IMG/VR virus record: IMGVR_UViG_3300020201_000001
Coordinates: 1 to 54,195 of that record
DNA length: 54,195 nt
Reading direction: 5' to 3' (one strand)
Source: a virus
Shown piece after piece: positions 1 through 54,195 of this stretch. The notes under the pieces were generated by a model that did not search any database, was not told where the DNA came from, and saw only the letters and a program-made list of their open reading frames with translations. Position 1 is the stretch's first letter. The number at the start of each line of letters is the position of its first letter. Position numbers and translations under genes: made by a program.

Positions 1-127
1 AAGACATCCTAAAAGGTGGCATGGATGAGATGGGTAAACTTATCTATATGACCAAAGAAATGAGCAAGTTCTCACATTTTATCCATACAAGATTTGGAAA
101 AGATAAACGGACAGTAAATACCAGGGA
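1..127. repeat. Terminal direct repeat (circular overlap), left copy
   Basis: The first 127 bases are identical to the last 127 bases of the window (54069-54195). The reading frame of the capsid gene continues without a break across the join. A 127-base exact overlap is what a de Bruijn assembler with k=127 leaves on a circular contig, so this marks a closed molecule of about 54,068 bp rather than proven physical phage ends. Confidence 0.95.
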
Positions 128-1433
128 GCATAAAGTTATGCAGCTTTCTGAATTTGAACGTTTCTACACAGTACAAGTAGCATCAACAACAGCAGTAGGT
201 GGACGTTGTACAATCGGGCTTCGTAACTATGAAGCAGAGCAAATCAAAATCAATGACACGCTAATTGCAGCGAATACATTTGTATCTCCAGTAGTTGAGG
301 GACAGGTATTAGCTGCAGTAACATTAAACAGTGCAGCAAACCATGTAGTGTACAACCCAGATAGTGCTGGTGGTCGTTTAACTGACTTATTGTTTAGTAG
401 AAGTGGCGGACAAGATAATGCTACTTCTGTGTACTTCGCAGATTACGAACAGCTTGACGTTATCTCTGTTGATTCAAGAGATTCAGCTGGACCAGGACTA
501 ACATTAATTACATTGCGTAGATGTTACATGGGACCAACTGCAACAGATCGTGGTGGTGCTTTAATTCCTACTGGTATACTTGATACAGCATTAGCGGCTA
601 ACTTAGCTGGTTCTGCCATACAAGTTGGTGACACGTTACATCGTGCTTTGCCTTCATTCTATGAAGGTACAGATGCACCTACAGGTGTATTCAAGAACAT
701 TGAGATTGACAATAACTTTACGCAAGAACTTAAGTATGCAGTAGAGATTACTAATGAAAGTGACATTGAAGGTACTTGGATCCAGGAATCACCATTGGAC
801 ATTAATCGTTGGTTAATGACGAAACGTGCTAATAGAGATTACGAGATCCAAATGATTTTTGGCAAGAAAGCCAAAGAAATGGACTCAAGCGGTAGAGTAC
901 GTTATAGATCTGGTGGTGTATTGGAATTCATAGCGAAAGACAAAGACCATTATTTGAAATATGCACAATCAACATTATCATGGTCTAACTTGTTGAAATT
1001 CACAAAAGAGATTTCACGTTTAGGTGGTAGTGAAGAAAGATACTTATTCTGCGGTTATTCACTTGACACAGCTTTAAGAGCTTCCTTTGCAGAGAGTAAT
1101 TTAGTTATTAATGATCCTAACTTAACAAAAGAATTTAACGTAGAAGTTAATTCAATTATGGGTGCTGGAGTTAAGATTAACTTGATACCATCGCAGATTA
1201 TGGAAGAGATGGGTTTTGGACTTAAAGGTCTTTGCTTAGATTTAGATAATCCTTCGTTCACTCCAGTAACTCACAAAGGTTACGATATGAAAGTAGATAA
1301 AGGACCTAATGGAAAAGGCATTCAAGCGAACGGACAACAAATCTACAAAGAGCAAATGCTTGGTATCAAAGGTCTGGAAAGACGTTACAGAGATTACCAT
1401 TCAATTCTTGACTTTACTAACATAGGAGCATAA
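1..1433 (+). CDS. Major capsid protein (3' part; gene starts at 53996)
   Basis: Read circularly, this gene is 53996-54068 joined to 1-1433 and encodes 501 aa. The first ATG inside the left edge (21) is internal. Gene order (portal, acidic scaffold-like protein, this gene) and length fit a major capsid protein. The middle (about residues 245-345) has an element with NNFTQ, a long charged helix ending in YEIQMIFGKKAKE, then SGGVLEFI. This resembles the N-arm/E-loop-to-P-domain region of SU10/N4-gp56-type HK97-fold capsid proteins: a TQ element, a helix with acidic residues, then a Gly-rich turn before a hydrophobic strand. That fold assignment is inference. The stop is two bases before the next gene, which implies translational coupling. 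Confidence 0.8.
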   Translation, partial: DILKGGMDEMGKLIYMTKEMSKFSHFIHTRFGKDKRTVNTREHKVMQLSEFERFYTVQVASTTAVGGRCTIGLRNYEAEQIKINDTLIAANTFVSPVVEGQVLAAVTLNSAANHVVYNPDSAGGRLTDLLFSRSGGQDNATSVYFADYEQLDVISVDSRDSAGPGLTLITLRRCYMGPTATDRGGALIPTGILDTALAANLAGSAIQVGDTLHRALPSFYEGTDAPTGVFKNIEIDNNFTQELKYAVEITNESDIEGTWIQESPLDINRWLMTKRANRDYEIQMIFGKKAKEMDSSGRVRYRSGGVLEFIAKDKDHYLKYAQSTLSWSNLLKFTKEISRLGGSEERYLFCGYSLDTALRASFAESNLVINDPNLTKEFNVEVNSIMGAGVKINLIPSQIMEEMGFGLKGLCLDLDNPSFTPVTHKGYDMKVDKGPNGKGIQANGQQIYKEQMLGIKGLERRYRDYHSILDFTNIGA

Positions 1434-1435
1434 AA

Positions 1436-2101
1436 ATGAAAAAAATCATTTTATTACTGTTATTACTTTTGGTACCCTTTTTTTTACATGCACAGAATAA
1501 TACAGCAAAAAGAGAAGCTGGCATGTCGGTTAGTACGGTATTCGAAAGAGTAATAGCTTTGGATTCTATTGGTTACAAACCAACTTTAGCAATCTTAAGT
1601 ATGAGTGCAGCTTCTAATACAGTCGCAGGCAATACTACATCAACCGCTACATTCACATCTGATATAATCAACTTAGATGCTGATACAATCGGATTTGTAG
1701 TTGAGATAACAGAAGTAACTTTCCTTAGTGGTGGAACCAATAGATTAAGTCGGACGTATACTTTAGCAACACCTGACAGTTTAGGTATGGCTATAAAATT
1801 ACAACCATTAACACCAGGTGGCTTAGGATCAATCAATGCAATCTTTAACAACACTATAGCAGCGGCAGGTGGCTGGAGATTTGGTTTCATAAGCGTAGAT
1901 ACATTAAGAAGCAATGCAGCCTTTGGAGTAGTAGCTACTAAAGCAGATAGGATTACGTTTGTTGACAATATAAAAACAGCATCATTCCCTGTAGCTTGTT
2001 CACAAGGTCGTTTAGTATTCTTAATCCAGAACTGGAAAGCAGTGGATAGAACAAGATTTCGATTGACAGTAAGAATAATTAAAAAATGGAGTGGAATATA
2101 A
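1436..2101 (+). CDS. Secreted/exported protein of unknown function with signal peptide
   Basis: 221 aa. The N-terminus is a textbook Sec signal peptide: two lysines, seven consecutive leucines at residues 6-12, then FFLHAQN, giving a likely signal peptidase I cut after A19. The rest is Thr/Ser/Asn-rich with alternating hydrophobic residues, so probably beta-sandwich. It starts two bases after the capsid stop, with a GGAGCAT ribosome site, so it should be made in capsid-like amounts. A signal peptide is odd for a gene in a head-protein operon. It may be an exported late protein (for example one altering the cell surface) or a head decoration protein whose leader is retained or removed. No family recognised. 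Confidence 0.75.
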   Translation: MKKIILLLLLLLVPFFLHAQNNTAKREAGMSVSTVFERVIALDSIGYKPTLAILSMSAASNTVAGNTTSTATFTSDIINLDADTIGFVVEITEVTFLSGGTNRLSRTYTLATPDSLGMAIKLQPLTPGGLGSINAIFNNTIAAAGGWRFGFISVDTLRSNAAFGVVATKADRITFVDNIKTASFPVACSQGRLVFLIQNWKAVDRTRFRLTVRIIKKWSGI

Positions 2102-2409
2102 TGGACATAGGACAATCAACGGTACACTTGAAGAATTTCGCAAGTAGACCATCAGCAGGACCAGGTGATAAATTAATCAAGATATTAAGATTAACTTGGG
2201 GAACTTCACAGAATATAGATTTGACAGGATTAGTGCGTAGAGGTGCTACTGTATCATATCTTATATCAGAAGTAAGAACAGTGAGTGCGGCAGGTTTAAT
2301 TACTATAGCAATTGTATCCCAATTACCACAAGATGCAGATCTAGTAGACTTGCTTATTTTGTTTGACGTATCAGACATAGCACCATCAAGTGAGTACGTA
2401 TTCTCGTAA
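2101..2409 (+). CDS. Small hypothetical structural-region protein
   Basis: 102 aa, starting at ATG 2101, which overlaps the previous stop (TAATG); GGAG at 2088-2091 is spaced 9 bases upstream. A longer reading from 2086 would move the start upstream of that ribosome site. The protein has alternating polar and hydrophobic segments that look beta-rich, no membrane segment and no motif I recognise. It is the last gene before a strong terminator, so with the capsid and the signal-peptide protein it forms the end of a highly expressed head cassette. A decoration or head-completion role is possible but unsupported. Confidence 0.7.
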   Translation: MDIGQSTVHLKNFASRPSAGPGDKLIKILRLTWGTSQNIDLTGLVRRGATVSYLISEVRTVSAAGLITIAIVSQLPQDADLVDLLILFDVSDIAPSSEYVFS

Positions 2410-2417
2410 CCTTTATA

Positions 2418-2446
2418 GCCCTCTTTTGTTAGAGGGCTTTTCTTTT
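2418..2446 (+). terminator. Rho-independent terminator after the capsid cassette
   Basis: GCCCTC (2418-2423) pairs perfectly with GAGGGC (2432-2437) around an 8-base loop and is followed by TTTTCTTTT. It lies directly after the stop at 2409 and before the next gene at 2464. It probably caps capsid transcripts and lowers expression of the downstream tail genes. Confidence 0.9.
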
Positions 2447-2463
2447 ACCTATCAGGAATTATA

Positions 2464-3201
2464 ATGTTAGTATTCCAAGCACACCAACAATTAGCTTTGA
2501 CATTAGGAGATACTAATGACGACATTACAAATGCCGTGTTACCAGATGGCGTACGTTATTCAGCATTACTAAGAAACACTTATATCTATTTAGGCATCAT
2601 AGACGTGTTTAACACCGTACTTAGTAGTTTATACCTCTTACCACGTAAACGTTCGTTAGAAGCCATAGAAACGCTATTCAAGAATGAGATAGTAACACAA
2701 TCTATAGACTATTCAGCGGCAGATAATGTAGAAGCACCTTTAACTTTGACAAGTCCAGCTTATGCAGTATTAAATACTTATATAACTCTTACAGTCAATG
2801 GAGTGGCACGCAGAGTGTCTATCCCAATTATAACAAGTAATAGAAGAAATCAGATAGATAATGGTTATAGCTCACAAAGGGCAGAGATGTATGGCATAGC
2901 ACGGTTAGCTGCAGGGCAAGTTGCTATCAGTAACAACACAGGTGTCACTATAACAGCTGCACCCGTTGTAATAACATATTTACCAGTAGTAACTGTACCA
3001 TCAGTATTGCCAGTAGCAGGCACAGGAGCAGGGCAAATCAATGGCTTGTTACCATTATCAGATGAGTATATGGGACAAGCATTAGCTTTCGCAGCTATGC
3101 GTGGTTTTATGGATAACCAAGAAATTGGCAGTCCTGAAAGGTTCGGACAATTATTCACAACGAAACAAATAGGAACACAGAATGCCAATATTAGCAATTA
3201 A
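2464..3201 (+). CDS. Probable head/connector structural protein
   Basis: 245 aa, ATG preceded by AGGA. The N-terminal third is helical, with a charged KRKRS-type stretch; the rest is Ala/Thr/Val-rich and beta-prone, ending in a short helical segment. No signature motif is visible. It sits between the capsid terminator and the lysozyme, and its 3' end overlaps the next gene by 20 bases, so it is co-translated with it. In podovirus gene order this is where head-completion or ring/connector proteins lie. The structural role is inferred from position only. Confidence 0.65.
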   Translation: MLVFQAHQQLALTLGDTNDDITNAVLPDGVRYSALLRNTYIYLGIIDVFNTVLSSLYLLPRKRSLEAIETLFKNEIVTQSIDYSAADNVEAPLTLTSPAYAVLNTYITLTVNGVARRVSIPIITSNRRNQIDNGYSSQRAEMYGIARLAAGQVAISNNTGVTITAAPVVITYLPVVTVPSVLPVAGTGAGQINGLLPLSDEYMGQALAFAAMRGFMDNQEIGSPERFGQLFTTKQIGTQNANISN

Positions 3202-4174
3202 CGGAGCACCAATTGTAGCACCAAATGGCATACAATTAGGCACAGTACCTTTAGGTAGTTGGACGGTACAGAGAGTAGTATCAGAAGCGATGATCTTAAC
3301 AGGCACTTTAGATAACGAACAAGATGTATTTATAGAGAACGTAAGAAATCACTATAATATGAATTTATCACATTTAGCGGATTTACTTAACTTAGCAGCA
3401 ACACCATTTTATGGTACGTATTTAACTGGATTATTAGAGACAGTACTTCATCCATTTAGTGGAGTACATTGGATCAGTTTAGGTAATGATTATGCGGTAT
3501 TGCCTATGAGCGTAGCACCAACTGTTGTTTACCCAGGTACGCCAGCACTAAGCACTAACGTAATGAGCAAAATACATTCCATTAAAAACGTTACGATTAA
3601 CTTACGTACTACGTCGCCAAGTACTGCAGACTATCCAGGATCAGCACAAAGTTTTGCGTCATTAAATGCGGCAGCAAATTACACAGGCAATATTGTTAAG
3701 TGGGACATCTCTAAGATATTACAACAATCTAATAACTTAAATAACCAGCATACGCAAACAATCGCTTACGCACACCACGGTGAAGAAATATTATTCTTTA
3801 TCGGTGCAGACATAGCCACACCATTAAGACTTGCTCAAACAGGAACACCAGCTTACACTATTGTAGCTCCTACAACAGCTAACGATACTGGACATTACTT
3901 TACTGTATGGTGCAATAGGAATCCTATGTTAGATAATATGACATCAATAAGTACTGCAGCAAATGCATCAGGTTTCTTCCAGAGTTGTGATTTACCAGAT
4001 AGATATGTTAAATTGCTTATTGATATGATTGCAAGAAACATTTATCAGCAAAAGAAAGAAGCAGTACCACAAAACATTGAACAAGGTATTCAGTCAGGCT
4101 TAGCACAGATTAGTCAAAACTTTGAACAAGCATTAAGATTAGAACAACAAAAATTATTACCAAATCAACAATAG
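3182..4174 (+). CDS. Probable structural protein (head/tail region)
   Basis: 330 aa. The start ATG lies inside the end of the preceding gene, with AGGA 8 bases upstream. The sequence is rich in Thr, Ala and Asn, with many short beta-like stretches, and ends in a Gln/Glu-rich helix (about residues 285-330) of coiled-coil character. No known motif. Composition and position suggest a virion component. I cannot say whether it belongs to the head, the connector or the tail. Confidence 0.65.
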   Translation: MPILAINGAPIVAPNGIQLGTVPLGSWTVQRVVSEAMILTGTLDNEQDVFIENVRNHYNMNLSHLADLLNLAATPFYGTYLTGLLETVLHPFSGVHWISLGNDYAVLPMSVAPTVVYPGTPALSTNVMSKIHSIKNVTINLRTTSPSTADYPGSAQSFASLNAAANYTGNIVKWDISKILQQSNNLNNQHTQTIAYAHHGEEILFFIGADIATPLRLAQTGTPAYTIVAPTTANDTGHYFTVWCNRNPMLDNMTSISTAANASGFFQSCDLPDRYVKLLIDMIARNIYQQKKEAVPQNIEQGIQSGLAQISQNFEQALRLEQQKLLPNQQ

Positions 4175-4183
4175 GAGATTATT

Positions 4184-4372
4184 ATGCCAGGACCAGTGTA
4201 CGTAAAGAAGAACAAAGCAGTTAAAGAACCAGTAGAAGTAGTAAAGAAAACAACAGTAGCACCAACACTCAAGAAAAAAGAACCACAACCCACTAAGAGA
4301 GAATATGCATTAAGTGAAGGAAAATCATCTTCACGTGGCGAAAATGCTTCGTTAATGTTTGCAGGCAAATAA
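4184..4372 (+). CDS. Small basic Lys/Pro-rich protein
   Basis: 62 aa, ATG 4184 preceded by AGGAG. It is strongly basic in its first 40 residues (KKNK, KKTT, KKKE), Pro/Val-rich, and ends in a Ser/Gly-rich tail. Predicted disordered, with no signal peptide or membrane segment. The gene is tightly spaced between a structural gene and the lysozyme. It could bind DNA or the capsid interior, but nothing in the sequence proves this. Confidence 0.65.
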   Translation: MPGPVYVKKNKAVKEPVEVVKKTTVAPTLKKKEPQPTKREYALSEGKSSSRGENASLMFAGK

Positions 4373-4385
4373 CAAAGGATAACCA

Positions 4386-4943
4386 ATGATTAGTAGATTC
4401 GATCAATTCATGCATTTTGTTTGGCTATCAGAAGGTGGTTATGTTAATGACCCAGCAGACAGAGGCGGAGAAACTAAGTATGGCATTACAAAACTAACAG
4501 CACGTGCTTATGGTTACAATGGCGATATGCGAGCGTTGGTTAAAGAAGAGGCAAGAGATATATATTTGAAAGGTTATTACAATTCGTTGTATGACAAAAT
4601 TGATAGTATAGACATTGCTTATAAGCTATTTGATTTAGGCATCAACTGTGGTACAGCAACAGCGGTTAAAAGAATACAGATATTGTGTGCAAGGACTGTG
4701 ACTACACAAGTTAATTGGTTATCTAAAGTAGATGGACACTTTGGTCCTAAAACTTTATTTAACCTTAATGAACGTATAGCTAAGTTAGGCGACAAAGTTG
4801 TATGGAATGAATACATAGCATTAATGGAAGATTACTACAAGAGTATCGTAGCCACTAAACCAAGTCAAAGTAAGTTTATTAAAGGCTGGTTAAACAGGCT
4901 TCACAAGAAACCTATCTTTGGTAAAGGAGAGAATAATGTATAG
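4386..4943 (+). CDS. Endolysin: GH108-type N-acetylmuramidase with peptidoglycan-binding domain
   Basis: 185 aa. The N-terminal half contains the glycoside hydrolase 108 signature: SEGGYV with the expected catalytic glutamate at residue 16, followed by NDPADRGGETKYGIT. It should cleave the glycan strands of peptidoglycan at lysis. The C-terminal half (about residues 90-175) has VDGHFGPKT, typical of the PG_binding_3 domain that accompanies this catalytic domain; length and domain order match the family. There is no signal peptide, so release from the cytoplasm would need a holin. It is embedded among structural genes, far from the holin candidate at 30441. Virion-associated use during entry is an alternative. 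Confidence 0.93.
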   Translation: MISRFDQFMHFVWLSEGGYVNDPADRGGETKYGITKLTARAYGYNGDMRALVKEEARDIYLKGYYNSLYDKIDSIDIAYKLFDLGINCGTATAVKRIQILCARTVTTQVNWLSKVDGHFGPKTLFNLNERIAKLGDKVVWNEYIALMEDYYKSIVATKPSQSKFIKGWLNRLHKKPIFGKGENNV

Positions 4944-5718
4944 TGTTCAAGATGTTATTAGTTTAGTTCAATCAGACATAAATGATTTAAGTATGGAGAA
5001 AGTGCAACGTGGTGAGTACTTAGCTTTATTACGTACTGTAGCAATACCAATAGCACAAGAAACAAAAGTATACATCGGACAACTTACAGCTACACCTACT
5101 TTAGTTCCGAATACGAACGTATACACTGTTACTTTCGGTACGCCTAATGTAACAAAAAGTGTAGTACCTAACATCTTCAAGTTCATCCAAGTACGTAGGA
5201 CTAACAATGATGGTAGTAGAATTATTGGTAATGAATATTCCAAACAAGCAGTAGCACAAACTATAAACGAACTATATCCATTTGATAACTATGTAGAAAT
5301 AGGTTCAGGTGCTTTCAGCACAGAGTTTATTAATCCAGCGTCTGGTTTGATAGATGGTACGTTCACGTTACGTTTCCCTTATGCTTTCCAGTCAAGCGAA
5401 AGTATCACAGTAGATTACATTTCAGATATGCCAACTAACTTATATAGTGGAGTAGATAAATGGGAACTACAAGCATCATCACCAATATCTATCCCAAACT
5501 TCTTATACAATACCTTCCACTATGGATTGTTAGAAAGAGTTATAGAACGGTTGTATTTAAGCGGAGACGTACGTTATGCCGACAAGGTAGGTTATGTATC
5601 CAATAAGTACAAAGAATCGCTTAGAGAAGCCGTAGCGTACAGTTTAACTTTAAAAGATGAATCAAGTGTATTGAGACATCAGCCTTACGTATTCTTACCA
5701 GATGGAGATAGTTGGTGA
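4936..5718 (+). CDS. Head-tail adaptor protein (P22 gp4 / T7 gp11-like)
   Basis: 260 aa. ATG 4936 follows AAGGAGAG and overlaps the lysozyme end by 8 bases; a TTG start at 4918 lacks a ribosome site. The architecture is an N-terminal helical segment with an Arg-Gly-Glu-Tyr turn, a central beta region, then a C-terminal pair of helices around IPNFLYNTFHYGLLERVIERL. This matches the pattern of podovirus portal-adaptor/tail-tubular A proteins (helix, beta barrel, long helices). It lies directly upstream of the nozzle-like gene, the usual order. It would form a 12-subunit ring under the portal. Assignment is by pattern and synteny. Confidence 0.6.
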   Translation: MYSVQDVISLVQSDINDLSMEKVQRGEYLALLRTVAIPIAQETKVYIGQLTATPTLVPNTNVYTVTFGTPNVTKSVVPNIFKFIQVRRTNNDGSRIIGNEYSKQAVAQTINELYPFDNYVEIGSGAFSTEFINPASGLIDGTFTLRFPYAFQSSESITVDYISDMPTNLYSGVDKWELQASSPISIPNFLYNTFHYGLLERVIERLYLSGDVRYADKVGYVSNKYKESLREAVAYSLTLKDESSVLRHQPYVFLPDGDSW

Positions 5719-8700
5719 ATAAAGTAATTAAACAACAAGTATCGTTTGAAAAAGGAATGGTCGAAACATTTAAGCAAGAAGGTTTAGGTGCGAATGAGAA
5801 TTTAACTTCTGTGCTATACTTAGAGAACTACAATCCTAATTTAGAACAAATGAGCTTAATCAAAAGACCTGGTATATCACAGGACAGTTTGACTAACTAT
5901 GAAGGTTTAAACTATTACAGGGGTGGTGGCACGTTTTCAGGCACACTACCTCTCCTCACAGACCCAGCTGGTGCTAATGAGATAGCTAACGGAGCGTTAA
6001 TGCCTTATACTGCACCATTAATCCAAGACGTTACTAAATTCAATAACTTAGTAACTGATTTTATACAGCATTTTGCAATATTAGAAACAAGTAATTTTAG
6101 TAGCAATAAAACTCAATTATTATTTAGTAAAGCTTTCGTAGAGTATAATTTAGTGATAGAAGCTTTAATGCCTAAACTAAGTACATTAGGCACGCAAGAG
6201 ATACCTTCTGTAATGGTAACTTCGTTTAGTAAATGTTTAGACACACCTGCAAGCAACGTACCTGTTACTCGTTGGTATAATGCATGGAAGAATTGTTTTG
6301 ACATGGTAGGACGTGTTACTGGCAATTTCTCTATTGCTATGAAGCTTAACCAAACGTTCCCAGGCTGGTGGGCTTTAGGTAACTTTAGAGACGCAATACG
6401 TTATGGCGAGAGTATGCTATTTAGTACTTCGTTTACATCGGATGAAATGAATGCTTTGTTTCCAACTATAGCTAATCAAAAATTATTATTAGATTATTTG
6501 TACCCAGTTTATAAATGGGCTTTGTGGGATATACGTAAAAAAAGATATGAGAATAACCAATTCTGGAATGGAGTTGCATTAGCAGGTCAAACAGGCACAA
6601 CAACTTTAGAGAATATAGCTAACAACAGATTGACAGGTTGGAAGATACTAACACCAACAAGACCTAAAGGCATAAGTGCAGGTATTCAATATCGTACTAC
6701 TAAACATGAAGCTTTAAGTGTGTTCAAACAAGTTGATCCGCAAAGCAATACACCAAGTACAACAGTAGCCAACAATACATGGTTTGATTTTAACTTAATG
6801 TTATGGTCTGAAAAGATAGAGGATAACATAGCATACTTCAATAGATTTGCAACTGGTGCAGCAAACAGTACTACCGCATCAGAGGTACGTACAGAAGGTA
6901 TGCTATTCTCAAGAGTAAATGGAGTTGTTCCAAGTGTCAACACAATCGAATATCCAAGGCACAATGGGGTAGTAAAAGCTTTAAATACTTTAGCTAATTT
7001 ATTGAATGTAAACACATTTCAAAATGCTTACTATACCACAAGCGGTGGTGGTGGTGACGGTATGATGATAGTTCCAGAGATACATGGAAGGAAAGTAGAA
7101 GCTAAGTCATATGTTGATAAGTTAGGTAGAGCTATCAAAGGTATCTTAACTACATTTGGTTCAGTTGGCGGACGTACTTGTAATGCTTTGTTGAACATAT
7201 CTTTTCCTAACTATGTACAAGCACAATTACCAAGACCTTATTTCGAAGGTGACGAATTACACTTCGTAACGACAATTAAGATTAACAATATTGAGTACTT
7301 ATTGCTCAACCAAAAAGTTGTTTTAGGTAGTGATGTTTTTGGAGTGACATTAGTAGAACCACACCGTACAACTGTGAACACTGTAACAGGAAATGGGGAT
7401 ACAAGTAACTTTGTAGTAACTCCAAATTGTGGAGCTGGAGAAGTAGGTGGACCTATAGCTGCAGTACCTTATTTCGCTAGGACAACAGTTGATCCTCTTA
7501 ATCCACCAATTAATCAAGATTTGTTTAATTACGGTAGGGCAGTCCAAACTGCAGGTTATGCAGATTTAGGTGATCCAAGACCACGAGACATTAACGCTAT
7601 CATAGGCGAAAGAGTAGTTTTAGTTAATGGGAAGCCATTCACACACTCAGGCGGTACTCCCGACAAAACGTTTGGTGGACAATCTACATTATTGAAGTCA
7701 TGGAATACTATTGGCTTTACTATATTGCTTTCTTTGAAAATGATGCAAACATTGATAGAACAAAATGCAAGCTCTATTAATGTTTATTTATTGGAAGCTA
7801 ACCAAGAAGAAGACTTCTTCAATAAAGTAGGTATATTCTCAGCACAAGAACCACCACAAGTATTATACAAGCCATCACGACAAGTAGATACAGAGAATGC
7901 AGATTTTAGCAAATTCGGTTTGTTAAAGAAATTTTTAATTGACGGCAAAGGTAATTTGTTCTCGTATGACTTTACTAACGAACAATCATATAGCAAGTTC
8001 AACAGAAGGGCAACCAATGCATGGAGACAAGATAATGGTTATGTTTGGGCAGTGCCTCAAAATTATACAGCTACTACGCCTATGTTCACAACCAGTAATG
8101 AACCAAGCGTAAGTGTAAATGGACTTCAAGATTGGACAAGACAAAACTATTTGAGGAATACGCTTACAAATGATACAAGTGTTAGTGTAGTATCAAATAC
8201 ACGTACTGGTAATTATTGGTCTCCTGACTTCTATGTATGGGATTACCCTACTGATACTACGTTCTTAGCTTTAGGTGGTAGTGGTAAATATTGGGAAGGT
8301 ACTGGTAGTGAGTTAGTATGTAACATACAAGGTATTACTTTCATTAGTGGATGCAGGAATGAATCTTTTGAGTTAGAGCAAGCAACAGTCCGTTGGGGAG
8401 TAATCCAAAATGGAGCGGCTTCATACGATGCTTTCTATGTAGAGAATGAGATTAAGTTTGGTGCTTTACCACACACAGCTTTAGTGAATTACAGAGATAC
8501 ACTTTGGGTATTCAATAGAGAGGAATTTTATCGTTTAGCTTTGCCTAATCCTTACGATATTAGTACATGGCAATCATTAGACAAGCAGGAAGGGCAAGGA
8601 GCGTTTTGTAGCAAGCAAACAGCAGTCACGCCTTATGGTATAGCTTACTGCAATGAAAATGGTATATGGTTAAGCGATGGCTCTAAACCGCAATCATTAA

Positions 8701-10013
8701 CTAACAATCCTAACCAAGGTATTGGCATAACTGGTTTGTATCAAAGAGTAGCTATGAATGTAGACAACGGGCTGAATCCAGCACAACATATAATGTCAGG
8801 GTTAGAACAACATCCATTAGTGGGTAACATACCATTAGTTCCAGTTGGACTGACTTTTAATCCAAAGAATGAATTAGTGTATGATTTAGAGAATGATGAG
8901 TTAGTTTATATTACAGAAGCTAATATGAATTACACGACTTTGCAAGGTTCAAGTACAAATCCAGACGCAGAATTAAGATTAGTATTTAATTTTGCTAAAC
9001 AAAACTGGAGAACTGAAACATACGTAAATGGACGTTTGGACAGAACTACAGTTGATGTATCGACTGCTACTTCATTCCTTAGAAGTAATTTTACTACAGG
9101 TGGTTCAAATACTGCTGGTTTCTTTGCAGAGCTAAGTACTTCATTAAATTCTGCAACCAATGGACGTATGCATGTAGCTAATCCAAACATTTGGACGTTA
9201 CGTAATAATTTCGTCCATCGCACAAATGCTACGCAAAAGTTAGATTCATCAGTAAATCTTAGTATGTTCTTACCACAATTTTTAAAACCAAACAAAAGTT
9301 TAACGTATGACGTCCAAACAGGTACGTTGAATTACAATGTACTTGAAGATCGTAATTATATGATCAATGGCATATTAACAATGGTCACAGGATTAGTTAA
9401 GTGTCCATCACTATATGGGGCTACTCCACCAGGTGGGAACAGCGAATCAGCCAGGTTGCCGATTATAGGTAAATTTATAACACATATACTTAGCGATGGT
9501 AACGATGATCACATACTCAAACGAGTGCTTGCCACTTTAGGAGTACGTGGAGATTCAGTGACGGCAACTCCAATTGGAACAGGTTATACTTATAGTATAC
9601 CTGCGAATGCAACACCAGCTACTTATAAGTCAATGAATTATGCTAACACTGGTTTACCAATTAGCTTAGCACAAGACCCATGCATCGCTTACGAACCAAG
9701 AACGAAACATAAATCTTTACCATTGTCAGCAACAGGTATGGGTAATAGGACATTGTTCACAGACTTAATTGCAATGAATTTTGCTACAAAGAACAGTGCG
9801 GCTATCAATCCATTTGTAAGTACTTTACAGACACCAGGAGGCACTAACCAAGTAGATGCAGTCCAAAGGTATAATATGAGTGAAAGTCTCGTCTTAGACG
9901 CTCCATTGAATGCACAATACCGTTTCATTAGATTTGTATTCCAAAGTGAAGTGATCCAGAAAGTATTTGGTTTTGTTTTTGAGAGTGTTAAATATAACAG
10001 GAGAAGTCAATAA
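5715..10013 (+). CDS. Tail nozzle / tail tubular B-like protein (1432 aa)
   Basis: Start is GTG 5715, overlapping the adaptor stop (GTGA), with GGAG 7 bases upstream. The N-terminus reads FEKGMVET ... ENYNPN ... LIKRPG, the layout of podovirus nozzle proteins (T7 gp12, P22 gp10), which begin with a GG-turn and a conserved KRPG-type motif. Near residues 910-1010 are repeated beta-propeller-like strands: LVNYRDTLWVFNREEFYRLALPNPY, then YGIAYCNENGIWLSDG (shown here in parts). At 1432 aa it is much longer than T7 gp12 (about 800 aa) or P22 gp10 (about 470 aa), so it probably carries inserted domains. It forms the tail tip through which DNA passes. Confidence 0.65.
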   Translation: MNKVIKQQVSFEKGMVETFKQEGLGANENLTSVLYLENYNPNLEQMSLIKRPGISQDSLTNYEGLNYYRGGGTFSGTLPLLTDPAGANEIANGALMPYTAPLIQDVTKFNNLVTDFIQHFAILETSNFSSNKTQLLFSKAFVEYNLVIEALMPKLSTLGTQEIPSVMVTSFSKCLDTPASNVPVTRWYNAWKNCFDMVGRVTGNFSIAMKLNQTFPGWWALGNFRDAIRYGESMLFSTSFTSDEMNALFPTIANQKLLLDYLYPVYKWALWDIRKKRYENNQFWNGVALAGQTGTTTLENIANNRLTGWKILTPTRPKGISAGIQYRTTKHEALSVFKQVDPQSNTPSTTVANNTWFDFNLMLWSEKIEDNIAYFNRFATGAANSTTASEVRTEGMLFSRVNGVVPSVNTIEYPRHNGVVKALNTLANLLNVNTFQNAYYTTSGGGGDGMMIVPEIHGRKVEAKSYVDKLGRAIKGILTTFGSVGGRTCNALLNISFPNYVQAQLPRPYFEGDELHFVTTIKINNIEYLLLNQKVVLGSDVFGVTLVEPHRTTVNTVTGNGDTSNFVVTPNCGAGEVGGPIAAVPYFARTTVDPLNPPINQDLFNYGRAVQTAGYADLGDPRPRDINAIIGERVVLVNGKPFTHSGGTPDKTFGGQSTLLKSWNTIGFTILLSLKMMQTLIEQNASSINVYLLEANQEEDFFNKVGIFSAQEPPQVLYKPSRQVDTENADFSKFGLLKKFLIDGKGNLFSYDFTNEQSYSKFNRRATNAWRQDNGYVWAVPQNYTATTPMFTTSNEPSVSVNGLQDWTRQNYLRNTLTNDTSVSVVSNTRTGNYWSPDFYVWDYPTDTTFLALGGSGKYWEGTGSELVCNIQGITFISGCRNESFELEQATVRWGVIQNGAASYDAFYVENEIKFGALPHTALVNYRDTLWVFNREEFYRLALPNPYDISTWQSLDKQEGQGAFCSKQTAVTPYGIAYCNENGIWLSDGSKPQSLTNNPNQGIGITGLYQRVAMNVDNGLNPAQHIMSGLEQHPLVGNIPLVPVGLTFNPKNELVYDLENDELVYITEANMNYTTLQGSSTNPDAELRLVFNFAKQNWRTETYVNGRLDRTTVDVSTATSFLRSNFTTGGSNTAGFFAELSTSLNSATNGRMHVANPNIWTLRNNFVHRTNATQKLDSSVNLSMFLPQFLKPNKSLTYDVQTGTLNYNVLEDRNYMINGILTMVTGLVKCPSLYGATPPGGNSESARLPIIGKFITHILSDGNDDHILKRVLATLGVRGDSVTATPIGTGYTYSIPANATPATYKSMNYANTGLPISLAQDPCIAYEPRTKHKSLPLSATGMGNRTLFTDLIAMNFATKNSAAINPFVSTLQTPGGTNQVDAVQRYNMSESLVLDAPLNAQYRFIRFVFQSEVIQKVFGFVFESVKYNRRSQ

Positions 10014-11080
10014 TGGCTACCAATTGGGGGAAGACATCTTTCCAGCATCCTGATTATAAAGTGCAACAAGAATTTGAAAGGATAGCACTTACTGGCAGTA
10101 CTCTTACTAAAGAATTAGGGACTGCAGAAGAGCGAATAAGCAAACTAGAAAGGGCAAACAAAGGTGAACCTACAGAGCTTACTAAAAGATCATTGATAAC
10201 ACGACAAGATAAATCAGTAGTAGAAAGTGATACTACCAACATAGATTTCCTAAAAGACAGTACTGTAACAGATAGCAGATACGATGCAATAGTATCTTTG
10301 CTTGCTGAAAAGTATGTTGCTAACTGGGTAGAGATTAGTGGTATTACAAATATGGAAAAAATAGCGAAGAAGATTTATTATGAGATGTGTCAAAAGATAG
10401 GTAGCTTTGCATTAAGACACCGACCAGCATCGCCAATATCGTTATTTATTAAATTAGATAATCTATTCATACCAAACCACCCAAAACAAACAAGTGGTAC
10501 TGCACCATATTGGAATACTGTATTATACGGTGATATTGCAGTTAACAAAGGTTTTGACGTAGAATTTATTGGTGGCAAGTATAAAAACATTATTGCACCT
10601 AAAGATGGTTTGTACAAGTTGAACTATCGTTGGTCTTGGATTAATGGCTTCCTATCAGGCAGAAGGATATATCAATACAAAGAAGCAGATGTATATCTCA
10701 AAACTCATTTAATAGTAAATGATAGTGTAGCTCCACCAGAGTGTGAACTTGATATTGTGAAACACAACGAACACTCTTGGCAACACCCGTTGGAGTACGT
10801 AGTAGGTTCTGTGTTTGATTTAGTAGCAGATCCAACGCTTGCAGATTATTCATGGCAATCAAAAGGAATAGCTTTTGTATGGCTTAAAGCTGGAGACAAA
10901 GTAAGAGTAGCGATTGAGTATGACAGAAGCACAGAAGCACAATTAACTGGCAGTGTATTCGCAACAGGTTCATATCTACTACAAAGAGATCGTGGGGAAG
11001 CAAGCGATCAAGACAATGGTTATTTAGAACTACATTACATCGGCAATAAATCAATGAAAGGGAAGACATATTATGTGTGA
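10013..11080 (+). CDS. Tail fibre protein with coiled coil and C1q/TNF-like head
   Basis: 355 aa, ATG overlapping the previous stop (TAATG). Residues 15-50 are heptad-like (EFERIALTGSTLTKELGTAEERISKLERA, in pieces), predicting a trimeric stalk. The C-terminal 150 residues carry the strand pattern of the C1q/TNF jelly roll: APKDGLYKLNYRW, YLKTHLIVN, a KAGDKVRVAIEYD edge strand and a YLELHYIG final strand. Such domains form trimeric receptor-binding tips in phage fibres. It follows the nozzle gene, the expected place for a tail appendage. The fold is inferred from pattern, not alignment. Confidence 0.6.
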   Translation: MATNWGKTSFQHPDYKVQQEFERIALTGSTLTKELGTAEERISKLERANKGEPTELTKRSLITRQDKSVVESDTTNIDFLKDSTVTDSRYDAIVSLLAEKYVANWVEISGITNMEKIAKKIYYEMCQKIGSFALRHRPASPISLFIKLDNLFIPNHPKQTSGTAPYWNTVLYGDIAVNKGFDVEFIGGKYKNIIAPKDGLYKLNYRWSWINGFLSGRRIYQYKEADVYLKTHLIVNDSVAPPECELDIVKHNEHSWQHPLEYVVGSVFDLVADPTLADYSWQSKGIAFVWLKAGDKVRVAIEYDRSTEAQLTGSVFATGSYLLQRDRGEASDQDNGYLELHYIGNKSMKGKTYYV

Positions 11081-11582
11081 TTGCATTGTTAAAACAGGAG
11101 AGTGTGTTGAACTATCATCGATGGTACTCACACCTACATCCACAACTACATCAACAAAGAATGTATTACTCAATACTACTGGAATGGAGATTAATTCAGA
11201 ATTACCAGCACGTGAATGGGTAACCATTGAACAAGGTACTATTATAGCAAGTGGTTATACAACAACAGGAACTACAGATGTGAAAGCAGTGCCTGATTTA
11301 AGGATACACCTATTTGACGCAGTAGCAGGGTTTACTGGGACTATCAATACGATCCCTACGTTTGCCTTGCCTAATAACTATTTGGGCTTTATAGACGTTC
11401 TGGGGGCTTCTTTTACTTATGCTGGTTTGACAAAGAAAGTATTAACTGGAGTAGGTATTGGGTTCAAAGTTAGGTTAGGTACTTTGTCTAAGATATATGC
11501 TTTTGTTACTTGTGAAACTTCTGGTACTGTATTCAATGGTACAGATTCATTTTTAATTAATTTACAAACAAGGAATTTATAA
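11073..11582 (+). CDS. Hypothetical tail-region protein
   Basis: 169 aa. Starts inside the end of the fibre gene (8-base overlap) and its stop overlaps the next ATG (TAATG), so three genes are translationally coupled. The N-terminus has three cysteines (MCDCIVKTGEC), unusual in this virion region and possibly metal- or disulfide-forming. The rest is Thr/Gly-rich with beta-like repeats. No family recognised; a tail accessory role is inferred from location. Confidence 0.6.
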   Translation: MCDCIVKTGECVELSSMVLTPTSTTTSTKNVLLNTTGMEINSELPAREWVTIEQGTIIASGYTTTGTTDVKAVPDLRIHLFDAVAGFTGTINTIPTFALPNNYLGFIDVLGASFTYAGLTKKVLTGVGIGFKVRLGTLSKIYAFVTCETSGTVFNGTDSFLINLQTRNL

Positions 11583-12178
11583 TGCCAAATAGACCATTCG
11601 CCATATCAAATAATGGCACTACAACGGTAGCAAATATTGTCAACCAATCTACTAAAAGAGTAGTCACTCAAAACCCACGTAAATGGGTACCATTGTTGCA
11701 AGGGATTAAAATGGATCATGCAACAACAGACGTTCATGTACCTGACATAAACACACCACCAGTTAATAGTTATTGGAACACTACAGAGATCACACAGATT
11801 GATGCACGTGGGAATGCAGTCGCTAACAACTCTCCTGGTACTAACCATGTAAGAGGATTGGTCGGTAAACAAAAAGAACTTTTGTTTCATTCTTACACAG
11901 CAACTGGTACGTATATGTTAGAGTTAGGCTCACAACGTAATACTCCAGTAGCAATACAGTTTAGTTGTATTGTAGGATCTGGTGCTGGTACATTGTCAGT
12001 ACAGCGTTCTATTAGTGTAGATGGTATAAACTTTACTAAAACAAACATAAGTGCAGTCACAGTAGCCGCAGGTAGCACAGAAGTAATTACGCTGGTAGAT
12101 ATGCCAGAAGGTTTGTGTCATTGCTTTGAAGTTACAGTATCGGGCACAACAGAATACTATGCAGTTATGAAAGGATAA
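11582..12178 (+). CDS. Probable tail appendage protein
   Basis: 198 aa, coupled to the gene before it (TAATG). After a basic N-terminus, the C-terminal 90 residues read as a beta sandwich: VAIQFSCIVGSGAGTLSVQRS, then a SVDGINFTKT turn (given in parts). This resembles the Ig-like or jelly-roll SVDG-x-FT modules seen in phage structural proteins. It lies between a C1q-like fibre gene and a long fibre gene, so it probably belongs to the receptor-binding apparatus. Confidence 0.55.
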   Translation: MPNRPFAISNNGTTTVANIVNQSTKRVVTQNPRKWVPLLQGIKMDHATTDVHVPDINTPPVNSYWNTTEITQIDARGNAVANNSPGTNHVRGLVGKQKELLFHSYTATGTYMLELGSQRNTPVAIQFSCIVGSGAGTLSVQRSISVDGINFTKTNISAVTVAAGSTEVITLVDMPEGLCHCFEVTVSGTTEYYAVMKG

Positions 12179-12180
12179 CA

Positions 12181-13527
12181 ATGGGTAACATGAATGGCGA
12201 AATACCAGTTATAGGCACACGTCCTACTGCAAGCAGTGGTGGTGGTATAGATTTAGTTACTAATGGACAAATCAATTCATTGACGGATAAGTCTACTGTA
12301 GTTGATGCAGATGTAACTATCATTGAAGATAGTGCAGCTACGTTTGCTAAAAAGAAAGTTTTATTCAGTGTAATCAAAGAATGGATCCAGGATTGGTTAA
12401 GTACGTTTTTGGTGCAAGGTTCTGGGATGTCCCTTACCTATGATGATGCAGCGAATACTTTGACATTGGCAAGTATAGTAGATGCAACCAAAGAAAATGT
12501 ATCGAATAAAAGTACAACGACTACTTTAGGGGGTTCGGACACTTTATATCCGACACAAAATGCAGTTAAAACATACGTAGATAATTTAATAACTGGTTTA
12601 AAATGGAAACAAAGTGTTTTAGTTTCAACTACTGCTAATATCACATTGTCAGGCGAACAAACTATTGACGGTGTTACTACGAGTGCTTCGAGAGTTTTAG
12701 TAAAAAATCAATCGACAGGTTCAGAAAACGGAATTTATACTAGTGCCGCTGGTGCTTGGACACGTACCACAGATGCAGATGCTGGCACAGAGTTAGTTAA
12801 TGCAACTGTATTCATTGAGCAAGGAACTGTGTCAGCTGATACAGCTTGGGTGTGTACAAATAATAGTATAACAATTGGTTCAACTTCGTTAGTATTCGCT
12901 CAAATGTATGGTGCGGGTGCATATACAGCTCCAACAATTGGTTCGACTGTTATTAATAGCGGTACAACTGTAACGAATATTGTTGGTTTGACTTTAACTG
13001 GTCCTGTATTAGGTGTAGCAACGGCAACAAGTTTAAATGGTCTTACGATTACAACTACGTCTGGTACATTGACTATGGCGAATACAAAAACGTTAACGGT
13101 ATCTAATACTATAACATTTGCAGGTACAGATTCAACCACAATGACTTTCCCAAGTGCAAATGCAACAATAGTTGGCACAACCGCAACTCAAACTTTAACC
13201 AATAAACGTATAGACCCACGTTTGCAAAGTGTGGCAAGTAATGCAACGGTAACGCCTAATAGTGATACAGACGATGCGGTTATTATAACAGCACAAGCAG
13301 CGGGCTTAACCTTAGCCAATCCAAGTGGAACGCCCGTGCAAGGGCAACCTATGATTATCCGCATTAAAGATAATGCAACAGCACGTGCTATAACCTTTGG
13401 TTCACAATACAGAGGTATTGGAGCAGCTTTACCTACTACGACAACGATCAGTAAAACATTGTATATATCAATGATCTATAATAGCACCGATGTTAGATGG
13501 GACGTGATATTTAATCAGGAACCGTAA
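12181..13527 (+). CDS. Tail fibre protein
   Basis: 448 aa. It contains motifs that recur in phage fibres: ENVSNKSTTTTLGG followed by LYPTQNAVKTYVDN at about residues 105-140, a pattern common in Bacteroidetes phage fibres; a VLVKNQ / NGIYT / WTRTTDAD module at about 175-210, widespread in tail fibres; and ATQTLTNKRIDPR near residue 340, which introduces the C-terminal region. The rest is Thr/Ser/Gly-rich beta repeat. Short-range internal repetition suggests a trimeric beta-fibre. Its stop overlaps the next ATG. Host recognition is the likely role. Confidence 0.8.
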   Translation: MGNMNGEIPVIGTRPTASSGGGIDLVTNGQINSLTDKSTVVDADVTIIEDSAATFAKKKVLFSVIKEWIQDWLSTFLVQGSGMSLTYDDAANTLTLASIVDATKENVSNKSTTTTLGGSDTLYPTQNAVKTYVDNLITGLKWKQSVLVSTTANITLSGEQTIDGVTTSASRVLVKNQSTGSENGIYTSAAGAWTRTTDADAGTELVNATVFIEQGTVSADTAWVCTNNSITIGSTSLVFAQMYGAGAYTAPTIGSTVINSGTTVTNIVGLTLTGPVLGVATATSLNGLTITTTSGTLTMANTKTLTVSNTITFAGTDSTTMTFPSANATIVGTTATQTLTNKRIDPRLQSVASNATVTPNSDTDDAVIITAQAAGLTLANPSGTPVQGQPMIIRIKDNATARAITFGSQYRGIGAALPTTTTISKTLYISMIYNSTDVRWDVIFNQEP

Positions 13528-14318
13528 TGAATAGTTACTACCCAACATATCGAAAAGCAACTGTTGTTAGCAGTTATGATAGTGATGCACAAGCATTCTT
13601 CACAGCAACTGGTATAACAGATAACACCCAAAAGAATGCAGTAGATGCATTGGTTGTAGGCTTAAAAGCAGATGGTATTTGGTCTCAATTAAATGCTATT
13701 TATCCATTTGTAGGTGGCACAGCAACAACACATAAATTCAATTTAAAAACATCTTTAGATACAGATGCTGGGTTTAGATTAGTTTATGGCGGAACTGTAA
13801 CACACAGTAGTAACGGGTTCAAAGGGAATGGAAGCAATGGATATGCAGATACTTTTTTAACTCCAAGCGTTACACTATCGCTCGACAATGTAAGTATGTG
13901 GTTACATTGGACTGTAGCTAATAGTAATTCAAACAAATACACAGGAGCAAGGAGTACAGGTGGTCCACCTTATGTGATGTTACGTGCTGGCGATGCTGGG
14001 AGTTCGTTTGACACTTGGGCTAACGATAGTGGTGGAACAGATTTTGCAAGCAATAATCCTTCGACTGGGTGGTTAGGTGTGACAAGAGATAGCAGTAGCA
14101 CTTTACGTAGATATATAGGTTCAGCAGCTTCTGAAACAGCAGCAAGAACAAGTACAAGCACAGTTAATGCCTCTATCTATATTGGAGGTGTTAATAATTT
14201 TGCTTCATATCAAAATGCAACTTTTGGTTTCTTCGCACTTGGTGGTAGTTTAAATGCTACAGATGCTGGCAATTTAAGAACAAGAGTTGAAACTTTTCAA
14301 ACAGCATTAGGGAGATAA
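13527..14318 (+). CDS. Tail protein with lectin/glucanase-like (concanavalin A-type) fold
   Basis: 263 aa, coupled to the fibre gene (TAATG). The N-terminus (residues 20-75) has the recurring phage arrangement AFFTATGITD, then ALVVGLKADGIW, then NAIYPFVGG and HKFNLK, which precedes a concanavalin A-like lectin sandwich in many phage tail proteins. The remainder is beta-strand with Asn/Ser/Gly turns and a C-terminal helix. It probably binds a surface glycan of the host. Motifs are recalled from general phage proteins, not verified by search. Confidence 0.7.
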   Translation: MNSYYPTYRKATVVSSYDSDAQAFFTATGITDNTQKNAVDALVVGLKADGIWSQLNAIYPFVGGTATTHKFNLKTSLDTDAGFRLVYGGTVTHSSNGFKGNGSNGYADTFLTPSVTLSLDNVSMWLHWTVANSNSNKYTGARSTGGPPYVMLRAGDAGSSFDTWANDSGGTDFASNNPSTGWLGVTRDSSSTLRRYIGSAASETAARTSTSTVNASIYIGGVNNFASYQNATFGFFALGGSLNATDAGNLRTRVETFQTALGR

Positions 14319-14322
14319 TAAT

Positions 14323-14538
14323 ATGCCATTAGGTTACACATTAACACAGGCACAAAAAGAATCAATACACGGTCAATTTTGGAGCAACGACACGACATTT
14401 AACGTTGTTAAAAATGATTTAGATGAATGGTATTTGCCAGACTTTTTAACTGATACTTCGGAAATTGCTAACACACAATTTGCTTGGCTATTAGCATTAC
14501 CAATTAAATTTCACACACCACCAACTGTAACTTTATAA
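14323..14538 (+). CDS. Small hypothetical tail-region protein
   Basis: 71 aa, ATG 14323 after GGAGATAATAAT. Contains several Trp and Phe residues in short amphipathic stretches, no signal peptide and no membrane segment. It lies directly after the lectin-like gene in the same operon. No family recognised; it could be a fibre chaperone or tail accessory factor, but only position suggests this. Confidence 0.6.
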   Translation: MPLGYTLTQAQKESIHGQFWSNDTTFNVVKNDLDEWYLPDFLTDTSEIANTQFAWLLALPIKFHTPPTVTL

Positions 14539-14549
14539 CAAGGAATATA

Positions 14550-14819
14550 ATGAGCTACAACGAAACAGCCACATGGGCAAGAGATGTATTAAGACTAATG
14601 TCAGTAACATTTATTCTGTGGTTAGCCACGGAGTTCATGGCATTACGTGATCAACAAAAAGCGTTTTTATCTAACCATAGTTCTATTAAGTATGAGATAG
14701 ATATGTTACGTAAAGACATTCTAGAAATCAAAGAAACACAATTGCTTCTGAATGATATACAGTTAGAACAAGAAGCATCAATAAGGACAGGGAAATATGG
14801 ACGTAGGCAAAATCGTTAA
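14550..14819 (+). CDS. Small membrane-anchored coiled-coil protein
   Basis: 89 aa, ATG preceded by AAGGAATATA. One hydrophobic segment (about residues 14-31, RLMSVTFILWLATEFMAL) is followed by a charged heptad-like helix (residues 35-75) and a basic tail. One N-terminal membrane anchor plus a coiled coil resembles spanin- or holin-accessory-type lysis proteins, but also small ejection proteins. It is followed, with a 23-base overlap, by a small internal-virion-type protein, so either reading is possible. Confidence 0.6.
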   Translation: MSYNETATWARDVLRLMSVTFILWLATEFMALRDQQKAFLSNHSSIKYEIDMLRKDILEIKETQLLLNDIQLEQEASIRTGKYGRRQNR

Positions 14820-15078
14820 TGGCGGCAGTGCATTAGCATCACTAATACCAGGTGTAGGAATGTTCGCTGGACCTGCACTTTCAATTGCAGGATCATTACT
14901 AAGTGGACAATCAGAAGCAGACAAACAAAGAGAAGCAGAAAGCAAAGCACAAATGCAAGCACAGCAAACAGCGGAGAGCGACGCAATGGCACAAACTGAT
15001 ATGATAGTCGAGGAACGCAAGAAAAAGCTAATGGAGAGCTTAGCATCAATCAATATGAATGTAACAGGAGATATGTAA
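14797..15078 (+). CDS. Small internal virion/ejection-type protein
   Basis: 93 aa. A Gly/Ala-rich hydrophobic N-terminus (SLIPGVGMFAGPALSIAGSL) is followed by a highly charged, Gln/Ala-rich helix. This hydrophobic-then-coiled-coil design is common in podovirus internal proteins that enter the host envelope with the DNA. The gene overlaps the previous one by 23 bases and precedes two larger Gln/Ala-rich proteins of similar character. Role inferred from composition and position. Confidence 0.6.
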   Translation: MDVGKIVNGGSALASLIPGVGMFAGPALSIAGSLLSGQSEADKQREAESKAQMQAQQTAESDAMAQTDMIVEERKKKLMESLASINMNVTGDM

Positions 15079-15079
15079 G

Positions 15080-15952
15080 ATGAGTAACGCTATCAACTAC
15101 CACCCAACAATCATGCAAATGATTAAAGCTAAGCAACAACAAGCTATTGCTAAGCCAATTCCAGCGACAGTTGCACCACAGCCAGTTGCACCACCACCAT
15201 CACCAGCACCAGTTGTACAGCAAACAGCACCGCCAGCGACACAGAACGTACCTAACATACAAAACGATGCAACTCATAGTAGAGACTATATGGGTGCGTT
15301 ACTTGGCTTAGGACAGTCTGGAGCTTCTGCGTTCTTACAAGGTGGCAATGGTTGGCAGACTATAAGACGTAGGGAAAAAGAAGTTGACGAAGCATTGAGC
15401 AACAACGTACAAGATCGTGACCGTATTCTTAATGCTACTCCAGAAGCAACAAGAAGAGCTCAAGCAGCACAACTCAATCAAGGCAAGTCACAAGCAGTAC
15501 AAGCGGCAGCTAATGTAGGTGCAGGTATGAGTAGTTCGGCAGGTTTAAGTGGTGGTGATACTAACTCGGCAGTATTAAGTGCGGTTAAAGCTTCTGCACC
15601 AGTAATGCAAGCAAGTGCAGGTTATGATTCACAATTAAGCCAAAACTTTGCAGGTCGTGATCAAGCTGATGCTAACATTAACCAACAAGCAATGGGTAAT
15701 ACGATGATGCGAGGACAGTTAGCAGAAATGACTAACTATACAGACCGAGAAAACCAATCGAATAACCAATGGGCATCTTTCGCAGCTAACGCTACTAATT
15801 CAGCTCTTAATGGTGTGAATGCTTTAGACAACTTTAAAACTATGGGTGATCAAAAGAACACAGTAGCTAATACTTATATTGATCCAGCGGACGGCAAACT
15901 GTATTACACAAATCGTAATGGTCAAAAAACAGAATATAAAGGAAATAGTTAA
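15080..15952 (+). CDS. Probable internal virion protein (Ala/Gln/Pro-rich)
   Basis: 290 aa. It begins with a helical segment, then a Pro/Ala/Val-rich linker (residues 25-60), then a long Ala/Gln/Asn-rich helical region that includes MSSSAGLSGGDTNSAVL. No enzymatic motif. It is coupled to the next gene (TAATG) and belongs to the run of low-complexity proteins immediately upstream of the giant internal protein, where podoviruses keep their ejection proteins. Confidence 0.6.
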   Translation: MSNAINYHPTIMQMIKAKQQQAIAKPIPATVAPQPVAPPPSPAPVVQQTAPPATQNVPNIQNDATHSRDYMGALLGLGQSGASAFLQGGNGWQTIRRREKEVDEALSNNVQDRDRILNATPEATRRAQAAQLNQGKSQAVQAAANVGAGMSSSAGLSGGDTNSAVLSAVKASAPVMQASAGYDSQLSQNFAGRDQADANINQQAMGNTMMRGQLAEMTNYTDRENQSNNQWASFAANATNSALNGVNALDNFKTMGDQKNTVANTYIDPADGKLYYTNRNGQKTEYKGNS

Positions 15953-17445
15953 TGCCACAAATAAGCGAACAACATAGCACAGTCCAACGGAACGACGCTA
16001 TAGAAAATTCTTTGCAAATAGGTTTAGCCACATTAGGCAGTAACTTACTTGCTAAAAGACAGGAAAAGCAAAGACAAAATCAAGCAGCTAATTTAGCAGC
16101 TGATGTAATGCGTACGGATTGGAACCATATAGACAACGGTGCTTCTATGGAATTTAAAGATGGATTAATGAATGTCAGTCCAGACTTAGGTGATTACCAA
16201 GCTCAACTAATGAAAGATAAACTTGCTGGTAACCCAGATGATTTAAGCCAACGAGATTTAGTGACACCATTAACTAAAGTAGCTGGACAACCTGCAGTAC
16301 CAGACCTGTTACAAGAAGCAAAAGATTTCAGGACAGATGAAGCAGCTCAATCAGCTAACGTAGCAGGAGCAAACGCTTCGGTGGCAATAAATAACCTTAT
16401 GAGTGGTGGTACTATTGGGACAGCACAACCAACACCACCAGCAATTGTGCCACCAGTCGTACCCCCAGCGGTTACACCAGTTGTACCTGCTGCGGCAACA
16501 CCAGCAACACCAGCTAACTTTATACCCTTCCTACCACCAGCAACACCAGCAACACCAGCAACACCAGCACCAGTTACGCCCGTAGTACCACCAGTGGCAC
16601 CAGTAGCGGGAGCATTGCCAACGCCACGTTTCACTGGTAGTGCAAACAAAGTAGCTCAAGGTACTACAGAAAAAGAAACTCTTAGCACGACGAATCAATT
16701 ATCATCAGTCGCCTTAGAACGTAAAGATACAACACTGTATCAAATGGGTAAGCAAGAAGCCATCAGAGACGAACTTAAAACAAGTATTGGTGATTTACGT
16801 AGGCTTAGTGATTTTCGTTCCATTAGCAACGCTTTAACGGGTGCTACAGACAATCCTTATACTGCGTTGCAATCATACAGACAACAATTCATAGCATCAG
16901 TACAAGATAAGATTGGTATGCGAACTAAAATAGAAGCAATACCTACTGAACAAAAAGTTGCATTAGGTGAAGTTAAGTATAGTACAAAACAAGGCGTGGA
17001 TAGTCGTCAGAATACATCTATCTCTAATTCTACTTCATCACATGGTGGTGGTGGTGGTGCTCAACAAAAAGCAGTTGAAGCAGGGAAGATAAACGTAAAT
17101 GGGGTTGACTTTACTGCATACAGCAAAGAACCTGGATATAGCTATTTTACATCTGCAAATTTTGCAGTTAAACCGCTACAAGCTTTCTGGGATGATATGA
17201 AAAACAATCTTGTGACACTGGATGGCAAGGTAATCAACGACGACAAGGCTACTTTTGGCGGCAAACCAATAAAAATTATGTACAACGGTCACCCTTTCAT
17301 CTACAATGGAGGGACAAAACAAGTAGGGGTTATAAAAGATCACAAGTATGCAACTGGTGTGTTAGAGCTTCTATTAGGTTTGGGAGTGAGTGGAAGTAAT
17401 TCACAGACTGGAAACCCTTATCCGACAAAGACAGGTCCTAAATAA
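15952..17445 (+). CDS. Probable internal virion protein with Pro/Ala/Thr repeats
   Basis: 497 aa. The N-terminal 130 residues are helical. Residues about 155-225 are a low-complexity linker of PPV, PAV and repeated ATP triplets (DNA 16430-16620), a degenerate tandem repeat that may vary in length between isolates. A helical segment follows (residues 250-340), then a C-terminal domain after a run of five glycines (about residue 364). No known motif. Position and composition suggest an ejection or internal head protein. Confidence 0.6.
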   Translation: MPQISEQHSTVQRNDAIENSLQIGLATLGSNLLAKRQEKQRQNQAANLAADVMRTDWNHIDNGASMEFKDGLMNVSPDLGDYQAQLMKDKLAGNPDDLSQRDLVTPLTKVAGQPAVPDLLQEAKDFRTDEAAQSANVAGANASVAINNLMSGGTIGTAQPTPPAIVPPVVPPAVTPVVPAAATPATPANFIPFLPPATPATPATPAPVTPVVPPVAPVAGALPTPRFTGSANKVAQGTTEKETLSTTNQLSSVALERKDTTLYQMGKQEAIRDELKTSIGDLRRLSDFRSISNALTGATDNPYTALQSYRQQFIASVQDKIGMRTKIEAIPTEQKVALGEVKYSTKQGVDSRQNTSISNSTSSHGGGGGAQQKAVEAGKINVNGVDFTAYSKEPGYSYFTSANFAVKPLQAFWDDMKNNLVTLDGKVINDDKATFGGKPIKIMYNGHPFIYNGGTKQVGVIKDHKYATGVLELLLGLGVSGSNSQTGNPYPTKTGPK

Positions 17446-17472
17446 AAACAACAAAAAAAACAAAGGAAACAA

Positions 17473-17973
17473 ATGGCAAATAAAATAAAATACTATCCAG
17501 GACATGGACCGCTACCTGTCAGTACTTACGTACATAAAGCCGTGGCAGCTCCTAATCCACACGATATTAGAGACCAAACAAATCTGGAATATAGAACAAG
17601 GCTTGAACAAAAAGAGCTTAACGACCAGCTAACCGAAGCAGTTATAAAGTATCGTGCAAATTTAAGTATGGAAAACGAAAAGAGAACACATCATGGAGCA
17701 TCTGATCAATATCGTATTAAAGTTAACGAACTGCGTTTACAAGGTCAAAAGAGATATGGTGGTTATATGACACCAGAGGAACAAAAAATACTTGAGAAAG
17801 TAGGTACTTTACCTGGCACAAAGGGAGAGCAAAAACATTTATCGGATTCACTGACTGCAGTGGAACGACCAAAGCAACAACAAGTACAACAACAATACAC
17901 ACAATCCAAATCACCGGAACCAAAGCCACGTAAACCTTCGTTTAGTGGCAAATTTGACAAACCACACTATTAA
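17473..17973 (+). CDS. Basic hypothetical protein upstream of the giant virion protein
   Basis: 166 aa, ATG after AAAGGAAACAA. Mostly charged and helical, with a Gln-rich, Pro-containing disordered C-terminus (QQQVQQQ, then KPRKPSFSGKF). No recognised domain. It sits immediately before the 4009-aa gene with a 22-base gap, so it may be a small co-packaged or assembly factor for that protein. Confidence 0.6.
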   Translation: MANKIKYYPGHGPLPVSTYVHKAVAAPNPHDIRDQTNLEYRTRLEQKELNDQLTEAVIKYRANLSMENEKRTHHGASDQYRIKVNELRLQGQKRYGGYMTPEEQKILEKVGTLPGTKGEQKHLSDSLTAVERPKQQQVQQQYTQSKSPEPKPRKPSFSGKFDKPHY

Positions 17974-17995
17974 GAAACCAAAATAACAGGAAATT

Positions 17996-20900
17996 ATGTC
18001 AAAGAATATTGTAGATCTAACACCTCCAATTAGTGGACGTGCCTTAGTTGAGACCATTCCTATTGTACCAACACGTAGAGAAATGTCCAATGCTAAAGAT
18101 GAAGCAATGCGGGAACAAGCGTTCTCAAAGAAATTGTTATTTGATGACAAAAGTGCAGAAGCAGTTGTTACAGGTAAAACAATGCTTAACCAACCTAACA
18201 TTAATAGGGATATACCTAAAACTGACAACACTCGCACTAAAGCTATTCCTCAACCTAAAAGCAAAACAAAGGATATACCAGGTGCAACGAAATTTGACTA
18301 TGTGGGGCAATCTAAAAAGGATGCAGAAGCCAAAGAAATGGATATAGGCTATGGTGATGATAAGTTAGACGAAGCACGCAAGATTGCTAACACACCTATG
18401 GCGAATCAAGAAAATGGTGAAATCTTTTATGACATACCAAAGATACAATCCGCACGTTTAGCTTTGCAAGGTAAAATAGACGAGCTTACTGCAAGCTCTG
18501 GTTTAACTGATAGTGGTAAAAGCCAGATGTTTACACAAGGTGCAAAAGACAATGGCATAATAGGTAAAGCAATGTTACCTTTCGTGCCTATTGCAGATAC
18601 GTTTGAGAACTTACAACAAAATTATTTACACCCAAAAAGAGAAGGTGCAGCACCATTAACACCAGACGATCCTAAGTACGCACAACGTAAAACAGAATAT
18701 CAATTAGAAGAATATTCTAAGATTATGAACAACTTAACGACACAGTATAATTATGCAAAAACGTTCCCTAATGGTAAAGTTGATTTCAGTCCACAAAGAC
18801 GAGTTGACGAGGGAGTTTCCAGTGCAGCGAAAAGTGTTGTTATGGGATATGTAGGAGACTTTGCAAATCATTTCACTGACGGTGGTGCTACTAAATTAAT
18901 GGAGAAAGTGTTTAGCACAGATGTAGCTACAGGACGTGCTTTGTTACAACAAGAATTAGAGAAAGCGAAAAGATTAGGTGGCAACAAACCAGACGAAATC
19001 ATACCAGAGTTAGGTATGACTTACAATCAGTTTGTCACAGGCTGGGAATCAGTACTTACCAATACTGGATTAGGCATAGTTAACTTAGTCAGCTCATTAG
19101 CACCAGGTGGTTCGTTTTCTACGGCAGGTGCAGTTGCTAATGATGTGATAAGCATAGCAAGTAAAGTAGTAAAGAGTGGAGCTAATGTAGTTAAAGAAAA
19201 GTTAGCACTAAGAACAGCTACTGCACTTGCAACAGATAAAGTTGTGTTTGACGGCATAGCTAAAGATATTGCTCTTAAAGCAGTGGATCCACAATGGGTG
19301 CAAAAGACAGAGCTATTTAGTCCAACGATTAAGAACATGATCGCCAAAGCACCAACAGATGCAGCAAGATTAGAAGTAGTAGAATTTGCCTTGAAAGACC
19401 AAACCTACAAAGTATTTAAACAAGTTTTTGCTGAAGCTAAGTTAGTAGGCAGAGCCTTGGAGCAAGCAAACATGTTAAAGTCAGCAGTTGGTCGAGTAAA
19501 CGGTCTTGGTTCATTGGATCAGCTTAGCAACATACTAGCCGATATTGTATCAGGCACTACAGCAACACAGTCTGAAGTGCTTGGCAAAATTGCCGTTGAC
19601 AGTATACGTATGTATTTAACAGGGTTGCTCAATACTGGCGACGCAGGAAGTGCAGAAAACTTAGCAACGTTAGGTGCGTACAGTAGTTTCTTTGGCACTA
19701 CAATGAAAAAATTAAGCATGACATACTTAGCGAAAAGTGATGCATTACGTCAAGCTATCGCACATGGTGATAGTAAATTAACCAATGACTTAATTGCTCA
19801 ATATCAAAAGACATCTCAATTATTTGCGATAATAGCGAATGACTTTGGTGGCGGTGGTGCACAGACAGTTGACGAGCTACGTAAGTTGGTAGGTAGTGAG
19901 GATATATGGAAAGAAATAGTTAAAACAGCGATGCCTAACTTCATTCTGGCACACGGTTCATTTACTTCGGCTAACAGATACATGAAAGAAAGAGGTCAAG
20001 ACGTACAGAACAAAAAGTGGGGGCTGGAGTTTAACAATGTGGTGGCAAAAGGAGCTCCAAATGTATCAGATGGTTTTGGGGGCACTGCCGCAAGTATAGC
20101 AGCCGGGAAAGATATAAGAGGCACAGTTGAAAGCACAGTTAACAAAGCATATCATGCTACTGCACCTGGCAAGCAAAAAGTAAGTATGGAAAAGTTTATT
20201 AAGGACAGTGCTAATCTATCAGGGATAAGTAAAAACACTGGCGAAATGAAAGTAGGTGAATTGCTTAACCTTTTAGAGAGATGGAAGAAAGAAGGTTTAC
20301 TGTCAAAAGATTTCAAAGTCTTTGACGAAGCTAACCATGTAAAAATTCTAAGTGGTATTCCAGCTGATACCAAAGTTGTATTCACCCAAGAAAACAAAAG
20401 CAATACTGAAAGCAAAGCTGAATACGATGCAACTACTAATACTATCAACTTCCATAACTTTGACTTTACAGGCACAGCACAGAACCCAATACGTCCAGAA
20501 GAAGTATTTAGCACAATAGCAGGCTTAATGAGTGAAGAGCTTACACACGCAGCTACAGTCCATAAAATTAAAGCTAACCCTGAAAAGATAGACGCTCTTA
20601 GACAAAAATATTTAGACAAGTTTAATGCTATGTACCCACCAGAAGTAGGACTTCCAGCAGATGCGGGTGCTATCCAATATGCATTAAGCAACAATGAAGA
20701 GTTTGTAGCTAATTTGTTTAATAACTTGCAAAGCCCACATTTCTTTAAATTTATTAAAGAAGCAGATAAAGCACAGAACGGTACAGTCAAAGCATTCTTA
20801 GATAACGTGTTGGATAAATTTGGCTTAGATGGTGCTGACCAAACGCTACGTAAAAACATATCTAAGATTATCTTAGACGTATTACCAGAAGACAGCAAAG

Positions 20901-23900
20901 AACTTTACACTAAACCACCACCAGCAACAAAGTTTACAGAAGAAGAAATTGGGGAGTACGCAAGTACATTAGAGCCACCAACGGTATATAGTGGCACTGA
21001 CTTAATAACAGTTGCTAATGAAACGGCAGCAAAATTTAATGAGCAAGGTAGTTCAGTCACTCCTGACGAGATATTACCTCAATCATTATTAGAAGCATTA
21101 CAAGTCCAACACAAGATTAAAGAAGACCAAGCTAACACAAGTGGCGTATACCCTGGTTTCTTCAAAGAAAGTAAGGATGGTACAGAAACATTAGCTTTCA
21201 ATGAAGAAGTAGAGAGATGGAACAGCATTCACCCAATCAAGATAACTAATGCACAAGCGTATCACATAGTCCAAAGTATCTTAGGCGAGCAAAAGTTTAC
21301 GCCTGAAATTGGTATACAAGTACTGAAAGAAATGTTGAACGAAAGCAGAACAGAACAAGCAAGCACAGTAAGACAATTGATCGAGGAAGTAGAATCCGAA
21401 GCAATACAAGCAGAAAGAGACTTTATAGAAGGTAAAGGTAAAGATGACAAAAGTGACTTGCGTGCTTATAAAGTATTAGGTTACGAAAAGGCGTCCGAAC
21501 TGTACGCAGAGCATTCAGCTGGTGCTAACCCAACAAAAACTCCAGCACAGGTGACTGCAGATGCATACAAAGCAATTATGGAAGGCATGAACAAGCAACT
21601 GAAAGAGCAGTATGGAGACAAAGAGATACCTACAAAAGAATTAGAAAAAGCAGAGATAATAGCAAAGAAAGAAAGTATCAAGTTATCAAATTCAGGCATG
21701 GTTACAGCATTAGATGGAGAACGTATTCCATTCTCTTTGATGAAAGGTTACCATAGAGCTTTAGATGGTGTCAGAAAACAGATAGGCGGAGGTTTAACTT
21801 ACGACAACAAACGTATCTTAGATGCCGTCCTTGATATATTCGCAGGGCTAAAACCAATAAACAAATATAACGTTGGTGATGGAATACAAACGGGTCGGTA
21901 TTATAGACCAGCTGGTGTAACCGATATGGCAATTGTATTGGACGAAAAAACTCCCGCACAGATACGAGTTATGACCCAAAAACTACATCAAGTTATAATC
22001 AATCATGCAGTAACGTCCGAAGCATTCTATCGTGGTTCTAAACATGACCCAGCTAAGGTAGCTAAAGCCGCACGGGAGTTAATGCCATTTGTTAATTATA
22101 AAGCAGTAGCAGAAGGCAAATCAAACTTTAATGACTTGTTCGTAGCAAAGTTAACTTCTAAACATTATGGCAAAGAATATGGTGATACGGATGCAAGATT
22201 AAAGAAACTGCAGACAGAACATAGTGATGTCTTACAAGAAGTAATAGATAATTTAAGTAGCCTATACGACAACAAAGGGTATAATCCTCATGAAGGCAAA
22301 GATGGACCTTTAACGCCCGATGAAGCTACGGCATTCCAAAATGGTCTTCATGGTATAATGAACTTGACACTTAATCCAGGTGGCAATGATATGATTGCCA
22401 AAAGAATTACAATAGATGAGAATGGTGTTATATTCAGAGACCCTGGTAAAATATCAGCTAAGTATATTAAGTTAGTCATAGACAATAACACGTTTAGGAT
22501 GACTGACGTTGCGAACATAGGTTTATATAATCCATTGTTAATCAAAGATGGTAAAGTTGATGCAGAATATTTAGCAGCAGAGTACCCAGACTTAGCTTTA
22601 TTGCCAGATGGTAACTTAGCGTTTAAATTAATCAACACAGAACAATTCTTGCCTTACTTAAGCCCTGAATTAAAAGATTGGTTGTCAAGTGTTGCAGGCA
22701 AAGACACACAACGTATTGATGGTGGTATTATCGCAATAGGAGAAATGCCAGGTGTAAAATTATTAGCTACAGCAGTAGGAGGAGGAAAAAACAGTGCTTT
22801 CTTTAAAGGAAAAGGTACAGGATTATTTAAAAACGCTATACACAACGTGGCACCGTCCGAAGTTGTCCACCCTGATACGCCTGGGTATAACAGTATTAAA
22901 AGTTTTGCTGAAAAAATAACCAAAGCTGGGATCCAAATTCATGATGGTACTTCATTGAAGAATACTGCAGAACTGTACGAATATCACAGGATGCCATTGC
23001 CTAACATGGAGGGCAATTTAACAGCGTTACTGGACAATAGTGGTACGATTGTATCAATTTTGGATAATAAAGGCTCTAACGTGACGGCAGATGCCAAAGA
23101 GAAGGTTTTGAAAGCATTGGCATACGAGTTAGAAACTACTGGTAAGTTACCAGATCAAATGATAACCAAACAACCGATTACAGGGGAACACGCTTTAACT
23201 CTCATGACAGCTGATAAAGAAGGTAAACATAATGCAGGTGGTGTTGTACATCCTGGCATTATTAATTTAGTGCCTACTGGTCGATTAGGATTTGACGTAA
23301 AACCAGACGTAATCGCAAAATACACACAAGCTATTAGTGATTTAACTGAAAATAATTTCAAGCATTTCTCTAAGCAACTTGATGGTGTAGCATCTATTGA
23401 AAGAATGTTAGTAGAGCTATCACAAGGTGAACACATCACTGGCACGAAAGCTGAATTAGGTGCATTACAGAATACTGTTGAAGGTTTAGAAGCTATGCTT
23501 AACGAAAATCCTGATATTCTATATCGTGGAGTACCAGGTACCAAGTTACTTGCAGAAATAGATGGCTTGTTTAAGACAGATGATTTAGGTAAAAGATTAG
23601 TGCTTGATAAAGACCAAGTAGAAAGTTTCTTGATAGATCGTTTCAAATTGTTCACTGGAAAATCTACAGACATAAGCAGTCCTTCATCGAAGAAAGAAAA
23701 TTGGGTTACTACAGATTCAATATTGTTTGATTTAGCGAAACGCTCTTATGATAGCATACAAAAACTTCATGCAGTTAACGGTAGCAATTCAATGTCGGTT
23801 TCACCTAATTTTGGAGATAGTAGATTTGCTATCGAAAGATTAGTAGGCAAAGGTGGTATGGCTGACGAATTAACCAAAATGTTTATTGATCCAAAGAATG

Positions 23901-26900
23901 GCAATATTATCAATATGGGTATAGCTTTGCCTTTGAAGTTTATTAAAGATAATAACCTTCAACCAGGTCAAAGCATACTTGTTTCAAGAATACCAGCACA
24001 TGACACAGGGAGTACCACTGTAATGACTTTAATAGGTGCAACTGATTCTCACTCTACTATCCATGCTGATTCTGAATACCTAACGGGCAGTGCGGGTATG
24101 GATTTCGATAAAGACAGTTTGCAAATCTTACTTCCAGATCCCCACATATTAACTAAGGATATTTACAAAGCTATGATTGACTACATAGGCGACGTTACCA
24201 AAGATACAAGTAAGTTATATCCTGACATTATGAAAATAGATAGCACTGGTGAGCTTGATAGAATATATAAAGAACTGGGATTGTCTCACTTGTTAAAAGA
24301 CGTTTCACATAGCCCACTTAGTAGAGATGCTTATAACAAAGGAGATAATGGCACAGCTTTAGCAGGTGCAGCGGTGAGTTTGAAAAAATCAATTGCATTA
24401 ATAGCAGCCGCTTATGCAGCTACTGGTGAAGTAAAAGGTGATTATAGATACGTAACAGCGAAACGGGGAGACATAAAGTTAGTGCTTAAATTCCCACTGA
24501 AACCAGATATGATGACGGCTATTGCTAATGCGGCAGCACAATTAGGGTACGACAATTTCGCAGGTCATCACATAAAAGAAGAAGCTAACATTTTAATGCC
24601 ATATTTACACTCAATTACGTTTGGAGAAGGCAAGACACATACAGGCAAAGATTTAGGCGATGAAATGGTTATGAGGAAAATTGGCTCAACTGTACGTGAA
24701 TTAGCACACAATGTTAAGATGGAAAATGCACAAGGTGTAGATGAACCCACCCATCAATTTGGTACACAAGGGAATAATGCGGCACGTGCTTTAGTCGAGC
24801 ATAATATGATTCAGTATGGCAAAAGGTTAAAGCAGTTAGACGAGACATTAAAGTTTTTGAATATGGACAGGCAAATCCAAACTATAATAAACTCAAACAG
24901 TATAGCAATAGGTAAAAAATTACAGCTATTTAACCTTATGTGGCATAAAAATGCAGATTCACCTGAATTACTGGGAACGTTAAACTATCTAAGAGATGCT
25001 ATTAGCACACAGTTCAATAGCTTGGGAAGAAAAGGAGAATGGAAGACGGGTGGTGTGACAAAGTCTGTCTCTTCATTACTGTATTATAATGACGCATTTA
25101 AACATCTTCCAGCAGCGATGATGGTATCGGGAGCACGACAGTTAGCAAATGGCACAGAGATTAGATTTGGTGAAAACATTGCCATTATTACAAGTGCAAA
25201 AGAAGTCAAACTGAATGGTGAAACTGTACCATTTGAACAATTCTTAGTAAAGTATGGGAAAGAAGGAACACGTAAAGATGCAGAAGCATTGCACATACTA
25301 TATTATGACCAAAACATAAATGGTAAAGGCAAAGGTGGGATAACATATAACCGTATGCAAACAACCATAGATGGATTAATTGCAGTAGTGGGACGTAAAG
25401 TAAAGAACATAGACGATTACGCCAATTTAGGCGATTTAAGAGTAGGAGACGACCCAAATGATGTAACACTTAATACAATCAAAGAAATCGCCACCAGGGT
25501 CTTCTTTGGTAGCGATACCCCTCTTATAGATAATAAACAGAACTTTAGTTTACACAATGAAAACGGTTCTGGAGCTGAAGCGTCCCGACGTGCTTTAGAA
25601 CGGGCAGGTATCGTACCTAAAGTTCATGGCGTTTCTGTTGCGGATATGGCACGTGATGAATTCAAAAAGACGTTAGCTACCAAAGAGCAACCAAATGATG
25701 TACATGGTGCTTTCGCATTTGGTAGAGCTTCAGATCAAGGTTCCAATATTTTCGATAACCCAAAGACAACTTACGATGAATTACGTAAAGCATTAGTTAA
25801 CCATCCAGAGATAGCTAATAAACCTGTCACTAAATGGACGGCAGAAGATTTTAGAATAGCTAAACCTATCATAATGGCTCATGCAGCAAACAAAGTACGT
25901 GCTTTAAAAGGTACTATTATGCCAAGTTTATGGAAACAATTCTTTGCATTGGCAAGTCCTAAAGGTAGTGAGATTGGCAAACCATGGGATAGTGATCCTG
26001 AACATAAACATACCCAACATGTTATTGATGAAATAGGTGAATTATTAGATTACGATTATTTGCGGAATATTGAATCACAGGAAACTTTAAAGAATGGCAA
26101 AGCATTAGCTCAATTGCAAACTTTACAGATGTTACCGCATGCAGTGCAAAAGCTTAACGATATGATGAAAGCTCAAGGCTATAACGAAGTTAATAATTAC
26201 ACAGGTACACTAGACCTTAATAGCCAATTAACATACTCAAGCTACAACCAAACTTTTTCTGACCTTGACCAAGACATAGGCTTCACGAAAACGTACGGAC
26301 CAAATGGCTTTACGGAATCCAGGGTACGTGCATTCTCGATGAATTTAAATAGACGTTTAGGAATAAACCTTGACAAAGTACATACAACAGTGCAATACAA
26401 ACAGTTTCTACATGACGCTAAAAATATGTCGTTGATCAAAGATCAAATCAATATGTTCTTAGGTAACTACAACAATGCAGACAAAGGATATGACGTTAAC
26501 CAAACTTTACCAGTATTGTCAAAAATACTCAAATCACCAACGCTTAAGGCTATGTTCGATGCCGTTATCACACCTGACTATTCAGTTAGCACAACGAATA
26601 TATTAGCACAAGGTAAATTAGGGGGTGTTCATATTGACTATAATTTACCTGACGCAGTGCAAGCTAGAAAAGAAAACGTATTAAAGGGTTTGTCGAAGGA
26701 GATATTCAATGCCTTCAAGAAACAGCAAGTTAACCTTGTAGATGGCTTTGATATGGAAGAGACACAAGCAGCAATGAACTTAGGTGAGATAACGCTTGCT
26801 GACATTAAAGACGCATTGTCTATGTACACAGACCAAGTATTGCTTAATAATACATTGAGTGTTGGTCTGGACGTAATTAGTGACAGCATAACTAACCTTA

Positions 26901-29900
26901 TAAATAAAAACAGTCAGTACGCAGATGTAGCTTCGTATACCGTCATACAAGAACAATTAAAAGCTACTATAGAAAGTTTGCGTAATCCATCGGATATGGC
27001 TAAATGGCACACCACACAAGCAGTTAGCACTGACATGTTAAACAACACTCAAACATTGATTGCAGAGATAGGTGCATCAAGCTCGGCTGAAATTTACGAA
27101 GCACTTGTTAAGACAGGCAAAATACCATTCAAACCAGATCACGAATTCGAAGACGAAATGGGTGCCAAAGATGACGCACTCAAAGGTTTGCAACAATTTC
27201 TATCAGGTAGCAAAACTAACTTCAAAGTAAACAAAAGATTTAATGATGGCTTAGTGCCAGATAAAGAGCGAATGGAGTTCTCTAAAGAAGATGTAAAGAA
27301 TTTGATGGAAGCATTGCCACTTGACCGAATAAAAACAGTATCAACAGAAACACAAAGCATGATGGACGCAGAAACAGAGATGGACGCTTTAAGGGCAGAA
27401 GAAGAAGCACGTTATGCAGAATCTATGGGGATTGCAGTTGAGGCGAAAACACCACAACCAACAGAAGCACTCAAACCAGCAAGGACATACATAGATACAA
27501 CAGCAGAAGTGATGTACGATGCTAAGTCATACAAAGAAAATCTGATTAACCATTTACAAAAAACATTGCTTAATGTGAACACTGTATCTAAGAACATTTT
27601 CAATGATAACTATAATGAATCTGAATTTGCACGTGCTATTACCAATACGTTATTTAGTGAATATGCTGGGAAGGAATTCACTGATGACTACGTAATCAAA
27701 AGCACTAAGACTCCAGATGGTTTAACAAGGATGTTCGACGATCCTGACAAAGAAATACCAAAAGGACAATACGTAGAATTCCTGCATGCGGACAACAATG
27801 GTATCGACAGTCAACATGCACGTTATCTTGGTATTGTCAAACGTAATGTAGCTATCAAAGATATTGAAGGTAATGTAACCAACGTACCTAAAAATTTAAT
27901 TGTTTTACTTGTTGACAATGGTAGCCGTGCTAGTATAAGTCTTGTTGAGGAGAAAGATATTAAGACGATGACTGCACAAATGAAAGTCAGCAGATCTGGA
28001 CAAAAGCAAGAGAAAGTTATCAAAGAATTCTTTGATAAAAACAGCAACCAATTGATGGAAGATATTAGAACTTACGTGGACACAGCCGCATGGGAGGAAG
28101 GATCAAAGGGCAGGTACAAAGAAGTAAACTTAGGTCACTCGGCACAACCAACTACTTTGTTCTCACAAGGAACACCTTTGATTAATATGTCACGTACTTC
28201 TAAAGATGCTGAAAAAACTTTACTAACTACTTTGAATAAATACTCAACCACCATAGCTTATTCCTTATTTGGGCGAGGCACACAGACTGCAACGGTAGGC
28301 TTAGCTTTAATTGGAGTGAGTGCATTGACTTCACTAACTCCAGCGTTAGGCATAGGAATGATTGCGGCAGGTGCAGCACAAATAGGTAAAAGAGGGTTTA
28401 AACTATTCGTTGATGGGCAAGTAGGAAGTACAGGAGCAGCGATACAGCATGACGTATTCGCAAAAGATTTTATTACCCAAGCAACTAATATGTTCAATCA
28501 CTTATGGTCACCTAAAACACTTAATGAAACGACTGCAATACGAGCAGTAACCCAAGTAGCTATCGCAGCCGCAATAGAAGAAGCAGGTGTAGAAAAAGAC
28601 ATAAGCAAAGTAGATTCGTTTTATCTTGCACAACAAGCACGTGAAGAAATCAAAGCATACAACCGCATAGAGAATTTTATCGGTGATGGTTTAGGATCGA
28701 AAGTTAACGACGAAGGAATAGCTAAACTAAAAGAAGAATACGCTTTGAAAGGAATGGACGTAAATTTCACTAAGATAGGTAAAGATGGTTATGCTTTAAA
28801 AATCAATGATCATAGCTATCAAGACATGCAAAAAGCTAACAAAACATATTTAGACTTAATGTTGAATGCATTACACGCAACTGGTTTCCAAGCTAAGTTA
28901 GAAGCAACCAGTACTGAAAAAGCAATGGCAATAGCGACGCAAGTTAATAGAGCACGACAAACAAAGTTTAAAGAGATATTTGGAACAGATGTATCTTATT
29001 CTGAAGCAGAAGTATTAAACTACATTGATTACTCAACCAAAACAGCATTAGGTTCATTTGTTAAGTCAGCTAAGCAAGCGACACCATTTGGACGTTTCAT
29101 CACCCAATTCCAACGTTACCAAAGAGAAGCGGCAGTAGATCAGTATAACTTGTTTAAATACCGTAACGAGCTTTATACAGCTGTAGAAGATGACATTTTG
29201 TATTGGAGTGCGAAAGCAGGGGCAGGAGATAGGAAATCACAACAACTCCTGGACATATTAGAACAAGTAGGTTTGGTATCCGCAACTGACATGACTGGTT
29301 CAATGAGTAAGCTAAAGAACAGAGCTTATGCATTAAATACAGCCGCTGGTTTATTATCAGGTGGTGGTAAATATTTAGGTGTAATGGCATTAAACCAATT
29401 TAACCAAATACTCAATGGTGATGATGACGACGAAGAAAAAGGGACAGGTCAGTTAATTGGAAGTGCGATAGGCAAAGAATGGCTAACAGAGAGAGACCAA
29501 GATATGCGACCATATTCTGGTATCTATCAAGGTGGTGCAACTGGTTTGACAATGGCAACTGTACTCGCAGGTGTGTATGGAATGTTCAAGACTGCCGTTG
29601 ATGTAAAGACTGATGAGGACATAGATTTACGTAGACATACTAAAAACCTTAAATTAGTAGAAGGTCTTACAGCACCACTTAAGTACGGATTAGGCATGAC
29701 AGCTATCACAGCACTGAATACTAGTCTTGTTGCTTTTTATGCAAGCATACTAAACCACGTAGATAAAGGTAAAGGATTTACTGAAAAAGAGAGAACTAAT
29801 CCAAATTATTATCTTAACTTTGTAATGAACAAAATAGCACAAGCATCACAAATGTTCCCGTTCGCAGCTTTAGCCACAACTTATGTGAATGAACAACTTA

Positions 29901-30025
29901 AAGTCAATAAGACAATAAAAAACAATGATAGTTTTTTCAAGAAAGCAACAACAGGCAACCCACTGCCGATGAATGAAAAGGAAGGTAGTGAAGGTAGTGA
30001 AGGAGAAATCGAGGTAATTCGATAA
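17996..30025 (+). CDS. Giant virion protein with crAss-like double-psi beta-barrel RNA polymerase motif
   Basis: 4009 aa, nearly a quarter of the genome; ATG preceded by AGGA. From the N-terminus: about residues 1-330 low complexity and helical; 330-400 contains a hydrophobic stretch; 800-930 a zincin-like region with EELTHAAT (847-854) and, about 50 residues on, NNEEFVANLF (899-908), where a metallopeptidase would have HExxH and a downstream Glu, though here the first His is Glu. At 1998-2040, SRIPAHDTGS is followed by SAGMDFDKDSLQ, with the aspartate triad D2036, D2038, D2040. In crAss-like phages the equivalent motif (SRIPTQ..., GADFDIDKL) is the catalytic loop of the virion RNA polymerase. 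NKGDNGTALAGAA and the GHHIKEEANIL element follow. Residues 3420-3470 are Gly/Ala-rich hydrophobic, and 3696-3709 (TPFGRFITQFQRYQ) matches ejection-protein polyvalent modules. Likely packaged in the capsid, injected, and active in early transcription. Confidence 0.75.
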   Translation: MSKNIVDLTPPISGRALVETIPIVPTRREMSNAKDEAMREQAFSKKLLFDDKSAEAVVTGKTMLNQPNINRDIPKTDNTRTKAIPQPKSKTKDIPGATKFDYVGQSKKDAEAKEMDIGYGDDKLDEARKIANTPMANQENGEIFYDIPKIQSARLALQGKIDELTASSGLTDSGKSQMFTQGAKDNGIIGKAMLPFVPIADTFENLQQNYLHPKREGAAPLTPDDPKYAQRKTEYQLEEYSKIMNNLTTQYNYAKTFPNGKVDFSPQRRVDEGVSSAAKSVVMGYVGDFANHFTDGGATKLMEKVFSTDVATGRALLQQELEKAKRLGGNKPDEIIPELGMTYNQFVTGWESVLTNTGLGIVNLVSSLAPGGSFSTAGAVANDVISIASKVVKSGANVVKEKLALRTATALATDKVVFDGIAKDIALKAVDPQWVQKTELFSPTIKNMIAKAPTDAARLEVVEFALKDQTYKVFKQVFAEAKLVGRALEQANMLKSAVGRVNGLGSLDQLSNILADIVSGTTATQSEVLGKIAVDSIRMYLTGLLNTGDAGSAENLATLGAYSSFFGTTMKKLSMTYLAKSDALRQAIAHGDSKLTNDLIAQYQKTSQLFAIIANDFGGGGAQTVDELRKLVGSEDIWKEIVKTAMPNFILAHGSFTSANRYMKERGQDVQNKKWGLEFNNVVAKGAPNVSDGFGGTAASIAAGKDIRGTVESTVNKAYHATAPGKQKVSMEKFIKDSANLSGISKNTGEMKVGELLNLLERWKKEGLLSKDFKVFDEANHVKILSGIPADTKVVFTQENKSNTESKAEYDATTNTINFHNFDFTGTAQNPIRPEEVFSTIAGLMSEELTHAATVHKIKANPEKIDALRQKYLDKFNAMYPPEVGLPADAGAIQYALSNNEEFVANLFNNLQSPHFFKFIKEADKAQNGTVKAFLDNVLDKFGLDGADQTLRKNISKIILDVLPEDSKELYTKPPPATKFTEEEIGEYASTLEPPTVYSGTDLITVANETAAKFNEQGSSVTPDEILPQSLLEALQVQHKIKEDQANTSGVYPGFFKESKDGTETLAFNEEVERWNSIHPIKITNAQAYHIVQSILGEQKFTPEIGIQVLKEMLNESRTEQASTVRQLIEEVESEAIQAERDFIEGKGKDDKSDLRAYKVLGYEKASELYAEHSAGANPTKTPAQVTADAYKAIMEGMNKQLKEQYGDKEIPTKELEKAEIIAKKESIKLSNSGMVTALDGERIPFSLMKGYHRALDGVRKQIGGGLTYDNKRILDAVLDIFAGLKPINKYNVGDGIQTGRYYRPAGVTDMAIVLDEKTPAQIRVMTQKLHQVIINHAVTSEAFYRGSKHDPAKVAKAARELMPFVNYKAVAEGKSNFNDLFVAKLTSKHYGKEYGDTDARLKKLQTEHSDVLQEVIDNLSSLYDNKGYNPHEGKDGPLTPDEATAFQNGLHGIMNLTLNPGGNDMIAKRITIDENGVIFRDPGKISAKYIKLVIDNNTFRMTDVANIGLYNPLLIKDGKVDAEYLAAEYPDLALLPDGNLAFKLINTEQFLPYLSPELKDWLSSVAGKDTQRIDGGIIAIGEMPGVKLLATAVGGGKNSAFFKGKGTGLFKNAIHNVAPSEVVHPDTPGYNSIKSFAEKITKAGIQIHDGTSLKNTAELYEYHRMPLPNMEGNLTALLDNSGTIVSILDNKGSNVTADAKEKVLKALAYELETTGKLPDQMITKQPITGEHALTLMTADKEGKHNAGGVVHPGIINLVPTGRLGFDVKPDVIAKYTQAISDLTENNFKHFSKQLDGVASIERMLVELSQGEHITGTKAELGALQNTVEGLEAMLNENPDILYRGVPGTKLLAEIDGLFKTDDLGKRLVLDKDQVESFLIDRFKLFTGKSTDISSPSSKKENWVTTDSILFDLAKRSYDSIQKLHAVNGSNSMSVSPNFGDSRFAIERLVGKGGMADELTKMFIDPKNGNIINMGIALPLKFIKDNNLQPGQSILVSRIPAHDTGSTTVMTLIGATDSHSTIHADSEYLTGSAGMDFDKDSLQILLPDPHILTKDIYKAMIDYIGDVTKDTSKLYPDIMKIDSTGELDRIYKELGLSHLLKDVSHSPLSRDAYNKGDNGTALAGAAVSLKKSIALIAAAYAATGEVKGDYRYVTAKRGDIKLVLKFPLKPDMMTAIANAAAQLGYDNFAGHHIKEEANILMPYLHSITFGEGKTHTGKDLGDEMVMRKIGSTVRELAHNVKMENAQGVDEPTHQFGTQGNNAARALVEHNMIQYGKRLKQLDETLKFLNMDRQIQTIINSNSIAIGKKLQLFNLMWHKNADSPELLGTLNYLRDAISTQFNSLGRKGEWKTGGVTKSVSSLLYYNDAFKHLPAAMMVSGARQLANGTEIRFGENIAIITSAKEVKLNGETVPFEQFLVKYGKEGTRKDAEALHILYYDQNINGKGKGGITYNRMQTTIDGLIAVVGRKVKNIDDYANLGDLRVGDDPNDVTLNTIKEIATRVFFGSDTPLIDNKQNFSLHNENGSGAEASRRALERAGIVPKVHGVSVADMARDEFKKTLATKEQPNDVHGAFAFGRASDQGSNIFDNPKTTYDELRKALVNHPEIANKPVTKWTAEDFRIAKPIIMAHAANKVRALKGTIMPSLWKQFFALASPKGSEIGKPWDSDPEHKHTQHVIDEIGELLDYDYLRNIESQETLKNGKALAQLQTLQMLPHAVQKLNDMMKAQGYNEVNNYTGTLDLNSQLTYSSYNQTFSDLDQDIGFTKTYGPNGFTESRVRAFSMNLNRRLGINLDKVHTTVQYKQFLHDAKNMSLIKDQINMFLGNYNNADKGYDVNQTLPVLSKILKSPTLKAMFDAVITPDYSVSTTNILAQGKLGGVHIDYNLPDAVQARKENVLKGLSKEIFNAFKKQQVNLVDGFDMEETQAAMNLGEITLADIKDALSMYTDQVLLNNTLSVGLDVISDSITNLINKNSQYADVASYTVIQEQLKATIESLRNPSDMAKWHTTQAVSTDMLNNTQTLIAEIGASSSAEIYEALVKTGKIPFKPDHEFEDEMGAKDDALKGLQQFLSGSKTNFKVNKRFNDGLVPDKERMEFSKEDVKNLMEALPLDRIKTVSTETQSMMDAETEMDALRAEEEARYAESMGIAVEAKTPQPTEALKPARTYIDTTAEVMYDAKSYKENLINHLQKTLLNVNTVSKNIFNDNYNESEFARAITNTLFSEYAGKEFTDDYVIKSTKTPDGLTRMFDDPDKEIPKGQYVEFLHADNNGIDSQHARYLGIVKRNVAIKDIEGNVTNVPKNLIVLLVDNGSRASISLVEEKDIKTMTAQMKVSRSGQKQEKVIKEFFDKNSNQLMEDIRTYVDTAAWEEGSKGRYKEVNLGHSAQPTTLFSQGTPLINMSRTSKDAEKTLLTTLNKYSTTIAYSLFGRGTQTATVGLALIGVSALTSLTPALGIGMIAAGAAQIGKRGFKLFVDGQVGSTGAAIQHDVFAKDFITQATNMFNHLWSPKTLNETTAIRAVTQVAIAAAIEEAGVEKDISKVDSFYLAQQAREEIKAYNRIENFIGDGLGSKVNDEGIAKLKEEYALKGMDVNFTKIGKDGYALKINDHSYQDMQKANKTYLDLMLNALHATGFQAKLEATSTEKAMAIATQVNRARQTKFKEIFGTDVSYSEAEVLNYIDYSTKTALGSFVKSAKQATPFGRFITQFQRYQREAAVDQYNLFKYRNELYTAVEDDILYWSAKAGAGDRKSQQLLDILEQVGLVSATDMTGSMSKLKNRAYALNTAAGLLSGGGKYLGVMALNQFNQILNGDDDDEEKGTGQLIGSAIGKEWLTERDQDMRPYSGIYQGGATGLTMATVLAGVYGMFKTAVDVKTDEDIDLRRHTKNLKLVEGLTAPLKYGLGMTAITALNTSLVAFYASILNHVDKGKGFTEKERTNPNYYLNFVMNKIAQASQMFPFAALATTYVNEQLKVNKTIKNNDSFFKKATTGNPLPMNEKEGSEGSEGEIEVIR

Positions 30026-30070
30026 GAAGGACTTTTAATTTCAATTATATTTTTTAACAATAGGAGTACT

Positions 30071-30427
30071 ATGTACATATTCAAACAATTCAAAGTGAAA
30101 ATGGGTGAGAACCAACGACAAGGTTTAATCACAGGCAACATATACAAAGTTTATGGAGCTAACCCTAACAGAGAACAATTCTTAGTCATAGATGAAGCTG
30201 GACACTTTGTTTTCGTAGATTTCCATAACACTACATTCGCAGGAGACGACATTGAAGTTACCATCGAAACCAACAATTGTTGCAAGTCAGTTGCTGGATC
30301 AGGAGAAGATACAGGACTTATTGAAACAGGCACGACAGAGGGAAGCCCAGAGATTGGACCAGATGAAGCAATCGCACCTAAGGCAACTGGCAGATTTGGC
30401 AGACCTATACAACCAAAAGGAAAGTGA
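30071..30427 (+). CDS. Small hypothetical protein with SH3-like N-terminal half
   Basis: 118 aa, ATG after TAGGAGTACT. Residues 15-60 (GLITGNIYKVYG, then FLVIDEAGHFVFVDF) show the short-strand pattern of small SH3-like barrels found in many phage proteins. The C-terminal half is acidic and Gly/Thr-rich, then basic (GRFGRPIQPKGK), and probably disordered. It precedes the holin candidate and the terminase. Function unknown. Confidence 0.6.
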   Translation: MYIFKQFKVKMGENQRQGLITGNIYKVYGANPNREQFLVIDEAGHFVFVDFHNTTFAGDDIEVTIETNNCCKSVAGSGEDTGLIETGTTEGSPEIGPDEAIAPKATGRFGRPIQPKGK

Positions 30428-30440
30428 AATAGGATTGACA

Positions 30441-30728
30441 ATGTGGGAGCTGATATGGTTTATCCTTAAGCAACCTATTACAATCATTAAATTAGTAGTC
30501 AAAATACTCACAATCATAAATTCATTAAAGGATAGAACAATGAAAGATTTCAAAACAACAGCTCTAAGCATACTACAAGCATTGGTATTATTAGGCTCAT
30601 TGTTTGGCGTACAGGTAGCACCTGAATTACAAACAACAATCATTACGTTAGCAACGTCTGCTTATGCAGTACTTGGTGCAATAAAAGGTTTCTTCACCAA
30701 AGATAGCATACCACCAACGGCAGCGTAA
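30441..30728 (+). CDS. Putative holin with possible dual start
   Basis: 95 aa from ATG 30441 (AGGA at 30431-30434, 6-base spacer), 13 bases after the previous stop. A second in-frame ATG at 30541 has its own AAAGGA (30527-30532, 8-base spacer) and would give 62 aa. The long form adds a hydrophobic, Lys-containing segment (LIWFILKQPITIIKLVVKIL). Both forms share two hydrophobic segments (LSILQALVLLGSLFGV and TLATSAYAVLGAIKGFF) and a short polar tail, the shape of small class II holins. Two starts giving proteins with different N-terminal membrane segments recall holin/antiholin pairs. The stop overlaps the TerL start (TAATG). No holin family match can be claimed. A longer reading from 30252 would run through the preceding gene and is unlikely. 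Confidence 0.55.
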   Translation: MWELIWFILKQPITIIKLVVKILTIINSLKDRTMKDFKTTALSILQALVLLGSLFGVQVAPELQTTIITLATSAYAVLGAIKGFFTKDSIPPTAA

Positions 30729-32602
30729 TGAATCAATACAATCTACAAACACTACTGGATAGAGTTGCAGATAATACACATAGCCCTAATGATATGAATT
30801 CGTTAGGGCTATTGTATTTTGCTAAGACACACTTTCCAGAGATATTCAGAAATGAATGGGCACCTCATCATTACGACATGTGTCAAATGTTCTTTGCATT
30901 GTTATCACCTAACCTAAAACGTAGAGACGAAAGATTAGCTTACTTCTTAGTACATAGAGAAGCAGCTAAAAGCACAGTAGGTACGTTCTTATTTCCTATC
31001 TTCAATATCTACTGCAAAGGTTTAAAGGTATGGACAAGGCATAACGCTTTAGGGTGGGAAGGTGCAGACATACATGATCATACGTATGAAGAAGTAACTA
31101 TAGGCGAAGACTTCATGGTAATAACGTCAGAAACGAGCGGACAGTCTGAAAGGTTCGTTAGTGATATAAAAGCTATAATAGAAGAAAGAGATGACTTAGC
31201 ATCTATCTATGGCGAAAAAAAAGGTAGTCTAATAGAGCTTGAACCTGGACAAAGACGTAAAGACCAAAAATGGACGCAAACAGCATTTCTTACATCAGAC
31301 AATACAGTTGTATTAGGTGCAGGTTCTGGACAACGTATTCGTGGACTAAAGATACGTGGACACAGACCTTCATTCATAATGATTGATGACATGTATTCTA
31401 GGCTTAATACTAAGACAATGCAAACAAGAGAGAACTTAAACAATTGGTTCTTTTCAGATCTACTTAAGAGTGCAGATAGTGAACGTGCTAAGATATTATG
31501 GTTGGGTACAATGGTACACCCTGATACAGTAGTTAAACGTTTCAGACAGACCACAGACTGGCATGGCATTGAACGTCCTATTATTTCGATAGATGAATTG
31601 CAAGTAGGTTTACAGAACTGCTTAGTCAATGGTGAGCCTGACAAACCATTGTGTAATACTTGGCAAAAAACAATGACTACATTATCATGGCCCGATAGAC
31701 ACACTTTGTATGACATACTAAAACTATACACAAACGATGCTTTGTTAGGACAACTGAATTACTTCTACCAAGAGTATATGAATGAATCATTAGCACCAGA
31801 GAACAAGCTAATTGATCATGAAGCATTTGTACGTACTAATATCACCTACGAAGAGGAAGGAGGTAAAAGCTATGTAACGTTCTTCTACGAGCATATAGAA
31901 TGGCGTGGTGAAGTTCTATTAAGCTTAGCATGTGACCCAGCGGCAAGTGCAAGTGAGAGAGCAGATGATACTGTGATTATGGTAGGTGGTTATGCACGTT
32001 GCTTCCCAAGAGCAGTAGGTACACCATACGAGTTACAAGAATTAGGTATGCCTAATGGACGTATATTCCCTATCCTACTACATATTGAAGGTGGTAAGTA
32101 TTCAACTTATGACTACAATGAAATGCCAGGTATATGTGAAGCTATCTTAGCTTTAGATAAGAGATACAAATTAGACATGATTAAGATCGAAGCTAACGGT
32201 CAACAAGCACAGATAGAACGTGAGGTACGTCGAAGTATGCTTGAAGGTATTTACAAGCAAGGAGAGGTGGTTAAAAGCTCATTTAGAAGCACACCAGTAT
32301 GGGCAGAGTATCAAACAAGTGATAAAAAAGAAAGAATTATAACCACAGTGTTGTCAATCGTACAAGCACACAAAGTATTTATTTGCAATGACAACAAGCA
32401 CATAGACAAACTATACCTACAGTTGATAGCTATTAGTTTAGCTGATCATGATGATTACGCAGATGCTTTAGCAATGGTATTTAAAGGTGCTAGCATACCA
32501 GCGGTCTATAACTTACACGTTTGGCAGAACGGAGAAGACCAAGTAGATAGAGTAGAACAATTAAAAGAAATTTATGGTATGGATTATTGGATGTACTTAT
32601 GA
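30728..32602 (+). CDS. terL: Terminase large subunit (TerL)
   Basis: 624 aa. The ATPase domain has a Walker A of the terminase type, HREAAKST (K81, S82), and a Walker B, FIMIDDM (D220/D221). The C-terminal RNase H-like nuclease has the first Asp in SLACDPAAS (D403) and the closing acidic motif DDYADALAM (D579). It cuts concatemeric DNA and pumps it into the prohead through the portal. It starts by overlapping the holin candidate (TAATG) and its stop overlaps the next gene (ATGA). All catalytic positions I expect are present. Confidence 0.95.
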   Translation: MNQYNLQTLLDRVADNTHSPNDMNSLGLLYFAKTHFPEIFRNEWAPHHYDMCQMFFALLSPNLKRRDERLAYFLVHREAAKSTVGTFLFPIFNIYCKGLKVWTRHNALGWEGADIHDHTYEEVTIGEDFMVITSETSGQSERFVSDIKAIIEERDDLASIYGEKKGSLIELEPGQRRKDQKWTQTAFLTSDNTVVLGAGSGQRIRGLKIRGHRPSFIMIDDMYSRLNTKTMQTRENLNNWFFSDLLKSADSERAKILWLGTMVHPDTVVKRFRQTTDWHGIERPIISIDELQVGLQNCLVNGEPDKPLCNTWQKTMTTLSWPDRHTLYDILKLYTNDALLGQLNYFYQEYMNESLAPENKLIDHEAFVRTNITYEEEGGKSYVTFFYEHIEWRGEVLLSLACDPAASASERADDTVIMVGGYARCFPRAVGTPYELQELGMPNGRIFPILLHIEGGKYSTYDYNEMPGICEAILALDKRYKLDMIKIEANGQQAQIEREVRRSMLEGIYKQGEVVKSSFRSTPVWAEYQTSDKKERIITTVLSIVQAHKVFICNDNKHIDKLYLQLIAISLADHDDYADALAMVFKGASIPAVYNLHVWQNGEDQVDRVEQLKEIYGMDYWMYL

Positions 32603-33345
32603 GATTAGTTAAATGTATTCATAGAGGACAGGAACTAACGTCCAGGTGCTATGATAACCACAAAGACTTTATGAAAGATGCATATGTATATAACTATACG
32701 CTATGCGAGAAACGTACACCATGTGAAGGTGCTTATATACTCACCGACAATGGTTGGTATGTGCCTATACTGAAGGTAGTGATATTTGATAACCTAAAGA
32801 ATAACAAGAGCATGATTAGGTTCTATATCCCAAGGAGAGTATATACATTCTTCATTAACCACAATGATAAAGTAAGGCATAGTGCTTTTGTATTCTATCC
32901 AGATCAGAAGGTTTTATACAAGCTACCTAAAGCCCGTTATGTAGTTATTGCTATGTTAATGGAACAAGGTATGCCTATCTTTGAAGCAGTAGCGTATGCA
33001 TTCCCTAAGCACTCCGAGAAGAATAACCTAAGAGTAGTTACTACACTTATGAATGAAGAATCAATATTGAATTTAATTAAAGGACAAGCAATGAGTAGAC
33101 TTAAAGATGAAATGCTTAACCAAGGCATTAGTGCTGAATGGTATGTGAAACAATTGAAAGACATACTATCGGATACAAAGAGTAATCCTAACTTAAAGAA
33201 ATATGCTTTAGAGCAAATAGGTAGGACAATAGAACAAGAAGAAAAAAGAAATATTAATTATGTTGTAGGCTTACAGTTAGAAGCTAATGCACCTAAACAG
33301 TTACAGTCTAACCCACCACTTATGCTTGAAAAAAAAGAGAACTAA
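32599..33345 (+). CDS. Probable terminase small subunit
   Basis: 248 aa, ATG 32599 overlapping the TerL stop (ATGA). The N-terminal 100 residues are Cys/Tyr-rich and unfamiliar. From residue about 110 the layout matches small terminases: a helix-turn-helix-like AMLMEQGMPIFEAVAYAFP, a MNEESILNLIK helix, then MLNQGISAEWYVKQLKDIL and LKKYALEQIGRTIEQEE, the oligomerisation-helix pattern. TerS would bind pac DNA and regulate TerL. Usually terS precedes terL, so the order is reversed here. The N-terminal extension is unusual. Role inferred from pattern plus adjacency. Confidence 0.5.
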   Translation: MRLVKCIHRGQELTSRCYDNHKDFMKDAYVYNYTLCEKRTPCEGAYILTDNGWYVPILKVVIFDNLKNNKSMIRFYIPRRVYTFFINHNDKVRHSAFVFYPDQKVLYKLPKARYVVIAMLMEQGMPIFEAVAYAFPKHSEKNNLRVVTTLMNEESILNLIKGQAMSRLKDEMLNQGISAEWYVKQLKDILSDTKSNPNLKKYALEQIGRTIEQEEKRNINYVVGLQLEANAPKQLQSNPPLMLEKKEN

Positions 33346-33371
33346 ATACCTTATGTAGGCATTAGTTCTCT
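33329..33371 (-). terminator. Terminator between convergent terS-like and minus-strand genes
   Basis: AGAGAACTAA (33336-33345) pairs with TTAGTTCTCT (33362-33371), a perfect 10-bp stem. On the minus strand it is followed by a T-run (A-run at 33329-33335 on the plus strand), so it mainly ends minus-strand transcripts. The plus side lacks a T-run. The stem overlaps the last codons of both converging genes. Confidence 0.75.
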
Positions 33372-33491
33372 TATAACAGTTTCTAAATATTTTATGTAAT
33401 CATACACGTCTTGTGTAGCCCTGCAATCTATACCACCACATTTATCAATAGGATAAACTGGTGGTATGATTTTAATGTCATTTATCTGCAT
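33351..33491 (-). CDS. Small hypothetical protein (46 aa)
   Basis: 46 aa read from ATG 33491 to TAA 33351. It overlaps the end of the upstream minus-strand gene by 14 bases, as neighbours in this operon do. The protein has a CGGIDC motif (two Cys, residues 18-23) and a helical C-terminus (VYDYIKYLETVIRELM). No clear ribosome site, so translation would rely on coupling. Codon use and the lack of any other feature in this gap support it. Its 3' end contains half of the terminator stem. Function unknown. Confidence 0.5.
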   Translation of the reverse strand: MQINDIKIIPPVYPIDKCGGIDCRATQDVYDYIKYLETVIRELMPT

Positions 33492-33762
33492 ATCGTGACG
33501 TTAGCCAAAACTTCAAGGTCTTACGACCAAAGTATTCTATTAGTGCGTCAAATCCACCAGCATGAAAAAGCAATCCATCATCATAACTCTGCCAAGTCCA
33601 ACTTAATTTCTGGCATAGTATATCTTCATCAGGTGAGTAAATTAACACCCATTTCGATTGCATCTCATCCGTCCAGTCTACTTCCCAATTCGCACGTGCG
33701 TTTATTGAGCGTATCATAGCTCTAACTTCTTCATCCAATGCTTTCCATATCAAGTTACTCAT
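33478..33762 (-). CDS. FKFWLT-family protein (minus-strand member 1)
   Basis: 94 aa, start overlapping the upstream stop (ATGA), with AGAGGGAA as ribosome site. It is the short form of the repeated family: an N-terminal helix (IWKALDEEVRAMIRSIN), ANWEVDWTDEMQSKW, and the closing LKFWLTSR. It closely matches the gene at 34193-34483 (WEVDWTD/WKIDWTD, CQKLSW/IQQLSW, FHAGGF/FYEGGF), so those two are recent duplicates separated by a longer family member. No catalytic residues or membrane segment. Function unknown. Confidence 0.75.
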   Translation of the reverse strand: MSNLIWKALDEEVRAMIRSINARANWEVDWTDEMQSKWVLIYSPDEDILCQKLSWTWQSYDDGLLFHAGGFDALIEYFGRKTLKFWLTSRYADK

Positions 33763-34196
33763 AGTGTTCCCTCTTTAGTCAGCCAAAATTTGAACTCCTC
33801 TTGAGTGTAAAGTGTGCGTAGTATCTGTATTGTGTCGTAAGAGAAATACAAACTGTTGTCTTGTGATTGAAACCAGCTGGATACAATAACATCAAGGCAA
33901 CCAGCCCTTCTATTCCAAACTAAATAACATTTCCCTTGCTCATTATCATGCCAGTCTACCACCCAATTATCTTCTTTGCGAAGGATTGCAATTGAACGTA
34001 GGATTTTTGTATTTAATAAACGCCATTTATATTCCAAATCTGCTTCTTGTTTTGTTGCATAGTAATTGCCAGAATTGAAGCGAGCTATATCAGAATCATA
34101 ATTATTCCAAATACTTCTCCGCACCACATCAAGTATAGTCCAATACTTTGTGCCATCTTCAGGATATACTAATTCTTCGTCTGTTAATTTACTCAT
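33759..34196 (-). CDS. FKFWLT-family protein (minus-strand member 2, long form)
   Basis: 145 aa. Long-form member: an N-terminal YPEDGTKYW element, FNSGNYYATKQEADLEY, then LNTKILRSIAIL, NWVVDWHD, and C-terminal LYTQEEFKFWLTKE. These are the same blocks, in the same order, as in plus-strand members more than 3 kb away, up to the one at 43407. It is coupled at both ends to its neighbours by ATGA-type overlaps. No function can be assigned. Confidence 0.8.
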   Translation of the reverse strand: MSKLTDEELVYPEDGTKYWTILDVVRRSIWNNYDSDIARFNSGNYYATKQEADLEYKWRLLNTKILRSIAILRKEDNWVVDWHDNEQGKCYLVWNRRAGCLDVIVSSWFQSQDNSLYFSYDTIQILRTLYTQEEFKFWLTKEGTL

Positions 34197-34483
34197 AGTT
34201 CTCTCTTCCTAGTTATCCAAAATCTCAAGTTTGCATGACCAACGTATCCTCTTAGTTTTTCAAATCCACCTTCATAAAAATACAATGCATCATCATGATT
34301 TTGACTGGACCAACTCAATTGCTGAATTAGTTTACTCTCATCATGTGAGTAACATACGTTGCATTTTGTTTGCGTTCCATCTGTCCAGTCTATTTTCCAA
34401 TTCGCATTTCTGTTTAGTATACGTATATTTTCCCGTATTTCTTTATCCAATTCTTCCCATGTCCAATCCCAAATACTTATCAT
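34193..34483 (-). CDS. FKFWLT-family protein (minus-strand member 3)
   Basis: 96 aa. Short form beginning with an acidic-basic helix (TWEELDKEIRENIRILN), then NWKIDWTDGTQTK and the C-terminal NLRFWITRK. Closest relative in this genome is the gene at 33478-33762. Start overlaps the stop of the upstream gene (TAATG on the minus strand). Unknown role. Confidence 0.75.
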   Translation of the reverse strand: MISIWDWTWEELDKEIRENIRILNRNANWKIDWTDGTQTKCNVCYSHDESKLIQQLSWSSQNHDDALYFYEGGFEKLRGYVGHANLRFWITRKREL

Positions 34484-34719
34484 TACGCTTCCTCATAATC
34501 ATGTAAGAAACTACATAACACTTCATGTATCTCAAGTTGAGCTGCATAAGCATCTTTCTCATTACTGAATACATAAGCTTCTCCTAAACATTCTTTCAAT
34601 GCAAACAATAACTGACTTTCATCTTCTACTGTAATTATTGCATAATCTCGTGTTATCACATATAACACACCTACTTGTTCTAACTTGACAAGCCATTGGT
34701 TAAATTTACTTAAACTCAT
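34483..34719 (-). CDS. Small hypothetical protein, first gene of minus-strand operon
   Basis: 78 aa, ATG 34719 preceded on the minus strand by AGGATAATGAA. Compact alpha/beta-looking protein (VGVLYVITRDYAIITV, then acidic helices), not a member of the FKFWLT family. It leads a tightly overlapping operon of five genes that ends at the terminator near 33336. No family recognised. Confidence 0.7.
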   Translation of the reverse strand: MSLSKFNQWLVKLEQVGVLYVITRDYAIITVEDESQLLFALKECLGEAYVFSNEKDAYAAQLEIHEVLCSFLHDYEEA

Positions 34720-34738
34720 TTCATTATCCTATTATTAT

Positions 34739-34767
34739 AAAAAAAGGTAAGCTACTTGCCTACCTTT
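34739..34767 (-). terminator. Minus-strand terminator after the gene at 34777-35073
   Basis: On the minus strand AAAGGTAGGC and GCTTACCTTT form a 10-bp stem with one G-T pair and a 5-base loop, followed by a run of T (A-run 34739-34745 on plus). It separates the 35073 gene from the five-gene operon starting at 34719. Confidence 0.85.
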
Positions 34768-34776
34768 TATTCACTC

Positions 34777-35073
34777 TTAACTAATCAAGCTCAACCATTC
34801 AGGTGCTTCACTTAAACTAATTGCATCAACTATCTCTCCAGTCGCCTGTATCGTATGTTTCTTCACTGTCACTAATCTACCTGCAAATGTCTTTCCATCA
34901 TACTTAGATAGAAAGTTATATGCAGTCTGTCTGTTTGGATCTATCTCTAACTGTCTTTGAGATAAACTGATTGAACATTCTGTATTGATCTTATTCATAT
35001 ACAATGCTCCAGTTGATAACATACTGTCATATACAACTGTTTCTTCTGCCAATGTTAAATTACTCTTAGCCAT
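34777..35073 (-). CDS. Hypothetical protein, paralogue of the gene at 35819-36121
   Basis: 98 aa. ATG 35073 is preceded on the minus strand by GGGAAGAG; an upstream ATG at 35109 lacks a ribosome site. It aligns along its length with the 100-aa protein at 35819-36121: STGALYMNK/SSGTLNENK, LSQRQLEIDPNRQTAYNFL/LSKPALQFNPGKQKAYDFL, TFAGRLVTVKKHT/TFAGYTVTKKTHT. It has its own terminator and an iteron-like repeat just upstream. Single-gene units with private control sites suggest strong, separately regulated expression. The fold looks small alpha/beta; function unknown. Confidence 0.75.
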   Translation of the reverse strand: MAKSNLTLAEETVVYDSMLSTGALYMNKINTECSISLSQRQLEIDPNRQTAYNFLSKYDGKTFAGRLVTVKKHTIQATGEIVDAISLSEAPEWLSLIS

Positions 35074-35120
35074 AACTCTTCCCTTAAATAAATACTTGCT
35101 ATCATACATCTTATGATAAT

Positions 35121-35145
35121 CAAATAAAAGAAAAGATCCCAGACA
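35121..35145 (-). repeat. Iteron-like repeat, copy A
   Basis: Minus strand reads TGTCTGGGATCTTT, then an AT-rich TTTTATTTG end. It shares a continuous 14-base match with the copy at 36221-36246. It lies about 50 bases upstream of the start of the gene at 34777-35073. Confidence 0.7.
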
Positions 35146-35210
35146 CTACCACAAAAGCAAAGAGCGAAGCAGACCCACGTATACCTATTTGCCCCATTAA
35201 AGCCCCTCCC

Positions 35211-35240
35211 TTGCATTATTAACCCTAACCTATACATTTG
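35211..35240 (+). promoter_or_regulatory. Bacteroidetes-type promoter, plus strand, inside the control region
   Basis: TTG (35211-35213), 19-base spacer, then a perfect TAnnTTTG (TACATTTG, 35233-35240). It would start RNA near 35246, reading into the AT-rich, GTGC-repeat region with no plus-strand gene before 36800. Possible origin primer or antisense RNA. Confidence 0.45.
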
Positions 35241-35243
35241 TAT

Positions 35244-35251
35244 CAAATATA
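35244..35251 (-). promoter_or_regulatory. Possible minus-strand promoter -7 box for the gene at 34777-35073
   Basis: The minus strand reads TATATTTG, a perfect TAnnTTTG, about 170 bases upstream of the 35073 start. No good -33 TTTG is seen at the right distance, so this is weaker than the plus-strand site beside it. Confidence 0.3.
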
Positions 35252-35495
35252 TACTTTATTCTGTCTCACGCTTGTTATATCACTACACTATACTCTCTAT
35301 ACACATACATACATATATTAATTATATATATATCATATACTTATATACTTATATAGTTATACTTATATATATATATATTATTATTATTATATATACTTAC
35401 TTATATACTTACTTACTTACTTATTCATATACTTATTAACATATATAAATATAATTAGTATATATAGATAATAATGATTATTAAAGAATATCAAA

Positions 35496-35519
35496 GTGCG
35501 TGCGTGCGTGCGTGCGTGC
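35496..35519. repeat. GTGC tetranucleotide repeat (6 units)
   Basis: Six perfect tandem GTGC units, a strictly alternating purine-pyrimidine tract in an otherwise A/T-rich region. Such tracts can adopt left-handed DNA and are prone to slippage. Confidence 0.95.
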
Positions 35520-35557
35520 AATAATATTTAATACAAGATTCGGTGTTTATATCCATG

Positions 35558-35577
35558 TTATGCACAAGTTATCAACA
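35558..35577 (+). promoter_or_regulatory. Pair of DnaA-box-like sites
   Basis: TTATGCACA matches the TTATNCACA consensus exactly. TTATCAACA, two bases further on in the same orientation, differs from TTATCCACA at one position. They flank the AT-rich tract on its right side. Confidence 0.45.
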
Positions 35578-35603
35578 CAACTAACCATCTAACCAAACAA
35601 TAC

Positions 35604-35631
35604 AAAAAAAGAGTAGCATTTCTGCCACTCT
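35604..35631 (-). terminator. Minus-strand terminator after the 34-aa membrane protein gene
   Basis: On the minus strand AGAGTGGCA and TGCTACTCT form a 9-bp stem (one G-T pair) with a GAAA loop, followed by seven T. Separates the small gene from the candidate origin. Confidence 0.9.
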
Positions 35632-35634
35632 TAG

Positions 35635-35739
35635 TTATTTAGATAATCCTTCTGCTACAATTATAGTAAGCAAGAAGAATATATACGATACACAAAACAG
35701 TAAGAAACCTAATTGTGCTTTGCTGAAATACTTTAACAT
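35635..35739 (-). CDS. Small membrane protein (34 aa)
   Basis: ATG 35739 on the minus strand, preceded by GGAGTTATT (5-base spacing), and stop at 35635, with a strong terminator directly behind it. It has a basic N-terminus (MLKYFSKAQ) and one strongly hydrophobic segment (LGFLLFCVSYIFFLLTIIV), then a short polar tail. The good ribosome site and private terminator make it a convincing gene despite its size. Single-span early phage membrane peptides often act on the host envelope or exclude other phages, but the sequence does not show which. Confidence 0.7.
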   Translation of the reverse strand: MLKYFSKAQLGFLLFCVSYIFFLLTIIVAEGLSK

Positions 35740-35775
35740 AATAACTCCATGAATAGAGATGAATAAAAACTTATC

Positions 35776-35812
35776 AAAAAAAAGAACAGATGCCAAAATG
35801 ACATCTGCTCTT
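35776..35812 (-). terminator. Minus-strand terminator after the gene at 35819-36121
   Basis: On the minus strand AAGAGCAGATGTCA and TGGCATCTGTTCTT form a 14-bp stem (two G-T pairs) with a 3-base loop and a following eight-base T-run. Lies six bases after the stop. Confidence 0.92.
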
Positions 35813-35818
35813 TAATAA

Positions 35819-36121
35819 TTATAAGCCTGCTGCTATCATCCAGTCAGGTTTAAAATCTGGATTGATTAACACAACTGCTTCACACTCTTCTTTAGTACTA
35901 TAGACAGTATGAGTTTTCTTAGTGACTGTATAGCCAGCAAAAGTTTCAAAACTACATAGGAAATCATAGGCTTTTTGCTTGCCAGGATTAAATTGCAAAG
36001 CAGGTTTGCTTAATGCAATGTACAGTTCGCCATTCGATTTGTTTTCGTTTAGCGTGCCGCTGCTTAATAACAACTGCAATACTTCTTCTTGTGATTTAGA
36101 CACAACTTGAGACTTAGACAT
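35819..36121 (-). CDS. Hypothetical protein, paralogue of the gene at 34777-35073
   Basis: 100 aa. ATG 36121 has GGAG five bases upstream on the minus strand; a longer reading to 36175 would skip that site. Clear paralogue of the 98-aa protein at 34777-35073 over most of its length, including a QKAYDFL/QTAYNFL block and a TFAG-x3-TxKKxT block. It has its own strong terminator, and three iteron-like repeats lie within 170 bases upstream. The pair flanks the candidate origin, which would suit an origin- or DNA-binding protein; that is only a hint. Confidence 0.75.
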   Translation of the reverse strand: MSKSQVVSKSQEEVLQLLLSSGTLNENKSNGELYIALSKPALQFNPGKQKAYDFLCSFETFAGYTVTKKTHTVYSTKEECEAVVLINPDFKPDWMIAAGL

Positions 36122-36171
36122 AAAAACTCCGTAAATAAATAAATAATGGAGCAACGATACATTCGCTACTC

Positions 36172-36200
36172 CCAATAAACAGATAGTAAGAGACCAGACA
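36172..36200 (-). repeat. Iteron-like repeat, copy C
   Basis: Minus strand TGTCTGGTCTCTTACTATC followed by a TGTTTATTGG end. Same core (TGTCTGG ... CTCTT ... TTTATTG) as copies A and B, in the same orientation, 51-79 bases upstream of the 36121 start. Confidence 0.7.
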
Positions 36201-36220
36201 TTTGCATAGGTTCTATTCTA

Positions 36221-36246
36221 TCAATAAACAGTAAAGATCCCAGACA
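36221..36246 (-). repeat. Iteron-like repeat, copy B
   Basis: Minus strand TGTCTGGGATCTTTACTG followed by TTTATTGA. Shares 14 contiguous bases with copy A more than 1 kb away and the TGTTTATTG end with copy C, 46 bases away. Confidence 0.75.
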
Positions 36247-36264
36247 TTAGGATACTCTCTATAT

Positions 36265-36290
36265 TCAATGAATAGCAAAGAGTCCAAACA
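36265..36290 (-). repeat. Iteron-like repeat, copy D (degenerate)
   Basis: Minus strand TGTTTGGACTCTTTGCTATT followed by CATTGA. Matches the TGTCTGG-x-CTCTT-x(n)-ATTG layout with a few changes. Copies D, B and C are spaced about 44-46 bases apart (roughly four helical turns), all in one orientation. Confidence 0.55.
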
Positions 36291-36301
36291 ATAGCCCCCT
36301 C

Positions 36302-36375
36302 TATAGCGATAGCACGGGGTAGCACGAGTATGTCATATTACGAAGTAATATGGCATACGAAGTGGCATCGCTATA
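36302..36375. repeat. Long inverted repeat with internal hairpin 1
   Basis: Outer arms TATAGCGAT (36302-36310) and ATCGCTATA (36367-36375) pair perfectly. Nested inside are GTATG/CATAC and a perfect 8-bp hairpin CATATTAC-GAA-GTAATATG (36334-36352). The result is a long interrupted stem. No coding capacity. Confidence 0.8.
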
Positions 36376-36441
36376 CAGTTGTACGTAGTGGGATGCACAA
36401 CGAGTACGTCATATTGCGAAGCAATATGGCTTACGAAGTGG
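36325..36441. repeat. Direct repeat of a 41-base hairpin unit (36325-36365 and 36401-36441)
   Basis: The two 41-base units differ at only a few positions. Two of the differences fall at facing positions of the stem: TTAC/GTAA in unit 1 is TTGC/GCAA in unit 2, so pairing is kept by a compensatory change. Both have the same GAA loop. Conservation of pairing rather than sequence argues for a functional RNA or DNA hairpin. Confidence 0.8.
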
Positions 36442-36799
36442 GCTATGTGGTATAACGTAATACTGCCACTCCACTCCACATATCATTTTTAAATAGACCC
36501 TCCCTGATGAAGGACCCCCCCTACATAAACTTTTTTGTAAAAGTTCTCTGTGTACCCCCGCCAACATTTTGTGCTATTTTTTTTACATTATTTTTTAACG
36601 AAGGTATATGACTATGAGTAGGCAATAACATTCTAAGGCATTTTAAAGCCCGTGACAAGGTTTTAAATAGTTATGCAACAGTTTGTATGGCTTAGGATTA
36701 GGGGGTTCGTCTTGAGCTTCGCTCTTTGGGTTTGGTTTGTTTGTCTTGGGTTCTTTTCTTATTTTTGTAATTACACAAACTAATAGGAGTAAAAATGTA
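36442..36799 (+). other. Non-coding leader region upstream of the early gene array
   Basis: No gene. It contains further inverted repeats (ATGTGG near 36444 with CCACAT near 36475), a hairpin AACTTTT-TTGT-AAAAGTT (36528-36545), an unusually C-rich stretch (about 36508-36560) in an A/T-rich genome, and a G/T-rich tract at 36690-36750 just before the early promoter. Confidence 0.6.
36736..36767 (+). promoter_or_regulatory. Early promoter of Bacteroidetes type
   Basis: TTTG (36736-36739), a 20-base spacer, then TATTTTTG (36760-36767), a perfect TAnnTTTG. This fits the primary sigma factor promoter described for Bacteroidetes. Transcription should start near 36773, giving a leader of about 27 bases before the first gene. 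It probably drives the plus-strand array of small genes. Confidence 0.75.
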
Positions 36800-37372
36800 A
36801 TGAAGAAAGAACTAACGTTAACCGAGATAGTGGAGTTGTATTTGGCAAGCGGTGATACAGAAGAGTTTATGGCAAGGGTGAAGGATAGGATGAATGAGCC
36901 TGAACTTGAGCCTGAACCAGAATCTATACCTGAGCCTATTAATTATAGGGCAATGGTATATCCTAAAGTTGAGACACAGTATTGGTATATAGACCGTCGT
37001 AAAATTAAAGATTGTTTTTGGCTGAATGACGATGTTGACCAAGACCGCTTTCAAGACGGGAATTACTTTACCTCATGGAGCAAAGCAGAATTAGAATCTG
37101 ACTGGAGAATCTGGAACACACGAATTCTTAATACAATCGCTATACTAAACAAAGAAGATAATAATTGGGTGGCGGATTGGACAGATATAAGGCAAAATAA
37201 ATATACTCTTTGTTTATACGATGGCATTGATGCGTTTATTGCTGGAGTTTATAGTTCTTCACAATGTTGGAATAGCAATTGTTATTTGTCAGTTAAAGGG
37301 AAAGATAAACTACTTACGCTATACACACACACTGAACTCAAATTTTGGCTAACAAAGGAGAAATCACAATGA
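36800..37372 (+). CDS. FKFWLT-family protein (plus-strand member 1), first early gene
   Basis: 190 aa. AGGAG at 36785-36789 serves two overlapping starts: ATG 36795, which is followed at once by TAA, and ATG 36800, used for this gene. N-terminal module LTLTEIVELYLASGD ... DRMNEPE, a Pro/Glu linker, then the long-form family blocks: YPKVETQYWYIDRR, FQDGNYFTSWSKAE, WNTRILNTIAILNKED, NNWVADWTD, and LYTHTELKFWLTKE. Most similar to the member at 41451, which shares the N-terminal module and YWYIDRR. Directly downstream of the early promoter, so probably among the first proteins made. No enzymatic motif. Confidence 0.85.
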   Translation: MKKELTLTEIVELYLASGDTEEFMARVKDRMNEPELEPEPESIPEPINYRAMVYPKVETQYWYIDRRKIKDCFWLNDDVDQDRFQDGNYFTSWSKAELESDWRIWNTRILNTIAILNKEDNNWVADWTDIRQNKYTLCLYDGIDAFIAGVYSSSQCWNSNCYLSVKGKDKLLTLYTHTELKFWLTKEKSQ

Positions 37373-37896
37373 AACAATTTACAAAAGAAGAATTATGCGA
37401 AATGATGTTATCGGGTGTTGATAATTTGCTTGCTATGATTAATGATAGAATGAATGAGCCTGAAGTAATTGCCCATAAAGCATTAGTATACCCTGAAAAT
37501 TGTACAGAGTATTGGTATCTAAACAGTTACATAGTTCAGAAAAGTTCTTGGGATAATGATGATATGGACGCAGTCCGTTTCGAGATAGGCAATTACTTTG
37601 CAACAGAAAAAGAAGCTGATGCAGAATGGGAATGGAGATTGCTGAACACGAAAATTCTAAACACAATTGCACTGTTAAACAAAGAAGAAAATTGGGTGGC
37701 GGATTTTAGTGACGGCAAGCAAGTCAAATGGTATTTATCTTACAGTGAGGATAATGGCAATGTTGAGAATGGTTGCTGTTATAGCAAACACTCCCACGAA
37801 AAGAATAAGTATTTTTCTCATAATGTCTGCATAAAATTACTTACTATTTACACAGAAGAAGAGTTCAAATTCTGGTTAACAAGGGAAAAGGCATAA
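37369..37896 (+). CDS. FKFWLT-family protein (plus-strand member 2)
   Basis: 175 aa, ATG 37369 after AAAGGAGAAATCACA, overlapping the previous stop (ATGA). N-terminal MKQFTKEELCEMML ... DRMNEPE module, then YPENCTEYWYL, IGNYFATEKEAD, LNTKILNTIALLNKEENWVADF and LTIYTEEEFKFWLTREK. The second acid of the DW motif is present, but Trp is Phe (ADF). Unknown function. Confidence 0.85.
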   Translation: MKQFTKEELCEMMLSGVDNLLAMINDRMNEPEVIAHKALVYPENCTEYWYLNSYIVQKSSWDNDDMDAVRFEIGNYFATEKEADAEWEWRLLNTKILNTIALLNKEENWVADFSDGKQVKWYLSYSEDNGNVENGCCYSKHSHEKNKYFSHNVCIKLLTIYTEEEFKFWLTREKA

Positions 37897-38333
37897 TGAA
37901 AAAGAAAAAAACGAATTACAAAAAATTAGTTTATCCGAAAGAACTGACAAAGTATTATTATGTAGATGGCGGTGCTTTTAGTGCCGGTTGGGACAATCAG
38001 ACTATAGACAAAGACCGTTTCAATTCGGGTAATTATTTCTCCACGTGGGAAGAAGCAAAATTAGAAAATGACTGGCAAAAGTTGAATACGAAAATTCTAC
38101 GTTCAATTGCAGACATTAATAAAGAAGAAGGTTGGGTGGCAGACTGGAGTGACTACCACCAAAGAAAATGGTATATATGTTTAGAGGCTTATCGTTGGCA
38201 ACCTGACACCGATTGCGTAAGTAGGCACCGACATTACGAAACTAATCGTTATTTATCAGACGATGGGATTGATGAACTATGGGAACTATACACAACAGAA
38301 GAGTTCAAATTTTGGTTAATTAAGGAGAAATAA
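37896..38333 (+). CDS. FKFWLT-family protein (plus-strand member 3)
   Basis: 145 aa, coupled to the previous gene (TAATG). It lacks the N-terminal DRMNEPE module and starts with a Lys-rich stretch. Contains YPKELTKYYYV, FNSGNYFSTWEEAK, LNTKILRSIADINKEEGWVADWSD and LYTTEEFKFWLIKEK. Its LNTKILRSIA block is identical to that of the minus-strand member at 33759, linking the two arrays. Unknown function. Confidence 0.85.
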   Translation: MKKKKTNYKKLVYPKELTKYYYVDGGAFSAGWDNQTIDKDRFNSGNYFSTWEEAKLENDWQKLNTKILRSIADINKEEGWVADWSDYHQRKWYICLEAYRWQPDTDCVSRHRHYETNRYLSDDGIDELWELYTTEEFKFWLIKEK

Positions 38334-38334
38334 A

Positions 38335-38742
38335 ATGAAACAATTTACAAGAGAAGAATTGTACTATTTGAGAATGATAAATGTTGATGAAGCACTTGTC
38401 ATAATGAATGAACGAGTTACAAAACCAGTTGAATACATTGAACGAGGTGACGATGATAGAGGTGTACGAGCTCGTGCTTGGTATGAGATAAACATAGAAA
38501 TACTTAATTCAATCGCTATGGGTAACGAACAAGACAATTGGGTTATTGATTGGAAAAATGACGCACAACCCAAACATTATATGTATTGGGATTGGAAAAC
38601 AGACAAACTTGGCAGGCTTAATGACTGTACATTCCAGTCACGTAGCAACGACCTTTATTTTTCTGCGGATACATACGACAAGGTAACAAAGCTACATGCA
38701 ATGGGAGAGTTCAAATTTTGGTTAACTGAAGGAAAAGGATAA
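38335..38742 (+). CDS. FKFWLT-family protein (plus-strand member 4, divergent)
   Basis: 135 aa, ATG after AAGGAGAAATAAA. It starts with MKQFTREELYYL, nearly the same as member 2, but has lost the YPxxxxYW and GNYFxT blocks; in their place is a short acidic RGDDDRGV segment. It keeps ILNSIAMGNEQDNWVIDWKND and GEFKFWLTEGK. This looks like an internally deleted long form that is still open. Unknown function. Confidence 0.8.
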   Translation: MKQFTREELYYLRMINVDEALVIMNERVTKPVEYIERGDDDRGVRARAWYEINIEILNSIAMGNEQDNWVIDWKNDAQPKHYMYWDWKTDKLGRLNDCTFQSRSNDLYFSADTYDKVTKLHAMGEFKFWLTEGKG

Positions 38743-39299
38743 TGAAAGAATCAACAGAAGACCTCAAAGCTAAAGTATTAGAATTCAAAAAGCAAGAAGC
38801 AAAGTTGGAAAAAGAAATACTGGACAAAAGAGCTGTAATATTGGAATACGAAACGCACATACAGTCCGCAGAATATAAAACGGTGGTATATCCTAAAAAT
38901 CGCACAAAGTATTGGCATATATCCCACGCTTGTGTTGTGTACAGTAAATGGAGCGATACAATTACTGACAAAGACCGTTTCAATAAAGGTAATTACTTTG
39001 CAACTAAACAAGAAGCAGATTTGGCATACGAATGGCAAATATTGAATACGCAAATTCTCAACTCAATTGCAATGTTAAACGAAAAAGATCATTGGGTACT
39101 TGATAGGGAAGATCCCAATCAAAAGAGATGGTTTTTACGTTGGGATAACTGGGATGATTTCCTTTATGGCGAATGCGACGTTAACTCCCCACGTCGTGAG
39201 GATAATCATTATACGTCAAGGGCTGGGATTAAAATACTACGTACGCTACACACAGAAAAAGAATTCAAATTTTGGTTAACTAACAGGAAAAGATGGTGA
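38742..39299 (+). CDS. FKFWLT-family protein (plus-strand member 5, coiled-coil N-terminus)
   Basis: 185 aa, coupled (TAATG). Residues 3-45 form a charged coiled coil (LKAKVLEFKKQEAKLEKEIL), replacing the DRMNEPE module. Then YPKNRTKYWHI, FNKGNYFATKQEADLAYEW, LNTQILNSIAMLNEKDHWVLD and LHTEKEFKFWLTNRK. Here the DW motif is D-R-E-D, the most altered in the family. The coiled coil suggests this member oligomerises or binds a partner. Confidence 0.82.
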   Translation: MKESTEDLKAKVLEFKKQEAKLEKEILDKRAVILEYETHIQSAEYKTVVYPKNRTKYWHISHACVVYSKWSDTITDKDRFNKGNYFATKQEADLAYEWQILNTQILNSIAMLNEKDHWVLDREDPNQKRWFLRWDNWDDFLYGECDVNSPRREDNHYTSRAGIKILRTLHTEKEFKFWLTNRKRW

Positions 39300-39769
39300 A
39301 AGAATTAGATTCAACCTACAATCAATACATGTCTAAGTGGGAAAACTTTAAAGCAGGGGATAGTGATGAGTTTTACTTCCACGATAAAAAGACAAATCAA
39401 TTAGACTGTGTTGCAAGATTAAACGAAGATGATTGCTTTTTTAAGTTCAGTGGTGGTACATCAAATTTACTTGATGCCATAGCATACATTGAGGCAAACG
39501 GATCAACATCAGCAGAAAAACAAGAATACAATTTGGAGATAGATGTGAACGAAGAACCATTATCATTAGAGAAGTTTAAACTTAAAATCAAACGCTGGAA
39601 TAGTAGAGGCTTTATTGTGCAGTTCTTTTTAGCCAATGGTATGATTGTAGTTGCAAGACATAGACCGTATGGTATAGTAGAGTATAATGGAGCTTACCAA
39701 GCCTTTAACCAAATGACACCATTAGTTGAGGTATTGAAAACTCATTGGAGGAAAGATTGGGAAAAATAA
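39293..39769 (+). CDS. Hypothetical early protein
   Basis: 158 aa, overlapping the previous gene by 7 bases, with AGGAAAAG before the start. Not in the FKFWLT family. Two alpha/beta-looking halves with many acidic residues (AGDSDEFYFHD; RLNEDDCFFKFSGG) and a C-terminal helix ending HWRKDWEK. No motif recognised. Confidence 0.7.
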   Translation: MVKELDSTYNQYMSKWENFKAGDSDEFYFHDKKTNQLDCVARLNEDDCFFKFSGGTSNLLDAIAYIEANGSTSAEKQEYNLEIDVNEEPLSLEKFKLKIKRWNSRGFIVQFFLANGMIVVARHRPYGIVEYNGAYQAFNQMTPLVEVLKTHWRKDWEK

Positions 39770-39957
39770 TGTACACAGCAGAGTTAAAAGGAACGCTATT
39801 TGACTTTAGATCAGAACCGTGTGCAACAGAAGATGAAGCTGCGGCAATAGCTTTGGAAGTATTAGATGCGGCTGCATTATTATTGACACCAGAAGACTTT
39901 GCATTAATGAACTTAAAAGACAAGATTCAGCTTGTTAGTAGGAGTTACGTTGAGTAG
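39769..39957 (+). CDS. Small hypothetical protein (62 aa)
   Basis: Starts at ATG 39769, overlapping the previous stop (TAATG); an upstream in-frame start at 39745 lies inside the previous gene without a ribosome site. An acidic, Ala-rich helical protein (ATEDEAAAIALEVLDAAALLL). No family recognised. Confidence 0.6.
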   Translation: MYTAELKGTLFDFRSEPCATEDEAAAIALEVLDAAALLLTPEDFALMNLKDKIQLVSRSYVE

Positions 39958-40192
39958 GATTATCAAATATGTATGGCATAGGAAATATGGCGTAGGCGAA
40001 TTACTTGATGAACAAAAGTCCCGTATGCTTTGTCAAGTAGCATTCTTAAAACCACATAAGATTTATTTAATGAGTACGGAAACTGTGTATGGAATAGGAG
40101 ACTATGAAGATACAGATGAGAACAAAGAGTTAGCAATTAGGAAAGGTAAAAGATTTAAAAAACTATTAGGAGATGTTGAAGATGTTGACTAA
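39950..40192 (+). CDS. Small protein with VWHxxYGxG motif (copy 1)
   Basis: 80 aa starting at TTG 39950, with AGGAG at 39940-39944 five bases upstream; no ATG fits that site. It contains YVWHRKYGVGELL followed by a short strand-turn-strand pattern (QVAFLKPHKIYLM), like small SH3/Tudor-type barrels with an H-x-x-[YF]-G-x-G opening. The 53-aa protein at 42752 has the same opening (YVWHQSYGLG), so the two are probably related. The C-terminus is acidic. Function unknown. Confidence 0.6.
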   Translation: MSRIIKYVWHRKYGVGELLDEQKSRMLCQVAFLKPHKIYLMSTETVYGIGDYEDTDENKELAIRKGKRFKKLLGDVEDVD

Positions 40193-40661
40193 AATTAACA
40201 TAAGACTACCGGATGAATATGACGAAAATGACTGGATCACTGTAAAGTACATCATAGGTGAAAGCACGAGCTTACTTGTACTAACAAGTTGTAAGAACAA
40301 ACAAAGAGACCTTACCTTCACAGTAGGTGAATTGTTACCTGTTGAAACTAGTGCAGATTTAGTTAAGCAAGTAGTAGAGGCAGCGAATACAGTATTGCAG
40401 AATGGTAGATTAGCAGAGCTGACAGAGTATTTCAAAGCACAAGGATATGTTGATAGGATATGTGCCAGTAAAGCCATACAAGCTATGCTAAAATTATCGT
40501 ATATCAACATCATGAACTTCCCAGAGATACTTGACTGTACCTTCAGTAAGAATGACATGTTAGAGTATGCATCCTTTGTTAGTCAGAATCCAGATTATGA
40601 TTTGTATGATTACATTGATGTATATGAAAGAGTAAATTACAACAGGGCAGAACCATGGTAA
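40182..40661 (+). CDS. Hypothetical early protein
   Basis: 159 aa, ATG 40182 nine bases after AGGAG (40168-40172); the ATG at 40173 abuts that site and is too close. N-terminal beta-rich half (INIRLPDEYDE, TVKYIIGE, LLVLTSC), then a helical half with ANTVLQNGRLAELTEYFKAQG. No family recognised. Confidence 0.7.
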   Translation: MLTKINIRLPDEYDENDWITVKYIIGESTSLLVLTSCKNKQRDLTFTVGELLPVETSADLVKQVVEAANTVLQNGRLAELTEYFKAQGYVDRICASKAIQAMLKLSYINIMNFPEILDCTFSKNDMLEYASFVSQNPDYDLYDYIDVYERVNYNRAEPW

Positions 40662-41098
40662 ACAAAGAAAGTCTTTACAATAGAGTGTCAAGTAAATTCT
40701 GCCCTTATGGATCGTGGGACGTCGAAACAGCAATTGACCATTTAGAAACTGCTGGTTTAAACCCTGAAATACTTTACGACATTTGTGCTGATGCAGCAAT
40801 GAATTATGATGTGGTGATTGGGGACTTAGATTGTGTCGCAGAAGTTTATAGACATTTAACAAATATAGCGATTGATGAGTTGCAGTTGTGTACAGAGAAC
40901 TGGGGATGCCCAGAAGATGATTTAAATATTGCTGGTAATTATGTATGTACGTCTTTTGACGTTACAGATAAGACACTTGAAAAACTAAACGAACATTTAA
41001 ACCAGTTAGAAGATTTTGATATTGAAGCCATTAGCCCTGTCGTTAGGTGGCTTTTTGATGAGCTTGATTTTGAATACGAACCAAAGGAAACAGAATAA
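40655..41098 (+). CDS. Hypothetical acidic early protein, possible paralogue of 48658-49149
   Basis: 147 aa, overlaps the previous gene by 7 bases. Very acidic. Shares with the 163-aa protein at 48658 the layout [E/K]ILxx(I)... DLDxxAxVxxYL...AxDEL and a C-terminal W-[FL]-F-[DN]-E-[LI] block, so the two are probably distant duplicates. Two Trp-containing acidic helices, no enzymatic motif. Acidic early phage proteins are sometimes DNA mimics; nothing here proves that. Confidence 0.65.
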   Translation: MVNKESLYNRVSSKFCPYGSWDVETAIDHLETAGLNPEILYDICADAAMNYDVVIGDLDCVAEVYRHLTNIAIDELQLCTENWGCPEDDLNIAGNYVCTSFDVTDKTLEKLNEHLNQLEDFDIEAISPVVRWLFDELDFEYEPKETE

Positions 41099-41454
41099 TG
41101 AAATTAATTAAAAAACAACGCAAAATAAAGATTAGAGATTTTAATGTTGCAATTGCTACTTTGACAAAGGCAAGCGAAAAAACCGAATGGAAGAAATTAA
41201 ATAAGAAAATAAAAAAGTCTATTGTTTCGCTTAACAGAGATTGTGCGTGGGTTGTGGATTGGGATAACCTAAAGGAAATGAAAAACCTTGTTATTTGGGA
41301 ACATACAGCAAAATCGACAATAATATTTACTTGCACTGATAAACAATTCGTTGACGATTCGTATTATATGTGTGGAACAGCCGCTAACGAACTTTGCACA
41401 TTATACACGCAAGAAGAGTTCAAATTTTGGATTACTAAGGAGCGAACAAAATGA
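41098..41454 (+). CDS. FKFWLT-family protein (plus-strand member 6, short form)
   Basis: 118 aa, coupled (TAATG). A Lys-rich N-terminus, then WKKLNKKIKKSIVSLNRDCAWVVDWDN and LYTQEEFKFWITKE. Lacks the YPxxxxYW and GNYFxT blocks, so it is a C-terminal-module-only form. That these modules occur alone suggests the C-terminal part is the functional core of the family. Confidence 0.82.
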   Translation: MKLIKKQRKIKIRDFNVAIATLTKASEKTEWKKLNKKIKKSIVSLNRDCAWVVDWDNLKEMKNLVIWEHTAKSTIIFTCTDKQFVDDSYYMCGTAANELCTLYTQEEFKFWITKERTK

Positions 41455-41993
41455 AAGAATTAACGATAGAAGAGATAAGCGAGTTATTCATTGCAAGCGG
41501 TGGTTCGGAAGCGTTTATGAAAAAGCTAAATGACAGAATGAATGAACCTGAACCAGTGCCTATTAATTATAAGGCGAGAGTATATCCAAATATGGAGATA
41601 GAGTATTGGTATATCGACCGTCGTCAAGTTGGGAGTTGTACTTGGGCTAATGACGGTGTTGACAAAGCCAGTTTCAATACAGGTAATTACTATGCTACTC
41701 AACAAGAAGCAGATTTGGAATTTGAATGGCGAATATTGAACACGAAAGTCCTTAACACAATCGCTATGTTGAATAAAGAAGAAAATTGGGTAGTGGATTG
41801 GGCAGATGGGAACCAAAGAAAATGGTATTTTGTTTGGGGTGAGACAGATAATGAACTTACATTTAATTGCATTTTTTGTAGACGCACCCAAGAAAACAAT
41901 AAATATCTTTGTGGTAGTGCAAGAAACAAACTACGTGAGCTTTACACAGATAAGCAATTCAAGTTTTGGATCACTAAGGAGAAAGGAAAATGA
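41451..41993 (+). CDS. FKFWLT-family protein (plus-strand member 7)
   Basis: 180 aa, ATG overlapping the previous stop (ATGA). Full-length form: LTIEEISELFIASGG ... DRMNEPEP, YPNMEIEYWYIDRRQV, FNTGNYYATQQEADLEFEW, LNTKVLNTIAMLNKEENWVVDWADG and LYTDKQFKFWITKEK. Close match of the first early gene (36800) over the N-terminal module. One of the best-conserved members. Unknown function. Confidence 0.85.
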   Translation: MKELTIEEISELFIASGGSEAFMKKLNDRMNEPEPVPINYKARVYPNMEIEYWYIDRRQVGSCTWANDGVDKASFNTGNYYATQQEADLEFEWRILNTKVLNTIAMLNKEENWVVDWADGNQRKWYFVWGETDNELTFNCIFCRRTQENNKYLCGSARNKLRELYTDKQFKFWITKEKGK

Positions 41994-42358
41994 TAATGAA
42001 TAATTTAGAAGACATTCACGACAGGAACAAAGAAACCACAAGTAACAAACGACACGAGTATGCACCAGAGGGAGTGAATAGATTAGATAACTTCATACGT
42101 ATTCAAGCATATATTTGGGGTAAATGGCAGATGGATATCCCATTACCTATTATCATTGACATATTAGGTGCAAAGAATTTGATATGCACTGTAGATATTG
42201 TTAAAGCCTTGATGGCTGCAGGTAAAGAAGATTACCATTTATTCGCAACAGAGTATATCAGCGAAAAGTTTGGAGACCCAACAAATTATTTGATGCTTCA
42301 AGAATTATCGGTACACAAAATTAATAACCTATCATTAAACATAAGCGTAAACAAATGA
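41990..42358 (+). CDS. Hypothetical early protein
   Basis: 122 aa. Starts at ATG 41990 (overlap with the previous stop, ATGA), with AGGAAA just upstream; ATG 41996 is an alternative. Largely helical, with a hydrophobic helix LPIIIDILGAKNLICTV that is too polar around it to be a membrane span. No family recognised. Confidence 0.65.
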   Translation: MIMNNLEDIHDRNKETTSNKRHEYAPEGVNRLDNFIRIQAYIWGKWQMDIPLPIIIDILGAKNLICTVDIVKALMAAGKEDYHLFATEYISEKFGDPTNYLMLQELSVHKINNLSLNISVNK

Positions 42359-42759
42359 AAGCACACAAAGGATTAAGCAGTGCAAAGATAGGTAAAATTG
42401 CAGAACAAAAAACTGCTGGTTACTTCTCACAATATGGTATCATACATACAGTAAGGCAACAAGCGTATGGTACTAATGATATTTTTAATTTATTTGATCA
42501 TATTTTTGTATGTACTACACCTTTCAAACGGGTAGTGTTTGTGAGGGACGGCAGAATTTGGTTAGATAGATTGCTTGCTATTGATAAGGGTGATATACTC
42601 TTTATCCAAACTAAAAACAAACGTGCACCTATACCTTCAGCGGAACTACAGTTCAAACACTTCCCTAAGAATAGCTTATGGGTACATTGGGGTTACGAAT
42701 CACCAACAGTATACTGGATACCAGGATCAATACAAGGAGACATAGATATAAATGGATAA
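42355..42759 (+). CDS. Putative PD-(D/E)XK-type endonuclease
   Basis: 134 aa, coupled (ATGA). Layout fits small restriction-endonuclease-fold proteins: an N-terminal helix with a Glu (KIGKIAEQKTAGYFSQYG, E17), then TNDIFNLFDHIFV with D42 and D48, then ILFIQTKNKR with the Q-x-K pair (Q85, K87) in place of E-x-K. A Q-x-K variant is known among PD-(D/E)XK resolvase-like enzymes. It may resolve branched DNA or cut ssDNA during recombination. Assignment is by motif only; the family is too divergent to be certain. Confidence 0.5.
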   Translation: MKAHKGLSSAKIGKIAEQKTAGYFSQYGIIHTVRQQAYGTNDIFNLFDHIFVCTTPFKRVVFVRDGRIWLDRLLAIDKGDILFIQTKNKRAPIPSAELQFKHFPKNSLWVHWGYESPTVYWIPGSIQGDIDING

Positions 42760-42913
42760 TAACAACGAAGAAAGTCCATACGTTTGGCATCAATCGTATG
42801 GCTTAGGCATGACAGTCGAAACGAAACAAAGCCAATGTTTAGTTCAGTTTATAAACGATCAAATTTGGTGTGACTTTGGAACATTAGAAGTCTTACCAAT
42901 AAGCGAAAGATGA
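42752..42913 (+). CDS. Small protein with VWHxxYGxG motif (copy 2, 53 aa)
   Basis: 53 aa, ATG 42752 overlapping the end of the nuclease-like gene, stop overlapping the next ATG (ATGA), AGGAG 13 bases upstream. YVWHQSYGLGM opening, then strands LVQFINDQIWCDF and LEVLP: a small SH3-like barrel pattern. It shares the opening with the protein at 39950. Both overlaps argue it is real despite its length. Confidence 0.65.
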   Translation: MDNNNEESPYVWHQSYGLGMTVETKQSQCLVQFINDQIWCDFGTLEVLPISER

Positions 42914-43248
42914 AAGAGCTAAACGGTATTTACACAGTCCAGCGTATTGCACGTACAATTGGATTAATTACCAAACCACAATTTAGAACACACTTAAATA
43001 AGTATTGGCGTGGTGAGGAACTTGCTATCGCCAAACTTATGAAACATAGACATATCATAACCACAGACCATAGATATTTAGCAGTAGGTTATGGTAGTTG
43101 GTTATGGCGTACAGACAGGAATGAATTTAATAAGCAATACAACGCCTATGGCGAGCTATCATTAGCAGAGGTGGAGAAACTTATGTTTACCACCGAAAAA
43201 TACAACACAAGGCGTTTGTGTGCAAAATACATATATGACAGGAGTTAA
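42910..43248 (+). CDS. Hypothetical early protein
   Basis: 112 aa, coupled (ATGA). Basic. Has a possible helix-turn-helix-like stretch near the N-terminus (YTVQRIARTIGLITKPQFRTHL) and several His (MKHRHIITTDHRY). DNA binding is possible but unproven. Confidence 0.65.
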   Translation: MKELNGIYTVQRIARTIGLITKPQFRTHLNKYWRGEELAIAKLMKHRHIITTDHRYLAVGYGSWLWRTDRNEFNKQYNAYGELSLAEVEKLMFTTEKYNTRRLCAKYIYDRS

Positions 43249-43249
43249 T

Positions 43250-43405
43250 ATGGATTACGATAATTGGAAAACAAGTGAGGATAATATACCCAGTCCACAA
43301 GAAGAAGAAGAAAAAGATTACGACCACGAAGCAATGTCATTAACAATGTTATTGATGAGATGCAAGAAAGAAGCGATGGAAGAAACAATTGATAAGGAAA
43401 AATAA
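43250..43405 (+). CDS. Small acidic protein (51 aa)
   Basis: ATG 43250 has AGGAG five bases upstream; an in-frame reading from 43220 lies inside the previous gene. Acidic (PQEEEEKDYDHE), helical C-terminus. No family recognised. Confidence 0.6.
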   Translation: MDYDNWKTSEDNIPSPQEEEEKDYDHEAMSLTMLLMRCKKEAMEETIDKEK

Positions 43406-43406
43406 A

Positions 43407-43838
43407 ATGGGAATATCAAAATACAGAGTATTAGCTTACCCTGAAGAATATACAATCTACTGGTACATAGGCGATGAAGTTTATATGGGTACTTGGGAAA
43501 ATGTTGTTGCTGACTTCGCTCGTTTAAAGACAGGCAATTGCTATTTAGACTCAGAAGAAGCAGAATTTGAATTTGAATGGCGATTATTGAATACGAAAAT
43601 TCTCAATTCAATTGCTTTACTTAACAAAGAAGATAATTGGGTTGTGGATTGGAAAAATGGCGAACAAGAAAAATGGTATTATGCTTGGAGTAGAAAAGAT
43701 AGTGTACTCGATGTTGTGTGTGCGAGGTGGACTCAATACGGCAATAATAATGAATATTTCTCTTACGACGCAATACAGATACTACGCACACTTTACACAC
43801 AAGAAGAGTTAAAATTTTGGATTACAAAGGAGAAATAA
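43407..43838 (+). CDS. FKFWLT-family protein (plus-strand member 8)
   Basis: 143 aa, ATG 43407 after AAGGAAAAATAAA. YPEEYTIYWYI, LKTGNCYLDSEEAEFEFEW, LNTKILNSIALLNKEDNWVVDWKNG and LYTQEELKFWITKEK. Its C-terminal IQILRTLYTQEE-LKFW is almost the same as in the minus-strand member at 33759, so copies on opposite strands are as close as neighbours. Unknown function. Confidence 0.85.
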   Translation: MGISKYRVLAYPEEYTIYWYIGDEVYMGTWENVVADFARLKTGNCYLDSEEAEFEFEWRLLNTKILNSIALLNKEDNWVVDWKNGEQEKWYYAWSRKDSVLDVVCARWTQYGNNNEYFSYDAIQILRTLYTQEELKFWITKEK

Positions 43839-43840
43839 CA

Positions 43841-44080
43841 ATGAAACAACTTGAATATTACTTCAGCCATAAGTGGCTTGTTATAATACTACGCTCTTTC
43901 ACACTTGAGATATTGCTGACATTCTTTTTCATTTACTTCGGTAATAGTTGGAACAGTAAGTTATGGAGCGAGCCTGAAAGACAGTACTACGCAGTGTTTA
44001 CGATAATACAAATTTTATTAAACTTAGGACTTTGGTACTTAGAATTTGCCAAAGAATTGGAATTAAAGGAGATTGAATAA
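43841..44080 (+). CDS. Small two-span membrane protein
   Basis: 79 aa, ATG 43841 after AAGGAGAAATAACA. Hydrophobic segments at about residues 10-30 (WLVIILRSFTLEILLTFFFI) and 46-66 (FTIIQILLNLGLWYLEF), separated by a charged loop with several Trp. Tail acidic. An early membrane protein made just behind a family member; may act on the host envelope or block superinfection. No family recognised. Confidence 0.72.
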   Translation: MKQLEYYFSHKWLVIILRSFTLEILLTFFFIYFGNSWNSKLWSEPERQYYAVFTIIQILLNLGLWYLEFAKELELKEIE

Positions 44081-44304
44081 TGGAAATTGAAGAACAAAAA
44101 AGAAAAGCAAAAGCAAATGGCGACAAAGCTGTTTATGATTCTTGGGAAGCTGGTATAACGAAAAGAGAGTACTTCGCTGGGTTAAATATGGCTGCATGTA
44201 TTAATAATCCTGATGGTAATACTCTACAGGCTTATAATGATTATGCAATACAAGTAGCTGATGACTTATTATTTCAATTAGCTGAAGACAAAAATAATGA
44301 GTAA
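44080..44304 (+). CDS. Small phage protein with GITKREYFAG motif
   Basis: 74 aa, coupled (TAATG). It has the GITKREYFAGLNMAACI stretch followed by an AIQVADDLLFQL helix. This G-[ML]-[TS]-x-R-[ED]-x-[FY]-A ... A-x-x-A-D-x-L layout is common in small uncharacterised phage and prophage proteins. Function unknown. Confidence 0.7.
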   Translation: MEIEEQKRKAKANGDKAVYDSWEAGITKREYFAGLNMAACINNPDGNTLQAYNDYAIQVADDLLFQLAEDKNNE

Positions 44305-44518
44305 AGAAATAGCTAATCGTTTTCCTGATGCCAAGGAAACGATAAATACAGTAGATACTGGACTGAAGGTTCTATGCCCGTATTGTGGAGAAAGGAACGC
44401 TTCTTTTGAGGGTGGTATTGATATAGATGAATATACTGGCGATATGGAATGTAATTATTGCGACAATAATTTTCGGGTTGAATTAGATGTAAGTGTTAAT
44501 TTCTCAACTTATAAATAG
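44297..44518 (+). CDS. Zinc-ribbon protein, tandem copy 1
   Basis: 73 aa, overlaps the previous gene by 8 bases. Two CxxC knuckles, CPYC (near residue 28) and CNYC (near residue 55), make a four-cysteine zinc ribbon. Leader ANRFPDAKETINTV and tail VSVNFSTYK are shared with the next gene, showing a tandem duplication. May bind nucleic acid or a host protein such as RNA polymerase; unknown. Confidence 0.75.
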   Translation: MSKEIANRFPDAKETINTVDTGLKVLCPYCGERNASFEGGIDIDEYTGDMECNYCDNNFRVELDVSVNFSTYK

Positions 44519-44527
44519 AGGCAAACA

Positions 44528-44767
44528 ATGAATGAAGAAAAAGCTAATCGTATCCCTGATGCCAAAGGGGTGATAAACACAGTAAATACTGGGAGTGATG
44601 TTTTCTGCCCAAATTGTGGTAAATTTTGCCTATGGCATTCGGGTCCTAATGATTTACGTGATTTTACCCAAAACATGGAAATGAATTGTCACCATTGTGA
44701 TATTGAATTTTTAGTTAAATTTGTCGTCACTGTTAATTTCTCAACTTATAAAATAAAAATAACATAG
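44528..44767 (+). CDS. Zinc-ribbon protein, tandem copy 2
   Basis: 79 aa, ten bases after copy 1. Starts ANRIPDAKGVINTV, has CPNC and CHHC knuckles plus an extra Cys (KFC), and ends VTVNFSTYK with a short extension. Same fold as copy 1, but a different loop between knuckles (LWHSGPNDLRDF), so the pair has diverged in what is probably the binding face. Confidence 0.75.
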   Translation: MNEEKANRIPDAKGVINTVNTGSDVFCPNCGKFCLWHSGPNDLRDFTQNMEMNCHHCDIEFLVKFVVTVNFSTYKIKIT

Positions 44768-44786
44768 GAATAACAAAGAAATAACA

Positions 44787-45065
44787 ATGAATAAACAAGA
44801 AGCACCTAATCATCTTTTCGCAAACCTTAGAAAAAAGATTTACGATGAATACATGGAATCACCCCGTACTATGCTATACAAGCGGATAGCTATTACTAAA
44901 CTTCGCATAACTGATAATGATACAAATTTACTTTCTTTGTTAGATATAATATGTCAAAAGAATATCGCAGTGCGAGAAAATAACAAAGAAAGAGAATGGT
45001 TAGATGAAGAATTAACAAAATTACTGGAGACAAAATATGGACAACCAACAAGTAGCAATAAGTAA
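44787..45065 (+). CDS. Hypothetical protein upstream of the recombination gene
   Basis: 92 aa, ATG after AACAAAGAAATAACA. Helical and charged throughout, with no recognised motif. Its 3' end overlaps the next gene by 29 bases, so it is translationally linked to the annealing-protein gene. Confidence 0.65.
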   Translation: MNKQEAPNHLFANLRKKIYDEYMESPRTMLYKRIAITKLRITDNDTNLLSLLDIICQKNIAVRENNKEREWLDEELTKLLETKYGQPTSSNK

Positions 45066-45663
45066 CACTCCTGGAAACACAGAGTATATCCAAACACTTA
45101 TTGCAGAACAAGTAGGGTTAAGGAATAGACGTACGCCACAACGTAGGCAGTCTAAAGTAGACAAAGGCAATAAAGGTTTCTTTACTTATGTAAAAGGTAT
45201 CAATGCATTAAAATGGCTTGAAGAAAACTTCCTGATAGTTGAATACATTGAACATACAGACAAAATCAATACAACAGCTAATTGGATGTCAGCTCCGCTA
45301 ACTATCACAGTCATTAACCAACATAACGTTAAACGTAGCATCACTCGTAATGGTAGTGTAGAAGCAGTAGCTAAAGATGGCAAGATACTTATATCACCAA
45401 TCAAAGCAGTATTCCAAGACGCTCTTAAACGTTGTTGTGTAGCATTAGGTGGCTTTAGAGACGTATATGGAGAGATAGATGCAGAAGATAACACCAGTAG
45501 CGAACCGGACACAATAGAAGACTTTGACAAAGAGATAATGCCTCTATTGATTGAATTACTAACTGCAGAACAAATGACTACAAACCAACTAAGAATTTTA
45601 TTAAACAAATATTTTTCAAGAGAATTAACTTTTGAAAGAATTCAAGAACTATACAAGGATTAA
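45037..45663 (+). CDS. Rad52/Sak-like single-strand annealing protein
   Basis: 208 aa, ATG after CTGGAGACAAAAT. The core (about residues 45-150) has an N-terminal helix INALKWLEENF, a long beta region ending in a hairpin, and the diagnostic helix KAVFQDALKRCCVALGGFRDVYG, which corresponds to the D-x-x-K-R-A-x-x-x-x-G helix of Rad52/Sak-type annealing proteins. It should form rings on ssDNA and anneal complementary strands. It fits with the Cas4/RecB-like nuclease at 49467. The C-terminal 50 residues are an acidic tail plus a helix. Assignment by motif. Confidence 0.65.
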   Translation: MDNQQVAISNTPGNTEYIQTLIAEQVGLRNRRTPQRRQSKVDKGNKGFFTYVKGINALKWLEENFLIVEYIEHTDKINTTANWMSAPLTITVINQHNVKRSITRNGSVEAVAKDGKILISPIKAVFQDALKRCCVALGGFRDVYGEIDAEDNTSSEPDTIEDFDKEIMPLLIELLTAEQMTTNQLRILLNKYFSRELTFERIQELYKD

Positions 45664-45665
45664 TT

Positions 45666-46586
45666 ATGTACGGAATGCCAGAAGAATCAGGTAAAAAATA
45701 TCCAGTCAAGAATGGTGCTATTGTTCAACTAATGATGTTAGGAACAACACAAACTTATCTTTACCTAAAAGCACTTGAGGCAGAAAATGCTTCAAGGAAA
45801 GAAGAAGCTAAGGAGTTAGGCAGACCATTTAAACCATTAAAACCTAACTACAAAGATGGTGGTATGGCAATTAAGTGTGCTATCTTAGCTCAAGATAATG
45901 AAGCAGTACCGTTTAACCAGTCAGCTATTGTATACTTTGAAATGCCTACACCAGATCAAATCTATGCGAAACCTAACGGAGCGTTCAAGTATGAAAAAGG
46001 TGGAACGTTAGTTGCGTACAATGGTAAGCCTAAAATTAGTGCGTTAATACCAAGTGCTAAACCATCTATAATTTACGATGAAGCTACAAACAAACCTATT
46101 TCAATTGATAGCTTAAACTTAGACGATGCTTTGGTTAAAGAGCAGTACAGAGACTTGATAGTATCAGAGGAATACAGAGTAACCGCCTGGGAGAATATCC
46201 TTAAGTATTGGGATAGTGTAACTGAAGCTAAAGCAGTAGAAGATTTAGGTTTGCATTTTGCTAAGTTAAAGTTACTATGCAATCTCACAGATAGTAAAGT
46301 CAATTACATATTACCTAAGTTAGGATTAACGTTTACAGCTCAAGCAGTAATTGCTAATGAATATTTGAACTTTGTAACAATTGATAGATGGAATAAAGAA
46401 ACAAAATCATATACTCTTTATTCAGACTTGAAAGTAACAGAACCTACTACAGAAGACGAAGAATATGCAATTGAGTTAGTAGCTAAAGAAATGGCATTCA
46501 GGAAAGAAGCTATAGCTAAAAAAGCAGTAAAGAAAGACACCCGTAACTTGGATGATGCAAGTAGCTGGGGAGATGATGCCGAATAA
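45666..46586 (+). CDS. Hypothetical replication-region protein with acidic tail (SSB-like tail)
   Basis: 306 aa, directly after the annealing protein. Mixed alpha/beta with no nucleotide-binding motif. The last residues (LDDASSWGDDAE) are an acidic, Trp-containing tip, like the C-terminal interaction tails of single-stranded-DNA-binding proteins. Between an annealing protein and a helicase, an ssDNA-binding role is reasonable, but I see no OB-fold signature. Alternative: a replication loader. Confidence 0.5.
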   Translation: MYGMPEESGKKYPVKNGAIVQLMMLGTTQTYLYLKALEAENASRKEEAKELGRPFKPLKPNYKDGGMAIKCAILAQDNEAVPFNQSAIVYFEMPTPDQIYAKPNGAFKYEKGGTLVAYNGKPKISALIPSAKPSIIYDEATNKPISIDSLNLDDALVKEQYRDLIVSEEYRVTAWENILKYWDSVTEAKAVEDLGLHFAKLKLLCNLTDSKVNYILPKLGLTFTAQAVIANEYLNFVTIDRWNKETKSYTLYSDLKVTEPTTEDEEYAIELVAKEMAFRKEAIAKKAVKKDTRNLDDASSWGDDAE

Positions 46587-47940
46587 CTTAGAGCAATTAG
46601 CATTAGAAAATGAGCATAGAATACTAGGGTTACTTTGGCTATTGCCAGAGTACCTTAGTAATTTTACTTCAATGAGTTTGCTAAGTAATCGTTACGCTAT
46701 ATTAATCCTTAATAAGTTTAACGAACTACATGCTTTAGGCAGTAGCTTAGACGACGTTACAATGTTATTAGATGAGGTAGATAATCGGCATATCAAAACA
46801 GCTTTAGAAACAATAATGACACACAAAGGTTTTTATACTAAGTTACATGCAAAAGATTGGTCAACTAAGTACACACAAATACTAAAGCATTTAAAGCACA
46901 ATAAGAACCGTTTAAGAGCAGTTGATACATTAACCATAGCAATAGACTACCTAAATGAAGGGAATGCCGCAGAAGGTCTTAAAATGGTTAAGTCGATTAA
47001 CTTCCAAGAAACTAAAGTAGAATTTCCATCAACTACCCAAATGATGTTTGATAGTGTAAACGAATCTAATTCATTCAAAACAAGCGTACCTGTCATAGAT
47101 AAATTAGGTGGTTTCCAGTTAGGCGAGCTAATGGGCTTAGGTGGTGATGTAGGTTCAATGAAGACTATGTGGAGTGTATGGCTATGTTTGGAGATACTTA
47201 AACAAAACCCACAATTCAAATGTGCCTACTTTGAGAAAGAAATGCATCACAAAGTAATAGCTAATAGGTTAATATCGAATACCTTAAGTATGGATCTTAG
47301 TACTATCCATCAAATAGAATTAATAGAGAATATCCCAGAGAGATTAAAAGCACAAGCAAATATCAAGCAGTTAGTCAAAGAACAATTAGCACAAGACACG
47401 GAAATGGCAGATACTTTACAGAGATTCCAAGTTATACCTAATACTGCATTCAATACAGCCTATGATTTAGTAGATATTGCAGATAAACTGGAGGTCCAGA
47501 TATGGGGATTAGATTTCTTAAAGCTATTGTCAGACCCAACAGAAAGTTCAAGTGACAAAGATATGGAAAGGCAATTAGGCGTGCTAAAAGATTTCTCGTT
47601 ATCTAAAGAAACTTTTGGTATAATCATTTCACAACTTAACCAAAAGACAGTAGAAGTTAGAACTAACAAGATACCAATGCGAACAGACTTTGAGTGGGGT
47701 AAACAATTAAAACAATTATGTTCTTATATGTTTGCTACGTTCAATCCAGCTTACTATTACACACCAGAAGCATTAGAAGATGTCTCTGCATTTTACGTAA
47801 TGGGTTTAAAGCATAGGCATGGGATAATGGAAGATATACCATTTATTGCAGAAGCAGGTATATCTAACTTCGCACACCCAGATTATTTACGAACTAAGAA
47901 GATGAAAGCATGGCTGACGAATTACAAGAATACCAAATAA
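46573..47940 (+). CDS. DnaB-like replicative helicase
   Basis: 455 aa from ATG 46573 (ATG 46576 and 46552 are alternatives; GGGGAG lies at 46567-46572). N-terminal DnaB-N-like helices (residues 1-110). RecA-type core: Walker A as GGDVGSMKT (K197, T198), where the usual glycine before Lys is Met; a YFEKEMHHKVIANRL block like the DnaB SLEM motif; Walker B LDFLKLL (D314); and IIISQLNQKT, the DnaB motif 3 (S-Q-L-N/S-R). It would unwind the fork in place of host DnaB. Its first bases overlap the previous gene. Confidence 0.85.
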   Translation: MMPNNLEQLALENEHRILGLLWLLPEYLSNFTSMSLLSNRYAILILNKFNELHALGSSLDDVTMLLDEVDNRHIKTALETIMTHKGFYTKLHAKDWSTKYTQILKHLKHNKNRLRAVDTLTIAIDYLNEGNAAEGLKMVKSINFQETKVEFPSTTQMMFDSVNESNSFKTSVPVIDKLGGFQLGELMGLGGDVGSMKTMWSVWLCLEILKQNPQFKCAYFEKEMHHKVIANRLISNTLSMDLSTIHQIELIENIPERLKAQANIKQLVKEQLAQDTEMADTLQRFQVIPNTAFNTAYDLVDIADKLEVQIWGLDFLKLLSDPTESSSDKDMERQLGVLKDFSLSKETFGIIISQLNQKTVEVRTNKIPMRTDFEWGKQLKQLCSYMFATFNPAYYYTPEALEDVSAFYVMGLKHRHGIMEDIPFIAEAGISNFAHPDYLRTKKMKAWLTNYKNTK

Positions 47941-48176
47941 CGTACAAAGATAAGCCACCTTTTAACAGTGTTGCAGCATGTAGCAAGAACGAAGAATGCC
48001 CTATTGCAAGTGATTGCCTTAGGGCTATTGTATGGAAGCAACAAGGTTGGTTTGGTAGCTGGATAACTCCAGAGCATACAGGCAATGATTGTACGTTAAT
48101 TATAACAGAAAAGAAACGTGTCGAACCAGCAAAGGAACGACCAAAACCAATATTCAAATTTAGAGAACCAACTTAA
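47910..48176 (+). CDS. Small four-cysteine protein
   Basis: 88 aa, starts 31 bases before the helicase stop. Cys at about 24, 30, 36 and 61 (ACSKNEECPIASDC, then NDC) form a C-x5-C-x5-C-x(n)-C pattern that could hold zinc or an Fe-S cluster. The C-terminus is basic and Pro-rich. This spacing is one I associate with small uncharacterised Bacteroidetes phage proteins. Function unknown. Confidence 0.68.
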   Translation: MADELQEYQITYKDKPPFNSVAACSKNEECPIASDCLRAIVWKQQGWFGSWITPEHTGNDCTLIITEKKRVEPAKERPKPIFKFREPT

Positions 48177-48187
48177 AGGAAAACAAA

Positions 48188-48388
48188 ATGATTGACGTTC
48201 GACAAGCAACGAGCTTTTGGGGAACGCTCGAAAATGGTGTACTAAATTACGACCTGCCATTATACGGTGCAAGCTCTGTAAATGGCGAAATGGATTGGGA
48301 GCAAAAAGAAGATGGCTCAATTTTAATAACGCATTTAGCAATTGACGAAGATGAACGACAGTATATGGTTGTTTATGAATGGAAATAA
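48188..48388 (+). CDS. Small acidic hypothetical protein
   Basis: 66 aa, ATG after AAAGGAAAACAAA. Acidic, probably all-beta (LNYDLPLYGA, SILITHLAI, YMVVYEW). Followed by a gene with the same ribosome-site sequence. Unknown. Confidence 0.65.
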   Translation: MIDVRQATSFWGTLENGVLNYDLPLYGASSVNGEMDWEQKEDGSILITHLAIDEDERQYMVVYEWK

Positions 48389-48403
48389 TTAAAGGAAAAC
48401 AAA

Positions 48404-48661
48404 ATGATTGATTTAAATAATCTAATTGGGAATGGTGAATGGATACGTGTCAAGTCCGATATTAACGGCAATTCAAGGCATGTAGTCCACTTCCTGAGCA
48501 TCAACAAAGATTACGACAAAGCAGTAAAGATAGCCAACAAACTTGGAGGGAAAAGATACCACAATAATAATTACGGTGGTGGTATAGTCTTCCACGTTAC
48601 ACGTGGCGAGTTACTAATATTAAGCCAAAGAATAAACAAATTAATTGGGGAGGCACAATGA
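48404..48661 (+). CDS. Small hypothetical protein
   Basis: 85 aa, ATG after AAAGGAAAACAAA. Basic, alpha/beta-looking, with a His-containing loop (KRYHNNNYGGGIVFHVT). Stop overlaps the next ATG (ATGA). Unknown. Confidence 0.65.
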   Translation: MIDLNNLIGNGEWIRVKSDINGNSRHVVHFLSINKDYDKAVKIANKLGGKRYHNNNYGGGIVFHVTRGELLILSQRINKLIGEAQ

Positions 48662-49149
48662 GTATATCCGAAGATTTAAAAAATGACATAGATGGGAGTA
48701 TCTATGATGAAGCACTTGAACAATTTAATCCATTTGAGATAAACGACTTAATGCTTGCATTAAAACATTTAGTTGTGTGTAATGTTGAACCAAAAATATT
48801 ATGGGGCTTAATTGATGAAGAAACAAAGAGGTTAGAGTGTCGTGCTTGTGATTTAGATCCTACAGCAGTTGTGTTTCAGTATTTGAAAGCTCAAGCGTTG
48901 GACGATTTAGAGATCCCAAGTTGGCTATTTGCAGATAAATATGGTAATTCATTTTGCGACGTTATCCCAGCGGAAGGAAACACTCCAACTTCATTGAAAC
49001 TGTATAAGAATGGTTTGCGATACCTTGCAAAACTCACAGAAGATTATCCATGTAGGTTTAGAGTAGAAGATCAAACTGAACCCGCCCAATGGTTCTTTAA
49101 TGAAATTGGTTATCCTGATGGGCTTATAACATTCGATGGGTGGGATTAA
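48658..49149 (+). CDS. Hypothetical acidic protein, possible paralogue of 40655-41098
   Basis: 163 aa, coupled (ATGA). Helical and acidic. Shares with the 147-aa protein at 40655 the block KILWGLIDEETKRLECRACDLD / EILYDICADAAMNYDVVIGDLD (in parts) and an A-x-D-[ED]-L tail of that helix. Ends in an acidic TFDGWD. Unknown function. Confidence 0.65.
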   Translation: MSISEDLKNDIDGSIYDEALEQFNPFEINDLMLALKHLVVCNVEPKILWGLIDEETKRLECRACDLDPTAVVFQYLKAQALDDLEIPSWLFADKYGNSFCDVIPAEGNTPTSLKLYKNGLRYLAKLTEDYPCRFRVEDQTEPAQWFFNEIGYPDGLITFDGWD

Positions 49150-49151
49150 TA

Positions 49152-49268
49152 ATGAAGAAATTTCTTAATAGTTGTATCTACTATTTAGTAGTGTCAACAT
49201 GTGTATTGTTCTTTTCACTATTTATATGGTTAATAGTGGACTTAATTTATAGATGGGTAAACAAATGA
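49152..49268 (+). CDS. Small membrane protein (38 aa)
   Basis: ATG 49152 to TGA 49268. Basic start (MKKFLNS), then one long hydrophobic segment (YYLVVSTCVLFFSLFIWLIV), then a basic tail (RWVNK). Ribosome site weak (GGGATTAATA), but the gene fills an otherwise empty gap and its stop overlaps the next start. The positive-inside pattern fits a single-span peptide. Unknown role. Confidence 0.5.
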   Translation: MKKFLNSCIYYLVVSTCVLFFSLFIWLIVDLIYRWVNK

Positions 49269-49483
49269 TGACAACAAAAGACATTACCAATGAAGACGTA
49301 ATGGGGAAAATGAGCGAAGCAGTGAGATTTGCTTATAGCACTATTCACGGGCGGTTAAATGATACCGAACGTCAGTTACTTGAGACACTTGTAGCAGTTA
49401 CATATACGCAAGGTCAACAAGATGGGATGAACGAATTTGCAACGTTAATACAAACAAGCAGAGGCTATGAAATACAGCAATAA
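49265..49483 (+). CDS. Small hypothetical protein
   Basis: 72 aa from ATG 49265 (overlapping the previous stop); a start at 49253 is possible but has no better ribosome site. Helical (MSEAVRFAYSTI; TERQLLETLVAVTY), with a G-Q-Q-D-G turn. Overlaps the nuclease gene by 17 bases. Unknown. Confidence 0.6.
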   Translation: MMTTKDITNEDVMGKMSEAVRFAYSTIHGRLNDTERQLLETLVAVTYTQGQQDGMNEFATLIQTSRGYEIQQ

Positions 49484-50378
49484 ATATAATATACCCGATG
49501 CTTTAGCCAAAGCATTTGAATGGAGTGATTACGATGGTCATAATTATGCAGGCTTATCAGTTACTACATTAATAGGTCCAGCTTACCAATGGAGCTTACG
49601 TCAGCATAATGGCGAAAACAGTATGCAAGATATTAGTGATAAATATTACACGTTCTTAGGTAGTATAGCTCACTCTATCGTAGAGAAGATAGCGGCAAGT
49701 GATGTAGATAAAAGATACTTAGTTGAGGAACGTTTTTCTCATCAATTTACTGGTGTCTCTAAAACATTCCCATTTAATGCAGTGAAAGCTACAATACATG
49801 GAAAGTTTGACATATATGACAAGGTCAATAAGAAAATACAGGATTACAAATTCACAACCAAATATCAAGTAAAGAAGTCAGCCAGCAAGGTAGAATGGAT
49901 CCAGCAATTAAACATACTTAGATACATACTTATTAAGAATGGTTTAGAAGTTGATTCACTTGATATTGTCGCCTTAATTAGAGACTTCACAATCAAAGAT
50001 AAATTTGACAAAGATTTACCTGATACATTTGTCGCAGTTATTCCTATTCCAGTATGGAGTATGGAAGAAACAGAAGAGTTCATTACCGCACGGTTAGAAG
50101 CCTTCCAAGATGCAGAGAACCAATATCAATGCAGTGCAGAAGAACGTTGGGCTACTAAGCCAGCTTATGCAGTAAAAAAAATAGGCAACATCAAAGCAAC
50201 TAAACTATTCACACATGAACATGAGGCAATCATTTACAAAGTAGAACATAAAGATAATGCAAAGTTAGAAATCATTGCAAGACCTGGAACAGATGGTAGA
50301 TGTGAAAACTATTGCAACGTAAATCAATTTTGCCAGTATTTCAAGGAGAAGCATGGACGAGAATCAACAAAGAATTGA
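49467..50378 (+). CDS. Cas4/RecB-like PD-(D/E)XK nuclease with Cys cluster
   Basis: 303 aa. Nuclease core: GKFDIYD (D115) and QDYKFTT (D126, K128) make the D-...-D-x-K site. Four cysteines, C222 and C279-x3-C283-x5-C289 (CENYCNVNQFC), flank the core in the manner of the 4Fe-4S cluster of Cas4 and AddB-type nucleases. An N-terminal LSVTTLIGPAYQW and a helix with SIAHSIVEK match the start of such proteins (motif I region). It would resect DNA ends to ssDNA for the annealing protein at 45037. No CRISPR array is present, so this is a recombination nuclease rather than an adaptation protein. Confidence 0.75.
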   Translation: MKYSNKYNIPDALAKAFEWSDYDGHNYAGLSVTTLIGPAYQWSLRQHNGENSMQDISDKYYTFLGSIAHSIVEKIAASDVDKRYLVEERFSHQFTGVSKTFPFNAVKATIHGKFDIYDKVNKKIQDYKFTTKYQVKKSASKVEWIQQLNILRYILIKNGLEVDSLDIVALIRDFTIKDKFDKDLPDTFVAVIPIPVWSMEETEEFITARLEAFQDAENQYQCSAEERWATKPAYAVKKIGNIKATKLFTHEHEAIIYKVEHKDNAKLEIIARPGTDGRCENYCNVNQFCQYFKEKHGRESTKN

Positions 50379-50616
50379 AGAAGAATTACAGAAAGCACTA
50401 AGTAAAATCAATATGGCAATTTTTGGTTTCTACCAATTTAATGATCAACAAGAAGTCGAAAGTATGAAAGCTATGGTAGTCAGCAATGATTATTCAAAGC
50501 TCCATGACTTATTGTATACTTTAGGCTCACAAGATGTAAGAGTACGTAACATTATCTTTTCAGCAACTGAATCTTTAAAGAAAAGTTATATACCTTTGCA
50601 ATTGAATAAAAATTAA
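50353..50616 (+). CDS. Hypothetical protein, last gene of the early/middle block
   Basis: 87 aa, starts 26 bases before the nuclease stop after AAGGAGAAGC. Charged and helical (NQQRIEEELQKAL; a later helix with KLHDLLYTL). No family recognised. Followed by a promoter-like site and a terminator, so it closes this transcription unit. Confidence 0.65.
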   Translation: MDENQQRIEEELQKALSKINMAIFGFYQFNDQQEVESMKAMVVSNDYSKLHDLLYTLGSQDVRVRNIIFSATESLKKSYIPLQLNKN

Positions 50617-50625
50617 CAGTAGGAA

Positions 50626-50651
50626 TTGAACAATAGTTTTATGTAATTTTG
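50626..50651 (+). promoter_or_regulatory. Possible late promoter (Bacteroidetes type) before the portal gene
   Basis: TTG (50626-50628), a 15-base spacer and a perfect TAnnTTTG (TAATTTTG, 50644-50651). The spacer is shorter than usual. Transcription would start near 50657, just ahead of the terminator at 50669, so if used the RNA might be attenuated before the portal gene. Confidence 0.4.
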
Positions 50652-50668
50652 CATAAATGATTTATCAC

Positions 50669-50694
50669 AAGTAGCAGAAATGCTACTTTTTTTT
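50669..50694 (+). terminator. Terminator between the early/middle and late blocks
   Basis: AAGTAGCA (50669-50676), GAAA loop, TGCTACTT (50681-50688), then six more T. It ends the replication-gene operon directly before the portal gene. Confidence 0.92.
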
Positions 50695-50703
50695 AAGGTA
50701 GTT

Positions 50704-52998
50704 ATGGCAGATACGACAGAAAAATACAAAAGATACGACGAATTATTTCAACGTGCAGTTAATGCAGCCAACCCAATGAAGTTATATCGTCTCCGATGTG
50801 AAGAATTTGCATTCAATGATGTAGATGGTACTTTATCACAATGGAATAAAAAACAAAAAGATACAATCAAGCGTGAGTACGATATACCTATCTCAACTAA
50901 GATAGCCTTCCCTATAATAGAACAGCTCACTGCAATGCTTACAGCATCAGCACCGTTCCCAAGATTAACAGCAACTACTATAGAACTTAAAGAATTTGTT
51001 GCAGCTTATGAAGGAGCTTATGCAGCAACGTGGTACGAATGCAAAGGTAACACAGCTTTAAAGTTAGCAATACAAGATGCATTGACAGTAGGTAGTGGCT
51101 ACTTGCACGGACGTAAAGCAAGTCTTTTAACTGAAACAACTTTTGGTGTAGTATTAGAGCATATCAGTTGGAAGAATGTATGGATTGATCCAGATAGTAA
51201 AAAAGCAGATTTAAGTGATGCACGTTATGTTATAATCGCAGAGCTTGTTACCAAAGAAAAAGCAGAAGAAGATTACGATATTAATCTTACCAAAGAAGAT
51301 ATGCTAAACTTTAATGACTTTCATTCAAGCATAGGTGATGAGAACCAATATTTATTCCCCACATCTTACACAAAAGAAAAAGAGTATGTATGGTTACGTA
51401 GAGTGTACGAGTATGAAGTGATTAACCTATATGCCACAGAAGAGGGTCAAATTTCGCTTAAGAAACCAAAGCCACGTGATATACCGAATCCAGAGAAAGA
51501 AGCTCTTAGAAACGAAATACAGACCAAATTAGACGGCACGAAAGAAACAGAAGCAGCGTTAGTAAACGTAGAGAACCAAGCACGACCGATGCCAGATGCC
51601 CCAATGACGCAACAAGACACTGCAGCAAATGCTAAAGAAATGGCAAGCGAAGGTACTGATGCTATGCAAGATGATATGGAGACCATACAAGCATTGACAT
51701 TGCAATATGATGAATTACCTAACACAATTACTATCTATGACTTTATTTTAGAAAATGGTGAATCAATAGAAGTTCGATCATTTGAAAGGATGAAAGATAA
51801 AAGAGTACGTGAAATAGAATTAGTAGGACGTAGAATTGTGTCTAATGCTATTGTACCTTCGTTAGACAAGTTACCTGTTGTACATATTACTTTCTCACAC
51901 AATCGTAGCCCTAACTTAACCTATGGTTTAGTACATTACATGATGGATATGATTAAAGCTCTGAATAAAATCTTTGCAATGTTACTGAAGGATATGCAGA
52001 CTAATGGTAATCGGAAAGTATTACTTGCGAAAGGTAGTGTTCAAAGCGTAGTTGATTTTGAAAGTAAATGGTCACAACCTAACGCAGTCAATGAATACAT
52101 ACCTAATCCAAGTATGGATGATGGTGGTAAACCGCACGTTGTAGAACCTTCTCCAATGAACCAATCTTATACGTATCTAATTGATAAATTCCAGTCACTC
52201 ATAGAATATACGACAGGTATTAACTCTATGACTATGGGTAACCCACAAGGCGATCAACCTACTACTTATGGTGTGGCACAACAAATGGCTTCATTTGGTA
52301 CGCAAAGAATCAAAATGTATGCCCGTACATTGGAAGGACCTTTAGAAGATTTTGCTGAAGTAATCGTAGCATACTTGAATGCTTATGGTAATAGAGATAA
52401 GATAAGTCATTACTTTGATGCCAATGGCGAGTTGAAAACTGCACAGATATTAGACGACGGCACGATTGACATACGTTTCAAAGTACGTGTGGACGTAGGG
52501 AGTAATTTACCTACTACAAGACAAATGTTTGCACAAATGTTATCATTACTATCAAGTCAAACTAAGAACCCGCAAGTAGCAGACCAATTAACCAAAGTAT
52601 TACTTGAGAATGTAGATATGCCAGCGGCAGACAAGTTAGCTAAAGAGATTGATCAAATTACTCAATTGACACAACAAATTGAAGAAAGCAAAAAACAATT
52701 GAAAGCATTAGAAGGCGAGAATAAATCACTGAAATTTAATTTAGAACAAACTCAAATTTCAGCTAAAGTAAAAGAAGAAGCAATGAAGATAATTCAAGAA
52801 ATGAGAATGAACCCTGATAAGGCACAAGAAGTCTTAGATACGCAAATCAAAACAGAAGGCGAGGCGGGTAATCCATTGACTAATTACTTAGAACAAAACC
52901 AAGAACAAGAACAAGCACCAGAACTACAAGGTGGGCAACCAGCAGAAGCATTGCCACCACAAGAACAAGCACCACCAATTGAAGAACCAATATTTTAA
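50704..52998 (+). CDS. Portal protein
   Basis: 764 aa, ATG 50704 after AAGG. Features of podovirus portal proteins: an N-terminal helix-turn-helix, a clip-like region, a conserved LDKLPVVHITFSHNRSPNLTYG turn (in parts), a long helix LVHYMMDMIKALNKIFAMLLKD, a GPLEDFAEVIVAYLNAYG helix, and a C-terminal coiled coil (TQLTQQIEESKKQLKALEGE) ending in a Gln/Pro/Glu-rich tail. It forms the 12-subunit ring through which DNA enters. It starts the late operon portal, scaffold, capsid. The long acidic tail may contact the scaffold. Confidence 0.85.
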   Translation: MADTTEKYKRYDELFQRAVNAANPMKLYRLRCEEFAFNDVDGTLSQWNKKQKDTIKREYDIPISTKIAFPIIEQLTAMLTASAPFPRLTATTIELKEFVAAYEGAYAATWYECKGNTALKLAIQDALTVGSGYLHGRKASLLTETTFGVVLEHISWKNVWIDPDSKKADLSDARYVIIAELVTKEKAEEDYDINLTKEDMLNFNDFHSSIGDENQYLFPTSYTKEKEYVWLRRVYEYEVINLYATEEGQISLKKPKPRDIPNPEKEALRNEIQTKLDGTKETEAALVNVENQARPMPDAPMTQQDTAANAKEMASEGTDAMQDDMETIQALTLQYDELPNTITIYDFILENGESIEVRSFERMKDKRVREIELVGRRIVSNAIVPSLDKLPVVHITFSHNRSPNLTYGLVHYMMDMIKALNKIFAMLLKDMQTNGNRKVLLAKGSVQSVVDFESKWSQPNAVNEYIPNPSMDDGGKPHVVEPSPMNQSYTYLIDKFQSLIEYTTGINSMTMGNPQGDQPTTYGVAQQMASFGTQRIKMYARTLEGPLEDFAEVIVAYLNAYGNRDKISHYFDANGELKTAQILDDGTIDIRFKVRVDVGSNLPTTRQMFAQMLSLLSSQTKNPQVADQLTKVLLENVDMPAADKLAKEIDQITQLTQQIEESKKQLKALEGENKSLKFNLEQTQISAKVKEEAMKIIQEMRMNPDKAQEVLDTQIKTEGEAGNPLTNYLEQNQEQEQAPELQGGQPAEALPPQEQAPPIEEPIF

Positions 52999-53005
52999 GG
53001 AAAGT

Positions 53006-53971
53006 ATGGAAAACGAAGAAGAACAAGAACAACAAGTAGGCGAAGAAGAATACGACGAACAAGCGTATGACGAAGCAGAAAACTACGATGAGAATGATTA
53101 TGAAGAAGATGAAGAAGAAGATGAACAGCAAGCAGGTTACGAAGAAATTACGTTGCCTGATTATGTTCCAGATGATTTAGTCCCACCTGACTTTAAAGAT
53201 GAAGAAGAAGAATTAGCGTTCTATCGTAGCAATTACAGTAAGGCAGTTAGTTTAGTCACTTCACCTGAATTTGGCGATGTAGTACTTAAAGAGTATGAAG
53301 ACAAGCTAATAGAGAAAGAACAAGACCATGAACGTTTTAAAGCACTTAAAGTGGCATTCGATAGCAATCCAGAAGCAGCTATTAAATTTTACTTCCCAGA
53401 AGCTTTAGAGCAACGTGGTTACCGTACCACTATATCTGGCGACGAAGCAGAGCAATGGGTGTCTTCTAAAATGGCGGATGAATTTGGTGAAGATTATCTG
53501 GAAAGATATGATTCAGAAGAAGCAGGTTTGAAACCTAAATCTGAAAGTGCAAAGATGTGGGCAGTCTATGATAAAACCAAAGCAGAATTGGCACAACATA
53601 ACGAAAGAGCAAAGCAAGTTGAAGATCAATCAAGACCTTTAAGCACAGAAGCTAAAACAGAATTGTTGCAAAAACAGTATGAAGAAACCTTTAAAAGCTT
53701 TATGTCAAAAGATGAGTATGAAGTTTTTCTTGGAGAAGCCAGTGAAAAGTCCTTAACTTTGTTAGACGTTTTTCGTGCATTCAACTTTGATCATTACATA
53801 ACAGCGGCAGAAGACGATGGTTATAAACGTGGTAAACGTGATGCAATTAACGGAGTACGGAAATCAGTCCGCACGACAGTAGTACAAGCAGAACGTCCTA
53901 TGAAGCCAAAAGAAGACGTAAGATACAATAACCCAGTAGAAATGTTTAATGCATTAAAATATCGCAAATAA
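53006..53971 (+). CDS. Probable scaffolding protein
   Basis: 321 aa, ATG 53006 after AAGGAAAG; in-frame codons upstream to 52931 run inside the portal gene and lack a ribosome site. The first 75 residues are extremely acidic (runs of E, D, Q and Y), the rest helical with coiled-coil character and a basic C-terminus (GYKRGKRDAINGVRKSVRTTV). Acidic N-terminus, helical body and basic C-terminal capsid-binding end are the usual build of a scaffold, and it lies between portal and capsid genes. Confidence 0.75.
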   Translation: MENEEEQEQQVGEEEYDEQAYDEAENYDENDYEEDEEEDEQQAGYEEITLPDYVPDDLVPPDFKDEEEELAFYRSNYSKAVSLVTSPEFGDVVLKEYEDKLIEKEQDHERFKALKVAFDSNPEAAIKFYFPEALEQRGYRTTISGDEAEQWVSSKMADEFGEDYLERYDSEEAGLKPKSESAKMWAVYDKTKAELAQHNERAKQVEDQSRPLSTEAKTELLQKQYEETFKSFMSKDEYEVFLGEASEKSLTLLDVFRAFNFDHYITAAEDDGYKRGKRDAINGVRKSVRTTVVQAERPMKPKEDVRYNNPVEMFNALKYRK

Positions 53972-53995
53972 TTATTTATCAATAAAGGAGCTGAT

Positions 53996-54195
53996 ATGGC
54001 AATATCACCACAAATAGGCAGGTTAGGAGAAGTTTACGGAGGACTTCATACGTCGGGTAAGATACCTCAAGACATCCTAAAAGGTGGCATGGATGAGATG
54101 GGTAAACTTATCTATATGACCAAAGAAATGAGCAAGTTCTCACATTTTATCCATACAAGATTTGGAAAAGATAAACGGACAGTAAATACCAGGGA
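53996..54195 (+). CDS. Major capsid protein (5' part; continues at position 1)
   Basis: ATG 53996 preceded by AAAGGAG. The N-terminus is MAISPQIGRLGEVYGG; reading continues in frame through the circular junction (54069 equals position 1) into the gene described at 1-1433, giving 501 aa. Direct adjacency to the scaffold-like gene supports the capsid assignment. Confidence 0.85.
   Translation, partial: MAISPQIGRLGEVYGGLHTSGKIPQDILKGGMDEMGKLIYMTKEMSKFSHFIHTRFGKDKRTVNTR
54069..54195. repeat. Terminal direct repeat (circular overlap), right copy
   Basis: Identical to positions 1-127; see the left copy. Confidence 0.95.

Follow-up and report, generated by a model that had tools for sequence, protein, structure and literature searches.

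A 4009-residue protein of an uncultivated 54-kb phage very probably contains a two-barrel RNA polymerase

An uncultivated phage encodes a giant protein of 4009 residues (positions 17,996–30,025, + strand) whose residues ~1480–2200 very probably form a two-barrel RNA polymerase, a distant relative of the cellular core enzyme. Most likely, this single-chain polymerase is made late, packaged, ejected and used to transcribe the first phage genes. The observations behind the assignment are homology across a family of phage giants, conservation of the catalytic positions and fold matches of the barrel type. The window, by which we mean the whole 54,195-nt stretch of DNA analysed, is IMG/VR virus record IMGVR_UViG_3300020201_000001, positions 1 to 54,195. 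Comparison of its ends revealed a shared 127-bp repeat, so the record is probably a complete circular assembly of about 54.07 kb. Fragments from metagenome 3300020203 (L022, L002) are ~94–100% identical to the window, so this virus or a close strain of it was assembled from that metagenome as well.

The giant gene is a single open frame with syntenic counterparts in relatives, and nothing points to processing of its product, which had been labelled a polyprotein. Single-sequence searches of Pfam, PHROG and PDB with the 4009-residue protein gave no match, and direct searches of IMG/VR and phage records with the polymerase region found no relatives. A terminase search led to one relative, G001 (TerL 40% identical), in which a 4480-residue giant with RTP...GTDYDKD occupies the same place and gene order matches that of the window for the head protein, the terminase and several further genes. 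Further contigs were recovered with DNA patterns for the head protein (DNNFTQE) and portal (FGTQR.KLY.R). The major head protein (21–1,433, + strand; weak match to phrog_1328) served as the marker, and its homologues in the recovered contigs are 36–45% identical. A second head-protein DNA pattern yielded unrelated contigs only, and no terminase relatives were found in the genome contig collection. Giants were found in G001, G004, G005, G007, G008, G010, G017 and G018, G004 being a near-copy of G008. This gave seven further divergent homologues from IMG/VR relatives, about 17–24% identical and 4158 to about 5270 residues long. The giants of G017 and G018 run across contig ends, consistent with circular genomes; the G017 protein measures about 5270 residues after discounting a 123-bp end repeat (5312 with it). 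Near-complete relatives are about 52–57 kb in size.

When a profile is built from the seven relatives alone, it matches window residues 1300–2064 (21,893–24,187, + strand) with E=1.1e-17 (hhalign). Within this region, SRIPAHDTGS occupies residues 1997–2006 and SAGMDFDKDSLQ residues 2032–2043. The preliminary description had named SRIP and DFDKD as the motif; both are present, SRIP (1997–2000) beginning one residue before the range then given, and the open frame confirms DFDKD at residues 2036–2040 (24,101–24,115, + strand), with D2036, D2038 and D2040 kept and Lys in the fourth place. Judging from Asp frequency, chance alone would place about one bare DxDxD in a protein of this length, and a lone copy is no evidence by itself. 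The motif is significant because homologues keep the triad: the three aspartates, whose loss among homologues had been named as counting against a polymerase, are invariant in all eight divergent giants. The loops read DFDKD in the window and DYDKD, DDDGD, DFDGD, DFDGD, DYDGD, DFDKD and DFDKD in the relatives, with Lys instead of the usual Gly inside the triad in the window and three relatives. An invariant proline lies ~36 residues upstream of the triad in 8/8 giants; in the window it is P2000 of RIP (residues 1998–2000; 23,987–23,995, + strand), which aligns with RRP of P23-45 gp64, RNP of P23-45 gp96 and RIP of crAss gp66. Fully conserved columns include K1485, K1489, Y1490, D1575, G1730, P2000, G2014, D2036, D2038, D2040 and D2186.

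In two-barrel polymerases, the Asp triad lies in one barrel and basic residues lie in the other (PMC7824862, PMC10770324). We place a putative partner barrel (DPBB-A), containing D1575, K1604/K1606 and K1612, at residues ~1568–1735 (22,697–23,200, + strand) from conserved residues and motif. D1575, K1612 and G1730 are invariant in the eight sequences in two region alignments, and inspection by eye finds a second lysine a few residues upstream of K1612 in 8/8. A lysine had been predicted in the partner barrel, and K1612 fits that prediction. A further weak alignment segment, which follows the expected order, places the conserved lysine on a lysine of gp66. After the catalytic barrel, a GQDK/GKS-type segment, recognised by eye and by motif only, stands in the place of the bridge helix/trigger loop; like DPBB-A, these elements are putative, motif-based placements.

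The catalytic barrel (DPBB-B) was assigned to residues ~1936–2066 (23,801–24,193, + strand) with the help of structure prediction. Two AlphaFold models built from eight-sequence alignments have mean pLDDT values of 44 and 47, a low confidence, with the catalytic-barrel block reaching 59–79 over most of its length in the second. In Foldseek searches of PDB with the first model, P23-45 gp64 came top of 350,542 chains (E=2.7e-3), and the top 25 include the AR9 and PhiKZ polymerases, gp96 and the double-psi N-domain of p97. Nearly all matches listed for the second model are RNA polymerase largest subunits or p97-type double-psi domains. Among BFVD matches, an annotated phage RNA polymerase comes first at 4e-5 and a crAss phage protein fourth at 5.7e-4. 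At these model confidences, good superposition extends over only about 80 columns. Since every single PDB match has an E-value above 0.001, the weight rests on the composition of the match lists, which suggests a barrel-type fold; the two-barrel arrangement is a prediction from low-confidence models.

Compared with single sequences of known enzymes, the family profile matches P23-45 gp64 with E=3.6e-5, gp96 with 1.1e-4 and crAss gp66 with 0.0036, the detectable similarity to the P23-45 enzymes being limited to about 90 residues. With the window left out of the profile, the values are 2.4e-5, 3e-4 and 0.025. In a blind scan of 91 open reading frames of at least 120 residues from the retrieved portions of the P23-45, phi14:2 and N4 genomes, gp64 ranked first, gp96 second and gp66 third, all aligned on DxDxD, and gp96 was found within its 5002 residues. 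Reversed-sequence controls stayed at noise level. The giant of Pseudoalteromonas phage Y3 (3421 residues; 48.9-kb genome), a phage reportedly derived from N4, was used as a negative control and gave no match to the family profile. Conservation, the partner lysine and the blind ranking thus agree with the earlier reading of the DFDKD region as the catalytic loop of a two-barrel RNA polymerase.

By sequence, the nearest studied enzymes are the two of P23-45, of which gp96 is a virion RNA polymerase fused to the tape measure and gp64 is a non-virion enzyme (PMC10770324). Both resemble the window enzyme in being single-chain two-barrel polymerases with a GxDFDGD/GxDYDGD loop and an RxP ~35–40 residues upstream. 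Like the window protein, gp96 is a giant, of ~5000 residues; it also carries a metallopeptidase domain (PMC10770324), for which the window's family offers a counterpart at motif level. It differs in that its polymerase lies near the N-terminus, with DFDGD at 779 of 5002 residues against 2036 of 4009 in the window, and in being the tape measure of a very long tail, whereas no long-tail gene was recognised in the window.

In the mechanism that we propose, one double-psi barrel would supply K1604/K1606 and K1612 and the other the Mg-binding D2036, D2038 and D2040, arranged as in cellular beta/beta', P23-45 gp64/gp96 and crAss gp66. The giant would be made late from the structural operon and packaged in the virion, and would leave it together with the DNA, with entry aided by the metallopeptidase-like part near its N-terminus and the hydrophobic part near its C-terminus. 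Once in the cell, it would transcribe the first phage genes until the host RNA polymerase takes over, with gp96, gp66 and the N4 vRNAP as analogues for packaging and first transcription. Gene position, protein size and this analogy make packaging, injection and first-round transcription probable; we infer both the activity and the genes transcribed.

Because gp64 acts only after infection, a two-barrel fold does not imply packaging, and the window enzyme might instead be absent from the virion and be produced in the infected cell to serve middle or late genes. We regard this as unlikely, even though the closest sequence is that of a non-virion enzyme (PMC10770324): gp64 itself is compact, at 616 residues, while the window protein, with its 4009 residues, its place in the virion gene block beside the terminase and the metallopeptidase-like motif of its family, resembles gp96 and the crAss enzymes.

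The polymerase had been described as 'of crAss-like type', and membership of the true crAss-like vRNAP family, in a reduced crAss-like phage, has some evidence behind it. The enzyme of Cellulophaga phage phi14:2, gp66 (PDB 6VR4), is a virion protein and has a similar loop, RIP...DFDID, the BFVD matches include crAss phage proteins, and the family matches a profile of eleven crAss-type enzymes with E=2.8e-4 on RxP...DxDxD. That profile takes in a protein of Flavobacterium phage Fpv1 (Fipvunavirus), a phage that is not placed in Crassvirales. However, in crAss enzymes the fourth loop position is Ile or Val, the match to gp66 is weaker than those to the P23-45 enzymes, and the TerL and portal families are shared with N4 and not with phi14:2. 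Genomes of crAss-like phages are ~100 kb long, and those of the window's relatives about 52–57 kb. We therefore consider true family membership decidedly improbable; by sequence, the enzyme does not appear to be crAss-like by descent. As for the earlier choice between a 'reduced or independent' lineage, an independent lineage of ~55 kb stands, and the reduced crAss phage fails on the same packaging families and genome sizes. The gp66-like region sits in crAss and Fpv1 proteins of about 4245–4946 residues, and given these examples a giant fusion of a polymerase region is not unusual. In Fpv1 (L018), a ~4401-residue virion structural protein has a gp66-like polymerase region with RTP...GLDYDID.

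The giant gene sits between structural genes and the terminase, and the N4 vRNAP gene likewise lies among virion genes. The terminase large subunit just downstream (30,728–32,602, + strand) matches phrog_38 (E=3.6e-57) and also phrog_5573, and the portal protein (50,680–52,998, + strand) matches phrog_156 (E=2.4e-51); N4 TerL and portal match the same three families. The phi14:2 MCP, portal and TerL match phrog_11589, phrog_6547 and phrog_6681, against phrog_1328, phrog_156 and phrog_38 for the window. The window lysozyme is 30% identical to N4 gp61. By sequence, the packaging module is kin to that of N4-like phages; these PHROG families are broad, and we do not claim membership of Schitoviridae. 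A DnaB-type helicase and an exonuclease were also recognised, and no second RNA polymerase was found in the families searched, in a scan that took in part of the small open reading frames. The morphology is presumably that of a podovirus.

N4 too has a giant single-chain protein, packaged in its virion, but this vRNAP is T7-like, with a palm fold, and is unrelated to two-barrel enzymes (PMC7824862). The window giant has no significant match to the N4 giant, and the blind scan picked no N4 protein. Nor does the giant have a Pfam RNA polymerase match that would indicate a T7-like fold, and the fold lists are of the two-barrel kind. We tentatively suggest, at somewhat less than an even chance, that the window and its relatives form an undescribed ~52–57-kb lineage with N4-related packaging genes and a giant injected vRNAP of the two-barrel rather than the T7 type. 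A literature search of open-licence papers found no description of this phage group. If the suggestion is true, phages with related packaging modules have incorporated two unrelated polymerase folds into their giant ejected proteins.

Outside the polymerase region, the preliminary description had seen 'ejection-type modules', for which the basis amounts to an HExxH-like motif, degenerate here, and one C-terminal hydrophobic stretch. HExxH with a downstream Glu is present in the N-terminal third of 7/8 family giants; the window has EExxH, the first His being lost in EELTH at residues 847–851 (20,534–20,548, + strand). A Pfam search of the giants for a peptidase domain found none, and HExxH is thus a motif-level assignment. 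The hydrophobic stretch, located by a Kyte-Doolittle scan, spans residues 3433–3451 (28,292–28,348, + strand), and some relatives have comparable stretches. The giant of G010 (L060) contains ART-PolyVal (PF18760, E=1.6e-9) and DUF7831 (E=4e-35) domains, and by sequence these appear to link the family to polyvalent proteins (PMC5512222), which the G010 protein resembles as a giant multidomain protein of injected type. Pfam finds no domain of either type in the window giant. A stretch of the same G010 region is 48–57% identical to jumbo-phage proteins; the many jumbo-phage matches to this region arise only through the inserted domain, probably DUF7831.

The polyvalent-type ADP-ribosyltransferase domain in one relative, together with DFDKD in place of DFDGD and EELTH in place of HExxH, could mean that the giant of the window phage is an injected polyvalent protein whose double-psi domain has decayed or been put to another use and lacks polymerase activity. 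This seems highly unlikely to us: all three aspartates and the partner lysine persist where other parts diverge very fast, the Lys variant recurs in three other members, and crAss gp66, whose loop is DFDID, is active (PMC10136315). Least credible of all is that an unrelated ejection protein has acquired DxDxD by chance, a reading which the empty single-sequence searches and the commonness of the bare motif would allow but which family-wide invariance, the blind ranking of proven polymerases and the fold lists disfavour.

Giant-protein two-barrel polymerases are a kind already known; what is new is one more phage background in which they very probably occur. Among the known relatives of the enzyme that transcribes every cellular genome, single-chain two-barrel polymerases are, to our knowledge, the simplest, and the solved single-chain virion examples that we know of belong to either of two backgrounds, the crAss-like phages or P23-45. 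Another background, represented by eight divergent sequences, would add a new outgroup for tracing how single-chain polymerases evolved, and a test case for how a polymerase protein of 4000–5000 residues is threaded through a phage portal and then refolded. If confirmed beside N4, giant ejected polymerases would have arisen more than once, from unrelated folds.

By analogy with N4, the window enzyme possibly starts at hairpin promoters. Two 42-nt repeats, each with an 8-bp stem and a GAA loop, lie at 36,324–36,441 (+ strand), in the gap before a + strand run of small genes. Their hairpins, CATATTAC-GAA-GTAATATG and CATATTGC-GAA-GCAATATG (36,334–36,352 and 36,410–36,428), differ by a compensatory pair, and they belong to a hairpin cluster at 36,295–36,485 with a single-strand fold z of −3.84. 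An Rfam search of the early region gave no match. A general excess of 3-nt-loop hairpins was not seen across the family, and we therefore keep the GAA hairpins only as possible early promoters. The early + strand run contains eight scattered paralogous open reading frames of about 118–211 residues, 29–49% identical (36,737–43,838), and at 44,297–44,767 two adjacent paralogues of 73 and 79 residues are 51% identical, with cysteine pairs that suggest zinc ribbons. On the other side, minus-strand small open reading frames with a 252-nt repeat (33,500 and 34,212) occupy 33,478–36,175 and face an AT-rich gap, which has ATATA runs and a GTGC repeat near 35,500 and is perhaps an origin or early control region.
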